From: a virus
IMG/VR virus record: IMGVR_UViG_3300028920_000027
Location: 118,336-182,335 of that record
DNA: 64,000 nt
Direction: 5' to 3' (one strand)
The notes below the pieces were generated by a model. That model saw only the letters and a program-made list of their open reading frames with translations. It ran no database searches and had not been told where the DNA came from. A program made the translations under genes and the position numbers. Below, piece after piece: positions 1 to 64,000 of this stretch; position 1 is the stretch's first letter, and each line of letters opens with the position of its first letter.

Positions 1-2
1 CG

Positions 3-344
3 GAAGGTGAGTGGACCTTCGACCAGGGGTCCGCATGCTACAAAGACACTGTGTCCATGAGGGCACGCACCAAAAAGGTACCGAAGCCCATCACCCTGTG
101 TGAAGCTACGAAGGAACACCCAGCCCAGGTTCAGCTTGCCCACGAGGACATCATTGTTGGCTACTGGCATCAAACCGCACTCTCCGGGGCCATCCCCCGT
201 ACGCGTGCACAAGAGCTGCGAGACAGGGTTGAAACCTTGTTGGCGGCCATCAAAACAGCGCGGGAAACCGCCAACCACGTCGAGGCCCCGAAGAAAGAAG
301 CGGGTGCCGTGATCTTCCGCTACCTTTTCCGGAAGGAAAGCTAA
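3..344 (+). CDS. Partial CDS, unknown function; 5' end probably outside window
   Basis: The frame is open from base 3 into the methionine-containing stretch at 51-59, so the gene probably starts before the window and about 113 codons are visible. If it starts inside, GTG 51 or ATG 57 are the options, but neither has a clear ribosome site. The product is Lys/Arg/Ala-rich with a helical middle (RAQELRDRVETLLAAIK). No domain is recognised. Confidence 0.5.
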   Translation, partial: EGEWTFDQGSACYKDTVSMRARTKKVPKPITLCEATKEHPAQVQLAHEDIIVGYWHQTALSGAIPRTRAQELRDRVETLLAAIKTARETANHVEAPKKEAGAVIFRYLFRKES

Positions 345-412
345 CCTGCCTCCGTGGTGGCAACCCCTTACCCAAGGAGGTTCATCTACATCCTGCTGCG
401 ACCCCAACAAGG

Positions 413-450
413 GGTACCGGGGGGGCTTTTAGGCCCCTGAGGATTTCAAC
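413..450 (+). repeat. Solitary CRISPR repeat, 20.5 kb from array 1
   Basis: Bases 413-450 match the array 1 repeat: GGTACC, a G-rich left arm, CTTTTAG, GGCCCCT, then GAGGATTTCAAC. It differs by two extra bases in the G run and one loop change. No second repeat is visible within 100 bases on either side, so it is a lone unit. It lies about 35 bases upstream of the first tRNA-like locus, on the same strand. Confidence 0.85.
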
Positions 451-486
451 AAGACTACCTAAGCTGAAGCTAAGACTGAGACTGAC

Positions 487-625
487 GACCCTTGGAGTTA
501 AGTGTTGGTTCGATCCCAGCCCCGCCGACCGAGTCCCGCGGGCTCCTTCCCCGGATTGAGTCCCGGGCTCTCACCCTCTCATCGGCGGGTAGCCCAATCT
601 GGCAGAGGCACTCCGTAGCCGGGTC
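487..625 (+). tRNA. Permuted tRNA-like locus 1 (3' half before 5' half)
   Basis: The 3' half comes first: anticodon-stem strand GGAGT 494-498, T stem GTTGG 504-508, T loop TTCGATC, CCAGC, acceptor strand CCCGCCG 521-527. The 5' half follows: acceptor strand CGGCGGG 583-589 (perfect complement of 521-527), TA, D arm 592-609 with GG in the loop, then ACTCC 610-614, which pairs with 494-498. GGGTC 621-625 also pairs with GACCC 487-491, extending the stem beyond the anticodon loop. No upstream CGGCGGG or downstream CCCGCCG is available for a normal order. The junction, and so the anticodon, cannot be fixed from sequence alone. Confidence 0.6.
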
Positions 626-688
626 TACCTGATGCCTGAGACTTGGTAGAAAGCTGACCAAAAGCGGTGGTCTCGCTCATCGACCGTT

Positions 689-845
689 ACCTCGACAATC
701 TTCGTGGATGTGGGTTCAAGTCCCTCCGGGCCAGCTCTGTCGAGTAGGGTCCGAACCACCCCCTCCCCCTTGGGTGGCTCCTTACTCGGCAGAGCTGGCC
801 TGTAGCTCAATGGCAGAGCACACGAACTTTAGATCTGATCGAGGT
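689..845 (+). tRNA. Permuted tRNA-like locus 2 (3' half before 5' half)
   Basis: 3' half: TCGTG 702-706, T arm 710-726 (loop TTCAAGT, one U-U mismatch in the stem), acceptor strand CGGGCCA 727-733. 5' half: acceptor strand TGGCCTG 796-802 (pairs with 727-733, one G-U), TA, D arm GCTC-AATGGCA-GAGC 805-819, then CACGA 821-825, which pairs with 702-706. Beyond the anticodon stem lie a 5-base bulge 826-830, a 4-bp helix 831-834/698-701, a small internal loop and a 7-bp helix 839-845/689-695. This resembles a relaxed bulge-helix-bulge. The acceptor stem continues into a long hairpin (734-746/783-795). Confidence 0.6.
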
Positions 846-915
846 CGACCCTGTGGAGCAGTAGTCTTCGGACTGAGACCAAACCGAACATCAATCCTAA
901 TACGACTGATCACAG

Positions 916-957
916 AACCCGGGGAGCCGGCTATGCTCCTCGGGTTCGCCTATTTTG
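916..957 (+). terminator. Hairpin terminator after the tRNA-like loci
   Basis: Arms 916-927 (AACCCGGGGAGC) and 935-946 (GCTCCTCGGGTT) pair with one mismatch around a 7-base loop. A short T stretch follows at 953-956. It would end a transcript carrying the lone repeat and both permuted loci. Confidence 0.55.
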
Positions 958-1027
958 AGGACCGCGATGTTCAGGCTCGCCAAAAGTTGTTGACAGGGTG
1001 GGGAGTGGGGACTACAACAATCCCCAC

Positions 1028-1372
1028 GTGACAGAGTTTGGAGAGCACGTTCGGGCTCGCCGTGAGGCGGCGGGGCTATCGGTACGTCAGTTGGCCAAGC
1101 AAGCAGGTCTCGACCACAGCTACTTGAGCCGACTGGAGCTGGCCAAGGTCGGGACCTACCCCCCTTCGGAGGGGAAGGTCCAGGAGTTGGCCAAGGTGCT
1201 GGGCGAAGACCCAGACGTCCTGCTTGCGATGACGGGTCGAGTTTCCCGGGAGCTACTCAAGGTGATCTTGAGCCGCCCCCGGGAGTTTGCTCAGCTTATC
1301 CGGCAGCTCAAAGACGCACCGGCCAACGCCATCCTCAGGGTGGTCCGAGAAGTGCGGGATGGAGAGTGGTAA
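1028..1372 (+). CDS. XRE-family helix-turn-helix DNA-binding protein
   Basis: 114 residues from GTG 1028. An N-terminal XRE/lambda-repressor type HTH is clear: GLSVRQLAKQAGLDHSYLSR followed by LELAK (about residues 14-40). A helical tail with SRPREFAQLIRQLKDAP follows. An upstream GTG at 998 is unlikely because it would overlap the apparent promoter, TTGACA 990-995 and TACAAC 1013-1018 with 17-base spacing, which places the start near 1028. Probably a transcription regulator; its target is unknown. The next gene begins one base after the TAA. Confidence 0.85.
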   Translation: MTEFGEHVRARREAAGLSVRQLAKQAGLDHSYLSRLELAKVGTYPPSEGKVQELAKVLGEDPDVLLAMTGRVSRELLKVILSRPREFAQLIRQLKDAPANAILRVVREVRDGEW

Positions 1373-1373
1373 C

Positions 1374-1853
1374 ATGCTGGAATTGCACAATGATGAGCTG
1401 GTTTATGCGGTCCGCCACTCGGGATCACTCCAGAGAGCATCAGGGCAACCCTTTCCAGTGACCAGGTGCAGGTGCTCAAGGAAAAGCGTAAGGGGACCGT
1501 TCGTGACGGAGCGTGGGGTTAGCCCTGCTGTAGCTGGATCGATGGCACTCATGGGACACCTAAGTGCCGCCACCCGCGGCTTCGAGACCTGGGTCACCGA
1601 GGTGGCCCAGTCCGCGGGGATTCCCTACCTCGAAGAAGGGGAGCACCCCTCTGACTATAAGGTCATGTCGATCTCTGACGTGATGCGCCTGGTCTCGAAG
1701 CCCAAGGGGATGTGGTCGGATAACTCCCAGCTGTGCTGGGTAATCCTCAACGGGGACGGACAAGCTCTGGGTATCCGGTCAATCGATCTATATCATAACC
1801 GAGAACGCGCCTATGAGCTGGTCCGGGTGCTGGAGCGCTCCGGTGTAGAGTGA
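1374..1853 (+). CDS. Hypothetical protein, coupled to the XRE gene
   Basis: 159 residues from ATG 1374, directly after the XRE stop. No domain recognised. The second half (GYDK-free, mixed alpha/beta: WVTEVAQSAGIPYLEE, WVILNGDGQALGIRSIDLY) reads as a small folded domain. Tight coupling suggests joint expression with the regulator. Confidence 0.6.
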   Translation: MLELHNDELVYAVRHSGSLQRASGQPFPVTRCRCSRKSVRGPFVTERGVSPAVAGSMALMGHLSAATRGFETWVTEVAQSAGIPYLEEGEHPSDYKVMSISDVMRLVSKPKGMWSDNSQLCWVILNGDGQALGIRSIDLYHNRERAYELVRVLERSGVE

Positions 1854-1878
1854 GGTGTGGGGCCTTGTGCCCCGCGCC

Positions 1879-1952
1879 GTCCCCGTAGCTCAATCTGGCA
1901 GAGCACCCGCTTCTAGTTCGGGTTGTTGCAGGTTCAATTCCTGTCGGGGGCC
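1879..1952 (+). tRNA. tRNA with anticodon CUA (putative amber suppressor)
   Basis: Full cloverleaf: acceptor GTCCCCG/CGGGGGC (one G-U), TA, D arm GCTC-AATCTGGCA-GAGC, anticodon arm CCCGC-TTCTAGT-TCGGG, variable TTGTT, T arm GCAGG-TTCAATT-CCTGT. The 7-base anticodon loop has T33, CTA at 34-36 and G37; the 31-39 pair is a C-U mismatch. CUA would read UAG. CCA is not encoded. The next gene starts four bases after the discriminator. The charged amino acid cannot be inferred. Confidence 0.8.
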
Positions 1953-1955
1953 CCC

Positions 1956-2231
1956 ATGGCCACGTTTGAAGATCAAGTCGACGAGTTCATCGAGAATTGC
2001 ACTGCCATCGACGTGGGGGTCAGACAGCTTCTTCAAGAGCAGGGGGTGGAGGCCAACACCCCCGAGAATGTCGAGATCATGGCTCAGATCAACGCCAAGC
2101 TCAGCGAGGTAGTTGATCTTGTGGGGGCGCTCGTCAGGTCTGCGGGTAGCTCTTGTTCCACTGGACCTGTCGAGGCATCAGCTCAGCCACCGCATCCTGC
2201 TGTTCATCGGTCCACTGACCCTGAGCCCTAG
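1956..2231 (+). CDS. Hypothetical small helical protein
   Basis: 91 residues from ATG 1956, immediately after the tRNA. The acidic helical N-terminal half (FEDQVDEFIENC, NVEIMAQINAKLSEVVDLVG) is convincing. The tail from about 2134 lies antisense to the convergent gene 2134-2547 and reads like a shadow, so the true end may be near 2134. Confidence 0.5.
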   Translation: MATFEDQVDEFIENCTAIDVGVRQLLQEQGVEANTPENVEIMAQINAKLSEVVDLVGALVRSAGSSCSTGPVEASAQPPHPAVHRSTDPEP

Positions 2232-2547
2232 CGTACCAATTGACCACCAGCTTTTCCTTGCTGGGGGTGTTGCGGCTGTCCACATAGATCTCGCCCATAT
2301 CACGGAACGAGATCCCTTGGTCCAGAAGGTCGGGCCGAGCATTAACCACTACGTTCTGAAGTGCTTGGAGAGCCTTCTCGGCAGAAACAAGGCTCCCAGT
2401 GAGGTGGTGAATGCGGCCGTAGCCCGTGACTGTCGTCCACACCTGGATCCCATACTGGTCCACCTCAGCATAGAGGCCATCGTGCTGACCAGACCCAACT
2501 CTCTGCTGGGCTTCTCGGGTTTTCCAATCCTTGGCGGTGATAGTCAT
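2134..2547 (-). CDS. Hypothetical protein
   Basis: 137 residues from ATG 2547. Mixed alpha/beta sequence (YAEVDQYGIQVWTTVTGYGR, EKALQALQNVVVNARPDLL) with no recognised family. It overlaps the 3' end of the convergent plus-strand gene by about 98 bases. Confidence 0.6.
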   Translation of the reverse strand: MTITAKDWKTREAQQRVGSGQHDGLYAEVDQYGIQVWTTVTGYGRIHHLTGSLVSAEKALQALQNVVVNARPDLLDQGISFRDMGEIYVDSRNTPSKEKLVVNWYARAQGQWTDEQQDAVAELMPRQVQWNKSYPQT

Positions 2548-2611
2548 GGATCCTCATACGATGGAAGCAACTCGTTCAGTCAAGAATGGGCCACAAATGA
2601 ATCACCGGGCC

Positions 2612-2621
2612 GGTGTACGGT
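2612..2621 (+). promoter_or_regulatory. Class 1 promoter -10, GGTGTACGGT
   Basis: The hexamer TACGGT ends 6 bases before GTG 2628, fixing that start over GTG 2613. Confidence 0.6.
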
Positions 2622-2627
2622 GGTTTC

Positions 2628-3212
2628 GTGCAGGACGAACAAGAACGCCTCAAACGCGAGCTGGCCGACCTGGAATCGAAGGCTGCCTTCGTTCGCCAGC
2701 GCCTTTGCGAGTTGAACGATGACATCGTGGGCCCCTTCGGGTCCCGTGCCAAGGGCAAGCAAGACGACATCTACACATGTCGAGGGTGCGGCTTGAGCAG
2801 CAAAAATGTCGAGTGTGCAGGCATCTACTACTGCCCCAATCCCCTTTGCACGTCGAGTGGGGCCGCACCCCACCGGGCCAAGATGAAGAGCTTCCAGGAG
2901 GACAAGAACGGCCGGCACACGGTGGACCCCGACGAGATGCTTCAGGTGGGGCTCAAGTTCCTGCACGAGCACCCACCTAGTGATCTCACCGCCGCCGTGC
3001 GACGGATGCTCCCCTACTGGGCCAAGCAAGGCACTTGGGGGGCCATCGAGGCGTGGATGGAGGCGACGGGCCAGACCCTGCCCGATCACTACGAGTCGGG
3101 CTGGGGTCCCGGTCCACACCCCTGCACCAACGGCTCAGAGAAGGGCGTGGAGCCCCTGCGATATGTTCACTTGACCTCCGCCTGCTTCTCGCCGTCGGGT
3201 GACACCCCGTAG
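2628..3212 (+). CDS. Coiled-coil and zinc-ribbon protein
   Basis: 194 residues from GTG 2628. An N-terminal coiled coil (ERLKRELADLESKAAF) is followed by a zinc ribbon at about residues 50-75 (CRGCG..., then CPNPLC), with DDIYTCRGCGLSS and YYCPNPLCTSS. The rest is helical. The last 46 bases overlap the convergent gene 3167-4099, so the C-terminus is less sure. Function unknown. Confidence 0.65.
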   Translation: MQDEQERLKRELADLESKAAFVRQRLCELNDDIVGPFGSRAKGKQDDIYTCRGCGLSSKNVECAGIYYCPNPLCTSSGAAPHRAKMKSFQEDKNGRHTVDPDEMLQVGLKFLHEHPPSDLTAAVRRMLPYWAKQGTWGAIEAWMEATGQTLPDHYESGWGPGPHPCTNGSEKGVEPLRYVHLTSACFSPSGDTP

Positions 3213-4099
3213 CCCATCTTTTTCAGCTCCTTTGCCATGTCACATTCATCGCCGGGGAGCATCGATCGGGGCTCAGGCTCGGGCCCCTCATCCGATTTCA
3301 TCAGCGCCTTGACGTGGGTATGTGCCGGGCTGCGGAACCGACTTACCTCGTCGGCCCCCTCGCGTTGAGCAGACCACACCACAATCGACGGAATATCACC
3401 AGGAGAAGTAGACTTCTCGATGTCAACCTGTCTCACGACGTATGAGACAGGTTGGTTCGTGACCATGCGTCGCCTGGCGTCTCTCACCGGGTTCGACATG
3501 AACACCACCATGCCAACCGTCAGCCGTTCGACAGGAAGGTGCACGACGGTGGAGGGGCCCACCGTGGTCTCGCTCTTCAAGTGGTTAGCGATCTCTCCAG
3601 GAAGAGGTGTGTTCCCCCGCTTCGTGCCCGGCTGGGTCGGCGTGATGAACGTTCGGGATAGGACCTGGGTTCCTTCCTGCGCTTTGACGTCTTCAGCCAG
3701 CCTTGCCTGCGATTGTTCCAGCGTGAAGGGCTGTACGCCCATGAGTTGCAGCTGCCCTCTCCAGAAGAGTCGGCGAACGCGCGAAAGGTCCGAGCCGGAG
3801 CCGGGGTCGTGGGCGCCCAATTGGTGAGCTTGGTGGAAGAATCCTGTACCCGGGATCCCCGTGTCGTGGTTAACCACAACTGCTGTGGTTAACGGGCGAC
3901 CTCGGGTGTGGTCTTCCTCGGCAATCATCGCGAGGGCATCAGGAAGGCTGCACCCCTTGGGAGTGTCCTTCAGGGCGTCGGCGATGGCACCATAGGTGGT
4001 GAGCAGCTTGAGGTGGTGGGCGAAGTAGTGGACAATCCCTCGAACCTGGGCAGCGTAGACAGCTACCCGCACGTCATCGTGCAGACCTTCGATAGGCAT
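3167..4099 (-). CDS. Conserved hypothetical protein with GRPLT..VVVN..GIPGTGFF motif
   Basis: 310 residues. The start at ATG 4099 is chosen because AGGAGG lies 5 bases upstream on the minus strand. The first 110 residues (VRGIVHYFAHHLKLLTTYG, then GRPLTTAVVVNHDTGIPGTG) resemble small bacterial and phage proteins of unknown function. The remainder is unrecognised. It has a conventional ribosome site, unlike the many leaderless genes around it. Confidence 0.75.
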   Translation of the reverse strand: MPIEGLHDDVRVAVYAAQVRGIVHYFAHHLKLLTTYGAIADALKDTPKGCSLPDALAMIAEEDHTRGRPLTTAVVVNHDTGIPGTGFFHQAHQLGAHDPGSGSDLSRVRRLFWRGQLQLMGVQPFTLEQSQARLAEDVKAQEGTQVLSRTFITPTQPGTKRGNTPLPGEIANHLKSETTVGPSTVVHLPVERLTVGMVVFMSNPVRDARRRMVTNQPVSYVVRQVDIEKSTSPGDIPSIVVWSAQREGADEVSRFRSPAHTHVKALMKSDEGPEPEPRSMLPGDECDMAKELKKMGYGVSPDGEKQAEVK

Positions 4100-4178
4100 G
4101 ATGCCTCCTGATTGTGAGCGCCCGCCAGTTTGTGCGGGCCGACACGGGACCATCCCCGCGGCACTCAAAGCCAAAGCA

Positions 4179-4613
4179 TCAAAGGATCCTCAGCGTAGAG
4201 TCCACCCACGCTACCCAATCGACGAGGCGGTAGAAGCGTTGACCCTCGATGTAGTCCAGCACGCGCCTGAGGCTCCACGGCTTCCAGTCTGGGTTGTCCC
4301 AACGCATGGGCTCGGAGTCATAGGCACGCCACTCGTTGAGTTTCCAGTTCCAGCCCACCTCGGGGCGGGGGGCACTGGAGTCAGCCCCTTTGCAGAAGAC
4401 AATAGTCCTGAAGGTAGGCATCCTCGCCGGCAGCTCCATGTTCAGCGCTCGCCTCTTCAAAAGGTAGCGTGAGTAGCTGATGAGAAGCTCGATCTCTGCC
4501 GCGGTCGGCATTCGACTCCCCTGATCAAGGCAGATGAGCCAAGGGATGGACACCCGCGGTGGAGCCACTGCGATTCCCATCTCCCTCAGTCTCTGCTCTT
4601 GGGTTGGAGTCAC
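4179..4613 (-). CDS. Hypothetical protein
   Basis: 144 residues from GTG 4613. Trp- and Arg-rich C-terminal half (NPDWKPWSLRRVLDYIEGQ). No domain recognised. A GGTGTAGACT element on the same strand ends 6 bases before the GTG. Confidence 0.6.
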   Translation of the reverse strand: MTPTQEQRLREMGIAVAPPRVSIPWLICLDQGSRMPTAAEIELLISYSRYLLKRRALNMELPARMPTFRTIVFCKGADSSAPRPEVGWNWKLNEWRAYDSEPMRWDNPDWKPWSLRRVLDYIEGQRFYRLVDWVAWVDSTLRIL

Positions 4614-4619
4614 CCCTTC

Positions 4620-4629
4620 AGTCTACACC
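4620..4629 (-). promoter_or_regulatory. Class 1 promoter -10, GGTGTAGACT
   Basis: Six bases separate TAGACT from GTG 4613, the leaderless spacing seen elsewhere. Confidence 0.6.
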
Positions 4630-4936
4630 ACGGGCCGGAACGTGGGAGTCTGACAAATGGCGAGAACAACTCCTGCGTGCCTTCACGCCCACAGCATGGC
4701 AACGCCTGATGTAGGTGAGCCGCCATCACGAGGTGGGCCCGTGCGGCGGCTCAGCATTAGGCACATCCCTCCAAAGGAGTTTTGTCTTTCCCTCCAGAAG
4801 TCGTGTCTGGGACTATTCTACACCAGTCCCGACTTATCGGTCCATACAGAACGGCTTGCGAGCACAGTCGGGGCAAATGCGGCTCACCTGCTCCCGGGTG
4901 AGCAGGGGATCAGCTGAGGCTACCTTCTGCTTGACC
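4630..4936 (+). other. Intergenic stretch, one hairpin
   Basis: No convincing gene. GCTCACC and GGGTGAGC at about 4880-4902 form a hairpin around a 7-base loop. Confidence 0.4.
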
Positions 4937-5221
4937 ATGCCTCTCCTGGACATCAAAACTTCTGCCACTCACCTACACTCACTTATATTTACCCACACTA
5001 ATGGCAGATTCTTTGATGAACCACTCTGGGAAGACATGAGACCTCCAATTGCTTTGAACCAGCCACAGCTTCCCTACCGCGTCGTCCGGAAGCGGGTTCG
5101 TTTCAGCGATGGGACCACGAAGGTTTTTCCTGTCAAGGTCTACAAGTTCCCTCAGGACGGAGGCACCCCTCTCAAGGTGCTGCCCTCAGAGTACGGGTTG
5201 GGGGACGCTTTCAGCTTTTGA
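4937..5221 (+). CDS. Hypothetical small basic protein
   Basis: 94 residues from ATG 4937; an alternative ATG at 5036 gives 61. The C-terminal half (PYRVVRKRVRFSDGTTKVF, KVYKFPQDGG) is beta-rich and looks real. The N-terminal third is less certain. No family recognised. Confidence 0.5.
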   Translation: MPLLDIKTSATHLHSLIFTHTNGRFFDEPLWEDMRPPIALNQPQLPYRVVRKRVRFSDGTTKVFPVKVYKFPQDGGTPLKVLPSEYGLGDAFSF

Positions 5222-5223
5222 TC

Positions 5224-5233
5224 GGTGTATGAT
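5224..5233 (+). promoter_or_regulatory. Class 1 promoter -10, GGTGTATGAT
   Basis: TATGAT ends 5 bases before ATG 5239; no ribosome site fits between. Confidence 0.65.
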
Positions 5234-5238
5234 CCGCC

Positions 5239-5814
5239 ATGGCGGATCGTGGCGATTGGATGCAGACGACGAGTGGGCGTGCCTTCTGGCCCCTCGACCC
5301 AAGACCCGAAGACATTTGCATTCGAGATATCGCCATTGCGTTAAGCAAGCTTTGTCGTTTTGGAGGCCACACCCACGAGTTTATCTTTTACTCTGTTGCG
5401 GAACACTGCCTCTACGGCGCCCACAACGGCGCCTTCGATTTGGAGTTGCAGCACCTGTTCTTGCTGCACGATGCCTCCGAAGCCTACCTTCAGGATCTGA
5501 TTCTGCCCCTCAAGCGCGTCCTAACGGATTACCGCAAGATCGAGGCACGTGTTGAACAGGTCATCTTCGAGAAGTTCGGACTCTGGGAAGCATTCCAACG
5601 ACGTCGAGCCGAACTGAAGGCGATCGACGACCGGATGCTCGCCACGGAACTACGGGATTTGATGGCGGACCCTCCCTACCCTTGGGCCATCGTCGAGAAC
5701 GTCAAACCTTACCCTCTCAAAATCGAACCTCGGAATGACACCCTAGCCGTAGTCGAGAGTTACCTACGATTACACCAAGACCTGTCAGAGAGGAGAGGGC
5801 TACATGCTAAATAG
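5239..5814 (+). CDS. HD-domain phosphohydrolase (YfbR-like 5'-nucleotidase family)
   Basis: 191 residues. The metal-binding HD pattern is visible: YSVAEH with H56, then LLHDASEAYLQD with H77-D78. The upstream FWPLDPRPEDICIRDIA and FGGHTHEF segments are typical of phage HD proteins related to YfbR-like (deoxy)nucleotidases, which hydrolyse nucleoside monophosphates. Length fits the family. It would act in the cytoplasm on nucleotide pools; substrate is inferred from family only. It overlaps the next gene by 11 bases. Confidence 0.85.
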   Translation: MADRGDWMQTTSGRAFWPLDPRPEDICIRDIAIALSKLCRFGGHTHEFIFYSVAEHCLYGAHNGAFDLELQHLFLLHDASEAYLQDLILPLKRVLTDYRKIEARVEQVIFEKFGLWEAFQRRRAELKAIDDRMLATELRDLMADPPYPWAIVENVKPYPLKIEPRNDTLAVVESYLRLHQDLSERRGLHAK

Positions 5815-6178
5815 GGGCGAAGGGGTGGTCTACCCTCGGCGCACGTTCACCCTGAAAGCCGATGACCTCATCATTGGTCGGGTTGGAATTCGCTGTGCCG
5901 AGGAGCACGTGCGAGCGCTGCTGAAAGCGCTGCTCAAGGGCGGTTTCAAGGTTGAGCCTGGGCCGTCGGTGGATCCCTCCAAGTGTGCCGACTGCTCAGG
6001 CTACGTGCCGATGTACGTGGTGGGAGACGAGGTCTGGGCCAAAGCCATCGCCACGAAGCCTGCCCGATTCCTTTGCCTGAGTTGTCTGGAGCAACGTCTC
6101 GGGCGCCTACTACTGTTCCAGGACTTCCCTGAAGCTAACCCCACCAACCAAGCCATACACTACTTGAGGCCCCGGTGA
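5804..6178 (+). CDS. Zinc-ribbon hypothetical protein
   Basis: 124 residues from ATG 5804, preceded by GAGAGGAGAG. Two Cys pairs, CADC and CLSC (about residues 60-98), would bind zinc. It overlaps the HD gene upstream and GTG 6175 downstream, so the three genes form one operon. Function unknown. Confidence 0.7.
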   Translation: MLNRGEGVVYPRRTFTLKADDLIIGRVGIRCAEEHVRALLKALLKGGFKVEPGPSVDPSKCADCSGYVPMYVVGDEVWAKAIATKPARFLCLSCLEQRLGRLLLFQDFPEANPTNQAIHYLRPR

Positions 6179-6690
6179 AACGTCGTCTATTCCTCGAACG
6201 AGTCGACACCAAAGAAGTGCACATCGCCCACGTCACGGGTTCGGTGATGGTATGGGAAGAAGGCGACTGGAGACCACTCGGCAGTGGGGTGTCGAGGTTA
6301 GACACCACAGGTACTTATATTATCGCGCCCTTGGTCGAGATTCTTCCCCTCAAGCCCAGCTTGCGGGAAGCTCGGAAGTGGGAAGGGTATAACGACAAAT
6401 GGCACGGCCTTCGCGCCCGCGCCGCGCTCTGGGACCAACAGAGGTATGACTACGTGACCTCCTGCATGGGCCTCTTGGCTCAGTCGTGGAACTTCGTCCT
6501 CTCTTGGAACCGCAAGCTCCCTCAAAGCATCGCTCTGGTTGCCATCCAACATGACGTCGTGGATTACCAAGACCCGGGGCACGCACCGAACTGGGTCGAG
6601 ATGCTGCGGGATGAGTTCGCGAGGCAATCGAAGACCGTTCAGCCCCACCAGCTTTCCTTCTGGGAACGTATCGGCAAGGGCGAGTTCTGA
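6175..6690 (+). CDS. Hypothetical protein with C-terminal WERL-type tag
   Basis: 171 residues from GTG 6175. The body is helical and Trp-rich and not recognised. The C-terminus is LSFWERIGKGEF, matching the tag shared by about 20 otherwise different proteins in this window. Its TGA overlaps the next ATG (6690). Confidence 0.7.
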   Translation: MKRRLFLERVDTKEVHIAHVTGSVMVWEEGDWRPLGSGVSRLDTTGTYIIAPLVEILPLKPSLREARKWEGYNDKWHGLRARAALWDQQRYDYVTSCMGLLAQSWNFVLSWNRKLPQSIALVAIQHDVVDYQDPGHAPNWVEMLRDEFARQSKTVQPHQLSFWERIGKGEF

Positions 6691-8538
6691 TGAACCGGGA
6701 AGCCGTTCGCATCCCACGGGCACACCGGGTTGCCTACTTCGAGAAACAGTTGCGCCTCCACCGCAACCATCCAGAATTCCGGCTCGCCGACGAGCCCTTG
6801 CGCCGCTTGATCGGCTTCTCCTGTACCTGTGGAGGATCCGAGACCTTGATTCAGATCAGCCTTGCCTCCGTCCGCGAGCTGATGCCCCAAGCGTTGCGGG
6901 CCTTCCAGAATGTCCGCAACCAGCACATGAACTACGGGTTGCGGCAAAAGAAGAGGCGAACTCGCGCCGATAAGAAAGCACGGGCCCTCCTATTCAGTCA
7001 CCTCACCAAACAGCAGAAGTGGCACTATCGGGCCCACGGCTGCATCCGCTTCACAGGTGGTGACGGGCACGAGTACGAGATCGAGCTGAACGTCTGCAAC
7101 AACGTCTACAAGCTCGAAGACGGCCATCGAAAGGTACGCTACTGCGTCGTCTTCAAGGGTCATAGAAGACTCCCCCTGTACGACCTGATGCTGGCCCAAA
7201 TGGTCATACTCAAGGTAAACCCCGACTACTTCCACGAGATCGCCATCAAGTCAGAGATCAACGACTACCGTGACGTGGGAGCCCCTCTCCAAGGTCAGCA
7301 GCTAGAAGGTGCCGCCGAAGCCGCCGAGGTGGGTCATGAGGGCGTTGTCATCCGCCGAAACGTGCAAGGGCTGGTTGAGCGCCTTCAGCAACGACTCAAT
7401 GAGTTCGAGCAGCAACGCTACACCCATCCTGAAGCCAACCTCCGCCAGCAACTTCAGGAAGTCGGGTTTGGGCGTCCCGAGATCCTGATGAACGACTTGA
7501 TCTTCAGAAAGGAGCAGGGCAACGATCAGGCGATTGAGTACGACGTTCCCCTGGGCGGGGCCGCCTACTACTTGAACTGGGACGACAGCATTGTGGCCAC
7601 GTGCGGGCCCCGCGTCATGGTGCCGCGCCTCAACCTCGATGACGTCGACTACGCAGTGGCCGTGATTGCCCTCTTGCAAGCCGCTGCGTGCTGCACCTAC
7701 GACCACTACGACCAGGTGTTGGACCACTTCCGACAGTATGATCTCCAGTTTGCCCAGGTCCTCTTTCACCCGGATGACGAGCCCGTGTTCGTCGAGTGGA
7801 TCGCGGGCGCTCGCTGGGTCCCCTACCTGACCACGGACGAGCGGGTCCCTCGGGGCAAAGCCCTTTGCCTGACCAACGCAGAGTTCCTGGGCATCATCAC
7901 CCATTGGCATGCAAACGATGGCGAACCGGCAGGGATTGGGTTCTGCGTTCTTAACAACCGGGGCGTCGTCAAGCTTAGACTTCCCCCAGATGAGGATGAC
8001 CGTGAAGACATTGATGAGGTTCAAGTGGGCCCCAGACGACCAGAGGGATGTGGTCCAGGTCCGAAAGATCTTTCAACACCACCGCTTTCAGGGCCGGAAG
8101 ATCTTCAAGGTCGGAGAGGACGGAGAGATGGGAGACCCGATGGAGGTCTTCGATCCGAGCGAGGGGAGGATGGTCGTGTCGGAGCGGATGACGTCGTTCG
8201 AGAGGATCCGGGAGAGCTCGGAGAGCTCGGAGAGCCCGGAGAGTACCTCAGGAGATGGCTCTCCTCCGAACGGCGCCGAGGTACCCAGCACCGGCAAGAA
8301 GTCAATCTCGAAGGCACCGACCTCAAAGGCCTCACGGAAGACCAGCTCCGGGACCGCCTCGCGGAAACGTACCTCGAAGAAGGCCCCGAAGAAGGCGGGC
8401 ACCAAAAAGGCCCCCACCAAGCGCGGTTTTCGGCAGACGGGCAATGATGCCCTGGGCAGTCAGACCAAGCCCAAGGCGGCCTCGAAGCGGGCACCTGTCA
8501 AGAAGACCACCCGGGTTCGCAAGACGACCCGCAAATGA
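6690..8538 (+). CDS. Large conserved hypothetical protein with Lys/Ala/Pro-rich tail (frameshifted)
   Basis: From ATG 6690 the frame codes about 430 residues with a CTCGG knuckle and a domain like phage proteins of unknown function (HYRAHGCIRFTGGDGHEYEI, then YDLMLAQMVILKVNP). A predicted coiled coil lies near LVERLQQRLNEFEQQ. Good codon third-position GC switches frame at a C5 run (7983-7987). The downstream frame runs to TGA 8538 and ends in a repetitive KKAPKKAGTKKAPTKR-type tail like histone H1. One gene with a single-base shift is the simplest reading; a separate overlapping gene starting at ATG 7990 is the alternative. Confidence 0.6.
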
Positions 8539-8563
8539 CCCCAAAATCGGAAAGGAATGAAGG

Positions 8564-8803
8564 ATGAGCACAAAAAGGCCTGATCACGTGATGGCTGCGA
8601 TGGGTGAAGAGGGTGACACCAAGTACAGCTGGGACCCCAGCGATCCTGAATCGGTGGCCGCCGCTCAGGAGACCTTCAACGGCTACATCTCCGATGGCTA
8701 CCGTCCCTTCGCCCTGAGCGATGGTACTCAGGGCGAGCAGATGACGGAGTTCAATGCCAGCGCTGGCAACATCCTGATGGTTCCGCCCATGCAGGGCGGC
8801 TGA
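8564..8803 (+). CDS. Conserved small phage-type protein (GY..FA.., MVPPMQGG)
   Basis: 79 residues from ATG 8564 with GAAGGA upstream. FNGYISDGYRPFALSDG, EFNASAGNILMV and a terminal PPMQGG match a small family commonly met in large phages and bacteria, of unknown function. The next gene's GTG follows the TGA directly. Confidence 0.75.
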   Translation: MSTKRPDHVMAAMGEEGDTKYSWDPSDPESVAAAQETFNGYISDGYRPFALSDGTQGEQMTEFNASAGNILMVPPMQGG

Positions 8804-9142
8804 GTGCCGACCAAGCTCGACCATGGCTCCTACTACTCGACAAGCCCCTTCGACGTCGTTCAGCACCAGTACGCTGCGGGCGAATGGGGCTATGTCGAGC
8901 TACTAGAGGTCAAAGACACCCCCGAGGGCCACCTATCCTTCGTCCTCTTGCTGAACAATACCTCCGAGGGCCTCTACTTTTTTGACGAAGGGTACCACCT
9001 CTGGGAGCGCGCGACCCGAGCCGAGGCCGATCAGCTGTGGGAGTTGTTCTTCAGCAACCCCAAGAAAATGCGTGAAGCCACAACCCGAGAGACGTGGCTC
9101 CTCGACATTCCGCCGCGTGAAGACCTAGCCGCAGGAGGCTAG
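8804..9142 (+). CDS. Hypothetical protein
   Basis: 112 residues from GTG 8804. Beta-rich N-terminus (WGYVELLEVKDTPEGHLSF). HLWERATRA occurs internally around residue 66, too far from the end to count as the C-terminal tag. It overlaps the convergent gene by 18 bases. Confidence 0.65.
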   Translation: MPTKLDHGSYYSTSPFDVVQHQYAAGEWGYVELLEVKDTPEGHLSFVLLLNNTSEGLYFFDEGYHLWERATRAEADQLWELFFSNPKKMREATTRETWLLDIPPREDLAAGG

Positions 9143-9862
9143 GCGCCACCCGGCGGGGCTCGGCTGGAAATTGATGTAGTCCGCGTACCCGTGCTGAATC
9201 GCAAGGCCCGCTTTGACGAGCTTTACACACCGCTGGTAGGCGGTCTCGTCTTTGCCTCGATAAAGATCACATGGCAGGCCCTTCAGCTGCTGGTACAGCT
9301 CGGGCGAGAGATCCTGGTTAACCTTAACCGTGTCCTTGATCTCCTCTTCAAGGAGATCCTGAACTTTGCCAATCTCCTCGGCCGTGTGGACCACGCCGCC
9401 AGTGTTCAGGTCAAGGTACCACTGGAGTACTTCAGCACGTGTCCCCAGGTCACTCACGTTCCAACGGATGCTGGGACCGTTGCGGCGAATGGGGGCGCTG
9501 AATTCACTGTACCTGTATCCAAATACCGGCACCTCGTCCTGGAGGAATCCCATGATCGCCCGCAGTCGCTGCTTCCCGTCGACGAGCACGTAGTCCGTAG
9601 TATCCCCCCGGTTCCACCCTGGACAGTTCAGGTAGACGTTGTTCCCGCTCTGGCCACCTCGAAGGCAGAATTCGAGGTAGGCTGTCTGCTTCTCGAGCGT
9701 CCAGACATGTGGACGCTGAAAGTCAGGGTCGATGTTGAGCCCGTCTTCCACGTGCTGTTCAAAGTATCGTATGAGCGAACTCCAAGGCACGTCGACACCA
9801 TAAGGAGCGGTTCTTGTCATCGGAGGGATGGCCTGAAAGTCTGGCCGGCGGATCTTGATCAT
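9125..9862 (-). CDS. DUF262 (ParB/Srx-fold) protein
   Basis: 245 residues. ATG 9862 is chosen because AGGTGAT lies 5 bases upstream; GTG 9871 is an alternative. The DUF262 signature is clear: LNIDPDFQRPHVWTLEKQ, then YVLVDGKQRLRAIMGF. Family members include the N-terminal part of GmrSD-type restriction enzymes, which bind NTP/DNA. This one has no second nuclease domain, so its role here is unknown. Confidence 0.8.
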   Translation of the reverse strand: MIKIRRPDFQAIPPMTRTAPYGVDVPWSSLIRYFEQHVEDGLNIDPDFQRPHVWTLEKQTAYLEFCLRGGQSGNNVYLNCPGWNRGDTTDYVLVDGKQRLRAIMGFLQDEVPVFGYRYSEFSAPIRRNGPSIRWNVSDLGTRAEVLQWYLDLNTGGVVHTAEEIGKVQDLLEEEIKDTVKVNQDLSPELYQQLKGLPCDLYRGKDETAYQRCVKLVKAGLAIQHGYADYINFQPSPAGWRLASCG

Positions 9863-9998
9863 GGCTATCACCTAGAAAACCGAGGTTATTCCCAGCTCGA
9901 ATGCCTGTCGAGGGGGCGGCAATCATCCCACTATACGATGGGTGCCCAGGGATCGTTCAGGGTAACCCTTCTTTTTTTGACGAGAAGTCTGAATCCTC

Positions 9999-10008
9999 GG
10001 TGTATAGT
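9999..10008 (+). promoter_or_regulatory. Class 1 promoter -10, GGTGTATAGT
   Basis: TATAGT ends 6 bases before ATG 10015. TTGACG lies about 18-20 bases upstream. Confidence 0.65.
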
Positions 10009-10014
10009 GTCAAC

Positions 10015-10059
10015 ATGGACTATTGGGACATCATGACACTAGTTGGGCTGAGGGGATAA
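10015..10059 (+). CDS. Leaderless 14-codon ORF upstream of IF-1 (possible leader peptide)
   Basis: MDYWDIMTLVGLRG then TAA, starting exactly at the leaderless promoter position. Two more tiny frames follow, and the last (ATG 10075) stops at a TGATG overlapping the IF-1 start, so translation could pass along by coupling. Confidence 0.45.
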   Translation: MDYWDIMTLVGLRG

Positions 10060-10098
10060 TGTCGAGCGGGCCCGCATGGTCGCGGTGAGCAAGCTCTG

Positions 10099-10317
10099 AT
10101 GCCGCGCAACGATTTGGTTGAAATGGAGGGGGTGGTTGGCCGACAGCTCGGCGGGGGTCAATATCGCATCACCACGGGCGACGGGGAAGAGATCCGCGCC
10201 CAACTCAACGGCCGAATGCGCAGGAATCATATCCGCGTACTGCCTGGAGACCGCGTGAAAGTCGCGGTCTCCCCCTACGACAAGAGCCACGGGATGATCA
10301 CCTACCGTTTCAAGTAG
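10099..10317 (+). CDS. infA: Translation initiation factor IF-1
   Basis: 72 residues, the usual IF-1 length. The S1/OB fold pattern matches bacterial IF-1: DLVEMEGVVGRQLGGGQYR, then NGRMRRNHIRVLPGDRVKV and SPYDKSHGMITYR. IF-1 sits in the ribosomal A site during initiation. A phage copy could tune host ribosomes to phage mRNAs, fitting the leaderless transcripts in this window (inference). It ends in TAG, and the phosphatase gene downstream is in the same frame. Confidence 0.92.
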   Translation: MPRNDLVEMEGVVGRQLGGGQYRITTGDGEEIRAQLNGRMRRNHIRVLPGDRVKVAVSPYDKSHGMITYRFK

Positions 10318-10329
10318 ACCCGAAACAAC

Positions 10330-11140
10330 ATGAACACCATCGTCATCGGCGACATTCACGGCTGTCTGGACGAGTTTCAAGCACTCGTGGAGAAGGTCGC
10401 CCTCAAGCCCGAGGACCATGTGATCTGCCTGGGCGATTTCATGGACAAGGGGCCGGACCCTGCCGGTTGTGTGCGGTTCGCGCGTACGCATGGGTTCCAG
10501 TCTGTCCAAGGCAACCACGAGGACAAGCACCTCCGCTGGCGGCGTCACGAAGCCCGCAGGATCCTGGATCCCTCCTACACAACCCCATGACGTTGGATGT
10601 TGCCAAACAGCAAGACAATACCGCTCTGAGCGGCGACGACATCGACTGGCTCAGTAACCTGCCCCCATCGTCGAGGCTGATGGTTGGGTGGCCGTCCACG
10701 GCGGCTTTCTACCAGGCAAGACCCCACGGGAACAGGCCGCTGACCGCAAGATCCGCTCGACCATCGTACGCGTGAGGTGGCTCACCCCCGAAGGCGAGCA
10801 CTGGGCCGAGTTATGGGACCAGCATTTCAACGTGGTCTACGGCCACGAGGCACACAGCCTCAGCCGCCCCTACGACGTCCAAGCCCCCAGCGGCGCCCGG
10901 ACCGTGGGTATCGACACGGGCTGTGTCCACGGGGGCCACCTGACCGCCTTCGTGGTTGAAAACGACGGGGCCACCCACTTCGTCCAGGTGCCGGCGGCCA
11001 AGTGCTACCACCGACACCACGGGCTACGGGCTAGACGCTCCCACAGGGTGGGGGGCGGGAAGGGTGGCACCCCCACGGGAGTGTGGGGTTGCGGGGTAGA
11101 CGTAGGTTGCAGGCATCACAGGTTGTCGAGCGAAACATAG
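10330..11140 (+). CDS. Calcineurin-like metallophosphoesterase, PP2A-type (frameshifted)
   Basis: Motifs run in order across three frames: GDIHGCLDEF, CLGDFMDKGPD, VQGNHED, then VAVHGGFLPG and VYGHEAH with DTGCVHGG. These are the metal and phosphate ligands of protein-phosphatase/Ap4A-hydrolase-type enzymes. Breaks fall near 10575-10584 (C4) and 10662-10666 (C5). Repairing each by one base restores about 225 residues. The last 40 codons before 11140 are probably run-on. Sequencing error or decay cannot be separated here. Confidence 0.75.
11035..11095 (+). terminator. GC-rich inverted repeat between convergent genes
   Basis: CTCCCACA and TGTGGGG-type arms flank the stretch between the phosphatase and the minus-strand gene; it may end transcription from both sides. 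No long T run. Confidence 0.3.
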
Positions 11141-11661
11141 ACAGTTTGGCAATGATTGCAACGTTGAACGTCCACGACCTGGATACCCCCAACATCAATT
11201 CCGAGACTTCGCAGGGCGGTGAGGTTGACCAGCGACGGGTCCGAAAGAAGCAGCCCGTCCCGGCACCGCGAGCATTGTATGGGCGAGCGAGAGTCCTCTT
11301 CGGTAGGATATCGAATGAGGCTCTCAAGCCCTTGCACCTGGGCCACCTCGGGCGGCTCCAGAGAGCCCAGCTGGAGGCATGAGGGCTCGATTCCCACCAG
11401 ACGCTCGAAAAGCGTTGGCAGAAACGGGGTTGGAGGGTCGAAGATAGGCTCGTGTTTGACCTCAGGTTCGGACTCCAGAGCCCGTTCGGCTTCACGCCAG
11501 GGAGCCACCCAGGAGTTAGCGCGGGTGGTGGTACCGTCGTTGCCACCATCCAAAAAAAGGTCACCATCTTGTGAGGAGATGGCCCCGCAGTGCGAGCACC
11601 AAACGATGTCAGTACCTTCAACGTAGCGAAGGTGGGCAGGATTGTGGAAGCACTCCGGCAC
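11116..11661 (-). CDS. Zinc-finger protein with an internal PTLFERL segment
   Basis: About 181 residues from GTG 11661, chosen because AGGAG is 5 bases upstream; the frame continues upstream only through promoter sequence. Cys pairs CSHC (N-terminal) and CSRC plus CNHC (C-terminal) suggest two zinc ribbons. Between them lies FLPTLFERLVGIEPS, the same core as the C-terminal tag of other proteins but placed mid-protein. A fusion of a tagged protein to a second zinc domain is one explanation. Confidence 0.65.
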   Translation of the reverse strand: MPECFHNPAHLRYVEGTDIVWCSHCGAISSQDGDLFLDGGNDGTTTRANSWVAPWREAERALESEPEVKHEPIFDPPTPFLPTLFERLVGIEPSCLQLGSLEPPEVAQVQGLESLIRYPTEEDSRSPIQCSRCRDGLLLSDPSLVNLTALRSLGIDVGGIQVVDVQRCNHCQTVYVSLDNL

Positions 11662-11671
11662 GACTCCTGGG

Positions 11672-11695
11672 AAGATACACCAATTGGTGTACATC
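11672..11695. promoter_or_regulatory. Divergent class 1 promoters sharing TACACCAATTGGTGTA
   Basis: The palindrome gives GGTGTATCTT toward the minus-strand gene and GGTGTACATC toward ATG 11702. Confidence 0.6.
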
Positions 11696-11701
11696 TAGGG
11701 C

Positions 11702-11826
11702 ATGAATCCCAACGAGCTTCTCGGTGTTCATGGCACCACGGGGAAGGTGAGCCCGAGGAAGTCGAGGTCTACCGTTCCGACCGAAGAGGCAGGCCCAATT
11801 TCGATTCATCCTATATCGCACAGTGA
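11702..11826 (+). CDS. Small hypothetical ORF, probable frameshift
   Basis: ATG 11702 sits at leaderless distance from the promoter and reads MNPNELLGVHGTTG. A one-base shift at GGGG (about 11740) then gives GEPEEVEVYRSDRRG and a TGA at 11826. Unshifted, the frame runs 46 codons to TAG 11842. Confidence 0.35.
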
Positions 11827-11832
11827 GTTGGA

Positions 11833-11920
11833 ACCGGTGTAGAGTTGATACCATTTGACGGCGAGGAGCACATCGTCGTCCAGGAAGATGGCGTTCTCGC
11901 TGTCATCAAGGAGTAGGTCA
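11833..11920 (+). promoter_or_regulatory. Class 1 promoter with possible 23-codon sORF
   Basis: CCGGTGTAGAGT at about 11834-11845. TTG 11845 could open a frame ending VVQEDGVLAVIKE, TAG 11914-11916, just before the HTH gene. Confidence 0.35.
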
Positions 11921-12145
11921 ATGACTGAAGCTGAGCTTGCCACTGCGGCGGCCAAACAAAAGTTCGAGATTCTTGATCTGAAAGAGCTGGTGGCGTTGGC
12001 CATCGAAGAAGCCCTTCGCCGTACCGGTGGAAACATCATGAAGACGTGCCGTATTCTGAACATAGGCAAGGCGACCCTTTACCGCCGGCTTCAGGAACCT
12101 CGGTTCCAGAGAGTTCTTCAAGCAGCCCGAGCACCATCACAATGA
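11921..12145 (+). CDS. Fis-type helix-turn-helix protein
   Basis: 74 residues from ATG 11921 with GGAG 7 bases upstream. The C-terminal half has the Fis-family HTH: EEALRRTGGNIMKTCRILN, then IGKATLYRRLQE. It is a stand-alone DNA-binding domain without receiver or AAA domain, so it probably acts as a small regulator or nucleoid protein. It overlaps the next gene's ATG (12142) by four bases. Confidence 0.8.
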   Translation: MTEAELATAAAKQKFEILDLKELVALAIEEALRRTGGNIMKTCRILNIGKATLYRRLQEPRFQRVLQAARAPSQ

Positions 12146-12721
12146 TCCCCATCCCCATTACGGTTCTGGTCGTTGTCCTGGCCATTGTGGCCCTGGTTGT
12201 CGGCTTCTCCGTGTGGTCTGCACGGATTTCCCGCTACCACTACAACATCCTGAACAAGAAGTGGGGGGTCCTCGTTCAACGTGAGGAGCACCTCAGCCGG
12301 TTCATCGCACTCGTACAGGAGGTTCAGGACCTGGCCTTTTTCGGGGCGCCCTTTCGTGTCGTGAGGGGGCGTTCCGACTTTCGAGACGACTCTCCGTCAC
12401 GACCAGCGCTTGTCGCCGTCGCAATCAAAGAGCGGCTCTACCTAAAAATTGGATGCATCCCGCGGGGGGGAAGATCCCAAGGTGGGCATTAAGACCCAGG
12501 TCTATCTGGAGCAGAATCGCATCCACGCTGGTCAAAGCTACATCTTTGGCATCGACAACTTAATTCAGGAAGCTGAACTGGAAACCCTGAAAGTTCTAAA
12601 AGAGGAAGAGACCCTTTTACAGGACCGAACCGACCAAGGTGTCACCTTTGACCATCTTCGGTCACGCCTTGCGGTCAAACAGGGAGATGCCTCGACAGCT
12701 GGTGCTCAGGCGTCTACCTAG
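12142..12721 (+). CDS. Membrane-anchored coiled-coil protein (frameshifted at G7)
   Basis: An N-terminal membrane helix (ITVLVVVLAIVALVVGFSV, about residues 5-25) is followed by a basic, helical stretch with LVQREEHLSRFIALVQEV. At the G7 run 12464-12470 the frame breaks. Removing one G joins it to GEDPKVGIKTQVYLEQN and a helical C-terminus ending QAST. Architecture resembles the tagged membrane proteins at 15663 and 16749, but it lacks the WERL tag. Confidence 0.65.
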
Positions 12722-12795
12722 GCGGTCCTCACTGGAGCATCCTTGAAGCTTTGAAGGCGTCAACAACAAAGACCCCCACGCCGTTTAGTCGACCC

Positions 12796-12805
12796 GGTGT
12801 ATCTT
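12796..12805 (+). promoter_or_regulatory. Class 1 promoter -10, GGTGTATCTT
   Basis: TATCTT ends 6 bases before ATG 12812. Confidence 0.65.
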
Positions 12806-12811
12806 GAAATC

Positions 12812-13192
12812 ATGACCTTCCCGTCTCAACCCACCCCGCCTTCCAAAATCACTATCCTCAACCATTCTACGGAACTCGACCCCTCGGGGTTCTTATACCA
12901 CCTCAACATCTCGATCTTCAAAGTCCGCATCGAGGTCGTCAAACCCTCTCACTCCCATATAATAGACTGCCTGGCGTTCTGGCACGTCTACCTCCAGGGG
13001 TCGACTCTAGAACATTATCTTGCCTGGGGCAAGATCCGCATCGAGGACGCCGAGCCCGACAAGGCCGTCGGAGCTGCGTGCTTGGCAACGGCCGAAGCTC
13101 TTCAGAAGCTGTGCCAGGGTATCTTGGCCATCGGCAATGGGGACTTCAGGACCACCTATGCAACGGTTGGTCCGAAGAAGACCGATGGCTGA
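12812..13192 (+). CDS. Hypothetical protein
   Basis: 126 residues from ATG 12812, set by the leaderless promoter. Beta-rich N-terminus and a helical C-terminal half (KAVGAACLATAEALQKLCQ). No family recognised. Confidence 0.65.
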   Translation: MTFPSQPTPPSKITILNHSTELDPSGFLYHLNISIFKVRIEVVKPSHSHIIDCLAFWHVYLQGSTLEHYLAWGKIRIEDAEPDKAVGAACLATAEALQKLCQGILAIGNGDFRTTYATVGPKKTDG

Positions 13193-13235
13193 TTTGCCAG
13201 AGGAATGGTTTGATAAGACATGGGACCACAACTAG
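13185..13235 (+). CDS. 16-codon overlapping small ORF
   Basis: MADLPEEWFDKTWDHN, TAG 13233-13235; its ATG overlaps the previous gene's TGA. A real micro-protein or a coupling device; coding status unproven. Confidence 0.3.
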   Translation: MADLPEEWFDKTWDHN

Positions 13236-13247
13236 GAACCACTGCCA

Positions 13248-14465
13248 ATGCCCGTTGAGCACATCGAGATGTGGTGGGAGTGCAAGACCTGTGGAACCCT
13301 CAACGGAGGACTTGCCAAGGTCTGTGGAAAGCGGCCCGTCGAGGACGGGAAAGTCGTCTCGCCTCGTAGTGATGTCGGCTGTGGAAAGCCCATCGAGGAC
13401 GAAGAATGGATCGATCCCGATGACGACAGTGTCAACCTCATCACAGACGCGGAGGGCATCCAGCAAGCTCAGGACGGCACCGACTGGATCTGCGGCTACT
13501 GCGGCTCATCTCAGAAGCGCGCCAATGGCCAGTGTGCCTCTTGCGGTGGGGACCCCAACTTCAACCACCGCCTGCGCGGGAGTGAAGAGACAGCCCCCGT
13601 TGGCGACCTCGATCCCTTTGGAGGTCAGCCTGAGCGGACCACCTACGGGTCATCATACCTGCCCAAAAGCGATCCTCCATTTCTCCGACGGCGCCGGTCC
13701 AAATTGCCCCTCATCATTGGGGGGGTGGCTTTGACTCTCATCGCTCTAACCGTTTTCATCTTCTGGCCGCGCTACGTCGACGCAGAGGTTGTTGGGTCCC
13801 ACTGGACCTCCACGGTCACCATCGACCGCTACCAAAAGGTGCCCCACGAAGGCTGGGAGCCCCCTTATGATGCGGTGGATGAGATTGAGATGGGTAAGCG
13901 GAGTCACCCCACTAAGAAAGTCCAGGTCGGCACCAAGACCATCAAGGTAGACCCATCTGGGGGCTGCGGCCAGACGTGCAAACCGATTCCTAAGGTTTGC
14001 AAGAAGACCCCTAGGAATTGCACGGAGAACAAGAATGGAACCAAGACCTGCTCAGGAGGGGACATGAAGTGCACGGGCGGGGGTGAGACATGCAAGAAGA
14101 ACAAGTGCACCGACAGTCAGAAAGTGCTCAAAGAGATCGCGATCTATGAGCCTGCGAAGTTGATGTGGTATTCTTGGAAGATTTGGGAATGGAAGTACGA
14201 CCGCTCGGTTGTCCGCAAAGGTCAAGACCTCGATCCACAACCCCCCGAGAAGGCCAAGTACCGGCTCAACGTTGGCTGCATGGACGGCGAGAAGGAGCGG
14301 GCGTCGGCCCCCAACTGGAAGTACACCACGGTTTTCCGCGACGAGTCGGGGGAAACCCACAACTACCACCCATCAACTCACAACGAATACGTGAGCCTCA
14401 AGCAAGGCGTCCGCAAGCGACTCCGTGTTTCGGCCGCAGCCGTTGCCATCGTAGAGGACCGATGA
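13248..14465 (+). CDS. Zinc-ribbon protein with one membrane helix and Cys-rich external domain
   Basis: 405 residues. N-terminal cytoplasmic part has zinc ribbons (CKTCG, then CGYCG...CASCG, about residues 12-100). A basic RRRRSK stretch precedes a membrane helix at about 153-173. The C-terminal 230 residues are external by the positive-inside rule. They begin VVGSHWTSTVTIDRYQKVP and include a cluster of at least 10 Cys (GGCGQTCKPIPKVCKK...). Similar layouts occur in phage and bacterial proteins of unknown function. Confidence 0.75.
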   Translation: MPVEHIEMWWECKTCGTLNGGLAKVCGKRPVEDGKVVSPRSDVGCGKPIEDEEWIDPDDDSVNLITDAEGIQQAQDGTDWICGYCGSSQKRANGQCASCGGDPNFNHRLRGSEETAPVGDLDPFGGQPERTTYGSSYLPKSDPPFLRRRRSKLPLIIGGVALTLIALTVFIFWPRYVDAEVVGSHWTSTVTIDRYQKVPHEGWEPPYDAVDEIEMGKRSHPTKKVQVGTKTIKVDPSGGCGQTCKPIPKVCKKTPRNCTENKNGTKTCSGGDMKCTGGGETCKKNKCTDSQKVLKEIAIYEPAKLMWYSWKIWEWKYDRSVVRKGQDLDPQPPEKAKYRLNVGCMDGEKERASAPNWKYTTVFRDESGETHNYHPSTHNEYVSLKQGVRKRLRVSAAAVAIVEDR

Positions 14466-14689
14466 TCGACAGTCTGAAGCTGACCCCCAAGCAACGCGAA
14501 GTCTTGGGCCTGGCCCCTGACGCCCCCAGCGACGGCAAGATGTTCAAGGGCGGGCAGGCGAACACGGCCAACACTCTCGTAGCCAAGGGTCTCCTGTGCG
14601 TGGCTGGGTCAGGGCACACAGGGACCTTCTACGTGCGGACCGCCGCTGGGTACACCCACGCCCGCGACCTGGGACTAGCAACACCCTAG
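14462..14689 (+). CDS. Small winged-helix-like hypothetical protein
   Basis: 75 residues from ATG 14462, overlapping the previous TGA by ATGA. LTPKQREVLGLAPDAPSDG, NTANTLVAKGLLCVAG and TFYVRTAAG read like a compact winged-helix fold. Role unknown. Confidence 0.65.
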   Translation: MIDSLKLTPKQREVLGLAPDAPSDGKMFKGGQANTANTLVAKGLLCVAGSGHTGTFYVRTAAGYTHARDLGLATP

Positions 14690-14691
14690 TG

Positions 14692-14997
14692 TGGAGCGTC
14701 TACATCGTCCAAAGTGAGCGAGATGGTTCACTTTATGTGGGGATCACGCTTGACGTTGAAGCTCGGGTGGCGGCTCACAACGCTGGCATGGGAGCCAAGC
14801 GTACGCGGGGGCGCGGCCCTTGGGTCTTGTGCTGGTCGAAGGCCGTCGGGGCCCGCGGGGAAGCCCAGCGGGAGGAAGCTCGAATCAAAAAGCTGCGGCG
14901 GGCCCAGAAGCTGGCCATTTTTTGGTGTACCTTGAGCTATGCCGGAAGAAGACCCCTGCTTCGGTCCCTGGACCGTGAAGACCACGAAGACCACTGA
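14692..14997 (+). CDS. GIY-YIG nuclease-domain protein (UPF0213/YhbQ type)
   Basis: About 100 residues from GTG 14692. WSVYIVQSERDGSLYVGIT gives the GIY-YIG pair (VYI and YVG), followed by ARVAAHNAGMGAKRTRGRG and EARIKKLRRAQKLA, as in small single-domain proteins. The last 25 codons overlap the next promoter and gene and may be run-on. DNA-nicking activity is known for the fold; the role here is open. Confidence 0.8.
   Translation, partial: WSVYIVQSERDGSLYVGITLDVEARVAAHNAGMGAKRTRGRGPWVLCWSKAVGARGEAQREEARIKKLRRAQKLAIFWCTLSYAGRRPLLRSLDREDHEDH
14924..14933 (+). promoter_or_regulatory. Class 1 promoter -10, GGTGTACCTT
   Basis: TACCTT ends 5 bases before ATG 14939, inside the 3' end of the GIY-YIG gene. 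Confidence 0.6.
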
Positions 14998-15451
14998 GGG
15001 GCAGAAGCCTCTCATCACCTACAAGCACAACTCTGGGCACGTGATCACGTTCGAGCGCACTTCTAGTGGCCTCCAACGTGCCATGACTTCAATTCAGGCC
15101 ATGGGCGAAGTCCTCAAACTCGTAGACATCCCTGGCATGACCGACGCCGATGGGATGAGCCTGCTACGAGCTTTTCAAGCGACGGGCGTCCCTACCGGAG
15201 TGGGTCGTGCGGCTCCCAAAGTCATCGCCAGCATCGAGCGCATCATGGCACGCCCCCCATGTACGACATCGGAGATTATCCGATGTCTCGAGGACGAGGC
15301 TCCCGACCCAGGAGAGTGGCAGGAAGCCGTTCGGGAAGCTGTCGTCGAGGTCTACCAACAACGCCTCGAAGGGTACTGCGCCAAAGCTGCCGACTGCCAA
15401 CTCGTTGTCGACACGTTGACTCCTGAACAACCCCCGGGAAGCAGTGCCTGA
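14939..15451 (+). CDS. Hypothetical protein
   Basis: 170 residues. N-terminal beta segment (PLITYKHNSGHVITFER) and a long helical C-terminus. No family recognised. A weak GCTGC..GGCAGC hairpin follows the stop. Confidence 0.65.
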   Translation: MPEEDPCFGPWTVKTTKTTEGQKPLITYKHNSGHVITFERTSSGLQRAMTSIQAMGEVLKLVDIPGMTDADGMSLLRAFQATGVPTGVGRAAPKVIASIERIMARPPCTTSEIIRCLEDEAPDPGEWQEAVREAVVEVYQQRLEGYCAKAADCQLVVDTLTPEQPPGSSA

Positions 15452-15533
15452 GCTGCTCAGGGGGGGGCAGCTTTCTATCCCGAGTTCGGTCGTTGTTCCC
15501 GTTTCATTCACACAGTACGCTAAGATCGTGAAG

Positions 15534-15547
15534 CGTGGCATGCCACG
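15534..15547. promoter_or_regulatory. Perfect 14-bp palindrome CGTGGCATGCCACG
   Basis: It lies just after a TAAGAT hexamer in a 210-base intergenic stretch. The outer bases GATCGTG/CACGATC extend the symmetry. A candidate operator. Confidence 0.4.
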
Positions 15548-15662
15548 ATCAAGCGCACCTCTGGCGGGCGGGAGCCTTTTTGCACCTTGGTGTCCCGTTC
15601 CAGACCAGCCTTTTCCCCCACCTTCGAGAGGAAGCCGACTTTCGAGTCGCCATGAGGGTACC

Positions 15663-16001
15663 TTAGCCCTCTGACAGGCGTTCCCACGCCGTTTTGACTG
15701 GGCCCGGGACTTCGGCCTGCTCCGGGGTCTGCACGGCCTCCAGAAGGGTGTGGCCGGCCTTTTGGACCCTCTCTCGCTTAGATCGTTCCTCCTGGACTTC
15801 TCGCTCAGCGCGCTGAGCCCTTCTCTGGCACGCTTGAAATTCGCGATTCAGGTCGTGCCCCACCTTTCGCAGACGTTCGATTTCGTTGCGGGACCACCTC
15901 AGCTCTTCCTGCTTGTGTATCTTCGTTTGGCGGTACCACCGGTACTGGAGCGCCAGGACAACGGCGATGGTAGTGGCACAGGTGACTTCGAGAATAGACA
16001 C
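15663..16001 (-). CDS. Membrane-anchored coiled coil ending in TAWERL tag
   Basis: 112 residues from GTG 16001. A membrane helix (LEVTCATTIAVVLALQY) at residues 4-20 is followed by a long charged coiled coil (QEELRWSRNEIERLRK through EVQEERSKRERVQ). It ends in PGPVKTAWERLSEG. With a basic segment after the helix, the coil and tag should face the cytoplasm. Paired with the similar gene at 16749. Confidence 0.75.
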   Translation of the reverse strand: MSILEVTCATTIAVVLALQYRWYRQTKIHKQEELRWSRNEIERLRKVGHDLNREFQACQRRAQRAEREVQEERSKRERVQKAGHTLLEAVQTPEQAEVPGPVKTAWERLSEG

Positions 16002-16009
16002 TTTTTTGG

Positions 16010-16037
16010 AAGTTACACCAGTGAGCCGGTGTAACTT
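16010..16037. promoter_or_regulatory. Divergent class 1 promoters, GTTACACC..GGTGTAAC
   Basis: GGTGTAACTT reads both ways: minus to GTG 16001 (8-base gap) and plus to ATG 16043 (5-base gap). Confidence 0.65.
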
Positions 16038-16042
16038 GTATC

Positions 16043-16075
16043 ATGGCTAACGCTGCCGCCCCATCCCCAGTATGA
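16043..16075 (+). CDS. 10-codon leaderless ORF (possible leader)
   Basis: MANAAAPSPV; its TGA overlaps ATG 16072 of the next tiny ORF (ATGA). Confidence 0.35.
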   Translation: MANAAAPSPV

Positions 16076-16161
16076 CCTCTACAGTGACCGAGGTCAGCTG
16101 GGCATCCGCCAGCACAACGAATCAAGAGATCCAACAAGGATCCTCCGAAGCCGCTGAATGA
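16072..16161 (+). CDS. 29-codon coupled small ORF
   Basis: MTSTVTEVSWASASTTNQ...EAAE; its TGA overlaps ATG 16158 of the membrane protein gene. Confidence 0.35.
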   Translation: MTSTVTEVSWASASTTNQEIQQGSSEAAE

Positions 16162-16376
16162 ACCTGTCTGAACTCCTTCCGGTCATTGCCTTCATGCTGG
16201 TCGTGGCTCTACTGTTCTACTCGATGGGCGTTCGGGACGCGAACCGTCGCTGGGCCAATGCGGCGAAGTATGACTTCCCCCGCAAGTGGCGGGGGGTAGA
16301 CTTCAAGGTCCAATACAGGGATCCTGACCAGGTGATCGACGCGATCCTCGAAGGTTATGACGACGATTCGGAATAG
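16158..16376 (+). CDS. Small single-span membrane protein
   Basis: 72 residues. Membrane helix LLPVIAFMLVVALLFYSMG (about 5-23) then MGVRDANRRWANAAKYDF and KWRGVDFKVQYRDPDQV. The gene at 18317-18495 is a clear paralog (MGVRDTNRR, KWRGIDFRVQCQDPEV). Function unknown. Confidence 0.7.
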   Translation: MNLSELLPVIAFMLVVALLFYSMGVRDANRRWANAAKYDFPRKWRGVDFKVQYRDPDQVIDAILEGYDDDSE

Positions 16377-16382
16377 GAAATC

Positions 16383-16667
16383 ATGGCACAAGCAAAGGAC
16401 TACTACTTCTACATTGGCGAGGACCTCGACGACCCCAGCATGGGCATGGTGGTTATCACCAGCGTCGAGTACTACAACAATGAAGGCTGCCTCGACGAAG
16501 ATCTTCAAGAGGAAGAGCTACAGCAGGTCGAAGGCTGGCCCGGAGGCATCCTGGAAGACGTAGGGGGTGCCACCTTCATCTGGAACTTCGAGGACATGAG
16601 CCTCTCTGAGATGAAGGACCTGATGGAGCAGGCCGGATTCCAATACAACGAAGAGCTTTTGGACTGA
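16383..16667 (+). CDS. Acidic hypothetical protein
   Basis: 94 residues, about one third Asp/Glu. DYYFYIGEDLDDPSMGMV and TFIWNFEDMSLSEMKDLME. The charge pattern would suit a DNA mimic or antitoxin-like binder, but no family is recognised. Confidence 0.65.
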   Translation: MAQAKDYYFYIGEDLDDPSMGMVVITSVEYYNNEGCLDEDLQEEELQQVEGWPGGILEDVGGATFIWNFEDMSLSEMKDLMEQAGFQYNEELLD

Positions 16668-16748
16668 ACACGGAAGCTGCACAGACGGGCCGCATTGGTT
16701 TTCAGAAACTTCGCTGGCCAACAAAGAAACCGTTCCCACACAACACCA

Positions 16749-17060
16749 CTAGCCTTTCCGCAACCGCTCCCACGCGGTCAAACGGACGGACTCGAGAGCC
16801 TTCTTCGGCGGGGGCTCGGGCCCTTCGGGAACCTCTGGTCGATTCGCCAGCTCCTGCTCGAGACAAGTCCTGAGCTCGGCGTACTGGATGCCCATGGATT
16901 GCAGGCTCGTGCGCAACTGAGCCTCGTTCTTCTTCAGTGCTGTGATCTCTGAACGGAGGCGGCCCCGCTCCTCTTGCCGCTTGAGGCACCAGCAGTACTG
17001 GATACTGATGATGAGCAGCTCGGCGATGACCACGGCTGTGAGGAGTTGGGTCAAGGTCAT
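16749..17060 (-). CDS. Membrane-anchored coiled coil ending in TAWERL tag
   Basis: 103 residues from ATG 17060. Membrane helix LLTAVVIAELLIISIQYCW (about 6-24), then a coiled coil (RQEERGRLRSEITALKKNE) and a Pro-rich linker PEVPEGPEPPPKK before the terminal RLTAWERLRKG. Same layout as 15663-16001. Confidence 0.75.
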   Translation of the reverse strand: MTLTQLLTAVVIAELLIISIQYCWCLKRQEERGRLRSEITALKKNEAQLRTSLQSMGIQYAELRTCLEQELANRPEVPEGPEPPPKKALESVRLTAWERLRKG

Positions 17061-17068
17061 TTTTCTCC

Positions 17069-17097
17069 AAGGTACACCGTTGGGACCAGTGTACCCT
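17069..17097. promoter_or_regulatory. Divergent class 1 promoters
   Basis: Minus: GGTGTACCTT, 8 bases from ATG 17060 with GGAG between. Plus: AGTGTACCCT, 5 bases from ATG 17103. Confidence 0.6.
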
Positions 17098-17102
17098 AGG
17101 GC

Positions 17103-18320
17103 ATGGCCAACCCCATCGCCCCCATGCTCCGGGACCACGTCCTACGCCTGATCAGTGCCGAGGGGCGCGAACGGGTCGAGGGGCTCATCCTGCCGCTCGC
17201 CCTGGCGCGCCACGACTACAGCTCTGAGCAGTCGGCTGTGCTGGCAGTTTCGAACTTCGTCACCCACCTGATGAACCCCTCACACGCCTTCATTCCCCGG
17301 TGGCACACGGTGATTCAGGAGCTGGTGCGAACCACTCCGGTCCCGGATCCCGAGCCCGAAGTTAGCTCCAATGCGCTCGCCAACATGTTTGGCAACGGAT
17401 CCGTCTTTATCGATCTTTCCAGGGGCGAAGGCCAGGAATGGGGAAGTCTTAGCGATCTGCACCGAGTCAGTGGTGCAGGCAAGAGTCGCACGCCAAGCGA
17501 CTGGCTGAGAACCAAACAGGCTCAACGTCTCATTATGGAGCAGTCTGGGAAATCACAGACTGCCTTAAATTCCGCTACATTTGACGTCGACGACTACAAC
17601 GACGTGATTCAAGTGGTCAATGGCGGCACCCATCCAGGGACTCGAGCCCGTTGGGAACTCTTCACGGCTTTTGCCGAATGGCTGGCCCCAGCTTTCCACC
17701 TGCAAGTCATCCGGGACTGGCGGATCTATGTCACTGGTCAGGCCGCTCAAATGCCGGCCCAGGGCGCACTCGAGCAGGCCCTCGTCCGCCTCGTATCCAG
17801 CTTCGAACGGACGCTGGACACGTTTGCCAAGACCGCTGAGCGCCTCGCCTGCTGGGATGGACAACGCCTTCAGCAGGCATCGCCCGTGCCCGTGGCGCCC
17901 CCTGGGGGGCAGGCAGAGGCACGGGCCCAAGTCCGGATCATTGTCGAAGAGCATGCCAAGTTTTTGATAGCGCAGGGCATCCCTCACAGGGAAGCCTACG
18001 AGAGTGCCTATGGGTGGCTCTACACGTTCGCTGAAGGGCAGTGGGGGATCCGGGTACGGCGGCACAGCCAGAGCGAGACCAACCTCGAGTACATTGACAG
18101 CCAGGGGCTCTCCACGCGCCTGCTGGAGTTGGTCAAGCTGTTCTACCCGGACGCCTATGCTAGGTGCCAGCACCGCATCGAGTCGCCTATCCCGCGCCCG
18201 TCCCGCAAACGCAGGGTAGAGGTTGAGGGCGACAGCGATGATGACAGTGCCGACGACAACACTGGGTCGCCTTTTGTCCAGGAAGTTGTGGAAAACTACG
18301 TCGCCGAGCAGCTGTCATGA
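17103..18320 (+). CDS. KilA-N domain protein
   Basis: 405 residues. The KilA-N signature lies at about 85-210: VFIDLSRGEGQEWGSLSDLH, KSRTPSDWLRTKQA, then QVVNGGTHPGTRARWELF and FAEWLAPAFHLQVIRDW. KilA-N is a DNA-binding domain of phages and large DNA viruses, often in antirepressors. The C-terminal 200 residues are unrecognised, with an acidic DDDSADDN stretch. Its TGA overlaps the next ATG. Confidence 0.85.
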   Translation: MANPIAPMLRDHVLRLISAEGRERVEGLILPLALARHDYSSEQSAVLAVSNFVTHLMNPSHAFIPRWHTVIQELVRTTPVPDPEPEVSSNALANMFGNGSVFIDLSRGEGQEWGSLSDLHRVSGAGKSRTPSDWLRTKQAQRLIMEQSGKSQTALNSATFDVDDYNDVIQVVNGGTHPGTRARWELFTAFAEWLAPAFHLQVIRDWRIYVTGQAAQMPAQGALEQALVRLVSSFERTLDTFAKTAERLACWDGQRLQQASPVPVAPPGGQAEARAQVRIIVEEHAKFLIAQGIPHREAYESAYGWLYTFAEGQWGIRVRRHSQSETNLEYIDSQGLSTRLLELVKLFYPDAYARCQHRIESPIPRPSRKRRVEVEGDSDDDSADDNTGSPFVQEVVENYVAEQLS

Positions 18321-18495
18321 CCCTGTACATCTCCATGCTCATCGTGGCAGCCGCGTTCTACTTTATGGGGGTCCGCGACACGAATCGACGGCCGCCGCGC
18401 GGTACAACTACCTTCACAAGTGGCGCGGCATTGACTTCCGGGTCCAATGCCAAGATCCTGAAGTACTTAACCAGCTCGAATCCTACGACGAGTAG
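18317..18495 (+). CDS. Small membrane protein, paralog of 16158-16376 (frameshifted)
   Basis: MTLYISMLIVAAAFYFMG then VRDTNRR, after which one missing base near 18390 joins it to AARYNYLHKWRGIDFRV and a TAG at 18495. Alignment with the paralog makes the join clear. Confidence 0.65.
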
Positions 18496-18500
18496 AACCA

Positions 18501-18842
18501 TTGACCATCCGTTTTGGCCCCAACCTTGTCTACCCCAGCGACCGCCAGGGGGGTCGGTACCAAGAGTTTCAAGGGACCGCTATTGAGGTCGATGAGTGGG
18601 AACCTCACGAGCCCGGAAGCCGGATTGCCAAAAGAGCCGTTCGAGTTGTAGTCAAAATCCCCGGCGAAGAGCAGACATACGCCGGGTATACCGAGGCCCC
18701 ACCTCCAGTTGGTGCGACCGTGACCATTCGGGTCTATGACTGCGGTGGGGGCTGGTACCCCGATAGTCGTATCCAAGGGTGGTCATCACCCCGGCCACGA
18801 AAGACCTTTTGGGAACGTTTGAATGGTGCACAAAGTTTCTGA
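18501..18842 (+). CDS. Beta-rich protein with C-terminal WERL tag
   Basis: 113 residues from TTG 18501, six bases after the previous stop. The body is beta-rich (RAVRVVVKIPGEEQTYAGY, GATVTIRVYDCGGGWYPD). It ends RPRKTFWERLNGAQSF. Confidence 0.65.
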   Translation: MTIRFGPNLVYPSDRQGGRYQEFQGTAIEVDEWEPHEPGSRIAKRAVRVVVKIPGEEQTYAGYTEAPPPVGATVTIRVYDCGGGWYPDSRIQGWSSPRPRKTFWERLNGAQSF

Positions 18843-18912
18843 AATTAAGACGACCGAGCTGTCTTTCAAAGACGCCATGGCCCTCGGCCAGTTCACCCAG
18901 ACGCTACAATGA
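18823..18912 (+). CDS. 29-codon small ORF
   Basis: MVHKVSEIKTTELSFKDAM...; overlaps the tagged gene upstream by 20 bases and ATG 18909 downstream, so it is placed for translational coupling. Confidence 0.4.
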   Translation: MVHKVSEIKTTELSFKDAMALGQFTQTLQ

Positions 18913-19118
18913 AGCCTGCTTGGCAGGAGGTTCTTTGTGACGAGTGTCAGGGGCGTGCCCAGTGGCCTGGTAGCCGAGGCCTAGTTCAGTGTTGGAAGTG
19001 CTACGGAACCGGGATGCAAGTGCCCACCAGGACTCAGCTGGAGGCCGCTAGAGCGCGGCTGGAACTGTTCCAGCAGCTGATGACCACCATCGCCCGTCTC
19101 CAGAAAGCCTCCAAATGA
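18909..19118 (+). CDS. DnaJ-type zinc-finger mini-protein
   Basis: 69 residues with two CxxCxG-like units: CDECQGRAQWPGSRG and CWKCYGTGMQ, as in the DnaJ Cys-rich domain, then a helix LEAARARLELFQQLM. Such proteins often bind partner proteins; role here unknown. Confidence 0.7.
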   Translation: MKPAWQEVLCDECQGRAQWPGSRGLVQCWKCYGTGMQVPTRTQLEAARARLELFQQLMTTIARLQKASK

Positions 19119-19244
19119 GCGTAGGGCTGATTCAAGGGGCCACCCTCCCAGCAGCGGCCCCTTCAGGTGACTTCCGAGGGAGAAGTCGTGCGCGACGACA
19201 CGGTCGGGTGCGCGCCTCAGCAAGCTGCTGGCCGGGAGCAGATT

Positions 19245-19254
19245 GGTGTAGAAT
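19245..19254 (+). promoter_or_regulatory. Class 1 promoter -10, GGTGTAGAAT
   Basis: TAGAAT ends 6 bases before GTG 19261. The following plus-strand frame (to 19506) runs antisense to 19359-19601 and only its first part may be real. Confidence 0.5.
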
Positions 19255-19260
19255 AGGCCC

Positions 19261-19506
19261 GTGATGCCGGTCTACTTTAGCATTTGGGGCGATCCTTCAG
19301 GGCCCAGGAGGCTAACCTACGCCCGCGGGACACTCGGACCTATGAAGTCCCTTCTGGGTCAGTCGAGCTTCAGCACTTTCTGGTTCTGCTTCTGCTTCTG
19401 CTTCTGCTTGACCAAGGTTTTCAGCTTAGCAACAGTATCTTCCGGCAACTGGCCGCCCTGGACATTCAACGCACACAGCCGTCCCGGGCGGTCGGGTTGG
19501 CTTTGA
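19261..19506 (+). CDS. Doubtful small ORF after a class 1 promoter
   Basis: GTG 19261 or ATG 19264: MPVYFSIWGDPSGPRRLTY. The second half (FCFCFCF) is the complement of a Gln/Lys repeat in the opposite gene, so the true end is probably earlier through a missed shift. Confidence 0.3.
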   Translation: MMPVYFSIWGDPSGPRRLTYARGTLGPMKSLLGQSSFSTFWFCFCFCFCLTKVFSLATVSSGNWPPWTFNAHSRPGRSGWL

Positions 19507-19601
19507 TACACCAACCACCACACGCGCGGAACCTCAGCCGCGAGCTGGTTGCGGAGGATCTTCAGATTCTCAACAGCGCCCTGAGCTAGTTCAGTTTCCA
19601 T
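19359..19601 (-). CDS. Hypothetical protein with Lys-Gln repeat tail
   Basis: 80 residues from ATG 19601. A GGTGTATGTT element (19608-19617) ends 6 bases upstream. Helical N-terminus, ordered middle (VWWLVYQSQPDRPGRLC), tail KQKQKQKQNQK from a GCTTCT-type repeat. The ATG overlaps the opposite gene's ATG at CATG. Confidence 0.6.
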   Translation of the reverse strand: METELAQGAVENLKILRNQLAAEVPRVWWLVYQSQPDRPGRLCALNVQGGQLPEDTVAKLKTLVKQKQKQKQNQKVLKLD

Positions 19602-19902
19602 GACTCGAACATACACCAAGCTCCCCCGCCGGGTACGGCGGGTGTTCAAGACCATTCCGTGGAGGACTTTGGAGCAGCTGTACGCAGCCAACGGTTGGGT
19701 CTGCTCTACCTTTGATCCTGAAGATCCTGGAGGGGTCACGCTGCCCTCTGCACGGCGCATCATGCGCACGGCGGTACATCTCACGCTCGACGTCTTCAAC
19801 AGCCCGGCGCAGATCCGGTGCATCCGGTCGATGCACCTTGTCGCATCCCGGCACGAGCTGCGTGTAGGCGATATGGTAGCCCTGCGCCGCTACTCGTTCT
19901 GA
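19600..19902 (+). CDS. Hypothetical basic protein
   Basis: 100 residues from ATG 19600. Arg-rich N-terminus (YTKLPRRVRRVFKTIPWR) and VHLTLDVFNSP. Its start codon shares two bases with the divergent gene's ATG, so an in-frame downstream start (GTG near 19640) is possible. Confidence 0.55.
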   Translation: MTRTYTKLPRRVRRVFKTIPWRTLEQLYAANGWVCSTFDPEDPGGVTLPSARRIMRTAVHLTLDVFNSPAQIRCIRSMHLVASRHELRVGDMVALRRYSF

Positions 19903-19911
19903 TCGCCGTTC

Positions 19912-19921
19912 GGTGTAGGAT
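19912..19921 (+). promoter_or_regulatory. Class 1 promoter -10, GGTGTAGGAT
   Basis: TAGGAT ends 6 bases before ATG 19928. Confidence 0.65.
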
Positions 19922-19927
19922 GCCGCC

Positions 19928-20215
19928 ATGGCTGATGGCACCAAGCTGGTCCAGATCATGCGCGACATCGCCAAACACGTGAGTCGCGTGGGTGGCATTC
20001 CCTACGACTGGACGCAGGTCCAGATCATGATTCACTTTCGGGAGTTTGGGGGACGTCCCCATCGATCCTATGGTGCTTCTATCGGGGACAACAGGGTAGA
20101 GGGTGCCACGAGCGAAAAGCAGGCACTCCTCGCCCTACAGGTTGATCTGAGGGGTCAGACCACGGGGTCTGGGGACCACGACTACCCCAGTGGGGCCACG
20201 TTCTTTCACAGGTGA
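19928..20215 (+). CDS. Hypothetical protein
   Basis: 95 residues. Helical N-terminus (LVQIMRDIAKHVSRVGG), then a Gly-rich loop region. Its TGA precedes ATG 20216 by one base. Confidence 0.6.
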   Translation: MADGTKLVQIMRDIAKHVSRVGGIPYDWTQVQIMIHFREFGGRPHRSYGASIGDNRVEGATSEKQALLALQVDLRGQTTGSGDHDYPSGATFFHR

Positions 20216-20734
20216 ATGGTGCCTGCTCTGACGAACTCACTGACTCTGGTGGCCGTCAAGGAAGACGATGCCGCGCCCAGGCTGCGGACCTGCGTCCCTC
20301 CCCCGCAACCACGAACCATCTGGCAGCTCATCGGGGGGATCGTCGAGAACCCCAATCGGTACCGGTACAAGAATCCGCTGCCGGAGAACCCCGACCGCGC
20401 TGTAGCGGTTATCCACAACGGTGTGATCGTGATGTGGTTGGGCCACATCGGATCCGACATGGAGTATCTCTACGAGTGTGGCGGGCTCGACGATGAACTG
20501 GGGCAGACCCAGCCGGACCTCGGCCCTACCGATTCGGGGGTATACGTCTGGGAAGGGGTCATCCGGTGGGAGGTCTACCGCGATTACTGGGGAGAGTACG
20601 ACGGCGAGGAGCACGAGTGGGTCGGAGCCTGGCGCCCCGTCACGACAGAAGAAGCTAAAGCCACTGCTCGGGGGGATTCAGTCTGGGACCCTGACTTGTG
20701 GCACGAGCCCGAGACGGTCCCCGAATCGGTGTAG
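20216..20734 (+). CDS. Trp/acid-rich hypothetical protein
   Basis: 172 residues. VIVMWLGHIGSDMEYLYECG and WEGVIRWEVYRDYWGEYDG; 13 Trp residues. Unrecognised. It is the last gene before the CRISPR leader. Confidence 0.65.
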   Translation: MVPALTNSLTLVAVKEDDAAPRLRTCVPPPQPRTIWQLIGGIVENPNRYRYKNPLPENPDRAVAVIHNGVIVMWLGHIGSDMEYLYECGGLDDELGQTQPDLGPTDSGVYVWEGVIRWEVYRDYWGEYDGEEHEWVGAWRPVTTEEAKATARGDSVWDPDLWHEPETVPESV

Positions 20735-20957
20735 TGGAGCGCCCGCGCCAAGCAAAGCTTGCAAAATCCTCGAAGGTTGCGCTGACCAATTGCGAGCGGT
20801 GTAATGGTCTCTATAACCCCCGTACCTCTCGCAAGCATTACTGGTGCCTCTATGGCTCCACAAGGGGGTCCTGACCTTTGACAATTTGGTCAGTTCTAGA
20901 GGACCTCTCGCCAACCAACCTCTAAGAACTTGAAGGTCCTTACTTTTTCGAAAGTGG
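20735..20957 (+). promoter_or_regulatory. CRISPR array 1 leader
   Basis: TTGCGC (about 20776) and GGTGTAATGG (20798-20807) form a promoter with 17-base spacing, pointing into the array. AGTTCTAGAGG and CCTCTAAGAACT nearby form an inverted repeat. No gene fits this stretch. Confidence 0.5.
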
Positions 20958-22742
20958 GGTACCAGGGGCTTCTAGGCCCCTGAGGATTTCAACCTCTCGA
21001 CTTGCCTCACTCAGAGCAGCCAGGGAAGGGGGTACCAGGGGCTTCTAGGCCCCTGAGGATTTCAACTTCGACTACATCGTCGTTGCGGTAGAGGGTGATA
21101 CGAGGTACCAGGGGCTTCTAGGCCCCTGAGGATTTCAACCCGTTCTTCATCCTTCGCACCACCTCACCCGCCCCCGGGTACCAGGGGCTTCTAGACCCCT
21201 GAGGATTTAAACAGAAGCAAGAAGGCGCCTGAGCCAACTGCGGCGCGGTACCAGGGGCTTCTAGACCCCTGAGGATTTCAACACGCACGTCAATGCGCCA
21301 ATCGCAAGCGACCCGAAGAGGTACCAGGGGCTTCTAGACCCCTGAGGATTTCAACATCGCCAAGCTACGGGAAGAGCTCAAGCGCGCCGAGGGTACCAGG
21401 GTCTTCTAGACCCCTGAGGATTTCCTCGGGCTCTTCTTCTTTCCGGACGTCACCGACGGTACCAGGGGCTTCTAGGTCCCTGAGGATTTCAACTGCCTCG
21501 GTACCAGGGGCTTCTAGACCCCTGAGGATTTCAACTAGGCGATCAGGAAGTCGTCGCCGACGCGCATGAAAAGAGTACCAGGGGCTTCTAGACCCCTGAG
21601 GATTTCAACAGGATGGAGGAGAACTAGGGGCTTATAGACCCCTGAGGATTTCAACACTCTTGAGTGCCTCAAGCACTGCCGCGTTCGACGGTACCGCGTT
21701 CGACGGTACCAGGGGCTTCTAGACCCCTGAGGATTTCAACGCCTTCCGAGCATCGAGCAGAACTTCGCGATGGTACCAGGGGCTTTCTAGGCCCCTGAGG
21801 ATTTCAACGATCAGGCGCTGGGACAAGCAGGGATGCCCCTCGGTGGGGTACCAGGGGCTCCAGGCCCCTGAGGATTTCAACAGCGTGTTCAAGAAGACGT
21901 AGGGAACCCCTTGGTGGGTACCAGGGGCTTCCAGGCCCCTGAGGATTTCAACCTGCTGCTAATAGGTCAAAAGGGTCCAGTATCTCCGCAGATATCAGGG
22001 TCTTCTAGACCCCTGAGGATTTCAACGAGTATTGAAACGCACTTGGCCACTGGCTCCTTCTAGGGTACCAGGGTCTTCTAGACCCCTGAGGATTTCAACC
22101 TGTCGTGGCCGGCGGCCGTTGCGAGTTCGCCGGGTGGTACCAGGGGTTTCTAGACCCCTGAGGATTTCAACGTCAGTGTCCAGGGCCGACATGAGCCCCT
22201 TGGGTACCAGGGGCTTCTAGACCCCTGAGGATTTCAACGACTTCCTCGCCGAACTGCGAGAGGCGGTAGAGTAGGTACCAGGGGCTTCCAGGCCCCTGAG
22301 GATTTCAATGGGAGGACGCCAGTCTTCTTGAGTGCCTTTTTCGACGCAGTACCAGGGGCTTCTAGACCCCTGAGGATTTCAACGGATACACGACCCCCTG
22401 TGGGCCGAAATCGACAAGCTCGGTGGCACCAGGGGCTTCTAGGCCCCTGAGGATTTCAACAAGAAGCTCCAGGGCGATCCCGTGCCGGGCAGCACGGTAA
22501 GGGGCTTCTAGGCCCCTGAGGATTTCAACGAGTAGCCTCGGACAGGCTCAATCCCCATCAACGAGGGTATCAGGGGCTCCTAGACCCCTGAGGATTTCAA
22601 CCCACATGGGGCGTCGAGCCCGAGCGAGCGCCAGGTGGCACCAGGGCACGGCAAGGGGTCGGAACCGGGCTTCCAGGGGCTTCCACGACCGCTTTGACAG
22701 TCGAGGGGTACCAGGGGCACACAAGCCCCTGAGGATTCCAAG
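20958..22742 (+). CRISPR. CRISPR array 1, about 25 repeats of 36 bases
   Basis: The repeat is GGTACC, AGGGGCTTCTAG, [A/G]CCCCT, GAGGATTTCAAC. First copy 20958-20993, last degenerate copy 22707-22742. The hairpin AGGGG..CCCCT is kept while the loop varies, and the 3' GAGGATTTCAAC is nearly invariant. Most spacers are 31-41 bases; two are very short (6 bases at 21494-21499, about 12 at 21610). The degenerate distal repeats and upstream promoter give plus-strand transcription toward the cas genes. Confidence 0.97.
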
Positions 22743-22779
22743 ATACAACAGGACCGTTCCTTAATAAAAACGGTAGTTT

Positions 22780-22826
22780 AAGGGCACCTTCGGATTTCCT
22801 TCCGAAGGTGCCCTTTTCTTTTTTGG
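22780..22826 (+). terminator. Rho-independent terminator after array 1
   Basis: AAGGGCACCTTCGG and TCCGAAGGTGCCCTT pair around a short loop, followed by TTTTCTTTTTT. Confidence 0.9.
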
Positions 22827-22833
22827 GAAAGGC

Positions 22834-22855
22834 TTGAACGTTCCTGGTGTATAAA
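22834..22855 (+). promoter_or_regulatory. cas operon promoter, TTGAACGTT..GGTGTATAAA
   Basis: TATAAA ends 5 bases before the cas5 ATG (22861), so the mRNA should be leaderless. It also carries TGAACGTT, the upstream half of the class 2 promoter, at shorter spacing. Confidence 0.65.
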
Positions 22856-22860
22856 GTTTC

Positions 22861-23571
22861 ATGTACCCCACAACTGCAACGTTCGTCGTTGGGATCGACG
22901 GCGAGAGAGCTTGCTACTCCAACCCGGCGTTTCGCTCAGAACGCTACACATACCCCGTGATCACCCCACCGGCAGCGGCTGGCATCATGGACAACACTTG
23001 GTGGCGGCCGGGAGTACGGTGGGTCGTCGAACGAATCGACGTCTTGAAGCCGATCCAAACCTATACACAAACTGTCAACGAGATCAAGGTCTGCCCTCAG
23101 ACCTTGGAATCGGCTCTGAAATATCGGGTAGCAAAACTGCTACCGAGCTCTGAAGCAGTTCAGGTTCAAGGAGGGGTTAACATTGAAACCAATCGCACCT
23201 TGAGGCGCACCACGATGTTGTACGACGTATCATACAACATCTGGATGCGGGCTGTATGTGCCGACTGGAGGCTCGCCAAGAAAGCCGAAGCGAGCACCTG
23301 CCGCTTCCTTCTTTCCGGTCGTAGCTTCCGACCTCGATGCCTTGGGATGAGAGAGTTGGATGCCAAGGTACGGCTGGTCACTATGCTCGACCACGATGGG
23401 GTGGCCCACACTGACCTCCCTCGCCCCATCCCACTGACTCAGGACCTTGGGTGGATGGTACACAGCTACGTCTGGGAAAACGGCGTCCGCAAACAGGTCG
23501 GGTTGTTCCATGCCTACCTGAACGCTGGCACGCTACTCGTGCCCCCAGAACCAATGAGGATGGTGTCATGA
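22861..23571 (+). CDS. cas5: Cas5 of type I-C kind (Cas5d), likely crRNA-processing nuclease
   Basis: 236 residues, the family's usual length. The Cas5d pattern is clear: ACYSNPAFRSERYTYPVIT, PPAAAGIMDNTWWRPGVRW, VVERIDVLKPIQ, then RTTMLYDVSYNIWMRA and FRPRCLGMRELDAKV. In type I-C systems, which lack Cas6, Cas5d cuts the repeat at the 3' base of its hairpin and caps the crRNA 5' end in Cascade. The strong repeat hairpin fits. The TGA overlaps the cas8 ATG. Confidence 0.9.
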   Translation: MYPTTATFVVGIDGERACYSNPAFRSERYTYPVITPPAAAGIMDNTWWRPGVRWVVERIDVLKPIQTYTQTVNEIKVCPQTLESALKYRVAKLLPSSEAVQVQGGVNIETNRTLRRTTMLYDVSYNIWMRAVCADWRLAKKAEASTCRFLLSGRSFRPRCLGMRELDAKVRLVTMLDHDGVAHTDLPRPIPLTQDLGWMVHSYVWENGVRKQVGLFHAYLNAGTLLVPPEPMRMVS

Positions 23572-24770
23572 TCCTAGAGACCTTGTATGAATTTGCCAAG
23601 CTGCATGGACTCGTGCCCAGCGTGCTTCGGAAACGACACGCCAATTACACTTTCCACCTCGATCCGAAGGGGTGTTTGCGTGAGTTCTCTGACGAGCGAC
23701 AAGTGATGGCAGACGCGAAGGCCAAACGGTCCAGCAATATCCAACCCAACTTGCTCGACAATGTGGGGTACACATTCGGTTTGGGCAAGCATGGACCCAA
23801 ACGACAGGAAGCCTGGTTGGAGGCCCTACGCGCCTTCAAGTCCATGGCGCCGGTTGCAACCTTCGCTCAAAAGCCTCTACCTGATGGCATCCTCAAGATT
23901 CTTGCCAAAAACTCGTCCAAGGTTGTGGCCTTCACCGTGGGAGGGGAGTCCCCCTATGAACACCCTGACATCGTTGAGCACCTGAACGCTCAAGAGGAAG
24001 GTGACTACATCTGCCGCATCACTGGACGGAGCTGTAGTCCAGGATTCGTCCCCAACATCAGCAACCTACCCCCCAACGGAAGCTTGCAGAACTTCGTGGG
24101 GTTCAATGCGTCCGCTACACAGTTCGATGGGCGTGAAAACAAATGCTGCTTTGTCATGCATCGCGAAGTTCGCGAAGGCATCATTGCAGCCATTGACCAT
24201 CTCGCGCGCTATGAGAACAAGGAGCGCCCGTCGGCCATCGTTGCAACGAAGCGCTTTCACTCCAAGAGTGAGGTAAACTCTGCTCGGAGTGGGCCCGTCC
24301 CCACGACTCTGCTCTTCTCCCTGGAACCAGAGTTCGACGTTAGCCCTCTGATGGTCCTGCTTAGGGGGTTGAGGTCAGAAGGGGAAACCCCAGAGGAACG
24401 ACTGGAGGAAGGTCGACAAGCTCATAAGGCTGCCCTGGAAACCCTGGTCTCATGGACGGGCTACTCTGGGGATCTCTATGCTCTGACCCTTTGCGCTGAC
24501 GGGGCCTGCCGACGGACGGCTGTACTGGACTTCACTACCATCCCTCTAGCAGAGATCCCGGCTCGGATGGAGTCGTTCACTCATGCATCTGGCCCGTACC
24601 CCCTACGCTGGCGGCTGGCCGAAATGCCCAACTACACGCTCGCGTGGCGCTTCATGCGGGCTGTCTTGGCCGGTGACCCTCTACCTCCCGCAATCCTGGC
24701 ACACGCACTTCGGCAGCCGCTCAAGAACGAGCAGCTGTTGACCACTCTCACAGCTTTTCAAAGCCTTTAG
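23568..24770 (+). CDS. cas8c: Cas8c (Csd1) large subunit lacking its usual C-terminal domain
   Basis: 400 residues from ATG 23568 (ATGA overlap with cas5). Csd1 features: MILETLYEFAKLHGLVPS, LLDNVGYTFGLG, CRITGRSCSPGFVPNISNL with VGFNASATQF, and a DLYALTLCADGACRRTAV block. Full-length Cas8c is typically 550-600 residues; the missing C-terminal region is supplied by the separate gene at 24785. Cas8c recognises the PAM in type I-C Cascade. Confidence 0.85.
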   Translation: MILETLYEFAKLHGLVPSVLRKRHANYTFHLDPKGCLREFSDERQVMADAKAKRSSNIQPNLLDNVGYTFGLGKHGPKRQEAWLEALRAFKSMAPVATFAQKPLPDGILKILAKNSSKVVAFTVGGESPYEHPDIVEHLNAQEEGDYICRITGRSCSPGFVPNISNLPPNGSLQNFVGFNASATQFDGRENKCCFVMHREVREGIIAAIDHLARYENKERPSAIVATKRFHSKSEVNSARSGPVPTTLLFSLEPEFDVSPLMVLLRGLRSEGETPEERLEEGRQAHKAALETLVSWTGYSGDLYALTLCADGACRRTAVLDFTTIPLAEIPARMESFTHASGPYPLRWRLAEMPNYTLAWRFMRAVLAGDPLPPAILAHALRQPLKNEQLLTTLTAFQSL

Positions 24771-24784
24771 CCAAAGAGGACCTA

Positions 24785-25261
24785 ATGCCTGAAACCACCC
24801 CTGAAACCACCCCTGAAACCCCAACCACTCCGACCAATGGTCACAGGATTTCAGAAAAAAGGCTGGCCCAGCTAAGACACCCCAACCCGACCTTTCACCT
24901 GGGCCGTGCCATGGCTCGTGCTGTGGTCATCTACAGGTACGCGCAAGGCAGTGCCGCAGCAGCATCCCTGGAGAATAAGGTCGTGTCCGCGGGGTCTCGC
25001 CCCTTGGAAATCGTTACCCAGATTCTCAACCGGACTCAACGAGCCATCGCGTACTTGAGTCGTGGGGAGGCCCGCCAAGGGGCGGCAATCGACATCCATA
25101 ACTATGAAGAAGCAGTGGAGTTGATCGATGCCCAAGCGCTGCCCCGCACGTTCCAGGCGCAGGACCAGGTCCTGTTCTGGAACGGGTACAACAGCGAGAA
25201 GAATTGCATCCGCGCCCGACAACGTATTCAGGCTGCGGAATCGGCAAACAAAGGGGGCTAA
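24785..25261 (+). CDS. cas11: Stand-alone Cas11c-like small subunit
   Basis: 158 residues from ATG 24785, preceded by AGAGGA. A Thr/Pro-rich N-terminal repeat (ETTPETTPETPT) leads into HLGRAMARAVVIYRYAQ, RPLEIVTQILNRTQRAI and LPRTFQAQDQVLFWNGYN. These match the helical C-terminal part of Csd1 (compare its FP..LSLEEQGLF.LGYYHQ block). Ordinary type I-C makes Cas11 from an internal start inside cas8c; here it is a separate gene. Confidence 0.8.
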   Translation: MPETTPETTPETPTTPTNGHRISEKRLAQLRHPNPTFHLGRAMARAVVIYRYAQGSAAAASLENKVVSAGSRPLEIVTQILNRTQRAIAYLSRGEARQGAAIDIHNYEEAVELIDAQALPRTFQAQDQVLFWNGYNSEKNCIRARQRIQAAESANKGG

Positions 25262-25265
25262 CTCT

Positions 25266-25312
25266 CCCTGCGGATTGACTCTCACCATCAGGGGCGACCC
25301 TGCGGATTGACC
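25266..25312 (+). repeat. CRISPR-repeat-like hairpin inside the cas operon
   Basis: CCCTGCGGATTGAC occurs twice (25266 and 25298). The second copy ends a hairpin CAGGG-GCGA-CCCTG (25289-25302) followed by GCGGATTGACC, resembling the array repeat (AGGGGC..CCCCTGAGGATTTCAAC). It lies between cas11 and cas7. Confidence 0.55.
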
Positions 25313-25333
25313 CAAATGTAAATGTGGAGAAAA

Positions 25334-26335
25334 ATGACTAAGACAACTACGACTAAGGCAACTACTCTTCCCGCCCTCGATGGACTTTTGGTAATCGAGG
25401 CCCACAACGACGCCCTCAATATCGACCCCGATGTCGGAGTGCCCCGCACCAACCCCATCTCGGGAAAGGGGGAGGTTAGCGCTGAATGCATAAAGGCCAA
25501 AATCCGGCGGTCCGCTATGCGGCTCAACCCGACTTTGGTGCCGTTCTACCACCGTGGCGCCGTCCACCAGGACCACATCGAGCAGGCATACGAAGCTGCC
25601 GGCGCCATCGTCAAGACTGCGAAGAAGGCGTCCAAGAAGACTGCGAAGGCTGAGGCCCCCGACATCGAGGATACTGAGGCCCCCGACACCGAGGATGCCG
25701 AGGATAACACCATCACGATCGACACCATCAAAGGCAACGCCGAGCTGTGCCGCATCTTCTTCGACGTCTCTTGGTTTGGACTGGTGGTCACCAAGCCGGG
25801 TCGCGGTCAGATCCGGGGACCATTCTCATTCGGGATTGGCGAGACCGTCTATCCTGTGAATCTGGATGAGCGCCTCCTGACCCGCCAGACGGTCACCAAC
25901 CGAGAACGGTCAGACAAGCAGAAGGGTGCCAACCAGGAGTTCGGACGCAAGACCGTTGTGACCCATGGGGTCTACCTCGTACACTGGCACTTCGACCCCT
26001 TCTGCGCCGACCAGAACGGGCTCACGGAGCAGGACCTGGCGGAGTTCATCGAGGCCATGCTCCACATGTTCCGCAACGACCAGTCGTCAGCACGGAACAA
26101 CGTGACACTGCGGAAGGCTTATGTCTTCGAGCACGCGAGTCCCTTCCGGGACGCCGAACCGGTCGAGCTTTTAGAGCAAATCAAGGTCACGGCCGAGAAC
26201 CCCGACACCGCGGTCTCTTGGGACGCCTACACAGTCGAGGTCCCGGCAGACTTGCCTGAGACGATCAAGCTCCACGTCCTCAAGGACGGCCTCACCATCA
26301 ACAATCCCTGGGTCAAGGCATCCGCTGCCGAATAA
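25334..26335 (+). CDS. cas7: Cas7 of type I-C kind (Csd2), Cascade backbone
   Basis: 333 residues from ATG 25334, with GGAG upstream favouring it over ATG 25322. Csd2 landmarks: GVPRTNPISGKGEVSAECIK, FFDVSWFGLVV, QIRGPFSFGIGETVYPV, RQTVTNRERSD, and HGVYLVHWHFDPFCA. Cas7 subunits coat the crRNA spacer. An unusual Lys- then Asp/Glu-rich insert (KKASKKTAKAEAP..EDTEAP) lies at about residues 95-125. Confidence 0.9.
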   Translation: MTKTTTTKATTLPALDGLLVIEAHNDALNIDPDVGVPRTNPISGKGEVSAECIKAKIRRSAMRLNPTLVPFYHRGAVHQDHIEQAYEAAGAIVKTAKKASKKTAKAEAPDIEDTEAPDTEDAEDNTITIDTIKGNAELCRIFFDVSWFGLVVTKPGRGQIRGPFSFGIGETVYPVNLDERLLTRQTVTNRERSDKQKGANQEFGRKTVVTHGVYLVHWHFDPFCADQNGLTEQDLAEFIEAMLHMFRNDQSSARNNVTLRKAYVFEHASPFRDAEPVELLEQIKVTAENPDTAVSWDAYTVEVPADLPETIKLHVLKDGLTINNPWVKASAAE

Positions 26336-26350
26336 TAGCCCGCTACCATG

Positions 26351-26390
26351 CCAGGGAGGGGGGTTTTTGACCCCCCTCCCTGGTGTAGTT
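26351..26390 (+). terminator. 13-bp perfect hairpin between cas7 and the helicase
   Basis: CCAGGGAGGGGGG and CCCCCCTCCCTGG pair around 7 bases, followed by TGTAGTTTTT. It may end or attenuate cas transcription. The trailing TGGTGTAGTTTTT could also serve as a -10 for the helicase. Confidence 0.8.
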
Positions 26391-26403
26391 TTTGGGAACG
26401 TTC

Positions 26404-28917
26404 ATGAGATTCCGACACTATCAGATTCACGGATTCAGCGCGGCGACGAGTCGTCGTTGGCGTTTCATCTACCTATGCTGGGCTGTAGCTTCCGGTAAGA
26501 CAGCGTTCACCCATGCCTACCTGGCCGAAGTTTTCCGCAACGGCTGGCACTCGCACGCAGTCATTGTGGGGCCCTACGAGCCCATCCGCAACGGGTTCGA
26601 CACCAGCAAACTGGGTGACGATAAGCGCGAGTTCTGCATGGGGGGTGTCACTGTCCGGGCTTGGGCAGGGATGGTTCGAGAGTTGAAGAGAGGGTCCTCC
26701 CAAGCCGGCCAAGCCGGCCGCATTGAGTCGACCGTTCGGGAGTTGGTCAGCTACTTGCTGAACCCTCGCCCCACGGATGAAGCCACGGGAAGGCCTTACG
26801 CTGTCAGCGTGTGTACGCAGACAGCTCTTCAGTTAATCCTTCATATGGACCAGCTACCGGCTGACATGAGTCACGTGCTGTTCGTCATCGACGAAGCTCA
26901 GGGTATCGGTGCTGACTGTACCAACCGTGTCGTGAACACCCTGATTTCTCGGGGAACTCGCTTCATCCTTGCATCGGGGTCACCGTACCGGGACGACAAC
27001 CGAAATGTCCTCCCCGACCCCAATGACCCAGATGTTCTCATTCTCTCCCGGTCTCTGGCAGAGCAGATTCACGAGGGGTATGCCCCTCGTGTTAAGTTCG
27101 AGGTCGAGGTCGTTGACTGCGATGGGGACACCTATGAGTCCCGTCAGCAGCAGATGATCGACCATGTGGTGGCCGACTTCCAACCTGGCCAGAAGAAAGT
27201 CATCCGTGCTGTCCCTGCGCGGGGTGCCATGTACGACAGGGACGGTGAGGATGCCGATGCCGATGACTTCTCGGAGAACGTCGATGACGTGAGAGTAGGG
27301 GTGCGACTCCGGGACCTGGCGCTCAGGGCTTTTACTGAAAGGGGTTTACGATTTCGGGATGCCACGAGCTACCCAGGCAACCACGGCGACGACTGGCTGG
27401 AGTCCGAGCGTCGGGTTCGCGACTTCAATGATTCGGAAGTTGATGTGGTGTGGGGGATCAACCGCATCTACTGCGGCATGGATTGGGCTCTGGCGAACAC
27501 AGTGTGCTGCCTAGACTTCCCCACGACTTTACCCTTGATCGTCCAGCTCCTCGGGCGTGGCATGAGGTACAAGGGCGGCCGGCACGGAGGTGGGTATGCC
27601 AACTACCCGGAGCAGTACCTCGAACGGACGCTTCTCAAAATCTACGTTCCCGGCCGACGTGACGGAAGTGAGCGCTTCTTTCGGCACGACATGGCCCAGG
27701 TAGCTGTCAAGATCGGAGCTGTCCTCGCCACAGTAGCTCTCCCGGACGGCTTGACCGCCAAGCTGGATATGCACCGAGCTTTGAGGTCCCCTCTCAGCGA
27801 CGCTTCGGTCGTCGAAGGCACTGGTAGGGGGAGTGCCAACGAAAGCGAGATCGCCGAAGCCGCTAGTCAACACTTCATGATCCACTACGGACGGCGGGAG
27901 TGCACCGTTGGTGAAGCTCGTGATCAGCTCATGCGTGCATACCGCATTCGTCGCCAAAGGCAGGGTCTCGAGGTGTCGGATGAAGACGTGGAGGCAATCA
28001 ACCTCTTACTCCACCGTTTCATCAGCGAACGCAACGAACGAAACCCGTTGGATCGTGAAAGCCAGCGACGCATGGGAGAAGCCCATGACCGCGCCGTTGA
28101 AGCCGCTGCTCGACGCCATCCCCACAACCCGAGACGGTTGGTACAGGAAGCCTATCGCCGCGTGATTGACGAGTACAGCGAGATGCGGATCGTAACCGCT
28201 GAATCACCTCTTCTCAGCACCATTGTGCGATTCGTGATCGACCTCGACGATGGGACAGCAGGCGGCATTGCACAAAGGTTGGAACAAGAGTCTCGACCTC
28301 TACATGAGCAAGCTGTGCGCCACTGGGCTATGGCCTACTGGACCAACAACGGAGCCTTCCCTGACACCGACAGTGGCCCCGTCCAGGAAGACCCTCGCGA
28401 AGATTGGTCTCGCGTCATTGCCGCTTTACAAGGGGGTTATCGAGGACTACCCTCACACCCTTCTGTGGAAGACCTGGTGCGTTCCCATCAGATGAGTGAT
28501 GGCGACGTGTTGCATCTATTCAGGCTCTGCCCCGACTTATTGCCATCGGACTTGACGGTGGGGTGGACGTCAGACGTGAGTCTGCAATTCTACTACGATC
28601 GGTACCGAGACATGAGGCGCACCGCCGAGGCGTTACCTCCACACACTTGGAATAGGCTCGTTGACTACTTGCTCCAGCAATCAACCATTCGGCTGGGCTC
28701 CCTGTTGAACCTATTTCGAGAAACTCCAGTGACAGTTGACCTTCGGGCCCGACGGCCCTGGTATCTGTTCTGGCACTCCGTGAGCCGCGCTTCTTCGGAA
28801 GGTAGGGACCTCGACCTGCGGACATTGCGAACCTGGATTCGACGGGTTCGCAATGGAGCTGTCTCTATTGGCCAGGTCTACGACGACGACAGTTCAGCTA
28901 CCACCGTAGTGGTGTAA
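26404..28917 (+). CDS. SF2 helicase beside the cas genes, not a recognisable Cas3
   Basis: 837 residues from ATG 26404. Helicase motifs in order: I AVASGKT (about 26-32), Ia AVIVGPYEPIRNGF, II VLFVIDEAQ (DEAQ, not the DExH of Cas3), III FILASGSPYR, V WGINRIYCGMDWALAN, VI QLLGRGMRYKG. The layout is closer to restriction-type SF2 helicases. No HD nuclease motif is seen. The last 400 residues are helical and unrecognised. Its place between cas7 and array 2 suggests it replaces Cas3, which is inference. Confidence 0.8.
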   Translation: MRFRHYQIHGFSAATSRRWRFIYLCWAVASGKTAFTHAYLAEVFRNGWHSHAVIVGPYEPIRNGFDTSKLGDDKREFCMGGVTVRAWAGMVRELKRGSSQAGQAGRIESTVRELVSYLLNPRPTDEATGRPYAVSVCTQTALQLILHMDQLPADMSHVLFVIDEAQGIGADCTNRVVNTLISRGTRFILASGSPYRDDNRNVLPDPNDPDVLILSRSLAEQIHEGYAPRVKFEVEVVDCDGDTYESRQQQMIDHVVADFQPGQKKVIRAVPARGAMYDRDGEDADADDFSENVDDVRVGVRLRDLALRAFTERGLRFRDATSYPGNHGDDWLESERRVRDFNDSEVDVVWGINRIYCGMDWALANTVCCLDFPTTLPLIVQLLGRGMRYKGGRHGGGYANYPEQYLERTLLKIYVPGRRDGSERFFRHDMAQVAVKIGAVLATVALPDGLTAKLDMHRALRSPLSDASVVEGTGRGSANESEIAEAASQHFMIHYGRRECTVGEARDQLMRAYRIRRQRQGLEVSDEDVEAINLLLHRFISERNERNPLDRESQRRMGEAHDRAVEAAARRHPHNPRRLVQEAYRRVIDEYSEMRIVTAESPLLSTIVRFVIDLDDGTAGGIAQRLEQESRPLHEQAVRHWAMAYWTNNGAFPDTDSGPVQEDPREDWSRVIAALQGGYRGLPSHPSVEDLVRSHQMSDGDVLHLFRLCPDLLPSDLTVGWTSDVSLQFYYDRYRDMRRTAEALPPHTWNRLVDYLLQQSTIRLGSLLNLFRETPVTVDLRARRPWYLFWHSVSRASSEGRDLDLRTLRTWIRRVRNGAVSIGQVYDDDSSATTVVV

Positions 28918-28923
28918 GGTAGC

Positions 28924-29019
28924 GAGGGGTTCGGTGATACCGAAACCCCCAACACCTCTCGCAGCCCAAATTTTCAAGGGGGTTCCCACCCCCTTGGTCT
29001 TTGACAGCACATAACCGCT
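28924..29019 (+). terminator. Hairpins between helicase and array 2
   Basis: GGGGTTCGGT..ACCGAAACCCC (28925-28951) and AAGGGGGT-TCCC-ACCCCCTT followed by GGTCTTT. TTGACA at 29001-29006 may be the -35 of an array 2 promoter. Confidence 0.5.
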
Positions 29020-29597
29020 CGCATCCCAATTCTTGCCCTTGAGGATTCCAACAGCTCCTCCAGAACACCCGGGGCGAGTCGGCCGTACAGGAACAAGGGC
29101 AATTCTTGCCCTTGAGGATTCCAACCACAACTTCGAGTTGGTTCACTACGGGGAGGGGCAAGGGCAATTCTTGCCCTTGAGGATTCCAACCATGGTTCGG
29201 CGAACGAACTTGCATTTCTCGTACTGCGGGACAAGGGCAATTCTTGCCCTTGAGGATTCCAATGATCTGCTGTGAGACAAAGCTAAAATGCCCTCTCTGA
29301 AACAAGGGCAGTTGCCCTTGAGGATTCCAACATCGCCCACGAGACCAAGGCAGACTTCGACGAATGGCAAGACAAGGGCAGTCCATGCCCTGAGGATTCC
29401 AACGTGGCTCCCGCGACCCGGTCGAACACCTCGAGGAAGGAGACAGTCTTGGCCCTTGAGGATTCCAACCTGCGGTAATGGCACAAGCAGACGTTTTACC
29501 GTCGTGAGACAAGGGCCTTGCCCTTGAGGATTCCAACATCCAAAACCACTCTGGGAGCTACGGCTACATCGTATGTGTCTTTGCCCTTGAGGATTCA
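29020..29597 (+). CRISPR. CRISPR array 2, nine repeats
   Basis: Repeat ACAAGGGCAATTCTTGCCC then TTGAGGATTCCAAC (33 bases). First copy 29020-29052 has a changed 5' arm and the last, ending near 29597, is truncated. Spacers are 32-40 bases. Several repeats are 27-32 bases because loop and stem bases are lost in pairs, keeping the hairpin. The 3' end GAGGATTCCAAC nearly equals that of array 1, so one Cas5d could process both. Confidence 0.95.
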
Positions 29598-29617
29598 TGA
29601 GGGAGAATCCCGCGACC

Positions 29618-29627
29618 GGTGTATAGT
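29618..29627 (+). promoter_or_regulatory. Class 1 promoter -10, GGTGTATAGT
   Basis: Follows array 2 directly; the first ATG is at 29640, 12 bases away. Confidence 0.5.
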
Positions 29628-29639
29628 TCTGCTCAGGCC

Positions 29640-29807
29640 ATGCTGACGTTGGCCTGCACCCCTGAGCCCGGCACCCCACGGCGGGCTCCCTCAACGGGGC
29701 GAAGAGGGTCCGAAACGCTCTCACTGCCGGTGTTGGTGATTCCATTCCCGAGTGGAGTCCGGCGTGGGGGCGGGTGCCACTCGGTCGAAGTGGAGTCCAC
29801 AACATGA
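29640..29807 (+). CDS. Possible 55-codon leader ORF
   Basis: MLTLACTPEPGTPRRAP...; ends in ATGA shared with ATG 29804. It spans a GAGCCCG/CGGGCTC hairpin. Composition is odd, so it may be untranslated leader. Confidence 0.3.
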   Translation: MLTLACTPEPGTPRRAPSTGRRGSETLSLPVLVIPFPSGVRRGGGCHSVEVESTT

Positions 29808-30577
29808 CCAACTCTCGCAAGCAGCGGGCCAAGAAGCTCGCGAAGAAGCTCCGCATTTCCCACCAGGGCGCCACCAACCTCATGCGCCAGCAGCAGGACC
29901 AAGACCTCCGGGACGCGCCCCCGTGGTACCTTCGCACATTCGAGGTTCGCGAAAACGGTCAACTGCTTCCACTTCCGCCCACATCCTACAGCGAGATGCT
30001 GGAGCAGATCCGCGTCTTCATGGTTGCTAACTCCGATTACCAGCTGTCCCTTGCGGACGAGCCCCTCGGCTTGCGAGAGGTTCTACGCCGCAGCGCCCTG
30101 GCCACGAGTCGTTTCAACAAGGGCCTGATCTTCGAGGTCGAGGGCTCGCAGCTCCTAGCCGAGCCCGCAGGAGAGTGGTCCGATCAAAAAGCTCCCCACA
30201 CCAAGCTTCAAGACAAGATCGAAGCCGCTCTCAAGGACGTCAACGTTTTTGCAACGCCAACCTACACGGAGATTCGGTTCGAGAACGCCGACGGTAGTCT
30301 CTGGGGATCCACGTCCGAGTGGGCACCTGAGGTCACGGCCAAAACGGACACCCTGCTCCAACGCAAGATGTGGGTCATCCGGCGGGCGTGGACCATATAC
30401 CGTAACCAGGTCTCACGCCACGAGGCTCCGGAAGACCGCCGCTACGACCAACCCGATCCCGAAGATCGAAAGGAGCGGGAGACCCTCTGGGAGGCTCGCA
30501 GTACCTGGTACAGGGAGGGGGTGTTCGAGCGCTTTGGGCACCCCGCACGCATCGTGCTTCAGCCGAGCACCCTTTAG
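29804..30577 (+). CDS. Hypothetical protein with basic helical N-terminus
   Basis: 257 residues from ATG 29804, GGAG 10 bases upstream. RKQRAKKLAKKLRISHQ then mixed alpha/beta sequence (LADEPLGLREVLRRSALATS). No domain recognised. It lies just downstream of array 2 but shows no Cas similarity. Confidence 0.65.
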   Translation: MTNSRKQRAKKLAKKLRISHQGATNLMRQQQDQDLRDAPPWYLRTFEVRENGQLLPLPPTSYSEMLEQIRVFMVANSDYQLSLADEPLGLREVLRRSALATSRFNKGLIFEVEGSQLLAEPAGEWSDQKAPHTKLQDKIEAALKDVNVFATPTYTEIRFENADGSLWGSTSEWAPEVTAKTDTLLQRKMWVIRRAWTIYRNQVSRHEAPEDRRYDQPDPEDRKERETLWEARSTWYREGVFERFGHPARIVLQPSTL

Positions 30578-30606
30578 ACAATCCCCAAGCCGTTGCCAAC
30601 GAACTC

Positions 30607-30801
30607 GTGTCCCGGACCCACCGGATCCGAAACCTTACTGTTGATGAGCTTCAGCGAGACGCCTGGAGCCCGTACCGGGTCCAAGGCCCCAATGGCTGGA
30701 TGGGGTGGGCCGCACCCGACGGGCACTGCCACGTCAGCGAGGATCGCACCTCCGTGTGTGTCTACTGGTGCCCAGCCTGCCGCGCGGACCAACCCCAATG
30801 A
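30607..30801 (+). CDS. Small Cys/Trp-rich protein
   Basis: 64 residues from GTG 30607. WCPACRADQ near the end is one zinc knuckle half. The frame is open upstream to 30580, so the start is unsure. Confidence 0.5.
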   Translation: MSRTHRIRNLTVDELQRDAWSPYRVQGPNGWMGWAAPDGHCHVSEDRTSVCVYWCPACRADQPQ

Positions 30802-30951
30802 ATGACCCCTGTCCCCTGTGCCGACGGGGGGGCAGGGTCCCCGGTCCGCGCCTACAAGACCAAGATGTACAGGATGTGTCCCCGTGTGCTCCTCAAGTGC
30901 ACCAGCTGTGGCTATGAGTGGTTCGGGTACGCCAAGAAGCGAATCCGTTAA
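30798..30951 (+). CDS. Zinc-ribbon mini-protein (frameshift at G7)
   Basis: MNDPCPLCRRG, then one G too many in the run 30826-30832; removing it continues into RAYKTKMYRMCPRVLLKC and TSCGYEWFGYAKKRIR. Four or more Cys form a zinc ribbon of about 50 residues. Confidence 0.6.
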
Positions 30952-31080
30952 GGCGAAGGGGGCAGCCGCCAGGTTGACTCCAGAACTACTAGAGTACTCA
31001 GTTTGGATCAACCCTTTACTCCATGACTTTTGAGTTTCCGACCTCCGCGGCGTACAGTGGTGCATGAGGTCACGAATGAC

Positions 31081-31110
31081 TGAACGTTTCCAAGGATCAC
31101 ATCGTATGGG
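31081..31110 (+). promoter_or_regulatory. Class 2 promoter, TGAACGTTT..CGTATG
   Basis: TGAACGTTTCC and ATCGTATGGGGGAGTATC; GGGGGAG also serves as ribosome site for ATG 31119. Confidence 0.6.
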
Positions 31111-31118
31111 GGAGTATC

Positions 31119-31382
31119 ATGGCAACTCTCACTGAGATGAACGCTGAACACAACCTCTTGACCAAGGCTTTTGATCTGGTCAAGCCCTCGACGCACTGGA
31201 AGGACGTTATCAGTGCCTATGTCCCGGCCCACGCTCTGGTCGAGGCTGGGGTCACCATCGAAGACGTCGCCCGTGCGGTGATCCACTTCACTGCGACCGA
31301 GGCTGATGTCAATCCCTTGAGCATGGGCGCTTTCTTCGTCCAGGCCAAGGGTTACCGCGCCGGGCCGGCGGGAGACCACTGA
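31119..31382 (+). CDS. Conserved small phage-type protein (LVKP..HWKD)
   Basis: 87 residues. NAEHNLLTKAFDLVKPSTHW, VEAGVTIEDVARAVIHFTAT and YRAGPAGDH match a small family met in phage and plasmid DNA, function unknown. First gene of a seven-gene run to 32943. Confidence 0.75.
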   Translation: MATLTEMNAEHNLLTKAFDLVKPSTHWKDVISAYVPAHALVEAGVTIEDVARAVIHFTATEADVNPLSMGAFFVQAKGYRAGPAGDH

Positions 31383-31383
31383 A

Positions 31384-31671
31384 GTGCAGATCAAGTTCAC
31401 TGTTCACCGGGACGGTCACATTTCCAGAGAGGTCGTCGAACGGCCCTTCACGTTGGCGCTTGATGTCTTGCGCATCACTCGCCCCACGGATGACCGCATC
31501 AAAATGGTCTCTCCGGCGCCACAGCCTACTCCCACCCCGGCGCCCAAGCCCACCCTCCGGGCTGTCTCCTACCATGGGGTCCCTTTGGGGTACATAGACG
31601 ACTTTCCAATTGAGGTTCAGCACGCTTTGGATGCCCTTGAGGTTGATGGTGACCATCAAAACTGCTGGTGA
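31384..31671 (+). CDS. Hypothetical protein with Pro-rich linker
   Basis: 95 residues from GTG 31384. Beta-rich start, PAPQPTPTPAPKPT linker at about 40-55, short C-terminal module. Overlaps the next gene. Confidence 0.6.
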   Translation: MQIKFTVHRDGHISREVVERPFTLALDVLRITRPTDDRIKMVSPAPQPTPTPAPKPTLRAVSYHGVPLGYIDDFPIEVQHALDALEVDGDHQNCW

Positions 31672-31969
31672 CCTGGTTATGGCCCTCGATCAGGGGGAGT
31701 TCAGCAGCATAGGGTCCTACCCCCTCTACTTCATCACCTCGAACGAGGATTGCCTGCACCCCAAGTGCGTGCGCGAACTTCTCGACCCCGACCAGACGGG
31801 CCTGGGCGTGCGCGAACTCCTCGATACCCGTGACCCTGCTGAGGCGACCACGGTCGACGAGTGGAAGATTATCTCGCACGGAATCAACTGGGGCATTCCC
31901 GACCTCTACTGCGCCCATTGTGGCGCGCGCATCGAATCTGCCTGTGAGGAGCAAGCCGATGATTCTTGA
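31646..31969 (+). CDS. Conserved phage-type protein (TTAD-like/VNWE..CAHCG family)
   Basis: 107 residues from ATG 31646. TIKTAGDLVMALDQGEFSS, YPLYFITSNEDCLHPKCV, then ISHGINWGIPDLYCAHCGARIES. This pattern recurs in large phages and some bacteria; function unknown. The CAHCG knuckle suggests metal binding. Confidence 0.75.
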   Translation: MVTIKTAGDLVMALDQGEFSSIGSYPLYFITSNEDCLHPKCVRELLDPDQTGLGVRELLDTRDPAEATTVDEWKIISHGINWGIPDLYCAHCGARIESACEEQADDS

Positions 31970-32315
31970 GCGAGCAGAAGCCTGGCATGTCCGGGATACT
32001 CACACCGACGCCCAATACCTCGTGCAGTTCTGGGACACCCATCAGGAACGGCATGGTCGACGTCGCATGGCCGTGGCTGTGTTCCGTCAGAATCCAACCT
32101 TCCCATCCAACTACCACCTCATCCAGCGCACTCGTGTCTGGCCCATCCCTTCGTTGTCGTGCGACGGCCCCGAAGTCGCCACCTACGTTGTCAGTGAAGT
32201 GACTTGGGAAATCCTCGACGACTACGTTCCCGAAAAGGACCTTGATGTCTCTCTTGAATCCGTCGAGAACCTTGGCGAGATCCACCTCACCCACAACCTG
32301 TTCAAAGCACCGTGA
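31959..32315 (+). CDS. Hypothetical protein
   Basis: 118 residues from ATG 31959, overlapping the previous stop. Beta-rich (AQYLVQFWDTHQERHGRRRM). Unrecognised. Confidence 0.65.
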   Translation: MILERAEAWHVRDTHTDAQYLVQFWDTHQERHGRRRMAVAVFRQNPTFPSNYHLIQRTRVWPIPSLSCDGPEVATYVVSEVTWEILDDYVPEKDLDVSLESVENLGEIHLTHNLFKAP

Positions 32316-32527
32316 AATACCAACTTCATGAGAAGTGCCCCGCCTGTGAACGAACGCGTACGGACTCCGGCGTGTCCGTTGCTGAAACCGTGGCCATGCA
32401 CAACCCCGACACCACGGACCTGAACGCCCGCGCCACGCTCCGGTGCCGCGCCTGCGGGCACACGTGGGAAGGTCACACCACGAGCCCATATACCCAGAGA
32501 ATGCGCCGACGAGGGAGAATCCGATGA
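32312..32527 (+). CDS. Zinc-ribbon protein
   Basis: 71 residues from GTG 32312 (GTGA overlap). CPACERT and CRACGHTWEGH give four Cys. A decayed DNA copy of its second half lies at 44944-45006. Confidence 0.7.
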   Translation: MKYQLHEKCPACERTRTDSGVSVAETVAMHNPDTTDLNARATLRCRACGHTWEGHTTSPYTQRMRRRGRIR

Positions 32528-32943
32528 ACACCAAGCTAATGCCTAGAGCGGAACAATCACAGCGGCTTACTCTCATCGCGCAGAAACTGCGAGGGGTGGA
32601 CCGCCGGGATCCCGTCGTGGATGAGTTCGTCGATCTTCTGAGCCGCCACCTAGCCACTACTTGCGATCTCAGCATTAGAGACCGAACTCTGACCCTGGTG
32701 CTCTTGCCTCTCAGAGGCGCCCCCACGCCCCGGAAGCGAACCCCTCATGGGGTGAGCCACTCCATGGATCAGATCTTGATCGTCGATCCCGAGAGCTTTC
32801 GGGTCATCGAGGTCATCAAGGACTGTTTTGGCCGGACCAGACCGGGGGATCCCGTGTACCAGGGAGACTTTATTCGGCTGGGACGGGCGCGGCTGGCCGA
32901 GGAAGCTCGGCCTACCTTGTGGGAGCGGCTCGACGAGGAGTAG
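32524..32943 (+). CDS. Hypothetical protein with C-terminal PTLWERL tag
   Basis: 139 residues from ATG 32524 (ATGA overlap). Helical N-terminus and a beta-rich middle (MDQILIVDPESFRVIEVIKD). It ends EEARPTLWERLDEE, the canonical tag. Convergent overlap of 32 bases with 32912-33418. Confidence 0.75.
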   Translation: MNTKLMPRAEQSQRLTLIAQKLRGVDRRDPVVDEFVDLLSRHLATTCDLSIRDRTLTLVLLPLRGAPTPRKRTPHGVSHSMDQILIVDPESFRVIEVIKDCFGRTRPGDPVYQGDFIRLGRARLAEEARPTLWERLDEE

Positions 32944-33418
32944 TGTACTCGGTCATCCCAAGGGCAACGTAGGCCCACTCGACAGCCGTCGAGAGAAAGT
33001 GCTCGGGGAATGGTAGCTCAGTGGCGGCGGCCATGAGGTTGAGGACCCCAAAAACGAAGGCGTCAGAGGGAGACTTGGGCTTGCTGATGGGAGGGTACTT
33101 CTCGGCGATGCGACCGAGTATATCCTGGGAGACTTTCAGGCTGTTTGGTGAAGATGAAATGCACTCCCACATCCTGGTGGCCCGCTGGTCCAGAGTGAGA
33201 TGGGGTAGGACCTCGGCCATGAGATCCCGCACGGCAACGAGGACCTGCTCTTCATAGTCGAACTCGTCGGCCTCAACACGCCCATGAAAGCGGAGGACCG
33301 CCCTCTCGTACTGAGACCAAGTCCCTTGGTCAATTAGACCTTCTTTGATCGCCTGTTCAATAGGGCTGAAGCCCTGCTGGGCAGCCTTAAATCGCGCGAG
33401 TTTCTTGTAGAGTCCCAT
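32912..33418 (-). CDS. Hypothetical helical protein
   Basis: 168 residues from ATG 33418. Helical throughout (PIEQAIKEGLIDQGTW, YEEQVLVAVRDLMAEV). A GGTGTAGAAT element (33428-33437) ends 9 bases upstream. Confidence 0.65.
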   Translation of the reverse strand: MGLYKKLARFKAAQQGFSPIEQAIKEGLIDQGTWSQYERAVLRFHGRVEADEFDYEEQVLVAVRDLMAEVLPHLTLDQRATRMWECISSSPNSLKVSQDILGRIAEKYPPISKPKSPSDAFVFGVLNLMAAATELPFPEHFLSTAVEWAYVALGMTEYTTPRRAAPTR

Positions 33419-33427
33419 CAGGATCAG

Positions 33428-33475
33428 ATTCTACACCAGATCGGCTGAACGTTTTCGAAACTCGCGGCGTATGGT
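33428..33475. promoter_or_regulatory. Back-to-back class 1 (minus) and class 2 (plus) promoters
   Basis: GGTGTAGAAT on the minus strand at 33428-33437; TGAACGTTTT 33446 and CGTATGGT 33468 on the plus strand, 5 bases before ATG 33481. Confidence 0.55.
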
Positions 33476-33480
33476 TGGGT

Positions 33481-34047
33481 ATGGCACTACCCGCATCCGC
33501 ACTATTCGCCCGCCCCTCTGGCAAGCCCGCACCCGCCAAAGATTACTCTGGTGAGCAAGCAGCCCTGACCAGGGCTGGCGTTCCCGAGAGCAACGACGAG
33601 CACCCTGTTTTGAATCTCGTCGAGCGTCGTGACGCTTACAACGCGGTTGACTTCGATAAGAGCCGCGTGCCCACGGCGGTCCTACGCCAGCTCGCTCACG
33701 AAGCTCTGCTCACCCGGTGCTGGGCCCAGGCCCGCATCTACCTCGACGACCTCGGAAAACGGTCCAACAATACCGAGCCCCTCAACCGTGACGACTACTG
33801 TATCAGTGGACTATATTATGACATCATCGTTGACCGCATCAAGAGCGTCAACCTGAAGGTCAAGCCTACTCGTGGAGCCGAAGTGAGGATGGACGACCTC
33901 AAGAAGGGTGACCGCTTCGTCGATGTCCAGGGTAAGACTTGGGTCTACCAACGTCGGCACGGGACCAACCGCGGGGCCCACATCGTGGTTGACGATGTGG
34001 GCTTCTCTACGGTATTCGCTGGGTGTGCGACGGTGACAAAAGTCTAG
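33481..34047 (+). CDS. Hypothetical protein
   Basis: 188 residues. N-terminal low-complexity segment, then helical and beta-rich parts (RVPTAVLRQLAHEALLTRC, LKKGDRFVDVQGKTWVYQ). The last part looks like a small SH3/KOW-like barrel. Unrecognised. Confidence 0.65.
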   Translation: MALPASALFARPSGKPAPAKDYSGEQAALTRAGVPESNDEHPVLNLVERRDAYNAVDFDKSRVPTAVLRQLAHEALLTRCWAQARIYLDDLGKRSNNTEPLNRDDYCISGLYYDIIVDRIKSVNLKVKPTRGAEVRMDDLKKGDRFVDVQGKTWVYQRRHGTNRGAHIVVDDVGFSTVFAGCATVTKV

Positions 34048-34074
34048 CGGGCTCCACTCTCAAACGGCTTGGAC

Positions 34075-34689
34075 CTAACCCACCTCCCCTATCAACACCC
34101 CTACTGCATCCGCCGCGCCGAGCTCTCGTTGGTTGTTCGTCGGCGGGTGGGGGTGAACGCTATCTGCCCCATGCCCCGCGGCGCGGTCGAGGTAGGTGGC
34201 GCGAACCAATTCGAGGTCGTGACGGGCGTGGTCCACGTGCAGTAGATATGCCCGCAACGCGGGGGTGGTAGCCTTTTCCGTGGCGGCTCGTGGGTAGTTC
34301 ACCGGGAGCGTGTCAAGCAAAGCATCGGTGAGGCCGACGATGCGTGTTGCGGCACACTGGCCGCGCTCGCGCTGGGCTCGGGCTTCGTCGCGCTCAATGG
34401 TTTGCCGCCCCTCATTTAACACGACGCGCACCAGTGTTTTTACAGCGGCGTCGAACTCTCCTGAATCCGGCGTCCACTGCTCTAGGCGTCGCTCGATCTC
34501 GTTGACGGCCCGCTTCAGCTCGGGGAGCGGTAGGTTCCCAGCACCAGTATGGTGCATGTGCACGTCGAGGCACAGGCCGAGCAGGTTGTACTCGTCACGC
34601 TTGTAGATCCCGCAGTCATCAATCGCGCTCTGGCTTCGCCCGTGAAATTTGACACGCGGCATGCTCAGGTTTTCGGTATCGCTTCCCAT
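34075..34689 (-). CDS. Hypothetical helical protein
   Basis: 204 residues from ATG 34689, with AGGAG 7 bases upstream. KRAVNEIERRLEQWTPDSG and KTLVRVVLNEGRQTIERDE. Unrecognised. Confidence 0.65.
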   Translation of the reverse strand: MGSDTENLSMPRVKFHGRSQSAIDDCGIYKRDEYNLLGLCLDVHMHHTGAGNLPLPELKRAVNEIERRLEQWTPDSGEFDAAVKTLVRVVLNEGRQTIERDEARAQRERGQCAATRIVGLTDALLDTLPVNYPRAATEKATTPALRAYLLHVDHARHDLELVRATYLDRAAGHGADSVHPHPPTNNQRELGAADAVGVLIGEVG

Positions 34690-34792
34690 TAGTATACTCC
34701 TATCTCCTATCATGTAAAACATGCTCAGAATGTGCACCAAACACTTCTGGGCTCAGATCCAGAAGCCGACGACGAAGGCACGGAGAGGCCCT

Positions 34793-35180
34793 CTAGCTGA
34801 GGTACTTGAAGTCGGGGTTCCGGCGGAACTGGTCACTGTCCTTGTCGTGCTCCAGAGCACCGATTTCGACGAGCTTGTGCACCAGCTCGGTCAGTAGCTC
34901 TCCCGCGGGGTTGGCTGACCAGAAGATGTTTGCGGCTCTGGTGAAGCACGACGTCTACCCAGGAGCCTTCGGGGAGCAGGTCGAGGCTTTGTGCGAGGCG
35001 TAACTGCACGAGATCGAAGTCGGCCCACTCGGCAAGGTGTTTAGCGAGGGCGTTCCGCGGCGCTGGGAGGGCACCGGGGCCCTCTAGGGTCGAGTGGTTG
35101 GGGCGCTGGGGCTCAATGGCACCAGTACCAGGGTAGCAGATGCGGCAGTTGCCAAGAGCAAGGTCGTGACGACAGGACAT
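34793..35180 (-). CDS. Zinc-binding hypothetical protein (frameshifted)
   Basis: Starts at ATG 35180, 5 bases after GGTGTACCGT. CRHDLALGNCRIC then a helical stretch to about 34950, where the frame shifts and continues as FTRAANIFWSANPAGELLTE and LVHKLVEIGALEHDK to TAG 34793. Confidence 0.6.
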
Positions 35181-35185
35181 GGTAG

Positions 35186-35195
35186 ACGGTACACC
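35186..35195 (-). promoter_or_regulatory. Class 1 promoter -10, GGTGTACCGT
   Basis: Ends 5 bases before ATG 35180. Confidence 0.6.
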
Positions 35196-35255
35196 GACTT
35201 GGGGTAACTTTGACGGCATGAAGCGACCGCCGTTGGAAAAGCTTTCCTGACGTCC

Positions 35256-35761
35256 CTAGTCCTTGCTCATCAGCTCCCAAGACGTCGGGGGCGGGGCTGA
35301 GTAGCTCTTGGGTTTGACGTAGATGGGCGAGTCGGGGACCTTGTGTGGGTCCACGTTGGTGACTGAGGTGCACCGGGGAGTGGTGATTTTTGGATCGGAT
35401 TGCGAGCCGTCTAACCACCACACTGCTCCCGGGACTGCCGTGACCGGTGTCGGGACCCGGCGTACTCGTACCCCTTCGGCGCGTCAATCGTGTCGATGCG
35501 AATCTGAGCGGGGTCCGAGCCCTGACACATCTCAACAAGATCCTGGGCCACGTTACCGGCGCGGTCCCAGTTGTCCCCAGGGGTGCCTTCAAGGGCGCGA
35601 CCCTTCTCGTCGCAGAAGATGTAGAGGTAGATGAGGGACTGGATGCCCTCGGTTTCCCCGTCGCAAATAACGGGGGTGAGTGCCTTCATCTCGGGCCAGG
35701 GGCCTTCTCCTAGCACGTAGTAGGTTCGGCGTTCGTCATTGAACAATTTGAAGATGTCCAT
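35256..35761 (-). CDS. Hypothetical protein with tag variant PTSWELM (frameshifted)
   Basis: From ATG 35761: MDIFKLFNDERRTYYVL through DAPKGYEYAGSR. Near 35450 a one-base shift joins TPVTAVPGAVWWLDGSQSD, then PIYVKPKSYSAPPPTSW and ELMSKD, TAG 35256-35258. The repaired C-terminus PPPTSWELMSKD is a divergent form of the WERL tag. Confidence 0.55.
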
Positions 35762-35767
35762 GTCGAC

Positions 35768-35777
35768 CCTTTACACC
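35768..35777 (-). promoter_or_regulatory. Class 1 promoter -10, GGTGTAAAGG
   Basis: Ends 6 bases before ATG 35761. Confidence 0.6.
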
Positions 35778-35838
35778 AATGTGACGACAGGGGCTCATCG
35801 ACAACCCACGGCTTGATCGAAGGCTGTGGGTTGTCTAG

Positions 35839-36072
35839 CTAGTAGCCGTTCCCGACGCCGCCCCCAGCCGGGTCGCTGTACCACACGTCGTCTTCGCTGT
35901 ATTCCCCTTGGACGTGGCTTATCTCAGGCACTAAGGGCACGACCCGCAACAGGACTTGCATGGCCGCGCTGGGTCTCACGTAGTACAGCTCGCCCCAGAC
36001 CCAGAACTTGGGGTACGGGATCATCCGTGCGGCGTCCGCTAGCGTCTTTGGTTTTGACCGTGCATCCTTCAC
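35839..36072 (-). CDS. Hypothetical protein
   Basis: 77 residues. Basic N-terminus (KDARSKPKTLADAARM), aromatic middle (PKFWVWGELYYVRP), ends GGGVGNGY. Unrecognised. Confidence 0.55.
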   Translation of the reverse strand: MKDARSKPKTLADAARMIPYPKFWVWGELYYVRPSAAMQVLLRVVPLVPEISHVQGEYSEDDVWYSDPAGGGVGNGY

Positions 36073-36113
36073 GTCTCGTCTCAGGTATCAATGCTTCTTC
36101 GCTCGGGAACGGC

Positions 36114-36422
36114 TTAGGTATTCGGCTTCTTCTTGTAGTCCTCAGGGTTGATACCACTGATGACCTTTTTCACGGCATCACTAAGGTCAAACTCCGAATT
36201 TACCAGGCCGTGGGAGAGTTGAGAAGCTCTCTGCTGGCCCGGTCGAACCCAGCGAACGACGATACCACGGTCTTCGATGTCGGGTATCTTGGGCTTGGAC
36301 GTGCCTAGGTCACAAACGAGGGTGACCTCGACCTCGGTACCATCTTCGCGGGCGTAGATGTTGGTATGGGGGCCCCAGGTAGCAGAGTACCAAGCTTGCT
36401 TTTTGGAATCTAAAAATGACAT
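36114..36422 (-). CDS. Hypothetical protein
   Basis: 102 residues. Beta-rich first half (NIYAREDGTEVEVTLVC), helical end. Unrecognised. Confidence 0.6.
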   Translation of the reverse strand: MSFLDSKKQAWYSATWGPHTNIYAREDGTEVEVTLVCDLGTSKPKIPDIEDRGIVVRWVRPGQQRASQLSHGLVNSEFDLSDAVKKVISGINPEDYKKKPNT

Positions 36423-36472
36423 GGGTAGGGTCCTTCAGTTGGGTTGGTGTTGGTTGTTGAGTCGCTGGGCCA

Positions 36473-36712
36473 TCAGATTGCCGGTCCGGTCCACGGCTCC
36501 CAGACGCGCTCGTCGCGGGGGAGCATGAACATGAGGCACTTTTGCACCTCCAACGCGCCCGTGTCCGTGGCCCCATCCTCGACATCGCCCCACGGCAACG
36601 GTCGGCCATCCTTGTAGTGGATCGTCATCCGTCCCGCGGGCGTCCAGGGGTCACGGCGCACCTGGGGAAGCCGCTGCTCGAACACCTCTTGCAGGGTCAG
36701 GAGGGCGCTCAT
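36473..36712 (-). CDS. Hypothetical protein
   Basis: 79 residues; ATG 36712 overlaps the upstream gene's stop. Ends RVWEPWTGPAI, which has Trp-Glu but is not counted as the tag. Confidence 0.55.
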   Translation of the reverse strand: MSALLTLQEVFEQRLPQVRRDPWTPAGRMTIHYKDGRPLPWGDVEDGATDTGALEVQKCLMFMLPRDERVWEPWTGPAI

Positions 36713-37083
36713 TCCAGCCCCAGCGCCCGCTTCTCATTGTCGTCGAGCTTGCTCAGCGCCCGCTTCCGGATCTCTTCGACGTCGAGCGTCGAGGGCCCGT
36801 CGAGGTCGATGGGCTTTTCGTCCTGGAGCAAGTAGACCTTGCCGTTGACCATAACGGCCCAGCGCGCCTTGATGTTGTGGTAGTGGTGACCCAGACGCCC
36901 GGTGACCTTTTGGGCGCCGGCTTCCGTCGAACGGAAGGCAAGGGTCCCGCGGTGCACGCCCCTACCCCCGTCATCGGTCTGGTAGGCTTCGTAGACCTGT
37001 AAAGGTTCGCGATTACGACAGGGGACCGAGTCGTCGAAGGGGCTAGGCACGTCGCAGGGCTCGTTGTGGTGGTCATAAGGCAT
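36709..37083 (-). CDS. Hypothetical protein
   Basis: 124 residues from ATG 37083. HHYHNIKARWAVMVNGKVYL then a helical C-terminus (STLDVEEIRKRALSKLDD). Leaderless promoter 5 bases upstream. Confidence 0.65.
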   Translation of the reverse strand: MPYDHHNEPCDVPSPFDDSVPCRNREPLQVYEAYQTDDGGRGVHRGTLAFRSTEAGAQKVTGRLGHHYHNIKARWAVMVNGKVYLLQDEKPIDLDGPSTLDVEEIRKRALSKLDDNEKRALGLE

Positions 37084-37088
37084 GTCCC

Positions 37089-37098
37089 ACTTTACACC
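37089..37098 (-). promoter_or_regulatory. Class 1 promoter -10, GGTGTAAAGT
   Basis: Ends 5 bases before ATG 37083. Confidence 0.6.
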
Positions 37099-37127
37099 AA
37101 GCAGCTCGAATGCTTTTAGACCGGAGT

Positions 37128-37137
37128 GGTGTACCTT
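37128..37137 (+). promoter_or_regulatory. Class 1 promoter -10, GGTGTACCTT
   Basis: Ends 6 bases before ATG 37144; divergent from the previous promoter. Confidence 0.65.
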
Positions 37138-37143
37138 TTAGAC

Positions 37144-37659
37144 ATGATCGAAGCCTACGTTGCGCGACTCGACGGCAAGCTTGTCGGTTGGGTCCCCGTC
37201 GCTCAGCACGAGCGGTTCTATGGACCGGGCCCGGAGTTCGTCGTGAAAGTCGCTGCCCTCGAACCTGACGAGGTTTCGGATGTTGAGCTGGCTATGGCTC
37301 AAGACGCCCTTGAAGCGGCCCAGAGGACCCATGCAATGGCCGCTCTCGAAGCCCAGCTGGAGCCCCTCTCCGAAACCGTCTACGCCCTCCAGGTGAATGC
37401 CAACCGGTTTTGGCTCGATCAAGCCCCGCTTCGAATGGCCAAGTACCTCGAAACCTGGACCGAGGTTTGCCGTCTTGGCTACGAACTGATGTGGGTCCGA
37501 CACCGTCGAGAGGTCGGGTGGAGAGTCATCACCTGGCTCACCTTCCTTGACCTTCAAAATGCGCCCTCCCCGCCCGCCAAGTGGGCACACGTGGTCCGGG
37601 AATCGCTTTTTGCCAACATCACACTACACATACCCGGGAAAGTGGTGACATGTCCCTGA
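37144..37659 (+). CDS. Hypothetical protein
   Basis: 171 residues. Helical core (VELAMAQDALEAAQRTHAM) then aromatic helices (WTEVCRLGYELMWVRHRRE). Ends in TGA overlapping the next gene. Confidence 0.65.
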   Translation: MIEAYVARLDGKLVGWVPVAQHERFYGPGPEFVVKVAALEPDEVSDVELAMAQDALEAAQRTHAMAALEAQLEPLSETVYALQVNANRFWLDQAPLRMAKYLETWTEVCRLGYELMWVRHRREVGWRVITWLTFLDLQNAPSPPAKWAHVVRESLFANITLHIPGKVVTCP

Positions 37660-37949
37660 AGCATCGCGACACCGTGGAGACCAGCTCCGAAGTCTTCACT
37701 CCCGGCTAAACCGTCTACGCCGCCCACGCGGATGAGGTTGAGCGTCTCGTCATCGTCGAGCAAGGGACCGGCGATTTCAACCTCAAATCCACTCCGGCCG
37801 ACCCCTATGTCGTCTGGGACCCGGCCCACCCCGAAGAAGGGGGCGCCGTTTACAGCGGCCTACGTCTCTATGAAGACCCGCCGCAGCCGCTTCGGCAACT
37901 CTGGCCCTGGAACTCAACGAACCCTGAAAGTTCAGCCATTGGATTCTAG
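37650..37949 (+). CDS. Hypothetical protein interrupted by an in-frame TAA
   Basis: ATG 37650 reads MSLKHRDTVETSSEVFTPG, then TAA (37707-37709), then in the same frame TVYAAHADEVERLVIVEQG through LYEDPPQPLRQLWPW to TAG 37949. The second part has strong coding character and no start of its own, so the stop interrupts one gene of 99 codons. Nonsense mutation, base error and UAA readthrough are all possible. Confidence 0.55.
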
Positions 37950-37953
37950 CCGC

Positions 37954-38292
37954 TCAAGGGTGGTCCGCCAAACGTCGAAGCTTTGTCTCCTGCGTCGCCA
38001 AGCCTGCCAGATAGAACGCCCGCGTTCGCTCATCTTCGACCGGAACGGGCCGGAACGCTTCGGGGTTGACGTTCAAGTACGTCGACGATCTTGAACTCGT
38101 CAGATAGGGTGGGTACGCACCCAGGTACTCCAAAAGATCGCCAACCACAGCATCGGCTCCAAACGCCGAGTCGTAATCCTTCTCGAGCTTGGCCCGGTAA
38201 GCGGCCAAGCAGGCCGCTTGCAAGAGCGCCAAGTGTGTCGCCGCCTGCTCTGGGATCCCCAATGGGCCCCATGGTCGCCGTACTATAGACAT
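37954..38292 (-). CDS. Hypothetical helical protein
   Basis: 112 residues; ATG 38292 overlaps the stop of 38283-38573. EQAATHLALLQAACLAAYRA and a Pro/Arg-rich second half. Unrecognised. Confidence 0.6.
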   Translation of the reverse strand: MSIVRRPWGPLGIPEQAATHLALLQAACLAAYRAKLEKDYDSAFGADAVVGDLLEYLGAYPPYLTSSRSSTYLNVNPEAFRPVPVEDERTRAFYLAGLATQETKLRRLADHP

Positions 38293-38573
38293 TGACCCCC
38301 CAACTCCTCACCGTCAAAAAGCCGTCGAGCGTCTTCCGCCGAAACCAGCTGGTCTAGGTGTGTCAAAACATTGGTCAAGAGTTGTGGCGGAATGTCTTCC
38401 CGAGTGATGTTTATCGCCAAGAGCTGGCCGCCGGGACTGATCTTCAACTGATGCGCACGGATTGCCGCGCTCACCGCGTCGTATTTACCGTTGAGAATGA
38501 CCACCCCACGGCACCCCGCCTTGTCCGCGTAGGAGCAGTAGGTCATCTGCTTCGGAACCTCACTGATGCCCAT
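38283..38573 (-). CDS. Hypothetical protein
   Basis: 96 residues from ATG 38573, set by GGTGTACTAG 5 bases upstream; ATG 38609 would overlap the promoter. Alpha/beta (RGVVILNGKYDAVSAAIRA). Confidence 0.55.
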   Translation of the reverse strand: MGISEVPKQMTYCSYADKAGCRGVVILNGKYDAVSAAIRAHQLKISPGGQLLAINITREDIPPQLLTNVLTHLDQLVSAEDARRLFDGEELGGQCL

Positions 38574-38593
38574 ACCCACTAGTACACCGGAAT

Positions 38594-39226
38594 CTACGAA
38601 ATGGGCCAACGAGCATGCTCAGGGGCCGGATCGAGGCTTATTTTCTGCCGAACTTGAGCGTCAAGCCAAGCATGGAGAACGCCACTGTCTGCAAAATCGG
38701 TCTGGAGAGGGACTCGGCCACAATTTGACCATACACGGTAGGGCTTGAGTTCGCCTTGAACGAGGTAGTTCTCATACCGAGGTGACACTTCGACTTTCGT
38801 GTTTGACCAAAGGCGAGCGTGGAGTGGGCCTCCTATGACCGTGACGAGCTTGACGTCCGAAGAGCCACGCCCAGCCTTCACCAGGTTGAGAAGGTCTCGG
38901 TGAAGTTGAGCGCGGAAGGCCGAGAGTGCTTGGTTGATGTACCGGGGTACGCCGGGAATGTCCGCACAAGGAGCCTGGCGAAGGTCCTTGAGGGCATACT
39001 GGAATGACCCGGAGAAGGGTTTTTGACGGACAAGCCCTGCGTTTCTGCCCGAAGTCCAGAGGTCACCGTTGAAGGTTCTACCCGTGAAGGACCCTCGGTC
39101 GATGATGAAGTGAGGTCGATCGAGAAGGGGCGGGGATCCCTCAGTCACGAGCAGAGGAGCGTCCTTCGGCAGCGAGACTGCTGCTGCCGTGATCCCGAGT
39201 AGCTGGAGGAAGACGCGGCGTTCCAT
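38594..39226 (-). CDS. Predicted Tat-exported protein
   Basis: 210 residues from ATG 39226. The N-terminus MERRVFLQLLGITAAAV has the twin-arginine motif (RRVFLQ) and a hydrophobic stretch, ending near SLPKDA. The mature part (FIIDRGSFTGRTFNGDLW, VKLVTVIGGPLHARLW) is unrecognised. Export of a folded protein through the host Tat system is inferred from the signal alone. Confidence 0.65.
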   Translation of the reverse strand: MERRVFLQLLGITAAAVSLPKDAPLLVTEGSPPLLDRPHFIIDRGSFTGRTFNGDLWTSGRNAGLVRQKPFSGSFQYALKDLRQAPCADIPGVPRYINQALSAFRAQLHRDLLNLVKAGRGSSDVKLVTVIGGPLHARLWSNTKVEVSPRYENYLVQGELKPYRVWSNCGRVPLQTDFADSGVLHAWLDAQVRQKISLDPAPEHARWPIS

Positions 39227-39233
39227 GGGAGCC

Positions 39234-39243
39234 AGTATACACC
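39234..39243 (-). promoter_or_regulatory. Class 1 promoter -10, GGTGTATACT
   Basis: Ends 7 bases before ATG 39226. Confidence 0.65.
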
Positions 39244-39281
39244 GATGCTGAGGTGGGCACGGCGCGACTTGCGCGGTTATG

Positions 39282-40316
39282 TTACACCAGCTCTGCCAGC
39301 GGTCTACCCTCGTGGGTGAGTCGCTCCACGCCGAACTGGAAGTACGTTGAATCGATCTCGCAAGCGCACGCACGACGCCCCAACCTGATGGCCGCGATGG
39401 TCGCGGAGAACAACCCGCCGAAAGGTTCCCAGATCACGTCGCCGACGTCGGTCAATGATGCGCTCCATCAGGGCAAGTGGCTTCTGGTTCAGGTGAACAG
39501 CCCTGCATCCGTTCTGCACCGTGTAGTGGAGCCAGATCCCAAACGTTGGTGACACCGTGTGGGCAGTGAAACTTGGCGCGCGTTCCGGCCCACGCGAGAA
39601 GTAGGGTCTTCCCGCCGGCTTGCCATGCTGGTTGGCGTAGTCAGAGATCCAGTACGTCTTTGAGCCGCGGATCGACGGGATGCTTCTCAAGCAGTGGCTC
39701 TTGGCCGAGTGGAAGCGCACCGGGCTTCCTCTGCGGCTGGCGAACACTGCGTGTGGTGTTCGGAACGCCGCGACCAGGAAATACTTTGACCAGGGGCACG
39801 TCTGGTATTGGCCACCAGTCGAGATGTGTTGACGTTGCCAGCGACACCCTTATTCCAGATGTTCGCGTTCACATACCGAAAGCCGTGCCGCTCCAGTGTC
39901 GGGTGGGCCGCTGCCCAGCCGATCTCGCTGTTCCAGAACCACAGCGTCATACCGGGCTTGGCATATCTGACCCACTCTCGCGCATGGGGTTCGTACCAGG
40001 CCGGAACGCCGAGATGGTCTGACGTGTCCCCTTCGAACCCGAGAACACCGTAGGCACCATCCGAAACGATCGTGTCTGGGCGAGGCCACCTCGCGTAGTG
40101 ATGTAAAGCGTCACCAAATGCCACCTCTGAGCCGTGAGCACGCCAGCGTTCTGTCGGTGGGGCGTTGCCCAGGCGAATAGCCTTCGCACGGCCCACTGTG
40201 CTCGGATATTCTCGATTGATCTGGGGACTGTTGTCGAGGAGTGACACACCACTGTCGCACCCACACCCACATTTGGCCAAGTTTGGGGATCCATGACCAT
40301 GAGATTCTCGCGGCAT
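39282..40316 (-). pseudogene. DNA methyltransferase of the SDGAYG family, broken into several frames
   Basis: From ATG 40316: FGDALHHYARWPRPDTIVSD-GAYGVLGF (catalytic SDGAY in place of DPPY), then WYEPHAREWVRYAKPGMTLW, GNVNT. After frame changes near 39800 come YANQHGKPAGRPYFS and AVHLNQKPLALMERIID. Another shift leads to DVGDVIWEPFGGLFSATIAA (SAM-binding) and TAA 39282. At least three shifts; the segment after GNVN (target recognition) cannot be read through. Intact relatives methylate DNA at A or C. Decay or poor sequence. Confidence 0.7.
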
Positions 40317-40625
40317 GAGCCGCAGTCTACCTCAACCACATCAAGAAGTCCGAAGAGGTAAAACCTGCCGCCGCCAAGACTGCCCCCGCCAAGACTGCCC
40401 CCTGAGAGCCCCTTCGATCACTTGCAGGTAGCCGCCATCGACGTCGACGAAGCAGCTTCCCAAGGCGATCCAGCCTTGGCTAACTAGCCTGGGTGCGACG
40501 ATGGGAAATAAGCTCGATCCCCCGCCCAAAGAGGGAGCGAGGGCTCGAAGACGCCTATGACCAAGGCGTATCCCGACGACTGGACCCTCTCAGCTTACTC
40601 GTGCAGGGTTCGCTGGCAACTTCTT
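40317..40625 (+). other. Gene-poor stretch with a short coding remnant
   Basis: A plus-strand frame VYLNHIKKSEEVKPAAAKTA ends at TGA about 40405, including two 15-base AAGACTGCCCCCGCC-type repeats. It has no intact start. Otherwise nothing clear. Confidence 0.4.
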
Positions 40626-40931
40626 TCAGCGGACCCGGTGCGTGGCTCGAGCCCGTAGCAGCGGTTTGAGGCCAGCGGCGGCCTTACTCAACGCGGCCCG
40701 CTCACCCGTGGTCAAATGCCCCCGGAACGCCTCTTCAGCCGCCTCGGCCACGTCAATGAGGCGGTCGAACACCTCGGCGAGCGCCTCATCCCGTTCGTCA
40801 TCGTCCATGGACTCCAAGTCTTCGGGACGGTAGCCCAGGCTGCTGGGGTCGTAAGCTGCCTCGACCAAGGTGTAAGCAAGCTTGGGATTCGTGGTCGCTA
40901 GTTGGACAGCGCGGTGCGCGAGTCGATCCAT
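40626..40931 (-). CDS. Hypothetical acidic helical protein
   Basis: 101 residues from ATG 40931. DLESMDDDERDEALAEVFDR and AALSKAAAGLKPLLRARA. No class 1 element precedes it. Unrecognised. Confidence 0.6.
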   Translation of the reverse strand: MDRLAHRAVQLATTNPKLAYTLVEAAYDPSSLGYRPEDLESMDDDERDEALAEVFDRLIDVAEAAEEAFRGHLTTGERAALSKAAAGLKPLLRARATHRVR

Positions 40932-40957
40932 GCCAGACCGTTCCGATGAGTCTTTCC

Positions 40958-40967
40958 GGTGTATCCT
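40958..40967 (+). promoter_or_regulatory. Class 1 promoter -10, GGTGTATCCT
   Basis: No start codon at leaderless distance; the gene begins at ATG 41001. Confidence 0.45.
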
Positions 40968-41000
40968 CACAAACGTCTCCCCCGGGGAAGCCGCACACTG

Positions 41001-41717
41001 ATGGTCACCTACATTGAAGTCTCTCTCGGCACCAAGATCCCGTTCGATGAGTCTGCCTACGCCATGTGGTACGGCTGCCGGCAGCTCGACGTCGAGACGC
41101 GCACCTTCGACTTCTTGCAAGATGTCGAGCCCGACCCGGAACATGTTGTGCACGGCAAGGTCCGCACGGTGCTCCGAGCCCTGCGTCGACTCCAAGTGCC
41201 GCCGCCACCCCCGCTCGATGCCCCCGAGCCGCTCCTCCCCTTCTTCGGGCGCCGCATCTGGACCACGACACTGGGCGCCATCCGCGAACACAGGGGTCGA
41301 GTGTTCATCAAGCCCGCTGAGGACCAGAAAGCCTTCACCGGGTTCGTCGCTGACGATCCCGTGCAGACCATGGTCCGAACTGCACCCTTTCCCAACGATA
41401 TGCCATTGCTCGCTTCCGAACCCGTCACCTTCGTCGCTGAGTACCGCATCATGGTCCACCACAGGCGCCTCATCGCCTGCCGCCACTACTCAGGGGACTT
41501 CACCACCTCCCCCGACTTCAGCGTCGCCTATGCCGCCGTGAGAGCCTTCACGGCCGCCCCCTGTGCCTACAGCCTCGACCTCGGCGTCACCAATGATGAC
41601 CGAACGCTCATCGTCGAGGTCAACGACGCCTGGGCGCTAGGCTCCTACGGTACGCCGCCCATGCTCTATGCTCGGATGATTGCCGACCGCTGGCGTCAAC
41701 TCGTGGGGCTCGAATGA
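41001..41717 (+). CDS. ATP-grasp domain protein (R2K/DUF4343-like)
   Basis: 238 residues from ATG 41001. ATP-grasp elements: GRVFIKPAEDQKAFTGFV (Lys-containing nucleotide strand), VTFVAEYRIMVHHRRLIAC, and the metal-binding end DRTLIVEVNDAWALGSYG. Family members ligate a carboxylate to an amine using ATP, and phage ones are thought to modify peptides or proteins. Substrate unknown. It overlaps the next gene by four bases. Confidence 0.8.
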   Translation: MVTYIEVSLGTKIPFDESAYAMWYGCRQLDVETRTFDFLQDVEPDPEHVVHGKVRTVLRALRRLQVPPPPPLDAPEPLLPFFGRRIWTTTLGAIREHRGRVFIKPAEDQKAFTGFVADDPVQTMVRTAPFPNDMPLLASEPVTFVAEYRIMVHHRRLIACRHYSGDFTTSPDFSVAYAAVRAFTAAPCAYSLDLGVTNDDRTLIVEVNDAWALGSYGTPPMLYARMIADRWRQLVGLE

Positions 41718-41992
41718 CTATCATCGCCTTCACCGTCGGCCGCACCACAAACTACGAACGTGGCCTGCACATGCGGAAGGTCGGTCGCACGGAGGACTAT
41801 GACGGAGGCTGTGTCTTCCGCACCATACCCGAGGCTCAAGCCTTCATCGACCAACACGGGTACCCCTACAGCGTCTACCAGCTCGTGCTCCAAAGCGACG
41901 CTGACGTGGATTGGGCCCGCGAGGCCGAGCTGGGCTACGGCCTCCTGCTCGTTGATACTCCCATCACGGCCCTATGCCGCCCACAGACGTGA
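41714..41992 (+). CDS. Hypothetical protein
   Basis: 92 residues from ATG 41714 (ATGA overlap). EDYDGGCVFRTIPEAQAFID and VYQLVLQSDADVDW. Coupled to the ATP-grasp gene. Confidence 0.65.
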   Translation: MTIIAFTVGRTTNYERGLHMRKVGRTEDYDGGCVFRTIPEAQAFIDQHGYPYSVYQLVLQSDADVDWAREAELGYGLLLVDTPITALCRPQT

Positions 41993-42015
41993 GGTAAGAC
42001 GGGTGGCTCCAAAGT

Positions 42016-42055
42016 CTCCCTTCACTCAGGAAGAAGCAAACCGGGCCACGGACGA
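42016..42055 (+). repeat. 40-bp direct repeat, copy 1
   Basis: CTCCCTTCACTCAGGAAGAA and onward recurs at 42864-42903 with one mismatch; it encodes SPFTQEEANRATD. Here it sits in a truncated frame (GTG 42003 to TGA 42071), so it is a gene fragment. Confidence 0.8.
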
Positions 42056-42056
42056 T

Positions 42057-42066
42057 GGTGTACTGT
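42057..42066 (+). promoter_or_regulatory. Class 1 promoter -10, GGTGTACTGT
   Basis: About 50 bases upstream of ATG 42116, which has its own purine-rich leader. Confidence 0.45.
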
Positions 42067-42115
42067 GGTGATATCCGCCCCAGGCCCGGGAGAAAGGTAG
42101 AAGGTAGAAAGAAAA

Positions 42116-42433
42116 ATGCATATTTACGAGGTCCAACTGGGACATCAGACGGCTAAAGTCACTTGGTCTGACGTCGACGACTGCTCCGACGAATTCAAAG
42201 AAACAGTATGGATCACCCAGGGGGGCGCTACGGCGATAGTCCGCGCAGAATCTTTTCCGGCCGCCATCGCAAGGGCTAAAGCGGTCGTGATAGAGGCAGG
42301 TGGCTTCGACCAGCTCAAATCGCCAAACGGTTCAGAGACGTCGCTCTTCCGGGTGCTCGTTGACCGCAATCGCCAAACTGCTCCGTTGGCCTGGAGCATC
42401 GTCTACACTAGTCATTCGGATGATCTTACCTAA
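42116..42433 (+). CDS. Hypothetical protein
   Basis: 105 residues. AGAAAGGTAGAAGGTAGAAAG precedes the ATG. YEVQLGHQTAKVTWSDVDD and FPAAIARAKAVVIEAGGF. Unrecognised. Confidence 0.65.
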   Translation: MHIYEVQLGHQTAKVTWSDVDDCSDEFKETVWITQGGATAIVRAESFPAAIARAKAVVIEAGGFDQLKSPNGSETSLFRVLVDRNRQTAPLAWSIVYTSHSDDLT

Positions 42434-42520
42434 TATGAAACGTGAGGAACTACCCTCGAGCCGCCACCAACGGATCCGAGACCGAGGCCAGGCAAGCCAG
42501 ATGATCTTCCCCATCCACGT

Positions 42521-42832
42521 GTGGCGCGACGCGTCTTCTACGCCAACTTCCCGGGCCAAACGCCAATCGCCACGGGTCAGTCCAAGGTCGAAGCCGCCAG
42601 GGCGCTCATGCTCGCCTGTGTAGGTCACGTGCAAGACGGGACACTGAACCCTGATGACCTCGATGCGACACCCGTCCAGCACGTGCTCAACACCCTCTCT
42701 AGCTGCCTCGAACGCCAGCTGCAACTGCGTGCGGCCGACTACCGCTCGGGTGCCACCTTGCAACTTGAGGATAGTACCATCAGCGACCTGGGTACGGCCA
42801 TTGCCGCCGTGGCGCGCCTCAAGGAGTTCTAA
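42521..42832 (+). CDS. HicB-like or hypothetical protein
   Basis: 103 residues from GTG 42521. FYANFPGQTPIATGQSKVEA followed by helices loosely recalls HicB antitoxin folds. No HicA partner adjacent. An upstream in-frame extension after a one-base shift is possible. Confidence 0.5.
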   Translation: MARRVFYANFPGQTPIATGQSKVEAARALMLACVGHVQDGTLNPDDLDATPVQHVLNTLSSCLERQLQLRAADYRSGATLQLEDSTISDLGTAIAAVARLKEF

Positions 42833-42835
42833 GAA

Positions 42836-43429
42836 ATGGTCGAACGTCTGCGGCCTGCAAGAACTCCCTTCACTCAGGAAGAAGCAAACCGGGCCACAGA
42901 CGAATGGGGATTCAACTGCGGACCAGCAGCACTGGCCGCACTGCTCCAGAAGACCCCTGAGGAAGTCCGGCTGCTCCTGGGGGACTTCGAGGCTAAGCGG
43001 TACACAAGCCCCGCCATGATGCGGGCCGCCCTGAAACGGGTACCCAATGTTGAGTTCAAGGTCCGTGGGACTTTGCAAGCCGAGCCGCCTGGGCCCGCCT
43101 GGCCCCGGTTCGGCCTGGTCCGCATCCAGTGGGGTGGTCCCTGGTGTAGGCCCGAAGCCTCCGCACGGGCTCGCCACCGTAAGACACACTGGAGTGCTAC
43201 CCAAATGTTGGGTGAGGAACGCCTCATCTTCGACGTGAACGGCTGTGCCTGGGGCCCCTTCTCCGGCTAGAAGACAATCCTTGTCCCATGGATCATCAAG
43301 AATGTCGTTCCAGGGGGCGATGGGACCTGGTGGCCCACTCATGCTTTCGAGGTGGCAATCGGGCAAGACAAGCCAGAGGTCGCCGGAGGCGTGCGTGAGG
43401 CCGCCTTGTGGGCCCGCCCTCCGGTGTAA
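42836..43429 (+). CDS. Papain-like/C39-type cysteine-peptidase-fold protein with in-frame TAG
   Basis: From ATG 42836: WGFNCGPAALAALLQKTPEE (candidate catalytic Cys), then PRFGLVRIQWGGPW, RARHRKTHWSATQM (His), LIFDVNGCAWGPFSG. TAG 43268-43270 follows, and the same frame continues KTILVPWIIKNVVPGGDGTW then WPTHAFEVAIG to TAA 43429. Relatives continue through this point, with a WWPTH-like end, so the TAG interrupts the domain. Readthrough by the CUA tRNA is possible; a mutation or error is the alternative. Confidence 0.7.
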
Positions 43430-43432
43430 AGT
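43423..43432 (+). promoter_or_regulatory. Class 1 promoter -10, GGTGTAAAGT
   Basis: Ends 6 bases before ATG 43439. Confidence 0.65.
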
Positions 43433-43438
43433 AAGGAA

Positions 43439-43927
43439 ATGCTCACGTTTTTACCTCCAAAATGGCGTATCATCGACATGGGAAACCGACGGCAGGTTCG
43501 GGTAACCGAGTTGCTCGACCGACTCATGTCCAGGTACGGAGAGGCCTTCGTGGCGGACGCCTTCAGTGCAGCCGTCGAAGGTCGCTTGCTGGAGAGGCTC
43601 AGGTCACGCTTCGGCGAGTCAACGTCAGAGCCTCGAATCGCAACCCTGCTGGACTACCCTCGACGGCTTCTCTACACAGAGGAGAAGGGCCGTGTCGACT
43701 GGGAAAACCAGACTTTCCCCGGGGAGGATCACTCTGACGTCCGCGAAAAAGATGGCGAACGCACGTTCACAACCGAGCCCTACGGCATTAGCTGGGAGAA
43801 TTTGGCTGGGATGGTCGACTACTGTCGGAAAAATGGCCTTCAAGCCGACGTGTCCACAGGGTCGCCGCACAACGCTACCAGTTGTGTCCTGGTCACCGTG
43901 CGCCGGGCTTCAAAGGAAACGCCGTGA
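43439..43927 (+). CDS. Hypothetical protein
   Basis: 162 residues. VRVTELLDRLMSRYGEAFVA and ISWENLAGMVDYCRKNGL. Unrecognised. Its TGA overlaps ATG 43927. Confidence 0.65.
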   Translation: MLTFLPPKWRIIDMGNRRQVRVTELLDRLMSRYGEAFVADAFSAAVEGRLLERLRSRFGESTSEPRIATLLDYPRRLLYTEEKGRVDWENQTFPGEDHSDVREKDGERTFTTEPYGISWENLAGMVDYCRKNGLQADVSTGSPHNATSCVLVTVRRASKETP

Positions 43928-44865
43928 TGGAAATGGTCACTTCCCAAGAAGCGGGCCTGGTCCTGGTGCGGTTCGAGACATGCTGGCGCCCCCTGTGCCA
44001 GCATGTCGTTACTGAGTGGGGTATCGCCCACGAAGGGCGGGCATCCCTTGCCTACGAAATGTTCGAGCGGCTTGAAGGCCAAGACGTATTCGATTGGCCT
44101 ATGTTGCTGGGCCTGCCGTCGCGGAGTCTCGACGAGTTGACCGAGATCGCGTTCCGACCACCGATAGACTCGGGGACGTTCTGGCAATGGTTGTTGTCCA
44201 AGTCCGACCAGCAAGACGCCTTGGGGTTGCTGTCCGCTGACCTGCGACGGGACCTCCTAGCCCCCAAGACCGATGATCTCGCAAAGCTGTACGAGTATCT
44301 GGGAACCTCTGACCCGTCGTTGTGGGAAGACCGTAAGCACGGATCGGAGTTGGCACAGTCCGCTGTCCTGTGCGCCTGGCTCGCGTTCAAAACGGGGTTC
44401 AAGGCAATCCCGATAAGCCCCGATGTATTCCTCAAGCTGGGTCGAGCCTACGCCCTGTTGCGAGGGCTCCAAGCCGATGAAGGAGTCAGGGATGACGTTG
44501 ACGTGTCCCCTGTGGTCAAACAACTAGCCCCTATGCTGGATAGATTGGGGCTGGTACGGACGACATTCCCCTTCAAACCATACGATGAGGTGGAGCCCTT
44601 GGCCGACTACTTCCAACGACTGTCCACGTGCTGGAGTCAGATCGACAGAGACCTCCACGACGTGTATCGCAGCGTGACCCTTTCATTTCAAGTGAACGAC
44701 CAGGGCGCTGACCTGTTCCAAGTGATAGGGTACTCTGGGTTGGCCGGCCTCCGTGTCGATATCACCGACGCTGCGGAGAAGTTCAACGTGGTGACCCAGG
44801 ACCTGTTTCCAGAGGTGGAAAGTCGAGGGCTTTCGACTTGGGAACTTCTAGCCCTGACCAGCTGA
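43927..44865 (+). CDS. Large helical protein with tag variant STWELL
   Basis: 312 residues from ATG 43927. Mostly helical (LSRSLDE-type repeats absent): FDWPMLLGLPSRSLDELTE, LLSADLRRDLLAPKTDD. It ends ESRGLSTWELLALTS, a divergent WERL-type end. Function unknown. Confidence 0.65.
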   Translation: MEMVTSQEAGLVLVRFETCWRPLCQHVVTEWGIAHEGRASLAYEMFERLEGQDVFDWPMLLGLPSRSLDELTEIAFRPPIDSGTFWQWLLSKSDQQDALGLLSADLRRDLLAPKTDDLAKLYEYLGTSDPSLWEDRKHGSELAQSAVLCAWLAFKTGFKAIPISPDVFLKLGRAYALLRGLQADEGVRDDVDVSPVVKQLAPMLDRLGLVRTTFPFKPYDEVEPLADYFQRLSTCWSQIDRDLHDVYRSVTLSFQVNDQGADLFQVIGYSGLAGLRVDITDAAEKFNVVTQDLFPEVESRGLSTWELLALTS

Positions 44866-44943
44866 CGTCCAAACCATGCCGAACGTCTCACCACTTGCTC
44901 CCAGTGCCGAGACCTCGAGGTCACGGCCGTCACCCATCCAAAC

Positions 44944-45006
44944 CATGAACGCCCTCGCCACGCTCCAATGCCGCGCCTGTGGCCACATGGGAAGGTCTGG
45001 TCACTA
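44944..45006 (+). repeat. Decayed copy of part of the zinc-ribbon gene 32312-32527
   Basis: GCCACGCTCC..TGCCGCGCCTG..GG.CAC..GGGAAGGTC matches 32417-32479 at most positions but has a stop after about 20 codons. Confidence 0.6.
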
Positions 45007-45038
45007 GTCGCGAACAGCGCCGCCAAGGCTTCTGCATC

Positions 45039-45269
45039 ATGCCAACGCCACCCTGCGACGACCACGCCGCCATCCTGGCCTACCTAGGCACCATCCCCGA
45101 GCTCGAAGCAGACGCCATCACGCTGTACGTCCAGAACGGCATGGAGCCGGAGAACATCGCTGCCGTCATCGGGACCGACTTCGCGACCGCGCGCCGGGAC
45201 CGAGAAGTCCAACAGCTCGCCCAGGACGCACGCCGCCCGTCCCTCTGGGAACGGCTCAGCCGCTTGTAG
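45039..45269 (+). CDS. Small HTH-like protein with PSLWERL tag
   Basis: 76 residues from ATG 45039. NGMEPENIAAVIGTDFATAR reads as a helix-turn-helix. It ends ARRPSLWERLSRL. A tagged small regulator is the likely reading. Confidence 0.65.
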   Translation: MPTPPCDDHAAILAYLGTIPELEADAITLYVQNGMEPENIAAVIGTDFATARRDREVQQLAQDARRPSLWERLSRL

Positions 45270-45293
45270 AGATGGGGTTCAGCGAACCGTCCG

Positions 45294-45492
45294 TCAGGCA
45301 GCGTTGACGGCCCAGTCCAGACTCTCCGCTCGCAACAGCCGCACCGCTTCCTGTACGCTCGAACGCGCTCCCAGCGCCTCCAGGACGGCTCCCAGCGCCG
45401 CTTCTGCCTCTCCCCGCGGGGGCGGCCTCCAACGCGCGTGAAAGCGCCGTGGCGGCCTTGTAGCGGACAGCCACAAAGCGACGGTCGACCAT
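45294..45492 (-). CDS. Small helical protein (frameshifted)
   Basis: ATG 45492: MVDRRFVAVRYKAATALSRA, then a shift at the G5 run 45418-45422 into RGEAEAALGAVLEALG and ESLDWAVNAA. GCAGCCACAAAGCGACG is repeated in the neighbouring methyltransferase end. Confidence 0.5.
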
Positions 45493-45567
45493 GCTCAAGC
45501 CGAGGTCACCTCGATGACTCCTTGCTTCGAAGCAATGACACCCAGGCACCCAATCTGTCGTTGCTCA

Positions 45568-46435
45568 CTACCGACTCCTTGTCGCGGCAGCCACAAAGCG
45601 ACGCCCAAACCGCTTCGCCAGCAAGACGGGAACGGCGTTCCCGACCTGCCGAGCGATAGAGTCAAGAGTTCCACAAAACTGGTAGTTTGGAGGGAATGTC
45701 TGCAAGAGAGCCGCCTCGCGCGGAGATGGCGCGGTCCTGAGTCGGATGCCCAAACCGACCATTGGACAAGCTGATGCATCGAGTAGTCATGGCAGTGGCA
45801 GGCTCCCCCAGACGAAGCCGCCCATAGACATCGGAGAATGAACTGGTGTCCTGCGTATGGTAGGACAGGAGAAGCTCGCGTGGCCAGTCCAGGCGAGAGC
45901 CCCCGACGGGCGTGGCACGGATTCTTGCAAGGTTTCGTGGGGAAAGGTTGGCGCTGCGGTGAATCGGGTCCTGTGCGTCGATCTGCCCAGCGACGAGTGG
46001 TGGCATAGCTCCTATCCAGTCGCTCACCGTGGACCATGGACGTGCCCGTCCAGGGCCATGCGTGAGATGGGGCCAACCGATTTTGCCGCGGCGACTAGCG
46101 GTGAGGACCCAGCGCGCTCGCCGCTGTGGAACGCCGTAGTCACGACAGTCAACGATGCCGTGGCGATATGCGTAGTTGAGACAGTGCAGCGCCTCGAGTA
46201 GGTCCCTCCCAGGACTCCCACTCGTGCCCTCCCAGTTTCGGGCTTCGGGAACGTTCTCACAGAAAATGAAGTCTGGCCGGAGGGCTTCAACGAATCGCAG
46301 GAACTCCAGGAGGAGGTAGGACCGGGGATCTTCTGTGGCTCGACCCCTTCGCTGCCTGGAGAAGGGCTGGCAGGGAGCTGCTACAACCTCGATGCCAGCC
46401 CGCCTCATGCCAGTGCTCGTCCCCCCAAGGCAATC
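45568..46435 (-). pseudogene. C5-cytosine DNA methyltransferase with motif I-IV deletion and a frameshift
   Basis: Motif IV VVAAPCQPFSRQRRGR (catalytic Cys), motif VI FIFCENVPEARNW, motif VIII RDYGVPQRRARWVL, then after a shift near 45740 motifs IX-X ALLQTFPPNYQF and ARQVGNAVPVLLAKRF. The N-terminus GGTSTGMRRAGIEVV is the remnant of motif I (FxGxGG) joined almost directly to PCQ, so about 60 residues including most of the SAM site are missing. Probably inactive. Confidence 0.75.
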
Positions 46436-46440
46436 TTCGG

Positions 46441-47070
46441 ATGCCGCGTGGCGCTAGGGGCTACCACGCGACTCCTGGGTTTCACAGAACTCGGAAGCAA
46501 ACGCATGGGTATTCGCCCGTCTCTCGTGCCAGCGCTTCATTTCCGGCGATGTTAGTCGTGTGGGCCATTGCGATCAATGCCCCCGAGTTGGTTCATTTGC
46601 CGTGGCTCTTGTACACTACCTGGCCTTTGGACACGTTCGCTCGTCCGCTGGGAGCCAGTGCGATACGTTGGGTGGGATCGCGCAGATCGTGTGTGCGGCG
46701 CTCACCCAGCTCGACGTTGCTCGGTGGAATGACAGCGGGAATTGACCATCGCCGGAGAAGTGCCGCGCCCCAACGCGCTCCGTAGGAGGCAGTGACGGCC
46801 CCCGGACGAGATATCCCGATTTGCCCGAAAAAGTGCCCGCACTAGAAATTCCGAAACTCGCGCTGAAAGCGCCTGGTTTCGAATGGGGGGCCCCTCCTTC
46901 CCGGGGCGGCCGAGGTTTTGCCCGAAACGGGCTACCTACGTGTGTTGGGGTGTGGGGACTGGATGGGCCCAAATCGGGGTCCTGGTCAACCCGAAAAAGA
47001 TAATCGAGCGGTTTTTTACGGCGGTACCCGGCCCGGGTACCAGCCCCGACACGCGAGTGTCACTTAGGCC
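46441..47070 (+). other. 630-base stretch without a convincing gene
   Basis: Hairpins CCGCGTGG..ACCACGCG (about 46444-46468), GGTACCCG..CGGGTACC (47022-47041) and GACAC-GCGA-GTGTC (47048-47061). TTCCGAAACTCGCG near 46849 is a stray copy of the class 2 promoter middle. A 61-codon frame at 46560 is possible but weak. Confidence 0.4.
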
Positions 47071-47099
47071 GAACGTTTCCGAAACTCGCGGCGTATCTT
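47071..47099 (+). promoter_or_regulatory. Class 2 promoter, GAACGTTTCC..CGTATCTT
   Basis: Followed by GAAGGAAACG and ATG 47110. Confidence 0.6.
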
Positions 47100-47109
47100 G
47101 AAGGAAACG

Positions 47110-47565
47110 ATGAGTCATTTCGCCAAAGCCGCTGAGATCCTGAAACGTGCTGCCCAGGGGGAGATCCTGCCCCCTGATGATGGACACCGAGAATGTAGAC
47201 CATCGATGCCGCCCCCGCGTAGGGTAGGCAATCCCGTCCGCCTGAAGGAGGCGTACCAGTCGCTCTGGCGCCTCACCCTGGACTACATCCGGTGCCCGAG
47301 CGACCAGGCTCGGGGTAAGGTCATCTATCAGCACCGGGTGATAGGGCTCTTAGAGCCCGAGTGTGCCCCTGTGGGATCTCCCTGGGTGCGGCCCCCCTTC
47401 GGCAAGGACGAGACCTCCTTCGCGCCACTGCGAGCGTTGGACACCAAGGTCATGTCCCTTCTGGACATGAATAGACGGGGTGTACGTTGGCAGCGCCTCG
47501 CTCGTGAGGTGCAGGAGACCATCGAGAAGCAGATGCCCAGCTCGAGCACCGCCCCACGTACGTAG
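47110..47565 (+). CDS. Hypothetical protein
   Basis: 151 residues. Helical (YQSLWRLTLDYIRCPSDQA, VRWQRLAREVQETIE). Ends EKQMPSSSTAPRT; the DNA for KQMPSS is shared with 49596-49623. Confidence 0.65.
   Translation: MSHFAKAAEILKRAAQGEILPPDDGHRECRPSMPPPRRVGNPVRLKEAYQSLWRLTLDYIRCPSDQARGKVIYQHRVIGLLEPECAPVGSPWVRPPFGKDETSFAPLRALDTKVMSLLDMNRRGVRWQRLAREVQETIEKQMPSSSTAPRT
47524..47551 (+). repeat. 28-bp direct repeat, copy 1 (copy 2 at 49596-49623)
   Basis: GAGAAGCAGATGCCCAGCTC, then G/A-variant GCACCG; one mismatch. Confidence 0.7.
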
Positions 47566-47830
47566 GCCCGCCCCTGACCTACGCTTGGAGCGGGGACCCC
47601 GCCGGGGGATGGGGAGGGACTCGGCGGGTTTGAGAGGCGTCTGCCAGGGGCGGAAGAGGGCAGGAACATCCACCCATTGATCGCCGCCCGAGAAGGGTGG
47701 GGGACCGGTACAGATGCTCCCTGCCCTCTTAGGGCAACAAGAAGATTCTCCCCACCCTCCAGCACCCAGTCCACCATACGTCGGGGTCCACAAGATCGTT
47801 CGAAGAAAATTCACGTCTTAGGGGTGTCTC
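47566..47830 (+). other. Intergenic stretch with one hairpin
   Basis: CCCGCCG and CGGCGGG (about 47600-47630) may end the upstream transcript. No gene supported. Confidence 0.35.
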
Positions 47831-47837
47831 TTCCTCC

Positions 47838-47866
47838 GAACGTTTGAAACCTGAGCAGCGTATAAT
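47838..47866 (+). promoter_or_regulatory. Class 2 promoter, CGAACGTTT..CGTATAAT
   Basis: Best -10 of this class; ATG 47874 follows after 7 bases. Confidence 0.65.
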
Positions 47867-47873
47867 GGTTCGT

Positions 47874-47993
47874 GATGAACATCGACACCCTGCCCACAAT
47901 CCCCTGTGCGCCGCCCGACGACTGCGTAGACAACGCTACGACCATTCCGGCACCGCCGCCGGTTCCTGCGGAGGACTCATGTTCCGCCGAGTA
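47874..47993 (+). CDS. Small Pro/Cys-rich protein
   Basis: 39 residues: MNIDTLPTIPCAPPDDC, TTIPAPPPVPAED. Overlaps the next gene by 15 bases. Confidence 0.45.
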
Positions 47994-48214
47994 GAGCTGC
48001 TCCAGGCCGTGGTTGAGGCTCGCATGGAGTTCGAGGCCACGCGCATCCAACAAGGTCTCTGCCCCGCCTGCGGGCGCCCAGCGACCTTCCTGAGGCAAGC
48101 TTCATTCTCACATTGCCACATACGGCCTTCATCGCCGTACGGGAGGCAACCTTTGTTGGCGGTTTCTCCCACCTCGACGGGAGCGTCGAGACCGTGCCGC
48201 ACGAATTATCCTGA
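47979..48214 (+). CDS. Hypothetical protein with CPACG knuckle (frameshifted)
   Basis: ATG 47979: MFRRVELLQAVVEARMEFEA, CPACGRP, then a shift near 48080 into DLPEASFILTLPHTAFIAV and FVGGFSHLDGSVETV; its TGA is the first three bases of the next class 2 promoter. Confidence 0.55.
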
Positions 48215-48239
48215 ACGATCTGGGCGGGCCCAGCGTAGG
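48212..48239 (+). promoter_or_regulatory. Class 2 promoter, TGAACGATC..CGTAGG
   Basis: Followed by GGGGGGAGTACATC, as at other class 2 sites. Confidence 0.5.
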
Positions 48240-48251
48240 GGGGAGTACATC

Positions 48252-48452
48252 ATCACTAAGAACCAGTACCGCGTTGTAACGGCTCTTGAGGCCGTCCAGG
48301 GCCACGGCGCCGCGCACGTCGAGGTGGGCCGTGCCGTCGTCAACGCTTTCAAGCATGCGGTCAAAGGTCCGCGACTCCTACGAGTACACTCTCACCCAGA
48401 TGGTCGAAAAGGCTACTTTGCTCTGAACGTTTCCAAGGGTCGCATCGTATAG
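48252..48452 (+). CDS. Small basic protein with apparent ATC start
   Basis: 66 residues read from ATC 48252: ITKNQYRVVTALEAVQGHG, then VNAFKHAVKGPRLLRVHSH. The GGGGAG..ATC position equals the ATG of sister genes (48462, 31119), so ATG probably mutated to ATC or was misread. Confidence 0.45.
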   Translation: MTKNQYRVVTALEAVQGHGAAHVEVGRAVVNAFKHAVKGPRLLRVHSHPDGRKGYFALNVSKGRIV

Positions 48453-48453
48453 G
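48424..48453 (+). promoter_or_regulatory. Class 2 promoter, TGAACGTTT..CGTATAGG
   Basis: Nearly identical to 31081-31110; GGGGAG then ATG 48462. Confidence 0.6.
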
Positions 48454-48461
48454 GGAGTATC

Positions 48462-48699
48462 ATGACCAAGGACCAGCGCAGAGATTCCGAGACCGGCTAC
48501 GTGGTGACTATACACGCCATCATCGGGACCACGGCCCACGCTACCAGGCCGCCTATGCTGCCATCATCCGCTGTTTTCCCGAGGCCGAGGCCGGGCACCG
48601 CGCCTACGGTGAGATCGAGGTTCAGAGGGCGTTGCGCAGGTCGAGGAAATGGATCGACTTGCGGCAGCCCAGGCATCGCGGGAAGACGTCAATGCCTGA
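48462..48699 (+). CDS. Hypothetical protein (at least two frameshifts)
   Basis: MTKDQRRDSETGYVVTIHAI, then YQAAYAAIIRCFPEAEAGHR in a second frame and VAQVEEMDRLAAAQASRED in a third, TGA 48699. Order and coding bias support one gene. Confidence 0.5.
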
Positions 48700-49090
48700 C
48701 CCCGCCAGACTCTCGGGGGACAGACAGTCGCTTGAGGTCACCGGGGATGCCCTGGCCTGTCCTCATCGCCTGGGTTGCGGGTGGTTCTCGTATCGAAAAC
48801 ACCGCCCTCACGAAGGCTTGCGGCCAGAACACACGATCCACGACCCCGCGAAGTACCTGCCTGGCGTGGATATCAGGGCGGTGGAGACCCAAACGGTCTC
48901 TGTTGGACAACAACTCCGCAAGCCACCCGGCAAGTCGGAGTACCTTCGCGCGACGGGCTCCGTGATCGGCTATGATAAGGGAAAGAACGCCACATGGTCC
49001 TTTGCAGAGTGCAGTGGAGGTCCGAAGAGTCACGGTCGCCCGATGGCGTCAAGCAACCACAAGGTTCCTCAGAATGACCGAGAAGATTGA
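48692..49090 (+). CDS. Hypothetical protein
   Basis: 132 residues from ATG 48692, overlapping the previous stop. Basic, loop-rich (SYRKHRPHEGLRPEH). Unrecognised. Confidence 0.5.
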   Translation: MPDPARLSGDRQSLEVTGDALACPHRLGCGWFSYRKHRPHEGLRPEHTIHDPAKYLPGVDIRAVETQTVSVGQQLRKPPGKSEYLRATGSVIGYDKGKNATWSFAECSGGPKSHGRPMASSNHKVPQNDRED

Positions 49091-49889
49091 GCCCCGCGTC
49101 CGTTCGACTGAACTGGCGCTTCAAAGAGAGGGTGAGCACACCGTTTCTGGAAGGGCGTTCGTGAGCCCGGCCCTCGACCTGCCGGACGGGGAACTACAGT
49201 CGTGGTTTGATCGCGCGTTCATCGACGATGACGACATTGAGCGCCTACCTCTTCTCCGAGAAGCGTTGTCCGCCGGTCCTGTGGTCGTAGACACGTATCC
49301 CGATTGCGACTCGCGTGGCGAACTCCACGCCTATGTCTTGGCGCCTGCCGTGACGGAGGCTCCGTTGTTTGCTTGCGTGTTGGCGACGACGGAGGCAGTC
49401 AAGATGCTGCTGAGAGAGCCGCCACATGCGATTCTCGAAACTGCAACTTTTCAGGTGGTCGGCGACCGCTTCACCACCGACTCCGTCCCTGCCGCTTTGC
49501 AGAACTGGGCGAGCCGAGTATTCGGCTTGGATGGGGTCGAATTCACGCTGCACCCATGGACAGAGCACGCGGACGCCGGGCTTCCTGATGTGTCAGAGAA
49601 GCAGATGCCCAGCTCGGGCACCGTTTGCGTGGCTGAATGGCGGCAGAGCACCGCCGCTGGTCAGTTCGGCTGGTATAGAACTAACCTCGGCTACGAGTTG
49701 CACGAGTACCGTCACGACGACACCACGGGAAGCACCAGCTCCCGCGTGCTTACTGTGGTGTATAAACACGGGAACTGCTTTGTTGGTCCGTGCCAACGGT
49801 GCGGGTCCGAGCACACAAGCCCCGTCAGTCCGGTTGGGCCATGGTGCTGTGCCCACTGCGGGGAGGGAGTAGAGGAACCCAATGTGTAG
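49074..49889 (+). CDS. Hypothetical protein with C-terminal zinc ribbon
   Basis: 271 residues from ATG 49074. N-terminal alpha/beta domain of about 170 residues, an EKQMPSSG linker matching 47110's end, then a WRQSTAAGQFGWYR segment and CQRCGSE...CCAHCGEG. Unrecognised family. Confidence 0.65.
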   Translation: MTEKIEPRVRSTELALQREGEHTVSGRAFVSPALDLPDGELQSWFDRAFIDDDDIERLPLLREALSAGPVVVDTYPDCDSRGELHAYVLAPAVTEAPLFACVLATTEAVKMLLREPPHAILETATFQVVGDRFTTDSVPAALQNWASRVFGLDGVEFTLHPWTEHADAGLPDVSEKQMPSSGTVCVAEWRQSTAAGQFGWYRTNLGYELHEYRHDDTTGSTSSRVLTVVYKHGNCFVGPCQRCGSEHTSPVSPVGPWCCAHCGEGVEEPNV

Positions 49890-50322
49890 CCACAAACATA
49901 CGTTCGAAGCCCGTACTAGGGGCTTTACGGGACCGGTGAGCGATAGCGAGAACAAAGCAGCGCACGGCTGCGTGTGTATCACCGTTGAGTGCCGCGATTG
50001 CGGGGCTCGCCGCGAGGAGAATCGCAACTGGCTCCACGTGGAGCGCGGGCCATGGGGGCCGAGCCGAGACGAGCGGCGGGCCAAGGTCGAGCAGCTCCAG
50101 CGTCGGTTACCGCCGATCCCTCCCACCGTCACCCTGATCCGGGCAGACGGTGAGACGGCTACGCTGACTCCCGACGGCGAGGGGATGCTCTTCGTCTCCT
50201 CATCTGCTGAGGTCAGCCAGCGCGAGCATTGTTCGCTCGTGGGGCTCTACCCACACCTTGACGCACTCATTGCTCGACGGCGGGCAGTGATGGCGCTCCA
50301 GGCGGAGGAGCGCGCAATCTGA
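49882..50322 (+). CDS. Zinc-binding hypothetical protein
   Basis: 146 residues from ATG 49882. CSHKHTF and CVCITVECRDCGARRE in the N-terminal 45 residues; the rest is alpha/beta (VTLIRADGETATLTPDGEG). Confidence 0.6.
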   Translation: MCSHKHTFEARTRGFTGPVSDSENKAAHGCVCITVECRDCGARREENRNWLHVERGPWGPSRDERRAKVEQLQRRLPPIPPTVTLIRADGETATLTPDGEGMLFVSSSAEVSQREHCSLVGLYPHLDALIARRRAVMALQAEERAI

Positions 50323-50393
50323 GAGTTCGGCGAGCGCAAACGCTATGCGACTGGGAGCGGGAGCACGCCGACCTTGCTGCCGCCGTCGCCGAG

Positions 50394-50732
50394 GTGCGGG
50401 CTCGAGTCGGGTTCGTGCCTTGTCAGCAGGGAGAACGACCGGTGGTATACTACGCAGTGTGCAACGCAAACGGGCCAATCAGCGTGGAGCTAGGCTCCAC
50501 CTTAGACGACGCCCTAGCGGCGTGGGAGGCGCTCGACGGACGCCGCGTCATCGACGACGCGAAGGCGGATGTTGAAGACGCGCTCGGCATCGCCGGCGCG
50601 TGCATGTCCGAGACGGAGTTCGATGCAGCGATGGAGGATTCTGGTGCTGAGTTCGTGCGGGAGCTCGGCGAAGTGGACCAGCACGGCCGCACAATGGTCG
50701 GTGACTGGTACCTCTGGGTGGTAGAATTATGA
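50394..50732 (+). CDS. Hypothetical protein
   Basis: 112 residues from GTG 50394. The frame stays open upstream to about 50317 (LCDWEREHADLAAAVAE) behind GGAGGAG, so the gene may be longer with an unusual start. VYYAVCNANGPISVELGST. Confidence 0.6.
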   Translation: MRARVGFVPCQQGERPVVYYAVCNANGPISVELGSTLDDALAAWEALDGRRVIDDAKADVEDALGIAGACMSETEFDAAMEDSGAEFVRELGEVDQHGRTMVGDWYLWVVEL

Positions 50733-51256
50733 CCCACTACCTGCACCCGTCCGCAGACCTGGCTCTGCGGGCTATCAAGACCGCCCCGCCTGGAAATGTG
50801 AGAGCTCTCCTGTTGGAGGGCCCACCCGGATGCGGCAAGACGAGCTTCGCCGAGCACCTTGCTCGCGAGCTCGGCGCGCAACTGGTTTACCAGTTGCTCC
50901 ACTCCTGGTCTGACGACCAGGAGCTATTCCGCGGCGTCAACGTTGTTGCCGCTGTAGCGGGCGATGCTGATAGCGTCGCACAGCCCGGGGTGCTGGCACT
51001 GGCTGCCAGCGCATCCCACGCGGGGATCGTCGTGGTGTGCCTCGACGAGCTGGATAAGGCTCCAGATCGAGTAGAGGCCCTACTCCTTGATGTCCTTCAG
51101 TCGGGGCGCGTGCCAATTGCGCCCGGAGTGCATGAGCAACTCTGCCTTGACGGCAGGCGTCAGCGTTCTGTCGGTCGCAGACAGACGAATGGCTCCGCCA
51201 ACCAGACGCTCACTTGCAAGGGGTCGGCAGCGCCGAATCAATCCTTGCCGCGTTGA
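50729..51256 (+). CDS. MoxR-type AAA+ ATPase, C-terminus lost
   Basis: Walker A LLEGPPGCGKTSFAEHLA (about 30-47) and Walker B GIVVVCLDELDKAPDRVE are intact, as in MoxR ATPases. The family runs on through sensor 1 and an arginine finger; here the frame fails after GRVPIAPG and degraded remnants follow in another frame (VLSVADRRMAPPTRR). Truncated, by decay or a base error. N-terminal MTHYLHPSADLA is echoed by the next gene. Confidence 0.75.
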   Translation: MTHYLHPSADLALRAIKTAPPGNVRALLLEGPPGCGKTSFAEHLARELGAQLVYQLLHSWSDDQELFRGVNVVAAVAGDADSVAQPGVLALAASASHAGIVVVCLDELDKAPDRVEALLLDVLQSGRVPIAPGVHEQLCLDGRRQRSVGRRQTNGSANQTLTCKGSAAPNQSLPR

Positions 51257-51263
51257 GGTTGCT

Positions 51264-51550
51264 ATGACTCACTACCACCCAAGCGCGGCTCTGGCCCCGG
51301 TGCTGCTCGGACTAGACGAGAACATCGAGCGGCGCCTCTGTAAGTCGTGTGGGACAGAGGTGAAGGTGGGCATCTTTTTCGGGATTGAGTGGGCCCATTT
51401 CCGGTGTTGGGCTTCTGACTGGCGCGGACATGTCGTCATGCACCGTACGTCCATGCGGACACGGTTCCTGAGAACACGACCGAGTACCGTTTTGCCGGAA
51501 ATCTCCCGGAGGTTGAGGCGGAAGATTCTCGCATCGCGTCGTTGCTCTAG
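51264..51550 (+). CDS. Cys-containing small protein (frameshifted)
   Basis: ATG 51264: MTHYHPSAALAPVLLGLDEN, CKSCGTEVKVGIFFG. A shift near 51425 leads into YVHADTVPENTTEYRFAG and EDSRIASLL, TAG 51550. Confidence 0.5.
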
Positions 51551-51566
51551 ACTGGAAGCGATCCAG

Positions 51567-51756
51567 GTGCTGGCGAGGACCTACCCTGACCTGCGACGAG
51601 GCTTTGCTGTACCGACCGTCCCACAGTCCACCATCGAAGCCGCCGGCTTCACCCCAGAAGCTCTCTTCGAGGAAGTCTGTGCAGTTTGCTACGATGCGAT
51701 GGAGGTACAAGGCACATCCGCCAGACAAGGTAGCCAAAGCGCTTCAGGGGAGTTGA
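51567..51756 (+). CDS. Hypothetical protein (frameshifted)
   Basis: GTG 51567: LARTYPDLRRGFAVPTVPQS, EEVCAVCYDAM, then a shift near 51700 into RWRYKAHPPDKVAKALQGS with TGA overlapping ATG 51756. Confidence 0.45.
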
Positions 51757-51977
51757 TGCCTGACTTGTGCGAGTGGAACCCCGAGCACGGTGTCGCTGCC
51801 ACCGAACGGCGCTTCGACAACGGTACCGTTGAGCGGGCAGGGTGCTCAAACCCTGCTCAACTGATAGTTGGGGCCAAAGGAAAGTGGCGACTTTGCCGAA
51901 GATGCGCATCACTGCCTTATTTTCGTCGCTATCGGGTCCGGATTGCCATCGGTGCGACTGCTGGGCGAAATGATTGA
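51756..51977 (+). CDS. Small zinc-binding phage-type protein
   Basis: 73 residues. MPDLCEWNPEHGVAATERRF, GCSNPAQLIVGAKGKWRLC, RRCASLPYFRRYRVR. This pattern is found in large phages; function unknown. Confidence 0.65.
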   Translation: MPDLCEWNPEHGVAATERRFDNGTVERAGCSNPAQLIVGAKGKWRLCRRCASLPYFRRYRVRIAIGATAGRND

Positions 51978-52137
51978 ATACACAGAAACGGAACTGCGTG
52001 ACCGAGAGCGTAGACTGCGCATGGATCTAGCGTTGGCCATGGTCACGCTGCGTTGGTGCAGGTCGCACCAACTTTCACGAGCCGCAAGGCATCTACTGGA
52101 TTGCATTATTAGGATTCGCGAGGTTCTGCATGGCTGA
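51970..52137 (+). CDS. Small helical protein
   Basis: 55 residues from ATG 51970. ETELRDRERRLRMDLALAMV and ARHLLDCIIRIREVLHG. Unrecognised. Confidence 0.5.
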   Translation: MIEYTETELRDRERRLRMDLALAMVTLRWCRSHQLSRAARHLLDCIIRIREVLHG

Positions 52138-52171
52138 CGAGCTCCAGCGGTCGGTATTGTGGTAAGCCGCC

Positions 52172-53116
52172 ATGATCCAGTACACTCCTCGAGACTACAA
52201 GACTCTACTCTGCCAGCCCGCGCCCGGCTGGTCTAATGCTTCAATTGTCGAGCTGGTAGAGTTGGCCTGTGCCAACTGGCTCGACCCCCAGCATCCAGCC
52301 TGTCAAGTGGCAGGCGATGCCCTTCAAGAGCTCGGTATCAGTTCAGTTCGTGAGGTCGAGTTGGTTCCCGGGGTCACAACACGGATGCGCTGGATCCCGC
52401 CTGGAAGGTTCCTGATGGGGTCGCCGAAGGATGAGGTTCGGCGACACGCCGACGAGCAGCAACACTGGGTGACATTGACGCGCGGATTCTGGTTGGGGGA
52501 GACGGCGGTCACGCAGCGCGAGTGGGAGGCGGTGATGGGGGAGAACCCCAGCCGTTTCAAGGGCGAACAGCACCCCGTGGATAGTGTGAGCTGGAACGAC
52601 TGCGCAGAGTTCTTGAAGCGCGCCCCACTCGAACTGCGTCTCCCAACCGAAGCTGAATGGGAATACGCCTGTCGAGCGGGGACGCAAACGCCGTTCAGTT
52701 TTGGCGAGAACATCACCACTGACCAGGTGAACTACGACGGAAATTCCCCCTATCCTGGTGGTGCGAAAGGTGAGTACCGCAGGAAGACAGTTCCTGTGCG
52801 GTCACTCCCGCCCAATGAATGGGGCCTCTACGAGATGCATGGGAATACCTGGGAGTGGTGTAGCGACAGGTACGACAACTACCCAACGAAAGAGCAGCGT
52901 GACCCCGTCGGACCAGAAACAGGCATTTACCGTGTCCTGCGCGGCGGCAGCTGGCTCAACTGCGCCTGGTACTGCCGCTCCGCTCAGCGCCTCGGGACCT
53001 TGCCGAACTACCGCTGGAACGACCTGGGTTTCCGCTTGCTCGCAGAGGGGCATGTCCTAGTATGTCCAGAAGCTGAACCCGCCTATGCCCCCGCTGAGGT
53101 GCAGTCCACGTCCTAA
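52172..53116 (+). CDS. Formylglycine-generating enzyme (FGE/SUMF1)-domain protein
   Basis: 314 residues. After a 60-residue N-terminal extension the FGE-sulfatase fold is clear: MRWIPPGRFLMGSPKDE, FWLGETAVTQREWEAVMG, PVDSVSWNDCAEFL, RLPTEAEWEYACRAGT, LYEMHGNTWEWCSDRY, and YRVLRGGSWLNCAWYCRSAQ. True FGE oxidises a sulfatase Cys; many bacterial relatives have other roles. The C-A-W-Y-C pair approximates, but is not spaced like, the SUMF1 pair. No sulfatase is present here. Confidence 0.88.
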   Translation: MIQYTPRDYKTLLCQPAPGWSNASIVELVELACANWLDPQHPACQVAGDALQELGISSVREVELVPGVTTRMRWIPPGRFLMGSPKDEVRRHADEQQHWVTLTRGFWLGETAVTQREWEAVMGENPSRFKGEQHPVDSVSWNDCAEFLKRAPLELRLPTEAEWEYACRAGTQTPFSFGENITTDQVNYDGNSPYPGGAKGEYRRKTVPVRSLPPNEWGLYEMHGNTWEWCSDRYDNYPTKEQRDPVGPETGIYRVLRGGSWLNCAWYCRSAQRLGTLPNYRWNDLGFRLLAEGHVLVCPEAEPAYAPAEVQSTS

Positions 53117-53117
53117 T

Positions 53118-53480
53118 ATGTCCATGCTTGAGGGCCAGGAGCCCGCGGTGTACCGGCTGAGCCACATCCGGCAGCCTGAAGGCTCGAACCTGTGTGGCCA
53201 AGCCTGCGTCGCCATGCTCGCGGGCGTCACCCTGGCAGAAGCGATCCGAGCTACCGGGACCCGCGGGCGTACCTCGACACGGCACGTGACCCATGCGCTG
53301 AGAGCGCTCGGATGCCGTCCCTACTCGCTCCGGAGAGGCATACCACCTGAGCTGGGCACCGGTCTCTGCCGCCTCCGTGACGCCCAGGATCGTGCACGCT
53401 CAGAGTTCGACGCCTGGCTCGTGGGCATCGCTGGCCGCTTCACAAGCTATGTCCCCGTCGGGCTGCGGACTACGAGCTAG
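53118..53480 (+). CDS. C39-type cysteine-peptidase-fold protein
   Basis: 120 residues from ATG 53118. SNLCGQACVAMLAGVTLAEA carries the candidate catalytic Cys, followed by RTSTRHVTHALRALG (possible His). Short for a peptidase; possibly inactive. Confidence 0.6.
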   Translation: MSMLEGQEPAVYRLSHIRQPEGSNLCGQACVAMLAGVTLAEAIRATGTRGRTSTRHVTHALRALGCRPYSLRRGIPPELGTGLCRLRDAQDRARSEFDAWLVGIAGRFTSYVPVGLRTTS

Positions 53481-53507
53481 ATCCAGATCTTTGCTCTCCC
53501 AAATAGA

Positions 53508-53724
53508 CGAAAAGCGACCGTTTTACGGGCCGCTTTTCGCCTGCCTTCTCGGGCGGGACGGGTCATTCCTACCCTATGGCCAACCTACTCGTCAACCCCC
53601 AGGTGTGACCTAGCCCTGACTTCCTCCTAGTTCGGCCGCTCAGATGGGGGCATCCGTTCCCGCTGTATTCCTTGTGTGGTGACGGCCCGCCGGATGGAGT
53701 TATTTCCGGTCGGCGGGCCTCGTC
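53508..53724 (+). terminator. Two strong hairpins in a 440-base gene-free stretch
   Basis: CGAAAAGCG/CGCTTTTCG (53508-53539) and GACGGCCCGCCG/CGGCGGGCC (53681-53719). They separate the mixed-strand region from the tagged gene run. The rest to 53914 is AT-richer and shows no gene. Confidence 0.6.
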
Positions 53725-53914
53725 CCTGCCTGATAACACGCTTGACGCCCGCCCCTTCGGCGCCCCGCCCACCCCCTGCCTATCGGCTAAAAGTTCCGCT
53801 GAATCATACCCTCAAAACGCCGCTATCTTCGAAAAGTTCCACTCTTTCTCTCTAATCATTTGGAATAAGGGCAAATTCTGCGATTCAGCAGCTTGCACAA
53901 GTATTGGCGAGCGT

Positions 53915-53924
53915 GGTGTAGAGT
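53915..53924 (+). promoter_or_regulatory. Class 1 promoter -10, GGTGTAGAGT
   Basis: Ends 5 bases before GTG 53930. Confidence 0.65.
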
Positions 53925-53929
53925 GGGAA

Positions 53930-54352
53930 GTGGCTTCGAAGCGTGAGGCATTGAGTGTGAAGGCATCGGGGCCTGTGGTGTTGTTGTTGCGAGCGATGGC
54001 GCGGCGGTACTCGTGGGTGACGCTGCACAAGCTGACGTTGGTGTGTATTCGTTTGGGGCTGAGGGCACTCGACCAGCGCCCGCATTTGCTGGAGAAGGAG
54101 CTACGGGCGATGCAGGTGGAGAGGCAAGAGCATGACCCACGGAAGGGTAAGAAGAAGCGTGCAGTACGGCGGAAGGCAGCGGGGCCACCTCGGAAGGCCA
54201 AGCCGAAGCCGCCGGGGCCGGTAGCGCAGGGAGCGATACCGCCAGCGCCGAGGTTGAGAGAGGTATTGACGCCTGAGCTATTGGCGAGCGTGATGTCGGG
54301 TGTTTTGGGGAAGGGCAGTATCGAAGTAGACCTGAAGGAGCCAGATGACTGA
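53930..54352 (+). CDS. Basic protein, unknown function
   Basis: 140 residues from GTG 53930. Helical N-terminus (SGPVVLLLRAMARRYSWVT), a Lys/Pro/Ala-rich linker (KGKKKRAVRRKAAGPPRKA) and a C-terminal helix LTPELLASVMSGVLGKG. Codons here prefer G endings over C, unlike neighbours. Overlaps ATG 54345. Confidence 0.6.
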   Translation: MASKREALSVKASGPVVLLLRAMARRYSWVTLHKLTLVCIRLGLRALDQRPHLLEKELRAMQVERQEHDPRKGKKKRAVRRKAAGPPRKAKPKPPGPVAQGAIPPAPRLREVLTPELLASVMSGVLGKGSIEVDLKEPDD

Positions 54353-54710
54353 GGGCTTCAGCTACACGGCGAGTTGGAGCATATCGGCATCGGAGTTGGT
54401 GGGGGCATCGAGGCTCGACCTGGTGGGTGCTGTTGAGCGGCAGTTGGAGGAGCAGCTAGCGAGGCATTGGGACCGGGTGGTAGCGGGGCTACTGGGCGAG
54501 GCGCCACTGGTACAGAAGCCAGCGATACCGCCATGGCGTCCACTGACCCCCTACTGGGCGCGGGTAGCGAACGTGGAGGCGCGAGGGGAGAGCGTGACGT
54601 CGTTGGATGAGCTATTGCCCGGAGCATCTCAGGCAGCTCGGGTATCGAGGAGCTGGGGCTGGACGCCACGGCCACTGACCTTGTGGGAGCGGCTTGATGA
54701 CAATGGCTGA
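54345..54710 (+). CDS. Hypothetical protein with LTLWERL tag
   Basis: 121 residues. YTASWSISASELVGASRLDL, a helix, Pro-rich linker and the end PRPLTLWERLDDNG. The TGA is the start of the next class 2 promoter. Confidence 0.7.
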   Translation: MTEGFSYTASWSISASELVGASRLDLVGAVERQLEEQLARHWDRVVAGLLGEAPLVQKPAIPPWRPLTPYWARVANVEARGESVTSLDELLPGASQAARVSRSWGWTPRPLTLWERLDDNG

Positions 54711-54732
54711 ACGTTTTGGTCTTTTGGTGTAA
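54708..54732 (+). promoter_or_regulatory. Mixed promoter, TGAACGTTTT..GGTGTAACCC
   Basis: Lies between the tagged gene and ATG 54752, which has GAGAAGGA as ribosome site. Confidence 0.45.
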
Positions 54733-54751
54733 CCCCCAGAGAAGGATTTTC

Positions 54752-54955
54752 ATGAAGAAGCACCCTAGGATGAGCGAACACGTGGAAGGCCTACAGCCCT
54801 CCAGGACCGTCGAGCTGACCTGTGCCCAGTGCGCGTGGTCTGCCTGGTTCGATCCCCTAGCTCCCGAGGTCATGGCAGCCGTGGAGGGCGTTGTGCACAT
54901 CTGCACAACGTGTCGGGGCCGTGCTCTTCCCACAGAGAAAGCCTCATGCCCCTGA
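54752..54955 (+). CDS. Zinc-ribbon protein
   Basis: 67 residues. CAQCAWSAWFDPLAP and CTTCRGRALP. Overlaps the next gene by 10 bases. Confidence 0.7.
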   Translation: MKKHPRMSEHVEGLQPSRTVELTCAQCAWSAWFDPLAPEVMAAVEGVVHICTTCRGRALPTEKASCP

Positions 54956-55917
54956 CCGGTGAACAGCGCGCTGAGTTACGACGGCTCGGGTGGACGGACC
55001 AGCAGCTCGGCAGTGCCGACAACCTGGGCCTGACCTTCGCGACACTCCGGGACGCCGAGGCCCATGAGCCAAGCTCCGTGGGGCGAACGCTCCAGGCATT
55101 GGGTCCGCCAGGCTCCGTTCAAGGCGTCCAGGTCGATCCTTCGGACCCGACCTTCGATGTCATCGAGCAGGTCCGGCAGATGACGGGGCACGGCATCACA
55201 TTCGCTCGCCAGGCGGTTCCAGAGCACCTTCCGTTTGACCTTTCAGGCGAGGCGGACCACTTCCAGGCCCTTACGCAAGCCGCCTTGAACGTTCCCCCTG
55301 AGTGGCAAGCCGCCAGTGGCCAGGTCTACCCTACCGTGGCAGAAGCCAACCAAGCCAACCATGCGTTTTTGGAAGCAGATATTCAGGGCTTCACGCGCCT
55401 GTGCCGCGATCCCGGGAACCAACGACGACCACATTCGCTCGACGAGCGGTTGCAGAGCACCTCACCTTCCCGTCCCGAGAATTGGGCCGAGGCCCTGCGT
55501 GCCTTGGGTGAGATGGGCTCGAACCCTGACATCCCGACCTGGAGGCAGCGTTTTGGTCTCAGCGATGAGGACGCGACAGTGTTACAAGTCGAGCACGCTA
55601 TGCAAGCGGTCACAACCCATGACATCACTATCGACCGTGAGTTCGTCGAGCGGTTGCAGCGCGACATTGCCTTTCATGCTCAATTCGAGCTCTTTTATGG
55701 CGCCTCACCCCGCGGTCGCCAGCAGTTTGGGGTCGAGTACCAGGGGGTGTTCGTCGACGAGGCCGCTAACTTCCCCGAGGTCTTCGTTCCCACCGAAGAG
55801 GAGATCAAGCAGATGTATGCCGACGACGCTCGTCGGGGACTGAGCGAGGACCAGCAGAAGATTCGGGACCGTCGGCCTACCCTGTGGGAACGGCTCAGGG
55901 AGGGCGGCGAACCATGA
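54946..55917 (+). CDS. Helical protein with PTLWERL tag
   Basis: 323 residues from ATG 54946. LRRLGWTDQQLGSADNLG, then two related blocks: VIEQVRQMTGHGITFARQAV and VEHAMQAVTTHDITIDREFV, suggesting an internal duplication. It ends RDRRPTLWERLREGGEP. Unrecognised. Confidence 0.7.
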   Translation: MPLTGEQRAELRRLGWTDQQLGSADNLGLTFATLRDAEAHEPSSVGRTLQALGPPGSVQGVQVDPSDPTFDVIEQVRQMTGHGITFARQAVPEHLPFDLSGEADHFQALTQAALNVPPEWQAASGQVYPTVAEANQANHAFLEADIQGFTRLCRDPGNQRRPHSLDERLQSTSPSRPENWAEALRALGEMGSNPDIPTWRQRFGLSDEDATVLQVEHAMQAVTTHDITIDREFVERLQRDIAFHAQFELFYGASPRGRQQFGVEYQGVFVDEAANFPEVFVPTEEEIKQMYADDARRGLSEDQQKIRDRRPTLWERLREGGEP

Positions 55918-56214
55918 TGGTCTTCGAGCCCGCCCTGCGCCGTATCCTTGACGACCTCCCCCGCGGGGCCGAGATCCTCAACGTCACTTTTGGTCAGCAG
56001 GCCCCCGCGCAACGCCTTCATCGTCTACGACGGGAAGTCGGGGCGTGGACGCGCTGAAACAGGCCGCCACGTCGGCGAAGTACCCCCGGTCCATTGTTCC
56101 TGAGATGCAGCGAGGCCAGCACTCGTACTACCGATGGTGCCCTCTAACCTTCGCCATCGAGCGGGTACCTCCCAAGGGGTCCGTGAGCGACGAGCATTTC
56201 CCCTCTTGGGCTGA
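55914..56214 (+). CDS. Hypothetical protein, two frameshifts, weak tag
   Basis: ATG 55914: MMVFEPALRRILDDLPRGAE, shift at C5 56002-56006 into PPRNAFIVYDGKSG, then DALKQAATSAKYPRSIVPE. Near the end it reads HFPSWAERSQG or, with another shift, stops at the TGA of the class 2 promoter (56212). Confidence 0.45.
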
Positions 56215-56241
56215 ACGATCCCAAGGGTCGCAGCGTATAGT
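56212..56241 (+). promoter_or_regulatory. Class 2 promoter, TGAACGATCC..CGTATAGT
   Basis: Five bases before ATG 56247. Confidence 0.65.
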
Positions 56242-56246
56242 GGTTC

Positions 56247-56540
56247 ATGAGCAAGTTCAGCATCCACAGCGAGTCCGTCACAGAGATCCCCTTCAACGCG
56301 GACGAGCTAGCCAGGACCGGTATCATCACGGTGAGCGAGGGTGTTGTCGAGATCTCTACCCCCAACGCCCGCATCCCGCTTCGGTTCTGGTTTCGCCGGA
56401 CCCACAACCGTGATCGTCAAGCTCGCACCTTGCACCTCATGAGCGGCCCTCGGACGAGTGACCACCCCGGCGAGTACCGCAAGGCTCGTGCCTGGGCCGA
56501 CGCCAACCTCCCCTCCCGCGCGGCGGCGGAGGCAAAGTGA
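56247..56540 (+). CDS. Hypothetical protein
   Basis: 97 residues. GVVEISTPNARIPLRFWFRR and TLHLMSGPRTSDHPGEYR; a small beta domain. No tag. Confidence 0.65.
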   Translation: MSKFSIHSESVTEIPFNADELARTGIITVSEGVVEISTPNARIPLRFWFRRTHNRDRQARTLHLMSGPRTSDHPGEYRKARAWADANLPSRAAAEAK

Positions 56541-56546
56541 TACCCA

Positions 56547-56732
56547 GTGGATCCACGCCTGGATTTGCTACGACAGCTCGGTCACTACGAGAAGCTACCA
56601 CCCGTAGGGTTTGTCATCGAGCGGTTGTGTTCCTCTGAGCTTTGCCATCGAGAAGCATCAAGAAGAGCCCCCCTGCCATGGGTAGACGGCCGACCCTGGT
56701 GGGAACGTTTCAGGGAGGCCGCCCGTGAGTGA
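56547..56732 (+). CDS. Small protein with WWERF tag variant
   Basis: 61 residues from GTG 56547. Ends DGRPWWERFREAARE. Overlaps GTG 56725. Confidence 0.6.
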   Translation: MDPRLDLLRQLGHYEKLPPVGFVIERLCSSELCHREASRRAPLPWVDGRPWWERFREAARE

Positions 56733-57240
56733 CCGCGTCATTGCCAAGGTCATTCCTGGCAAGCGGCCTCCCTTGAGCGTGGGAGACGCTTGCCTCACGT
56801 CGTGGCGCCAGTGGGTGCCTCAGCTGGGGTCCAGCCCCAGCCTCTCTATGTGGACGCCATGCCAAGGGCGGCTGCCCGTCACCGATCTGGGCAGGTTCAA
56901 CCATCCTCAGGCTCTGCTGGAAGACCTGAATCGTGGCTTGGACGACAAGGCTCAAGCTTGCCAACAGCGAGAGTTTCGGGACCATCAACTGAGCGACGAG
57001 CAGCGATGTGGGGCTCGGATTCTGGACATCATCATCATCAATGCCTTGAAGACTCTTTACAAGGGTTCGATACTCCTGGTCCATTTCCAGCTAACCTTCT
57101 CCGTGCGGTTTGCCATCGAGAGCGTTCCTGACTCGACCGTTGGGTTGATCTGTCCCCGCATCTTCGCCGAGACCGTGACTACATGGCATCCCGAGGGTAA
57201 GGTGGCCCCGACCCTGTGGGAGCGACTGGGTGATGGCTGA
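56725..57240 (+). CDS. Tagged family member (PTLWERLGDG)
   Basis: 171 residues from GTG 56725. Central helix RILDIIIINALKTLYKG then strand LLVHFQLTFSVRFAI, the pattern shared with 57731, 58363, 59595, 60211 and 60982. Ends KVAPTLWERLGDG. Confidence 0.7.
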   Translation: MSDRVIAKVIPGKRPPLSVGDACLTSWRQWVPQLGSSPSLSMWTPCQGRLPVTDLGRFNHPQALLEDLNRGLDDKAQACQQREFRDHQLSDEQRCGARILDIIIINALKTLYKGSILLVHFQLTFSVRFAIESVPDSTVGLICPRIFAETVTTWHPEGKVAPTLWERLGDG

Positions 57241-57688
57241 CCCTATCAGTGGCTGGTACCGGGCCAAGCGCTCGTTCACGATGGATACACACGACGGCCC
57301 ATCTGAGGTCGAGAGTGGAGATCGGCTTTTCTATGTGGGTGCCGGCCGCGTTCAGGTCAAGGACGGGAAGATTTGTGAGGTGGTGGACGGCACGAACCTC
57401 TTCGAAGTAGTCTACGAGGTGGGGTGGGTCAAGCTGCTCGCCGCCGCGAAGACTCCTGAGCCCCTGAAGTTGAAACGGGGCTGGTACGTGGTGGTTCGGT
57501 CGTTCACGCACCAGAAGAGCGACATCTCGGTAGACAATGACGCCTTCATCTTCTTTGACGGCGGGCGCGGTCAGCTTGGGCAAGGTCGGTATCTGGAAGC
57601 CGACATCCTTCAGCACATGCTCAAGGTCGGGTGGATTGCCCCTGCCCAAGGGGCCCCGACCCTATGGGAGCGGCTTGATGTCGAGTAG
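57233..57688 (+). CDS. Double-SH3-like protein with PTLWERL tag
   Basis: 151 residues from ATG 57233. Two similar beta modules: GWYRAKRSFTMDTHDGPSEV and GWYVVVRSFTHQKSDISVDN, each followed by a VGW segment, so an internal repeat. Ends GAPTLWERLDVE. Confidence 0.7.
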   Translation: MADPISGWYRAKRSFTMDTHDGPSEVESGDRLFYVGAGRVQVKDGKICEVVDGTNLFEVVYEVGWVKLLAAAKTPEPLKLKRGWYVVVRSFTHQKSDISVDNDAFIFFDGGRGQLGQGRYLEADILQHMLKVGWIAPAQGAPTLWERLDVE

Positions 57689-57715
57689 TCATTGCGGGCC
57701 GCCACCGGGCCCAAC

Positions 57716-57725
57716 GGTGTAAAGT
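57716..57725 (+). promoter_or_regulatory. Class 1 promoter -10, GGTGTAAAGT
   Basis: Ends 5 bases before GTG 57731, fixing that start. Confidence 0.65.
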
Positions 57726-57730
57726 GGCTC

Positions 57731-58366
57731 GTGCGCTTCGACCACATTCGCTTTCTGTGGGTTGATCACCCGGACCGCCTGACCCCGACGTCCGGCCGTT
57801 CCTGGAGCCTCATCTTCACGGGGGGTAGCCCTCTCGACACGTCGGCGCCCTACCACCATCGCGGTTACCTTTGGGGCGAGACAAAACACGGCAAGGCGCG
57901 GGTGCACAACTGGCGGGCGCTGGGGTACCACGAGGTCCAAGACCACTTGGTTCGCTTGGCGCACCACGCGCCTGCCGATGCCATGGAGCGCATGAGTGCC
58001 TACAAGGAAACAGAGGTCCTTGACTCGGTGGGTGTCGTTCGGATCGCGGCTCAGTGGACTCTCGACTACTACATGGCCAATGAGGTCTTCCCCACGAACG
58101 AGGAGCATGAGCGGTCTGGGCCGTTTCCACCAGACTCGTGGCTCTGGATTCGTTGCTACAAGCCGCCCCTGACCGCGGATGACCTGACCAATGAGAGTCG
58201 GAGGGAGAATGGCAGCCCCATCGTGTTCCAGGCGAGCATCACCGTGATGGGGCGGGATCCTCAGGAAGGTGACCGCGAGCTGCCAGCTTTCTTCTGCCAG
58301 ACCCACGCGATGCACAATCGAATGGGATCGGCGGCGCCTCAGCCAACCCTGTGGGAGAGACTATGA
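57731..58366 (+). CDS. Tagged family member ending exactly in PTLWERL
   Basis: 211 residues from GTG 57731. Helix VVRIAAQWTLDYYMANEVF then SWLWIRCYKPP. The stop follows the Leu of PQPTLWERL directly, so nothing beyond the motif is needed. Overlaps the next ATG. Confidence 0.75.
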   Translation: MRFDHIRFLWVDHPDRLTPTSGRSWSLIFTGGSPLDTSAPYHHRGYLWGETKHGKARVHNWRALGYHEVQDHLVRLAHHAPADAMERMSAYKETEVLDSVGVVRIAAQWTLDYYMANEVFPTNEEHERSGPFPPDSWLWIRCYKPPLTADDLTNESRRENGSPIVFQASITVMGRDPQEGDRELPAFFCQTHAMHNRMGSAAPQPTLWERL

Positions 58367-58953
58367 CAGCGCCAATTCAAGAACGAGTTTGGTTCGAGCA
58401 GTTGCCCGATCTAGCTGAGCCTGTGTATGCGTTTGACGCGAACACAGAGATCGTCCGGTTGGGTCTGGGTAGTGACCCCTACGCGCACCTGGAGCCTCGG
58501 GTGTGGACCTTTCAAACGGACAGATTCGATGCCCCAGGCCAGATTTCCCTCACGAAGATCAAGATCCCGGTAGTGAACTCTGCCTTGGGATTCTTGCTTC
58601 AGTTCACTCACGATAAAGCCCAAGACCCTTGTGTCGTGAGCCAACGGTTGAGGGCGACGCGACCTCCCATTCTCAAGGCGGCGGCGGCCCGGCTCGCTCT
58701 CGACCAGCTCGTAACAGACGCTATCAAGTGGTACAGTCAGGAGGATTCTGACTCTCTTTTGTGGATCGTCCACCGACCGCCTAATCAAGCTGGGACGTCG
58801 ATGGTCTGCTTTACGATGTTGAAAAATCTTGCAGAGGGTGTGGGAAATACCACTTCTCCTCCCGAGAAGTGGGGCCTCACTCGCGATCTGTTGATCTCCC
58901 TGGGAGATCGCTCCCCGCCTCAGGCCCCCGTGGGAACGGTTGGGGATGATTAA
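58363..58953 (+). CDS. Tagged family member; tag hidden by paired indels
   Basis: 196 residues as read, ending PPQAPVGTVGDD. The +1 frame encodes PPWERLG at the same place. Removing one C from 58925-58929 and adding one G to 58942-58945 restores QAPWERLGDD and the same TAA. Helix RLALDQLVTDAIKWY then SLLWIVHRPP matches the family. Confidence 0.65.
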   Translation: MTAPIQERVWFEQLPDLAEPVYAFDANTEIVRLGLGSDPYAHLEPRVWTFQTDRFDAPGQISLTKIKIPVVNSALGFLLQFTHDKAQDPCVVSQRLRATRPPILKAAAARLALDQLVTDAIKWYSQEDSDSLLWIVHRPPNQAGTSMVCFTMLKNLAEGVGNTTSPPEKWGLTRDLLISLGDRSPPQAPVGTVGDD

Positions 58954-58991
58954 CGGACGATTTCCTGAACGGAATCCGTATGGGGTACATC

Positions 58992-59165
58992 ATGGCTGAC
59001 TCACCGCATGACAATTATAACTCGTTTGATCCGCTAAAGTGGGTCTTTGGTCCCTTTGCGGTATTTGGGTGTGGTTTCTTGGCTGTTTGGGTGATCTCTG
59101 CCCTTGCATCCTTGGCCCTCATCGGAGCGGCCATCTATCTGATCTATTCCACAGCAACACTGTGA
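58992..59165 (+). CDS. Small membrane protein
   Basis: 57 residues from ATG 58992 (GGGGTACATC upstream). Two hydrophobic stretches, WVFGPFAVFGCGFLAVWVI and LASLALIGAAIYLIY. A shortened class 2 element (TGAACGGAATCCGTATGG) precedes it. Confidence 0.65.
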   Translation: MADSPHDNYNSFDPLKWVFGPFAVFGCGFLAVWVISALASLALIGAAIYLIYSTATL

Positions 59166-59220
59166 CGAGGCCAAATGCCCTCGCGGCGTATCGAAACACG
59201 AGCGGCCATTTGGTCCAAAC

Positions 59221-59598
59221 ATGAAAAGCATCCCCATGGGCATCGAAGGCCGCCACATTCATCTCAGCGACTACGCTCAGCAGCCCGAGGTTCGCATCGC
59301 CTGCACCCAGCGTTACAGCAGCCCCTGGAACCAGCCCAAGGACCTACCTCCGGGCGTCCACCAGCTCGACGAGGACCTCTACACGTTCGACGAGGATTTG
59401 GTGACTTGCCCCGAGTGCAAGGCCATGCCTGTCTGGGTCAAAGGGTATACCCGCAAGCGGCGCTTCGAGGCACAGCTCCAGCTCTGGGGGCTGACGGGGG
59501 GCGAGTACGTGGCCGCCACGAGGGCAGACCCCTTCCTCACGAAGTTCTCCCGAGCTTCGGATGAGGAACTCGACCGCATCTGGAAGGGTGAGACATGA
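59221..59598 (+). CDS. Hypothetical protein
   Basis: 125 residues. VRIACTQRYSSPWNQPKDL, CPECKAMPVWVKGYTRKRR. Ends DRIWKGET, not the tag. Overlaps ATG 59595. Confidence 0.65.
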   Translation: MKSIPMGIEGRHIHLSDYAQQPEVRIACTQRYSSPWNQPKDLPPGVHQLDEDLYTFDEDLVTCPECKAMPVWVKGYTRKRRFEAQLQLWGLTGGEYVAATRADPFLTKFSRASDEELDRIWKGET

Positions 59599-60218
59599 TA
59601 GTCGATACCATCTGCGAGACCTACGCCCGCTTCGAGGAAGTTCCCTTCGACAAGCCCATTGGGGTGACTCTGCCCGACGAGGCCAAGGCTTTGGTTGCTG
59701 AGGTCAACCCCTGGGCGGTGCCCGTTCCCGAACGGTTGAGGTGGGCCAACCTGATGCCTGGGATCTGGGACGTCAGCATCCGTTGGCCACGGTTGGTTTT
59801 CCCTCATTATGCGGAAGAGCACATCGAAAAGATACTAGCCTGCTGTACACATGACCAACAGCAGGCAGCACGAAACCTGATCGCCAGTGCCGCGAGTCAT
59901 GACGATGAGGGCGTCTGGGCACTCAACCGACGCGCGGCAGGACTCTACGCTGATGCCCTCATTGCGCACATCCTTGCTGAGCGCCCCCGGATGTTCCCTG
60001 ACAGCTACCTGTGGGTTCGGTGGCAGTCCGGGCGCAAGGAAGATATCGAAGATGAGCCGGTGCTGAGCGTGTTCATTCTCAGCACAGAGTGGGAGCCTCC
60101 TGCGGGTCGTCGCCTCCCCAAGGAGGAAGTCGACAGCATGACCACCTATACCCTGATGAACCGGTGGCATCTTCAGGTCAAGGGTCCAACCCTGTGGGAG
60201 CGCCTGGCTCGTGACTGA
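59595..60218 (+). CDS. Tagged family member (PTLWERLARD)
   Basis: 207 residues. Helix NRRAAGLYADALIAHILAE then SYLWVRWQSG and VLSVFILST. Ends VKGPTLWERLARD. Confidence 0.75.
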   Translation: MIVDTICETYARFEEVPFDKPIGVTLPDEAKALVAEVNPWAVPVPERLRWANLMPGIWDVSIRWPRLVFPHYAEEHIEKILACCTHDQQQAARNLIASAASHDDEGVWALNRRAAGLYADALIAHILAERPRMFPDSYLWVRWQSGRKEDIEDEPVLSVFILSTEWEPPAGRRLPKEEVDSMTTYTLMNRWHLQVKGPTLWERLARD

Positions 60219-60861
60219 CTCTCCCTTTACCATCCGCTTCATCGAGATGGGCTCAACTCTGGAGGTTCATTCCAGCATGGGGGAGGTTCAGGCACTGGTC
60301 CTCCCCCATGACGCTGATATCTACGAGAAGCCAGTGCCTCGACTCGGATGGCGTCCCTTACCCTCTTGGGTAGTGCATGTGAGTGACACCTTGAACATCC
60401 CTAACCGGTCTGTGCCCGAGTCGACCGCGTATTTGAAGGAGGTGTGTTCCAGGGTGCGTCCTGTAGGTGGGTCCACCGAGGACGTGCGCCGCATGTTCAT
60501 CGACAGACTCGGTCAAGACCGGCCCCACGTTATCGTCGACATTGCATCGGCGTTCCATACCGACAACATCGTCGCCAACATTCTGCGTGGGGCGTACTCC
60601 CCTCCAGCCGAGAAGGTGACCATCGGCTTCAAGCACACCGACCGGCCCCACCTCGTCGTGTTGGCCGCCCGCAAGCATTTCTGGGAGCCTCAGAAGGTCC
60701 ACAACAAGCCCTGGGGCGACATCCCGCCCGAGGAGTGGCCCCAAGTCCGGGCAGTTCTCCGTGGCCTCCACCAGGGCGCGTGGTTTCGACCCTCTCCGAC
60801 CTTGTGGGAGCGACTTGCGCTGAACGATTCGGCAAGTCCATCCGTATGTGGACGCCAGTGA
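60211..60861 (+). CDS. Tagged family member (PTLWERLALND plus 10 residues)
   Basis: 216 residues from GTG 60211. Helix IASAFHTDNIVANILRGAY then KVTIGFKHTDRPHLVVL. PSPTLWERL is followed by 14 residues, the longest tail after the motif. Those bases double as a class 2-like promoter (60831-60850). TGATG couples it to ATG 60861. Confidence 0.7.
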   Translation: MTDSPFTIRFIEMGSTLEVHSSMGEVQALVLPHDADIYEKPVPRLGWRPLPSWVVHVSDTLNIPNRSVPESTAYLKEVCSRVRPVGGSTEDVRRMFIDRLGQDRPHVIVDIASAFHTDNIVANILRGAYSPPAEKVTIGFKHTDRPHLVVLAARKHFWEPQKVHNKPWGDIPPEEWPQVRAVLRGLHQGAWFRPSPTLWERLALNDSASPSVCGRQ

Positions 60862-60984
60862 TGATTCGTGCCCTGAAAGCGTTCGCTAAAGAGGGTGGCA
60901 GGCTCAGAGTGAGCGGTCCACGCCCGAGTGGGCCGTGACGGCGTTGGCTGCGGGCTGGACACCACCCAAGGGTTGGAAGCCGTG
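60861..60984 (+). CDS. Small protein (frameshifted)
   Basis: ATG 60861: MIRALKAFAKEGGRLR, shift near 60910, then ERSTPEWAVTALAAGWTPP to TGA overlapping GTG 60982. Confidence 0.45.
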
Positions 60985-61536
60985 AAGCTCAAGGTCCGCT
61001 TCGAGGAAGTGCCTTCAAGGGGCCTGCCTATCTGTCGGTTAGACCCCTCTTGGTGCTTACATTTCCAGGGCGGTGACCCTTATGACGGGCCAGGTGAGTA
61101 CTCTTGGACACCAATGGCCCCTAAGGCGGGTCTCATCATGACCGCTTTCCGGCGAAAAAGTCTCGAGGAGGCCCGGGAGTGGCTTCAGAAGTGGGATCTC
61201 TGTGTCGAGCACGTGGACACCACCCAGCACATGGACTCCCCCCAGTTGGTGGACCGGGTGGCACAGTTCGCGATCGACCGGTTCGTTTGCATGCTCCTGC
61301 GTCCCTTGAATGACTTCTATTGGTACCGTGTTGTCTACCAGTACGGGTATGTCGCTGGAGAGGTAGCGCGGATTGCGGTCGTTCAGAGCCATGCTGAACC
61401 CCGAGGATGCTCCCTGGAGCCCCCGCCTTTATGGTGGGCCACGGGGCGCATGCTCAAGCATCGGGGCGTTCAGAAATGGCCCACAATTTGGGAGAGGGTG
61501 GCAAACGTCGGTGTAGAGTTTGACGACGATGCCTGA
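60982..61536 (+). CDS. Tagged family member (PTIWERV)
   Basis: 184 residues from GTG 60982 (GTGA overlap). Helix RVAQFAIDRFVCMLLRP then FYWYRVVYQYG. KWPTIWERVANVG is followed by EFDDDA; that end overlaps a class 1 promoter. Confidence 0.7.
   Translation: MKLKVRFEEVPSRGLPICRLDPSWCLHFQGGDPYDGPGEYSWTPMAPKAGLIMTAFRRKSLEEAREWLQKWDLCVEHVDTTQHMDSPQLVDRVAQFAIDRFVCMLLRPLNDFYWYRVVYQYGYVAGEVARIAVVQSHAEPRGCSLEPPPLWWATGRMLKHRGVQKWPTIWERVANVGVEFDDDA
61510..61519 (+). promoter_or_regulatory. Class 1 promoter -10, GGTGTAGAGT
   Basis: Ends 9 bases before ATG 61529, inside the 3' end of the previous gene. Confidence 0.55.
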
Positions 61537-61759
61537 ACCAATTGACCCTTACCGTTTCGTTGTCGGAATCGACTTCGGCCACCACGGCGACGAGACCGCG
61601 CTGGTGACCCTAAATCAGTACACCGGACGGGTGGCAAACTCTGAGCTGACCGTGCTCAAGCAACGACAAGTTCCCGCGGACCGCATCAAGTTGAGTTGGG
61701 GAATGGGCGACCTGGTGGAGCCCCCCACGCTGTTCGAGCGCCTGATGCTGGAGGAGTGA
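61529..61759 (+). CDS. RNase H-like-start small protein with PTLFERL tag
   Basis: 76 residues. FVVGIDFGHHGDETALVTLN recalls the first strand of an RNase H/terminase-nuclease-like fold, but only that strand is present. Ends EPPTLFERLMLEE, with Phe in place of Trp. Confidence 0.65.
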   Translation: MPEPIDPYRFVVGIDFGHHGDETALVTLNQYTGRVANSELTVLKQRQVPADRIKLSWGMGDLVEPPTLFERLMLEE

Positions 61760-62844
61760 TGACGGTCAAGTTCTTTGGGACACCGGTCGTTGACCTGGGG
61801 GAGGTGTGGTTTGTCTCCACCGACAACAGCATTGGCTTCCGCCTCACTGCTTTCGACGGGGGCATGATTTTGAAGACCATTCAGCCCAATTGGTCTCCCC
61901 GTGCCGTTCAGAACATGGGTCTGCTGGACCCCGTCAAGCGAGATTTCGGCGAGTTGGAGCGACCCGTTGAACCCAACGAGACGGTTGCTGAGGTCCGCGA
62001 GGACCTCAGTCTACAAGAACGAACTCTGCTTCTGGAGTATGTACTCCTTCAAAATCACCCCGAGCTAGCCCATCGATTCTCCCAGCAGCCCCATTTTGGT
62101 GGCTGGAAGGTCTTCCCCGACATGGCCGTCGAGTACGAAGGTGGGTGTGTGTGGTTCCGTTGTGGTGAAGGAATGCTCTACTACTACACTATCCACAATG
62201 AAAGGGTCATGGTCGACCAGTCGACCAGGTTTCTGACCTTGAGAGAGTGTGTGGGCAGTGCGCACATGCTCATGCAGCAGAGTCGTAAGGCTGAGATGGA
62301 AGCCATTCACGAGTACTCGACAGTCCGCCTGGACCCTGTCCGTACTGAGTTCGCGTGTGGCGCCGTGCGGGTGACGGCTTCGGGGAACGCCAATTGGGAA
62401 ATAACGTGCCGGGGGGCTCGTTACCTGGTGGTGCCGCGGGTGGTTCAGCGGCTGTACGCGGTGCTTGGGTCCGAATATCCGCTGATGTACGGCTTCACCC
62501 CCGAGGACGCGGTGAAGCGCTTCCTCGGGGCCAACCCGGAGTTGAGGGAAGAGTACACCTTTTTTGGGCGTGCAATTCCCCTCAATGGAGAGCTTGACCT
62601 AGGGGACGGTTATCGAGTCGTGATTGCGGAGGCTCGGGCATGGCTGATGCACCACGACACCGAGCTGATGCAGGTAATGTCGACAACCAACCAGAAAGCT
62701 CTTCAGAAGCTGGAAAAGGCTGCCGCCACGATACGATCTAACCTAACATCGTGGCGGGAGTTCGACTACAAGATCCAACGCTTTGGCATGGGACGCATGA
62801 CGGGTTTTCAACGCCTGCGCTTTGAGGATGAGTTCGATGATTGA
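61759..62844 (+). CDS. Hypothetical protein with GFTP.DA..RF modules, untagged
   Basis: 361 residues from ATG 61759. YLVVPRVVQRLYAVLGSEYP and LMYGFTPEDAVKRF match the end of 63057-63973, so the two are paralogs. A partial third copy starts at 63967 (MTSFFGHAVLP, compare MTVKFFGTPVV). Ends in acidic RFEDEFDD without the tag. Confidence 0.65.
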   Translation: MTVKFFGTPVVDLGEVWFVSTDNSIGFRLTAFDGGMILKTIQPNWSPRAVQNMGLLDPVKRDFGELERPVEPNETVAEVREDLSLQERTLLLEYVLLQNHPELAHRFSQQPHFGGWKVFPDMAVEYEGGCVWFRCGEGMLYYYTIHNERVMVDQSTRFLTLRECVGSAHMLMQQSRKAEMEAIHEYSTVRLDPVRTEFACGAVRVTASGNANWEITCRGARYLVVPRVVQRLYAVLGSEYPLMYGFTPEDAVKRFLGANPELREEYTFFGRAIPLNGELDLGDGYRVVIAEARAWLMHHDTELMQVMSTTNQKALQKLEKAAATIRSNLTSWREFDYKIQRFGMGRMTGFQRLRFEDEFDD

Positions 62845-63067
62845 GAAGGTGGTGTACTTCCCGGACCCGGACGGCGTGGGTGATGGCGTGACGCTGCGGT
62901 TTACCCCTGAGGGCTACCAAAACCTGCGGGACTTCTGCGATAAAGTTGTTCCTCAAGACCAGCTTTGCAGGCGGTTCGCCTCCGCGCTCCGAGCCGTTGC
63001 CGATGCCGCCGATGCTCCGCCCCCCAATGCTTGGGAGATCCTGCGCGATGCCGCCGATGAGGGCTGA
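62837..63067 (+). CDS. Small protein with NAWEIL tag variant
   Basis: 76 residues from ATG 62837. YFPDPDGVGDGVTLRFTPEG then a helix. Ends PPPNAWEILRDAADEG. Confidence 0.6.
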   Translation: MIEKVVYFPDPDGVGDGVTLRFTPEGYQNLRDFCDKVVPQDQLCRRFASALRAVADAADAPPPNAWEILRDAADEG

Positions 63068-63973
63068 GTCAAGAGTCGCTACCGAGCAACTCGATGAGTT
63101 GGCCCATCAGCTGGGCCCCCCACTCCAGCATTTGGCAGACAGGATGAAGCAGTTTGGGCAGGCCCTCACCCAGTTCTCGCTCGCTCTTGAGGAACATGTG
63201 GCACCTGCAAGCATGCCCTGGGCAGCCACGATCGGCCGCAGTCCATTGTCTTCCACCTTGTCTCTGCCAAGGAGCTGTACTTGCACCTGAGGATCAACTG
63301 GTGGGGCAAGGATGGGCCGGCTGTAGCGTTGGTGCTGTATCGTTCGATACGGCCGTGCATCGAGAATGAGATCGCCGACCAAGGGGACCGTCGTAGTATT
63401 ATCGTTGAGTCTCACCTTCCCGACCACTTCGACGAAGAGTTCAAGAATGTCGAGCACGTAGCGAGTCACACCGATGTGGCTCTTCGCTTGTTGGAGAACT
63501 CAGTCCTCTCCCTCTGGCCCCAGCTGGCTCACGATCTGGAGCAGTCGCTCGCGCCCCGTCGTGTTGGGGCACCGGCCTTGGAACCCTGCTTCGGGTGGCT
63601 CATTGACCCGACCCACCGCCTCGGCGACACCACTAATAGGACCCTAGCCTTCAATGAGCTCAACAAGCATTCAGAGACCGCGGTGGCCTACTTTCTCCAG
63701 GACAGCGTGCTGATCTCCCCCATAGAGAGGTTCCCCCTCCCGGTGACGCTGAGTTACGACGTCTACTGGTTCGAATACGATGGTAAGGCTTTCTTGATTC
63801 GAGCCAGTAAGCGAAGGAAGGTGTACAGCATCATCCATTTGACGGACCTACCTGACGGGGCCTACCACGTGGTCTGGGGGTTCACTCCTATCGATGCCAT
63901 GGAGCGTTTCATGGATTCCCGAAGGAACCGGGCCATCCCCGAGACCATTTGGGAGCGCCTGAGTGATGACTAG
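63057..63973 (+). CDS. Paralog of 61759 with ETIWERL tag (frameshifted)
   Basis: ATG 63057: VATEQLDELAHQLGPPLQHL, a shift near 63210-63222, then SIVFHLVSAKELYLHLRIN to VWGFTPIDAMERF and the end AIPETIWERLSDD. The downstream frame has no good start of its own (TTG 63281), supporting one gene. Confidence 0.6.
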
Positions 63974-64000
63974 CTTCTTCGGACATGCAGTCCTTCCCGA
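63967..64000 (+). CDS. Partial CDS, start of a third 61759-like gene
   Basis: MTSFFGHAVLP from ATG 63967, overlapping the previous stop; cut by the window end. Confidence 0.5.

Follow-up and report, generated by a model that had tools for sequence, protein, structure and literature searches.

About 20 genes on a 182-kb jumbo-phage fragment (G000), the final 64 kb of which form the window analyzed here, encode otherwise different proteins that share a C-terminal peptide, W[ED]R[LIV], placed no more than 14 residues from the stop codon. Across the tagged set, a loose, often Pro-rich linker leads into a core of the form [PK][TSN]xW[ED]x[LI], which lies 0 to 21 residues before the stop and is followed by a short, acidic, variable tail. 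We consider it probable, judging from the sequence patterns described below, that this peptide is a phage-lineage-specific docking tag on early, non-virion accessory proteins and that a single partner, co-evolving with it, reads it in the cytoplasm. The tag-bearing phages form a group of very large, uncultured soil phages; megablast against known phages gave no match, and capsid relatives were found only in two metagenome bins, which do not fix the host.

Genes were called on the whole fragment with a simple purpose-written caller, giving 221 proteins. The pattern W[ED][RH][LIVMF] occurs in the final 19 residues of 17 of them. In 500 shuffles the count averaged 0.26 and never exceeded 3, and internal windows would predict 0.11. 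The earlier note, which had proposed a common C-terminal peptide on about 20 otherwise different proteins and suggested counting it over the full genome against shuffled sequence, had thus understated an enrichment that is far above chance. WER was also the top hit when every gapped triplet in the final 25 residues was searched without bias (17 versus 0.57, p 1e-19). Further tagged genes lie on the fragment outside the window, and none lies in the block of structural and replication genes on the minus strand at 1-79 kb.

Within the window, the clear cases are in frame near the stop. The spelling PTLWERL ends plus-strand ORFs of 139 aa (32524..32943, peptide at 32911-32931), 323 aa (54946..55917, 55876-55896), 171 aa (56725..57240, 57208-57228), 151 aa (57233..57688, 57656-57676), 224 aa (57692..58366, 58343-58363), 207 aa (59595..60218, 60186-60206), and 216 aa (60211..60861, or 194 aa from 60277; 60796-60816, 14 aa before the stop). 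In the 224-aa protein, the peptide is the exact C-terminus, as the earlier note had said of an ORF that it started at 57731. Other spellings on the same strand are LSFWERI (171 aa, 6175..6690; 6652-6672, 5 aa before the stop), KTFWERL (113 aa, 18501..18842; 18801-18821), PSLWERL (76 aa, 45039..45269; 45237-45257), LTLWERL (121 aa, 54345..54710; 54675-54695), PTIWERV (202 aa, 60928..61536, previously started at 60982; 61480-61500, 11 aa before the stop), the variant PTLFERL (76 aa, 61529..61759; 61724-61744), and ETIWERL (230 aa, 63281..63973, previously started at 63057; 63941-63961). Two minus-strand ORFs encode a membrane segment and a coiled coil: one of 112 aa, with the membrane segment at its N-terminus (15663..16001, KTAWERL at 15675-15695), and one of 129 aa (16749..17138, or 103 aa from 17060; LTAWERL at 16761-16781). 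Among the weaker cases put forward earlier, the divergent RPWWERF (61 aa, 56547..56732, plus strand; 56691-56711) and the variant PNAWEIL (76 aa, 62837..63067, plus strand; 63023-63043) also proved to be in frame near the stop. LSTWELL at 44830-44850 (312 aa, 43927..44865, plus strand) is in frame near the stop but borderline, falling below the PSSM cut-off. Two others were lost: QAPWERL at 58363 is out of frame, that ORF ending in QAPVGTVGDD, and PTSWELM at 35256 on the minus strand lies within an open frame of 75 codons that has no clear start. By eye, the products of 57692, 59595, 60928, and the untagged 58363 look like paralogs. Amber readthrough into a tag at 11033-11049 was considered and rejected; the in-frame stop there is TGA, so a CTA-anticodon tRNA offers no explanation.

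The same kind of tag is present in five related jumbo phages, giving 132 proteins in six phages where about 1.4 would be expected, and it is near the C-terminus in 132 of 132. Its spelling differs by lineage: W[ED]R[LI] in G000, G001, and G019; LWDHL in G015, G017, and G018; and PTxWExL..DD in G004. The unbiased search recovers these versions as top C-terminal motifs, with WDH in G018 (29 versus 0.39, p 8e-44), T.W..L in G004, and T.W.R in G001, and LWDHL has 29 sites in G015 and 21 in G017 against none in the reversed control. A second enriched C-terminal motif in G001, ITxAI, belongs to a tandem array of paralogs and was set aside as a product of descent. Members of one orthologous family end in each phage's own version (KTLWERLEED in G001, ANLWDHLTDPQ in G018, PTAWEHLLDEG in G019), and the tag thus goes with the phage rather than with the protein. 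It is also modular: an RlaP-family enzyme is tagged in G004, and its G018 ortholog ends without a tag. The tag set was not found in the negative-control phages Tunturi_5, G037, and LR745208.

Once the tag is removed, 183 loosely defined carriers fall into 169 families. Homologs in other phages were found for 13 of 123 tagged genes, compared with 26-52% of length-matched genes; most jumbo-phage genes are unknown accessory genes, and the tagged ones are fast-evolving genes of this accessory kind. The single-pass membrane proteins among them all have a C-in charge pattern (8 of 8), a difference from untagged proteins that is not significant (p 0.09). Weak matches to Rz-like spanins, which would have their C-terminus in the periplasm, were found for two tagged proteins. 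Two tagged proteins are related to the major capsid protein but truncated; they include its N-arm/E-loop segment and could hint at a role in the head.

An upstream element, [CT]GGTGTA, precedes 32 of 132 tagged and 21 of 124 replication genes, compared with 3 of 194 structural genes (p 4e-11) and 5 of 92 genes with N-terminal tags (p 2e-4); the difference between tagged and "other" genes is not significant (p 0.06). Its position and the class of gene it precedes suggest a promoter, and with the element as a proxy for timing, the tagged genes would have early or middle expression. The N-terminal tags are two further common peptides in the same phages, YDYDRR and RVAxRY, carried by ADP-ribosyltransferases, SprT, topoisomerase IB, and peptidases, that is, virion-type cargo, and almost never by the same protein as the C-terminal tag.

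In the reading that we favor, dozens of accessory proteins, unrelated and lineage-specific, would each bear the docking tag; they appear to be early- or middle-phase products and not parts of the virion. We infer a cytoplasmic site, a helix-like core, and a single reader, which would come either from the phage or from the host, in the second case differing from host to host. Tagged proteins would be recruited to one site, with the tagged membrane coiled coils possibly anchoring that site to the membrane, and the phage could gain new host-takeover or anti-defense proteins by tag addition alone. A search for the reader by gene content yielded weak candidates only, with about 8 of 190 families present in all tag-rich phages and absent from G037, LR745208, and Tunturi_5. 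One candidate, g51, is also present in G006, G012, and G014, phages without an obvious W tag, and is predicted as a plain helical protein with low pTM; another, g162, rests on four genomes and has a poor structure model. A YspA-like SLOG gene and ClpX variants are further candidates for the reader. The head module was rejected as reader, being unchanged in the tagless G037.

The tag could instead direct turnover, as a degron or adaptor-binding motif for a phage ClpX working with host ClpP, so that early proteins are destroyed on schedule. ClpX is encoded by each of the five tag phages whose sequence covers that region (G001, G019, G018, G004, and G029), the G001 protein having both the zinc-binding recognition domain and the AAA domain by Pfam; LR745208 and Tunturi_5 have neither a ClpX hit nor the tag, and the floppy C-terminal tail that bears the tag is where signals are found in ClpX substrates. 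However, G037 encodes ClpX and lacks the tag set. The core lies at a variable distance from the stop and so is not a free-carboxylate C-degron, and with no LAA-like terminus, the tag would need to act as an adaptor tether. We regard turnover as unlikely overall.

Less likely still is virion packaging, in which the tag would do at the C-terminus what the T4 capsid targeting sequence does, loading a range of internal proteins into the prohead to be injected. The T4 internal proteins do share this logic, being a highly diverse set with only the targeting peptide in common (PMC3012670), and the capsid-protein segment inside two tagged proteins fits it. However, tagged and replication genes share an upstream element that is mostly absent from structural and N-terminally tagged genes, the N-terminal peptides are a better match for virion cargo, and the tagless G037 has an intact head module. 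For the first and last of these reasons, virion sorting, one of several roles that the earlier note had offered, loses ground, whereas its central idea of one short docking motif on unrelated proteins stands.

Inheritance, with one family expanded by duplication, is very improbable. A few window genes look paralogous, and tagged genes neighbor one another more often than at random in G000, G019, and G018, but with the tag cut off, the 25 G000 carriers form 25 families at E<1e-3 (phmmer), their lengths, topology, and composition differ, and different phages tag different proteins. Because the carriers are nearly all unrelated once the tag is removed, the shared end does not stem from descent, which the earlier note had named as one outcome that would undo its proposal. 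A DNA-level source, in which WERL would be the chance translation of a repeat, promoter, or ribosome-binding site close to the ends of genes, has a negligible chance of being correct and was rejected: GGAG is indeed contained in TGGGAG, but the nucleotides are not conserved (20 of 20 distinct 21-nt tag DNAs in G000 and 37 of 38 in G018, with the synonymous variation that places selection at the protein level), the next start lies anywhere between 5 and 1980 nt away, and the LWDHL version has no GGAG-type core.

The docking-tag reading can be extended to an addressing code of three nearly exclusive terminal peptides, a proposal for and against which we find the case evenly balanced. C-terminal W[ED]x[LI] would send early non-virion effectors to a single hub that lies in the cytoplasm and co-evolves with the tag, and the N-terminal peptides YDYDRR and RVAxRY would mark cargo carried in the virion. 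From lineage to lineage the C-terminal code drifts (WERL, WDHL, WExL), so that, if the scheme is true, tag and reader would form natural orthogonal pairs, as the lineage-specific versions predict. With the docking-tag reading by itself, some 3-9% of a phage's proteins would be marked as clients of one reader, giving an anonymous list of genes the standing of a defined functional class; the tag would be a handle for pulling out the hub and would show how seven added residues plug new effectors into an existing takeover machine.

Nothing resembling the tag peptide was found in the PDB, text searches of the literature did not find a C-terminal, early-gene, lineage-specific phage address peptide, and we know of no phage labeling system of such form. 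Terminal address peptides are familiar in their general logic; this version in phages is, to our knowledge, undescribed. In hosts infected by phiKZ-like jumbo phages, phage proteins are selectively imported and sorted by a phage nucleus; we know of no short C-terminal import peptide of this form for it, and the replication enzymes here are without the tag. The ssrA tag and other ClpX C-terminal degrons are C-terminal peptides read by one machine, and tag phages encode ClpX (as does the tagless G037), but the jumbo-phage tag is genome-encoded, internal to the tail, and without a terminal LAA. Encapsulin cargo-loading and microcompartment encapsulation peptides are likewise short, C-terminal, and hydrophobic or helical; they follow a Pro/Ala-rich linker and dock unrelated cargo on one partner. 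They differ in core sequence; a scan of part of the genes revealed neither an encapsulin nor a microcompartment shell and recognized only the phage major head protein, and that capsid protein is conserved in the tagless relative. The T4 capsid targeting sequence is N-terminal, marks virion-packaged proteins, and is cut off by the prohead protease. In T4 IPI-III and Alt, this one short terminal peptide is the sole common part of a diverse, fast-evolving set (PMC3012670), much as the tag is all that its 183 carriers share. The jumbo-phage tag, in contrast, is C-terminal and has lineage-specific versions, and its genes carry a replication-type upstream element that, as a proxy for timing, would place them outside the late/virion class.

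The shared peptide near the stop of otherwise unrelated proteins, here called the C tag, is strongly enriched in the full 182,335-base jumbo-phage record (G000), of which the window makes up 118336-182335. With genes called by a simple codon-usage caller made for this analysis, and the remainder of the record read in stretches, W[ED][RH][LIVMF] lies in the last 19 residues of 17 of 221 proteins, as against 0.26 on average and never more than 3 in 500 shuffles, and 0.11 matches predicted from internal windows of the same proteins. An unbiased scan that ranked every gapped triplet of the final 25 residues also has WER at the top. When the tags listed in the earlier note were re-read, 18 window ORFs bore an in-frame tag, clear or variant, at most 14 residues from the stop; STWELL at 43927 was borderline, the tag at 58363 did not share the frame of its ORF, and that at 35256 belongs to an open frame that lacks a clear start. 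Four more scored tags lie beyond the window borders. The minus-strand gene of a zinc-ribbon-like protein (window 11005-11694) has an internal PTLFERL, and beyond its TGA stop the same frame runs via a Pro-rich linker to PPTLWERLA (11033-11049), representing either a decayed tag or readthrough.

The core reads [PK]-[TSN]-[LAV]-W-[ED]-[RH]-[LI], often with an extra Leu, and its W/L spacing would suit an amphipathic helix. Proline is commoner in the 20 residues before it than in the proteome, and the 0-14 (rarely 21) residues after it are 30-52% acidic. The DNA of one tag almost never recurs in another; it uses many synonymous codons and lies at irregular distances from the next start, indicating that selection acts on the peptide.

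Related viral genomes carry the tag in their own spellings: W[ED]R[LI] in G001 and G019, LWDHL in G018 (triplet WDH, 29 versus 0.39 expected), and PTxWExL followed by acidic residues in G004. Scanning for LWDHL gave 29 matches in G015 and 21 in G017; the reversed control gave none. A position-specific score finds 20 tagged proteins in G000, 27 in G001, 26 in G019, 38 in G018, 17 in G004 and 4 in G029, where internal windows predict about 1.4 in total; because the matrix was trained on these same tags, the unbiased scans provide the independent support. Of the negative controls, Tunturi_5 has no tagged proteins, and no C-terminal tag is enriched in LR745208 or in G037, whose portal is 66% identical and of which 390 of 452 kb were covered. 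The tag hence characterises certain lineages within one phage group.

The G000 fragment codes for a portal protein, major head protein, NAD-dependent ligase, B12-type ribonucleotide reductase, RecD2-like helicase and a clamp loader, whose gene is split by an intein that bears a LAGLIDADG endonuclease domain (G000 49107-51881; L011:10107-12881). Viral contigs supplied 56 relatives of its portal, many from 300-529 kb records; among named phages, an uncultured 485-kb phage (51%) comes closest, followed by Tunturiibacter phage Tunturi_5 (38%) and Bacillus phage G (26%). A tRNA-like gene at window 1879-1954 has the amber anticodon CTA, as do two in G001 (257557-257714); 46 tRNA genes are predicted in the G000 fragment.

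For INDEPENDENCE from the proteins, 169 families remain among 183 carriers, taken by a loose definition, once the tag is cut off. The orthologs G001_g113, G018_g386 and G019_g23 end in KTLWERLEED, ANLWDHLTDPQ and PTAWEHLLDEG, so within this family each phage has its own version of the tag. A conserved protein (G001_g47 and orthologs) ends in FDRIM, YDHLM, IDRIL, YTHLL or MDYLD; its ortholog in tagless G037 ends in LDRLM, which may be the ancestral form. G004 has a tagged RlaP-type enzyme that is untagged in G018, and among the other carriers are matches to radical SAM and sigma/HTH-like models. Most carriers lack known relatives, 13 of 123 having a homolog in other phages compared with 26-52% of length-matched genes. 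Separately, G001 encodes in tandem, at 157-195 kb (L124-L125), some 25 paralogous proteins of ~190 aa with a common C-terminal Q[ED]ITxAI region.

Upstream of genes in six phages (G000, G001, G004, G018, G019, G029), the heptamer [CT]GGTGTA is strongly enriched, mostly 0-30 nt before the start. Within 150 nt it precedes 3/194 structural, 21/124 replication, 32/132 C-tagged and 5/92 N-terminal-peptide genes. C-tagged genes exceed structural genes (p 4e-11; 6e-7 by distinct operon leaders) and N-tagged genes (p 2e-4), but show no significant difference from the rest of the genes (p 0.06). This distribution suggests that C-tagged genes belong to an early/middle class. A second element is enriched in most of the six phages (TTAAGATC, ATGGATC, GGATCAA, GTTGATC, GAACGTT).

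The mechanism we favour as best, judging from sequence, is that the tag would dock its carriers on one cytoplasmic partner. A C-in charge pattern is found in all 8 tagged membrane proteins with a single pass, versus 38 of the 57 untagged ones that could be decided (p 0.09), which places this reader probably in the cytoplasm; that placement is wrong if the spanin-like members, two carriers with a weak Rz-like match, are true spanins. Gene-content profiling for the reader yielded candidates only, and predicted models of two were uninformative. The main rival is turnover through the phage's own ClpX (L118:1707-2993 in G001, zinc-binding domain confirmed; orthologs in G004, G018, G019, G029 and G037), which every tag phage covered in that region encodes, but so does tagless G037, where an IGF-like loop (KMGFGA) is visible.

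Delivery to the virion is an unlikely purpose, since two N-terminal peptides, seldom found together with the C tag, mark injectable-type cargo on further unrelated proteins of these phages. M-x-Y-[SD]-Y-D-R-R-x-A, which looks like a virion-targeting peptide, occurs on 39 otherwise different proteins in six phages (outside the window, G000 90531-90863 and 93714-94355; in relatives, L197:19165-19809, L176:3304-4104, L174:5666-6172 and others in alignment A5) and on none in Tunturi_5 or G037; two of the 39 are polyvalent-type ADP-ribosyltransferases. S..RVAxRYL occurs on 57 (G000 40951-41379, 83807-84073, 84202-84846, 99905-100420; alignment A6), including topoisomerase IB, metallopeptidases, GNAT and DnaJ, at times repeated (L154:6620-7552) or C-terminal (G029_g167). 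With SprT and ParB-like proteins also among them, N-terminal-peptide carriers are the sort of cargo that phages inject. Against setting the virion aside, the major head protein has two truncated, C-tagged relatives, which cover its N-arm and E-loop region (G000 110953-112074 and L231:3566-4063) and are possible capsid decoys or regulators.

We are aware of no published phage tag like this one, and none was found in open papers, most subscription literature lying outside the search. The C tag differs from the T4-type capsid targeting sequence, membership in that class failing both on position and on the expression proxy.
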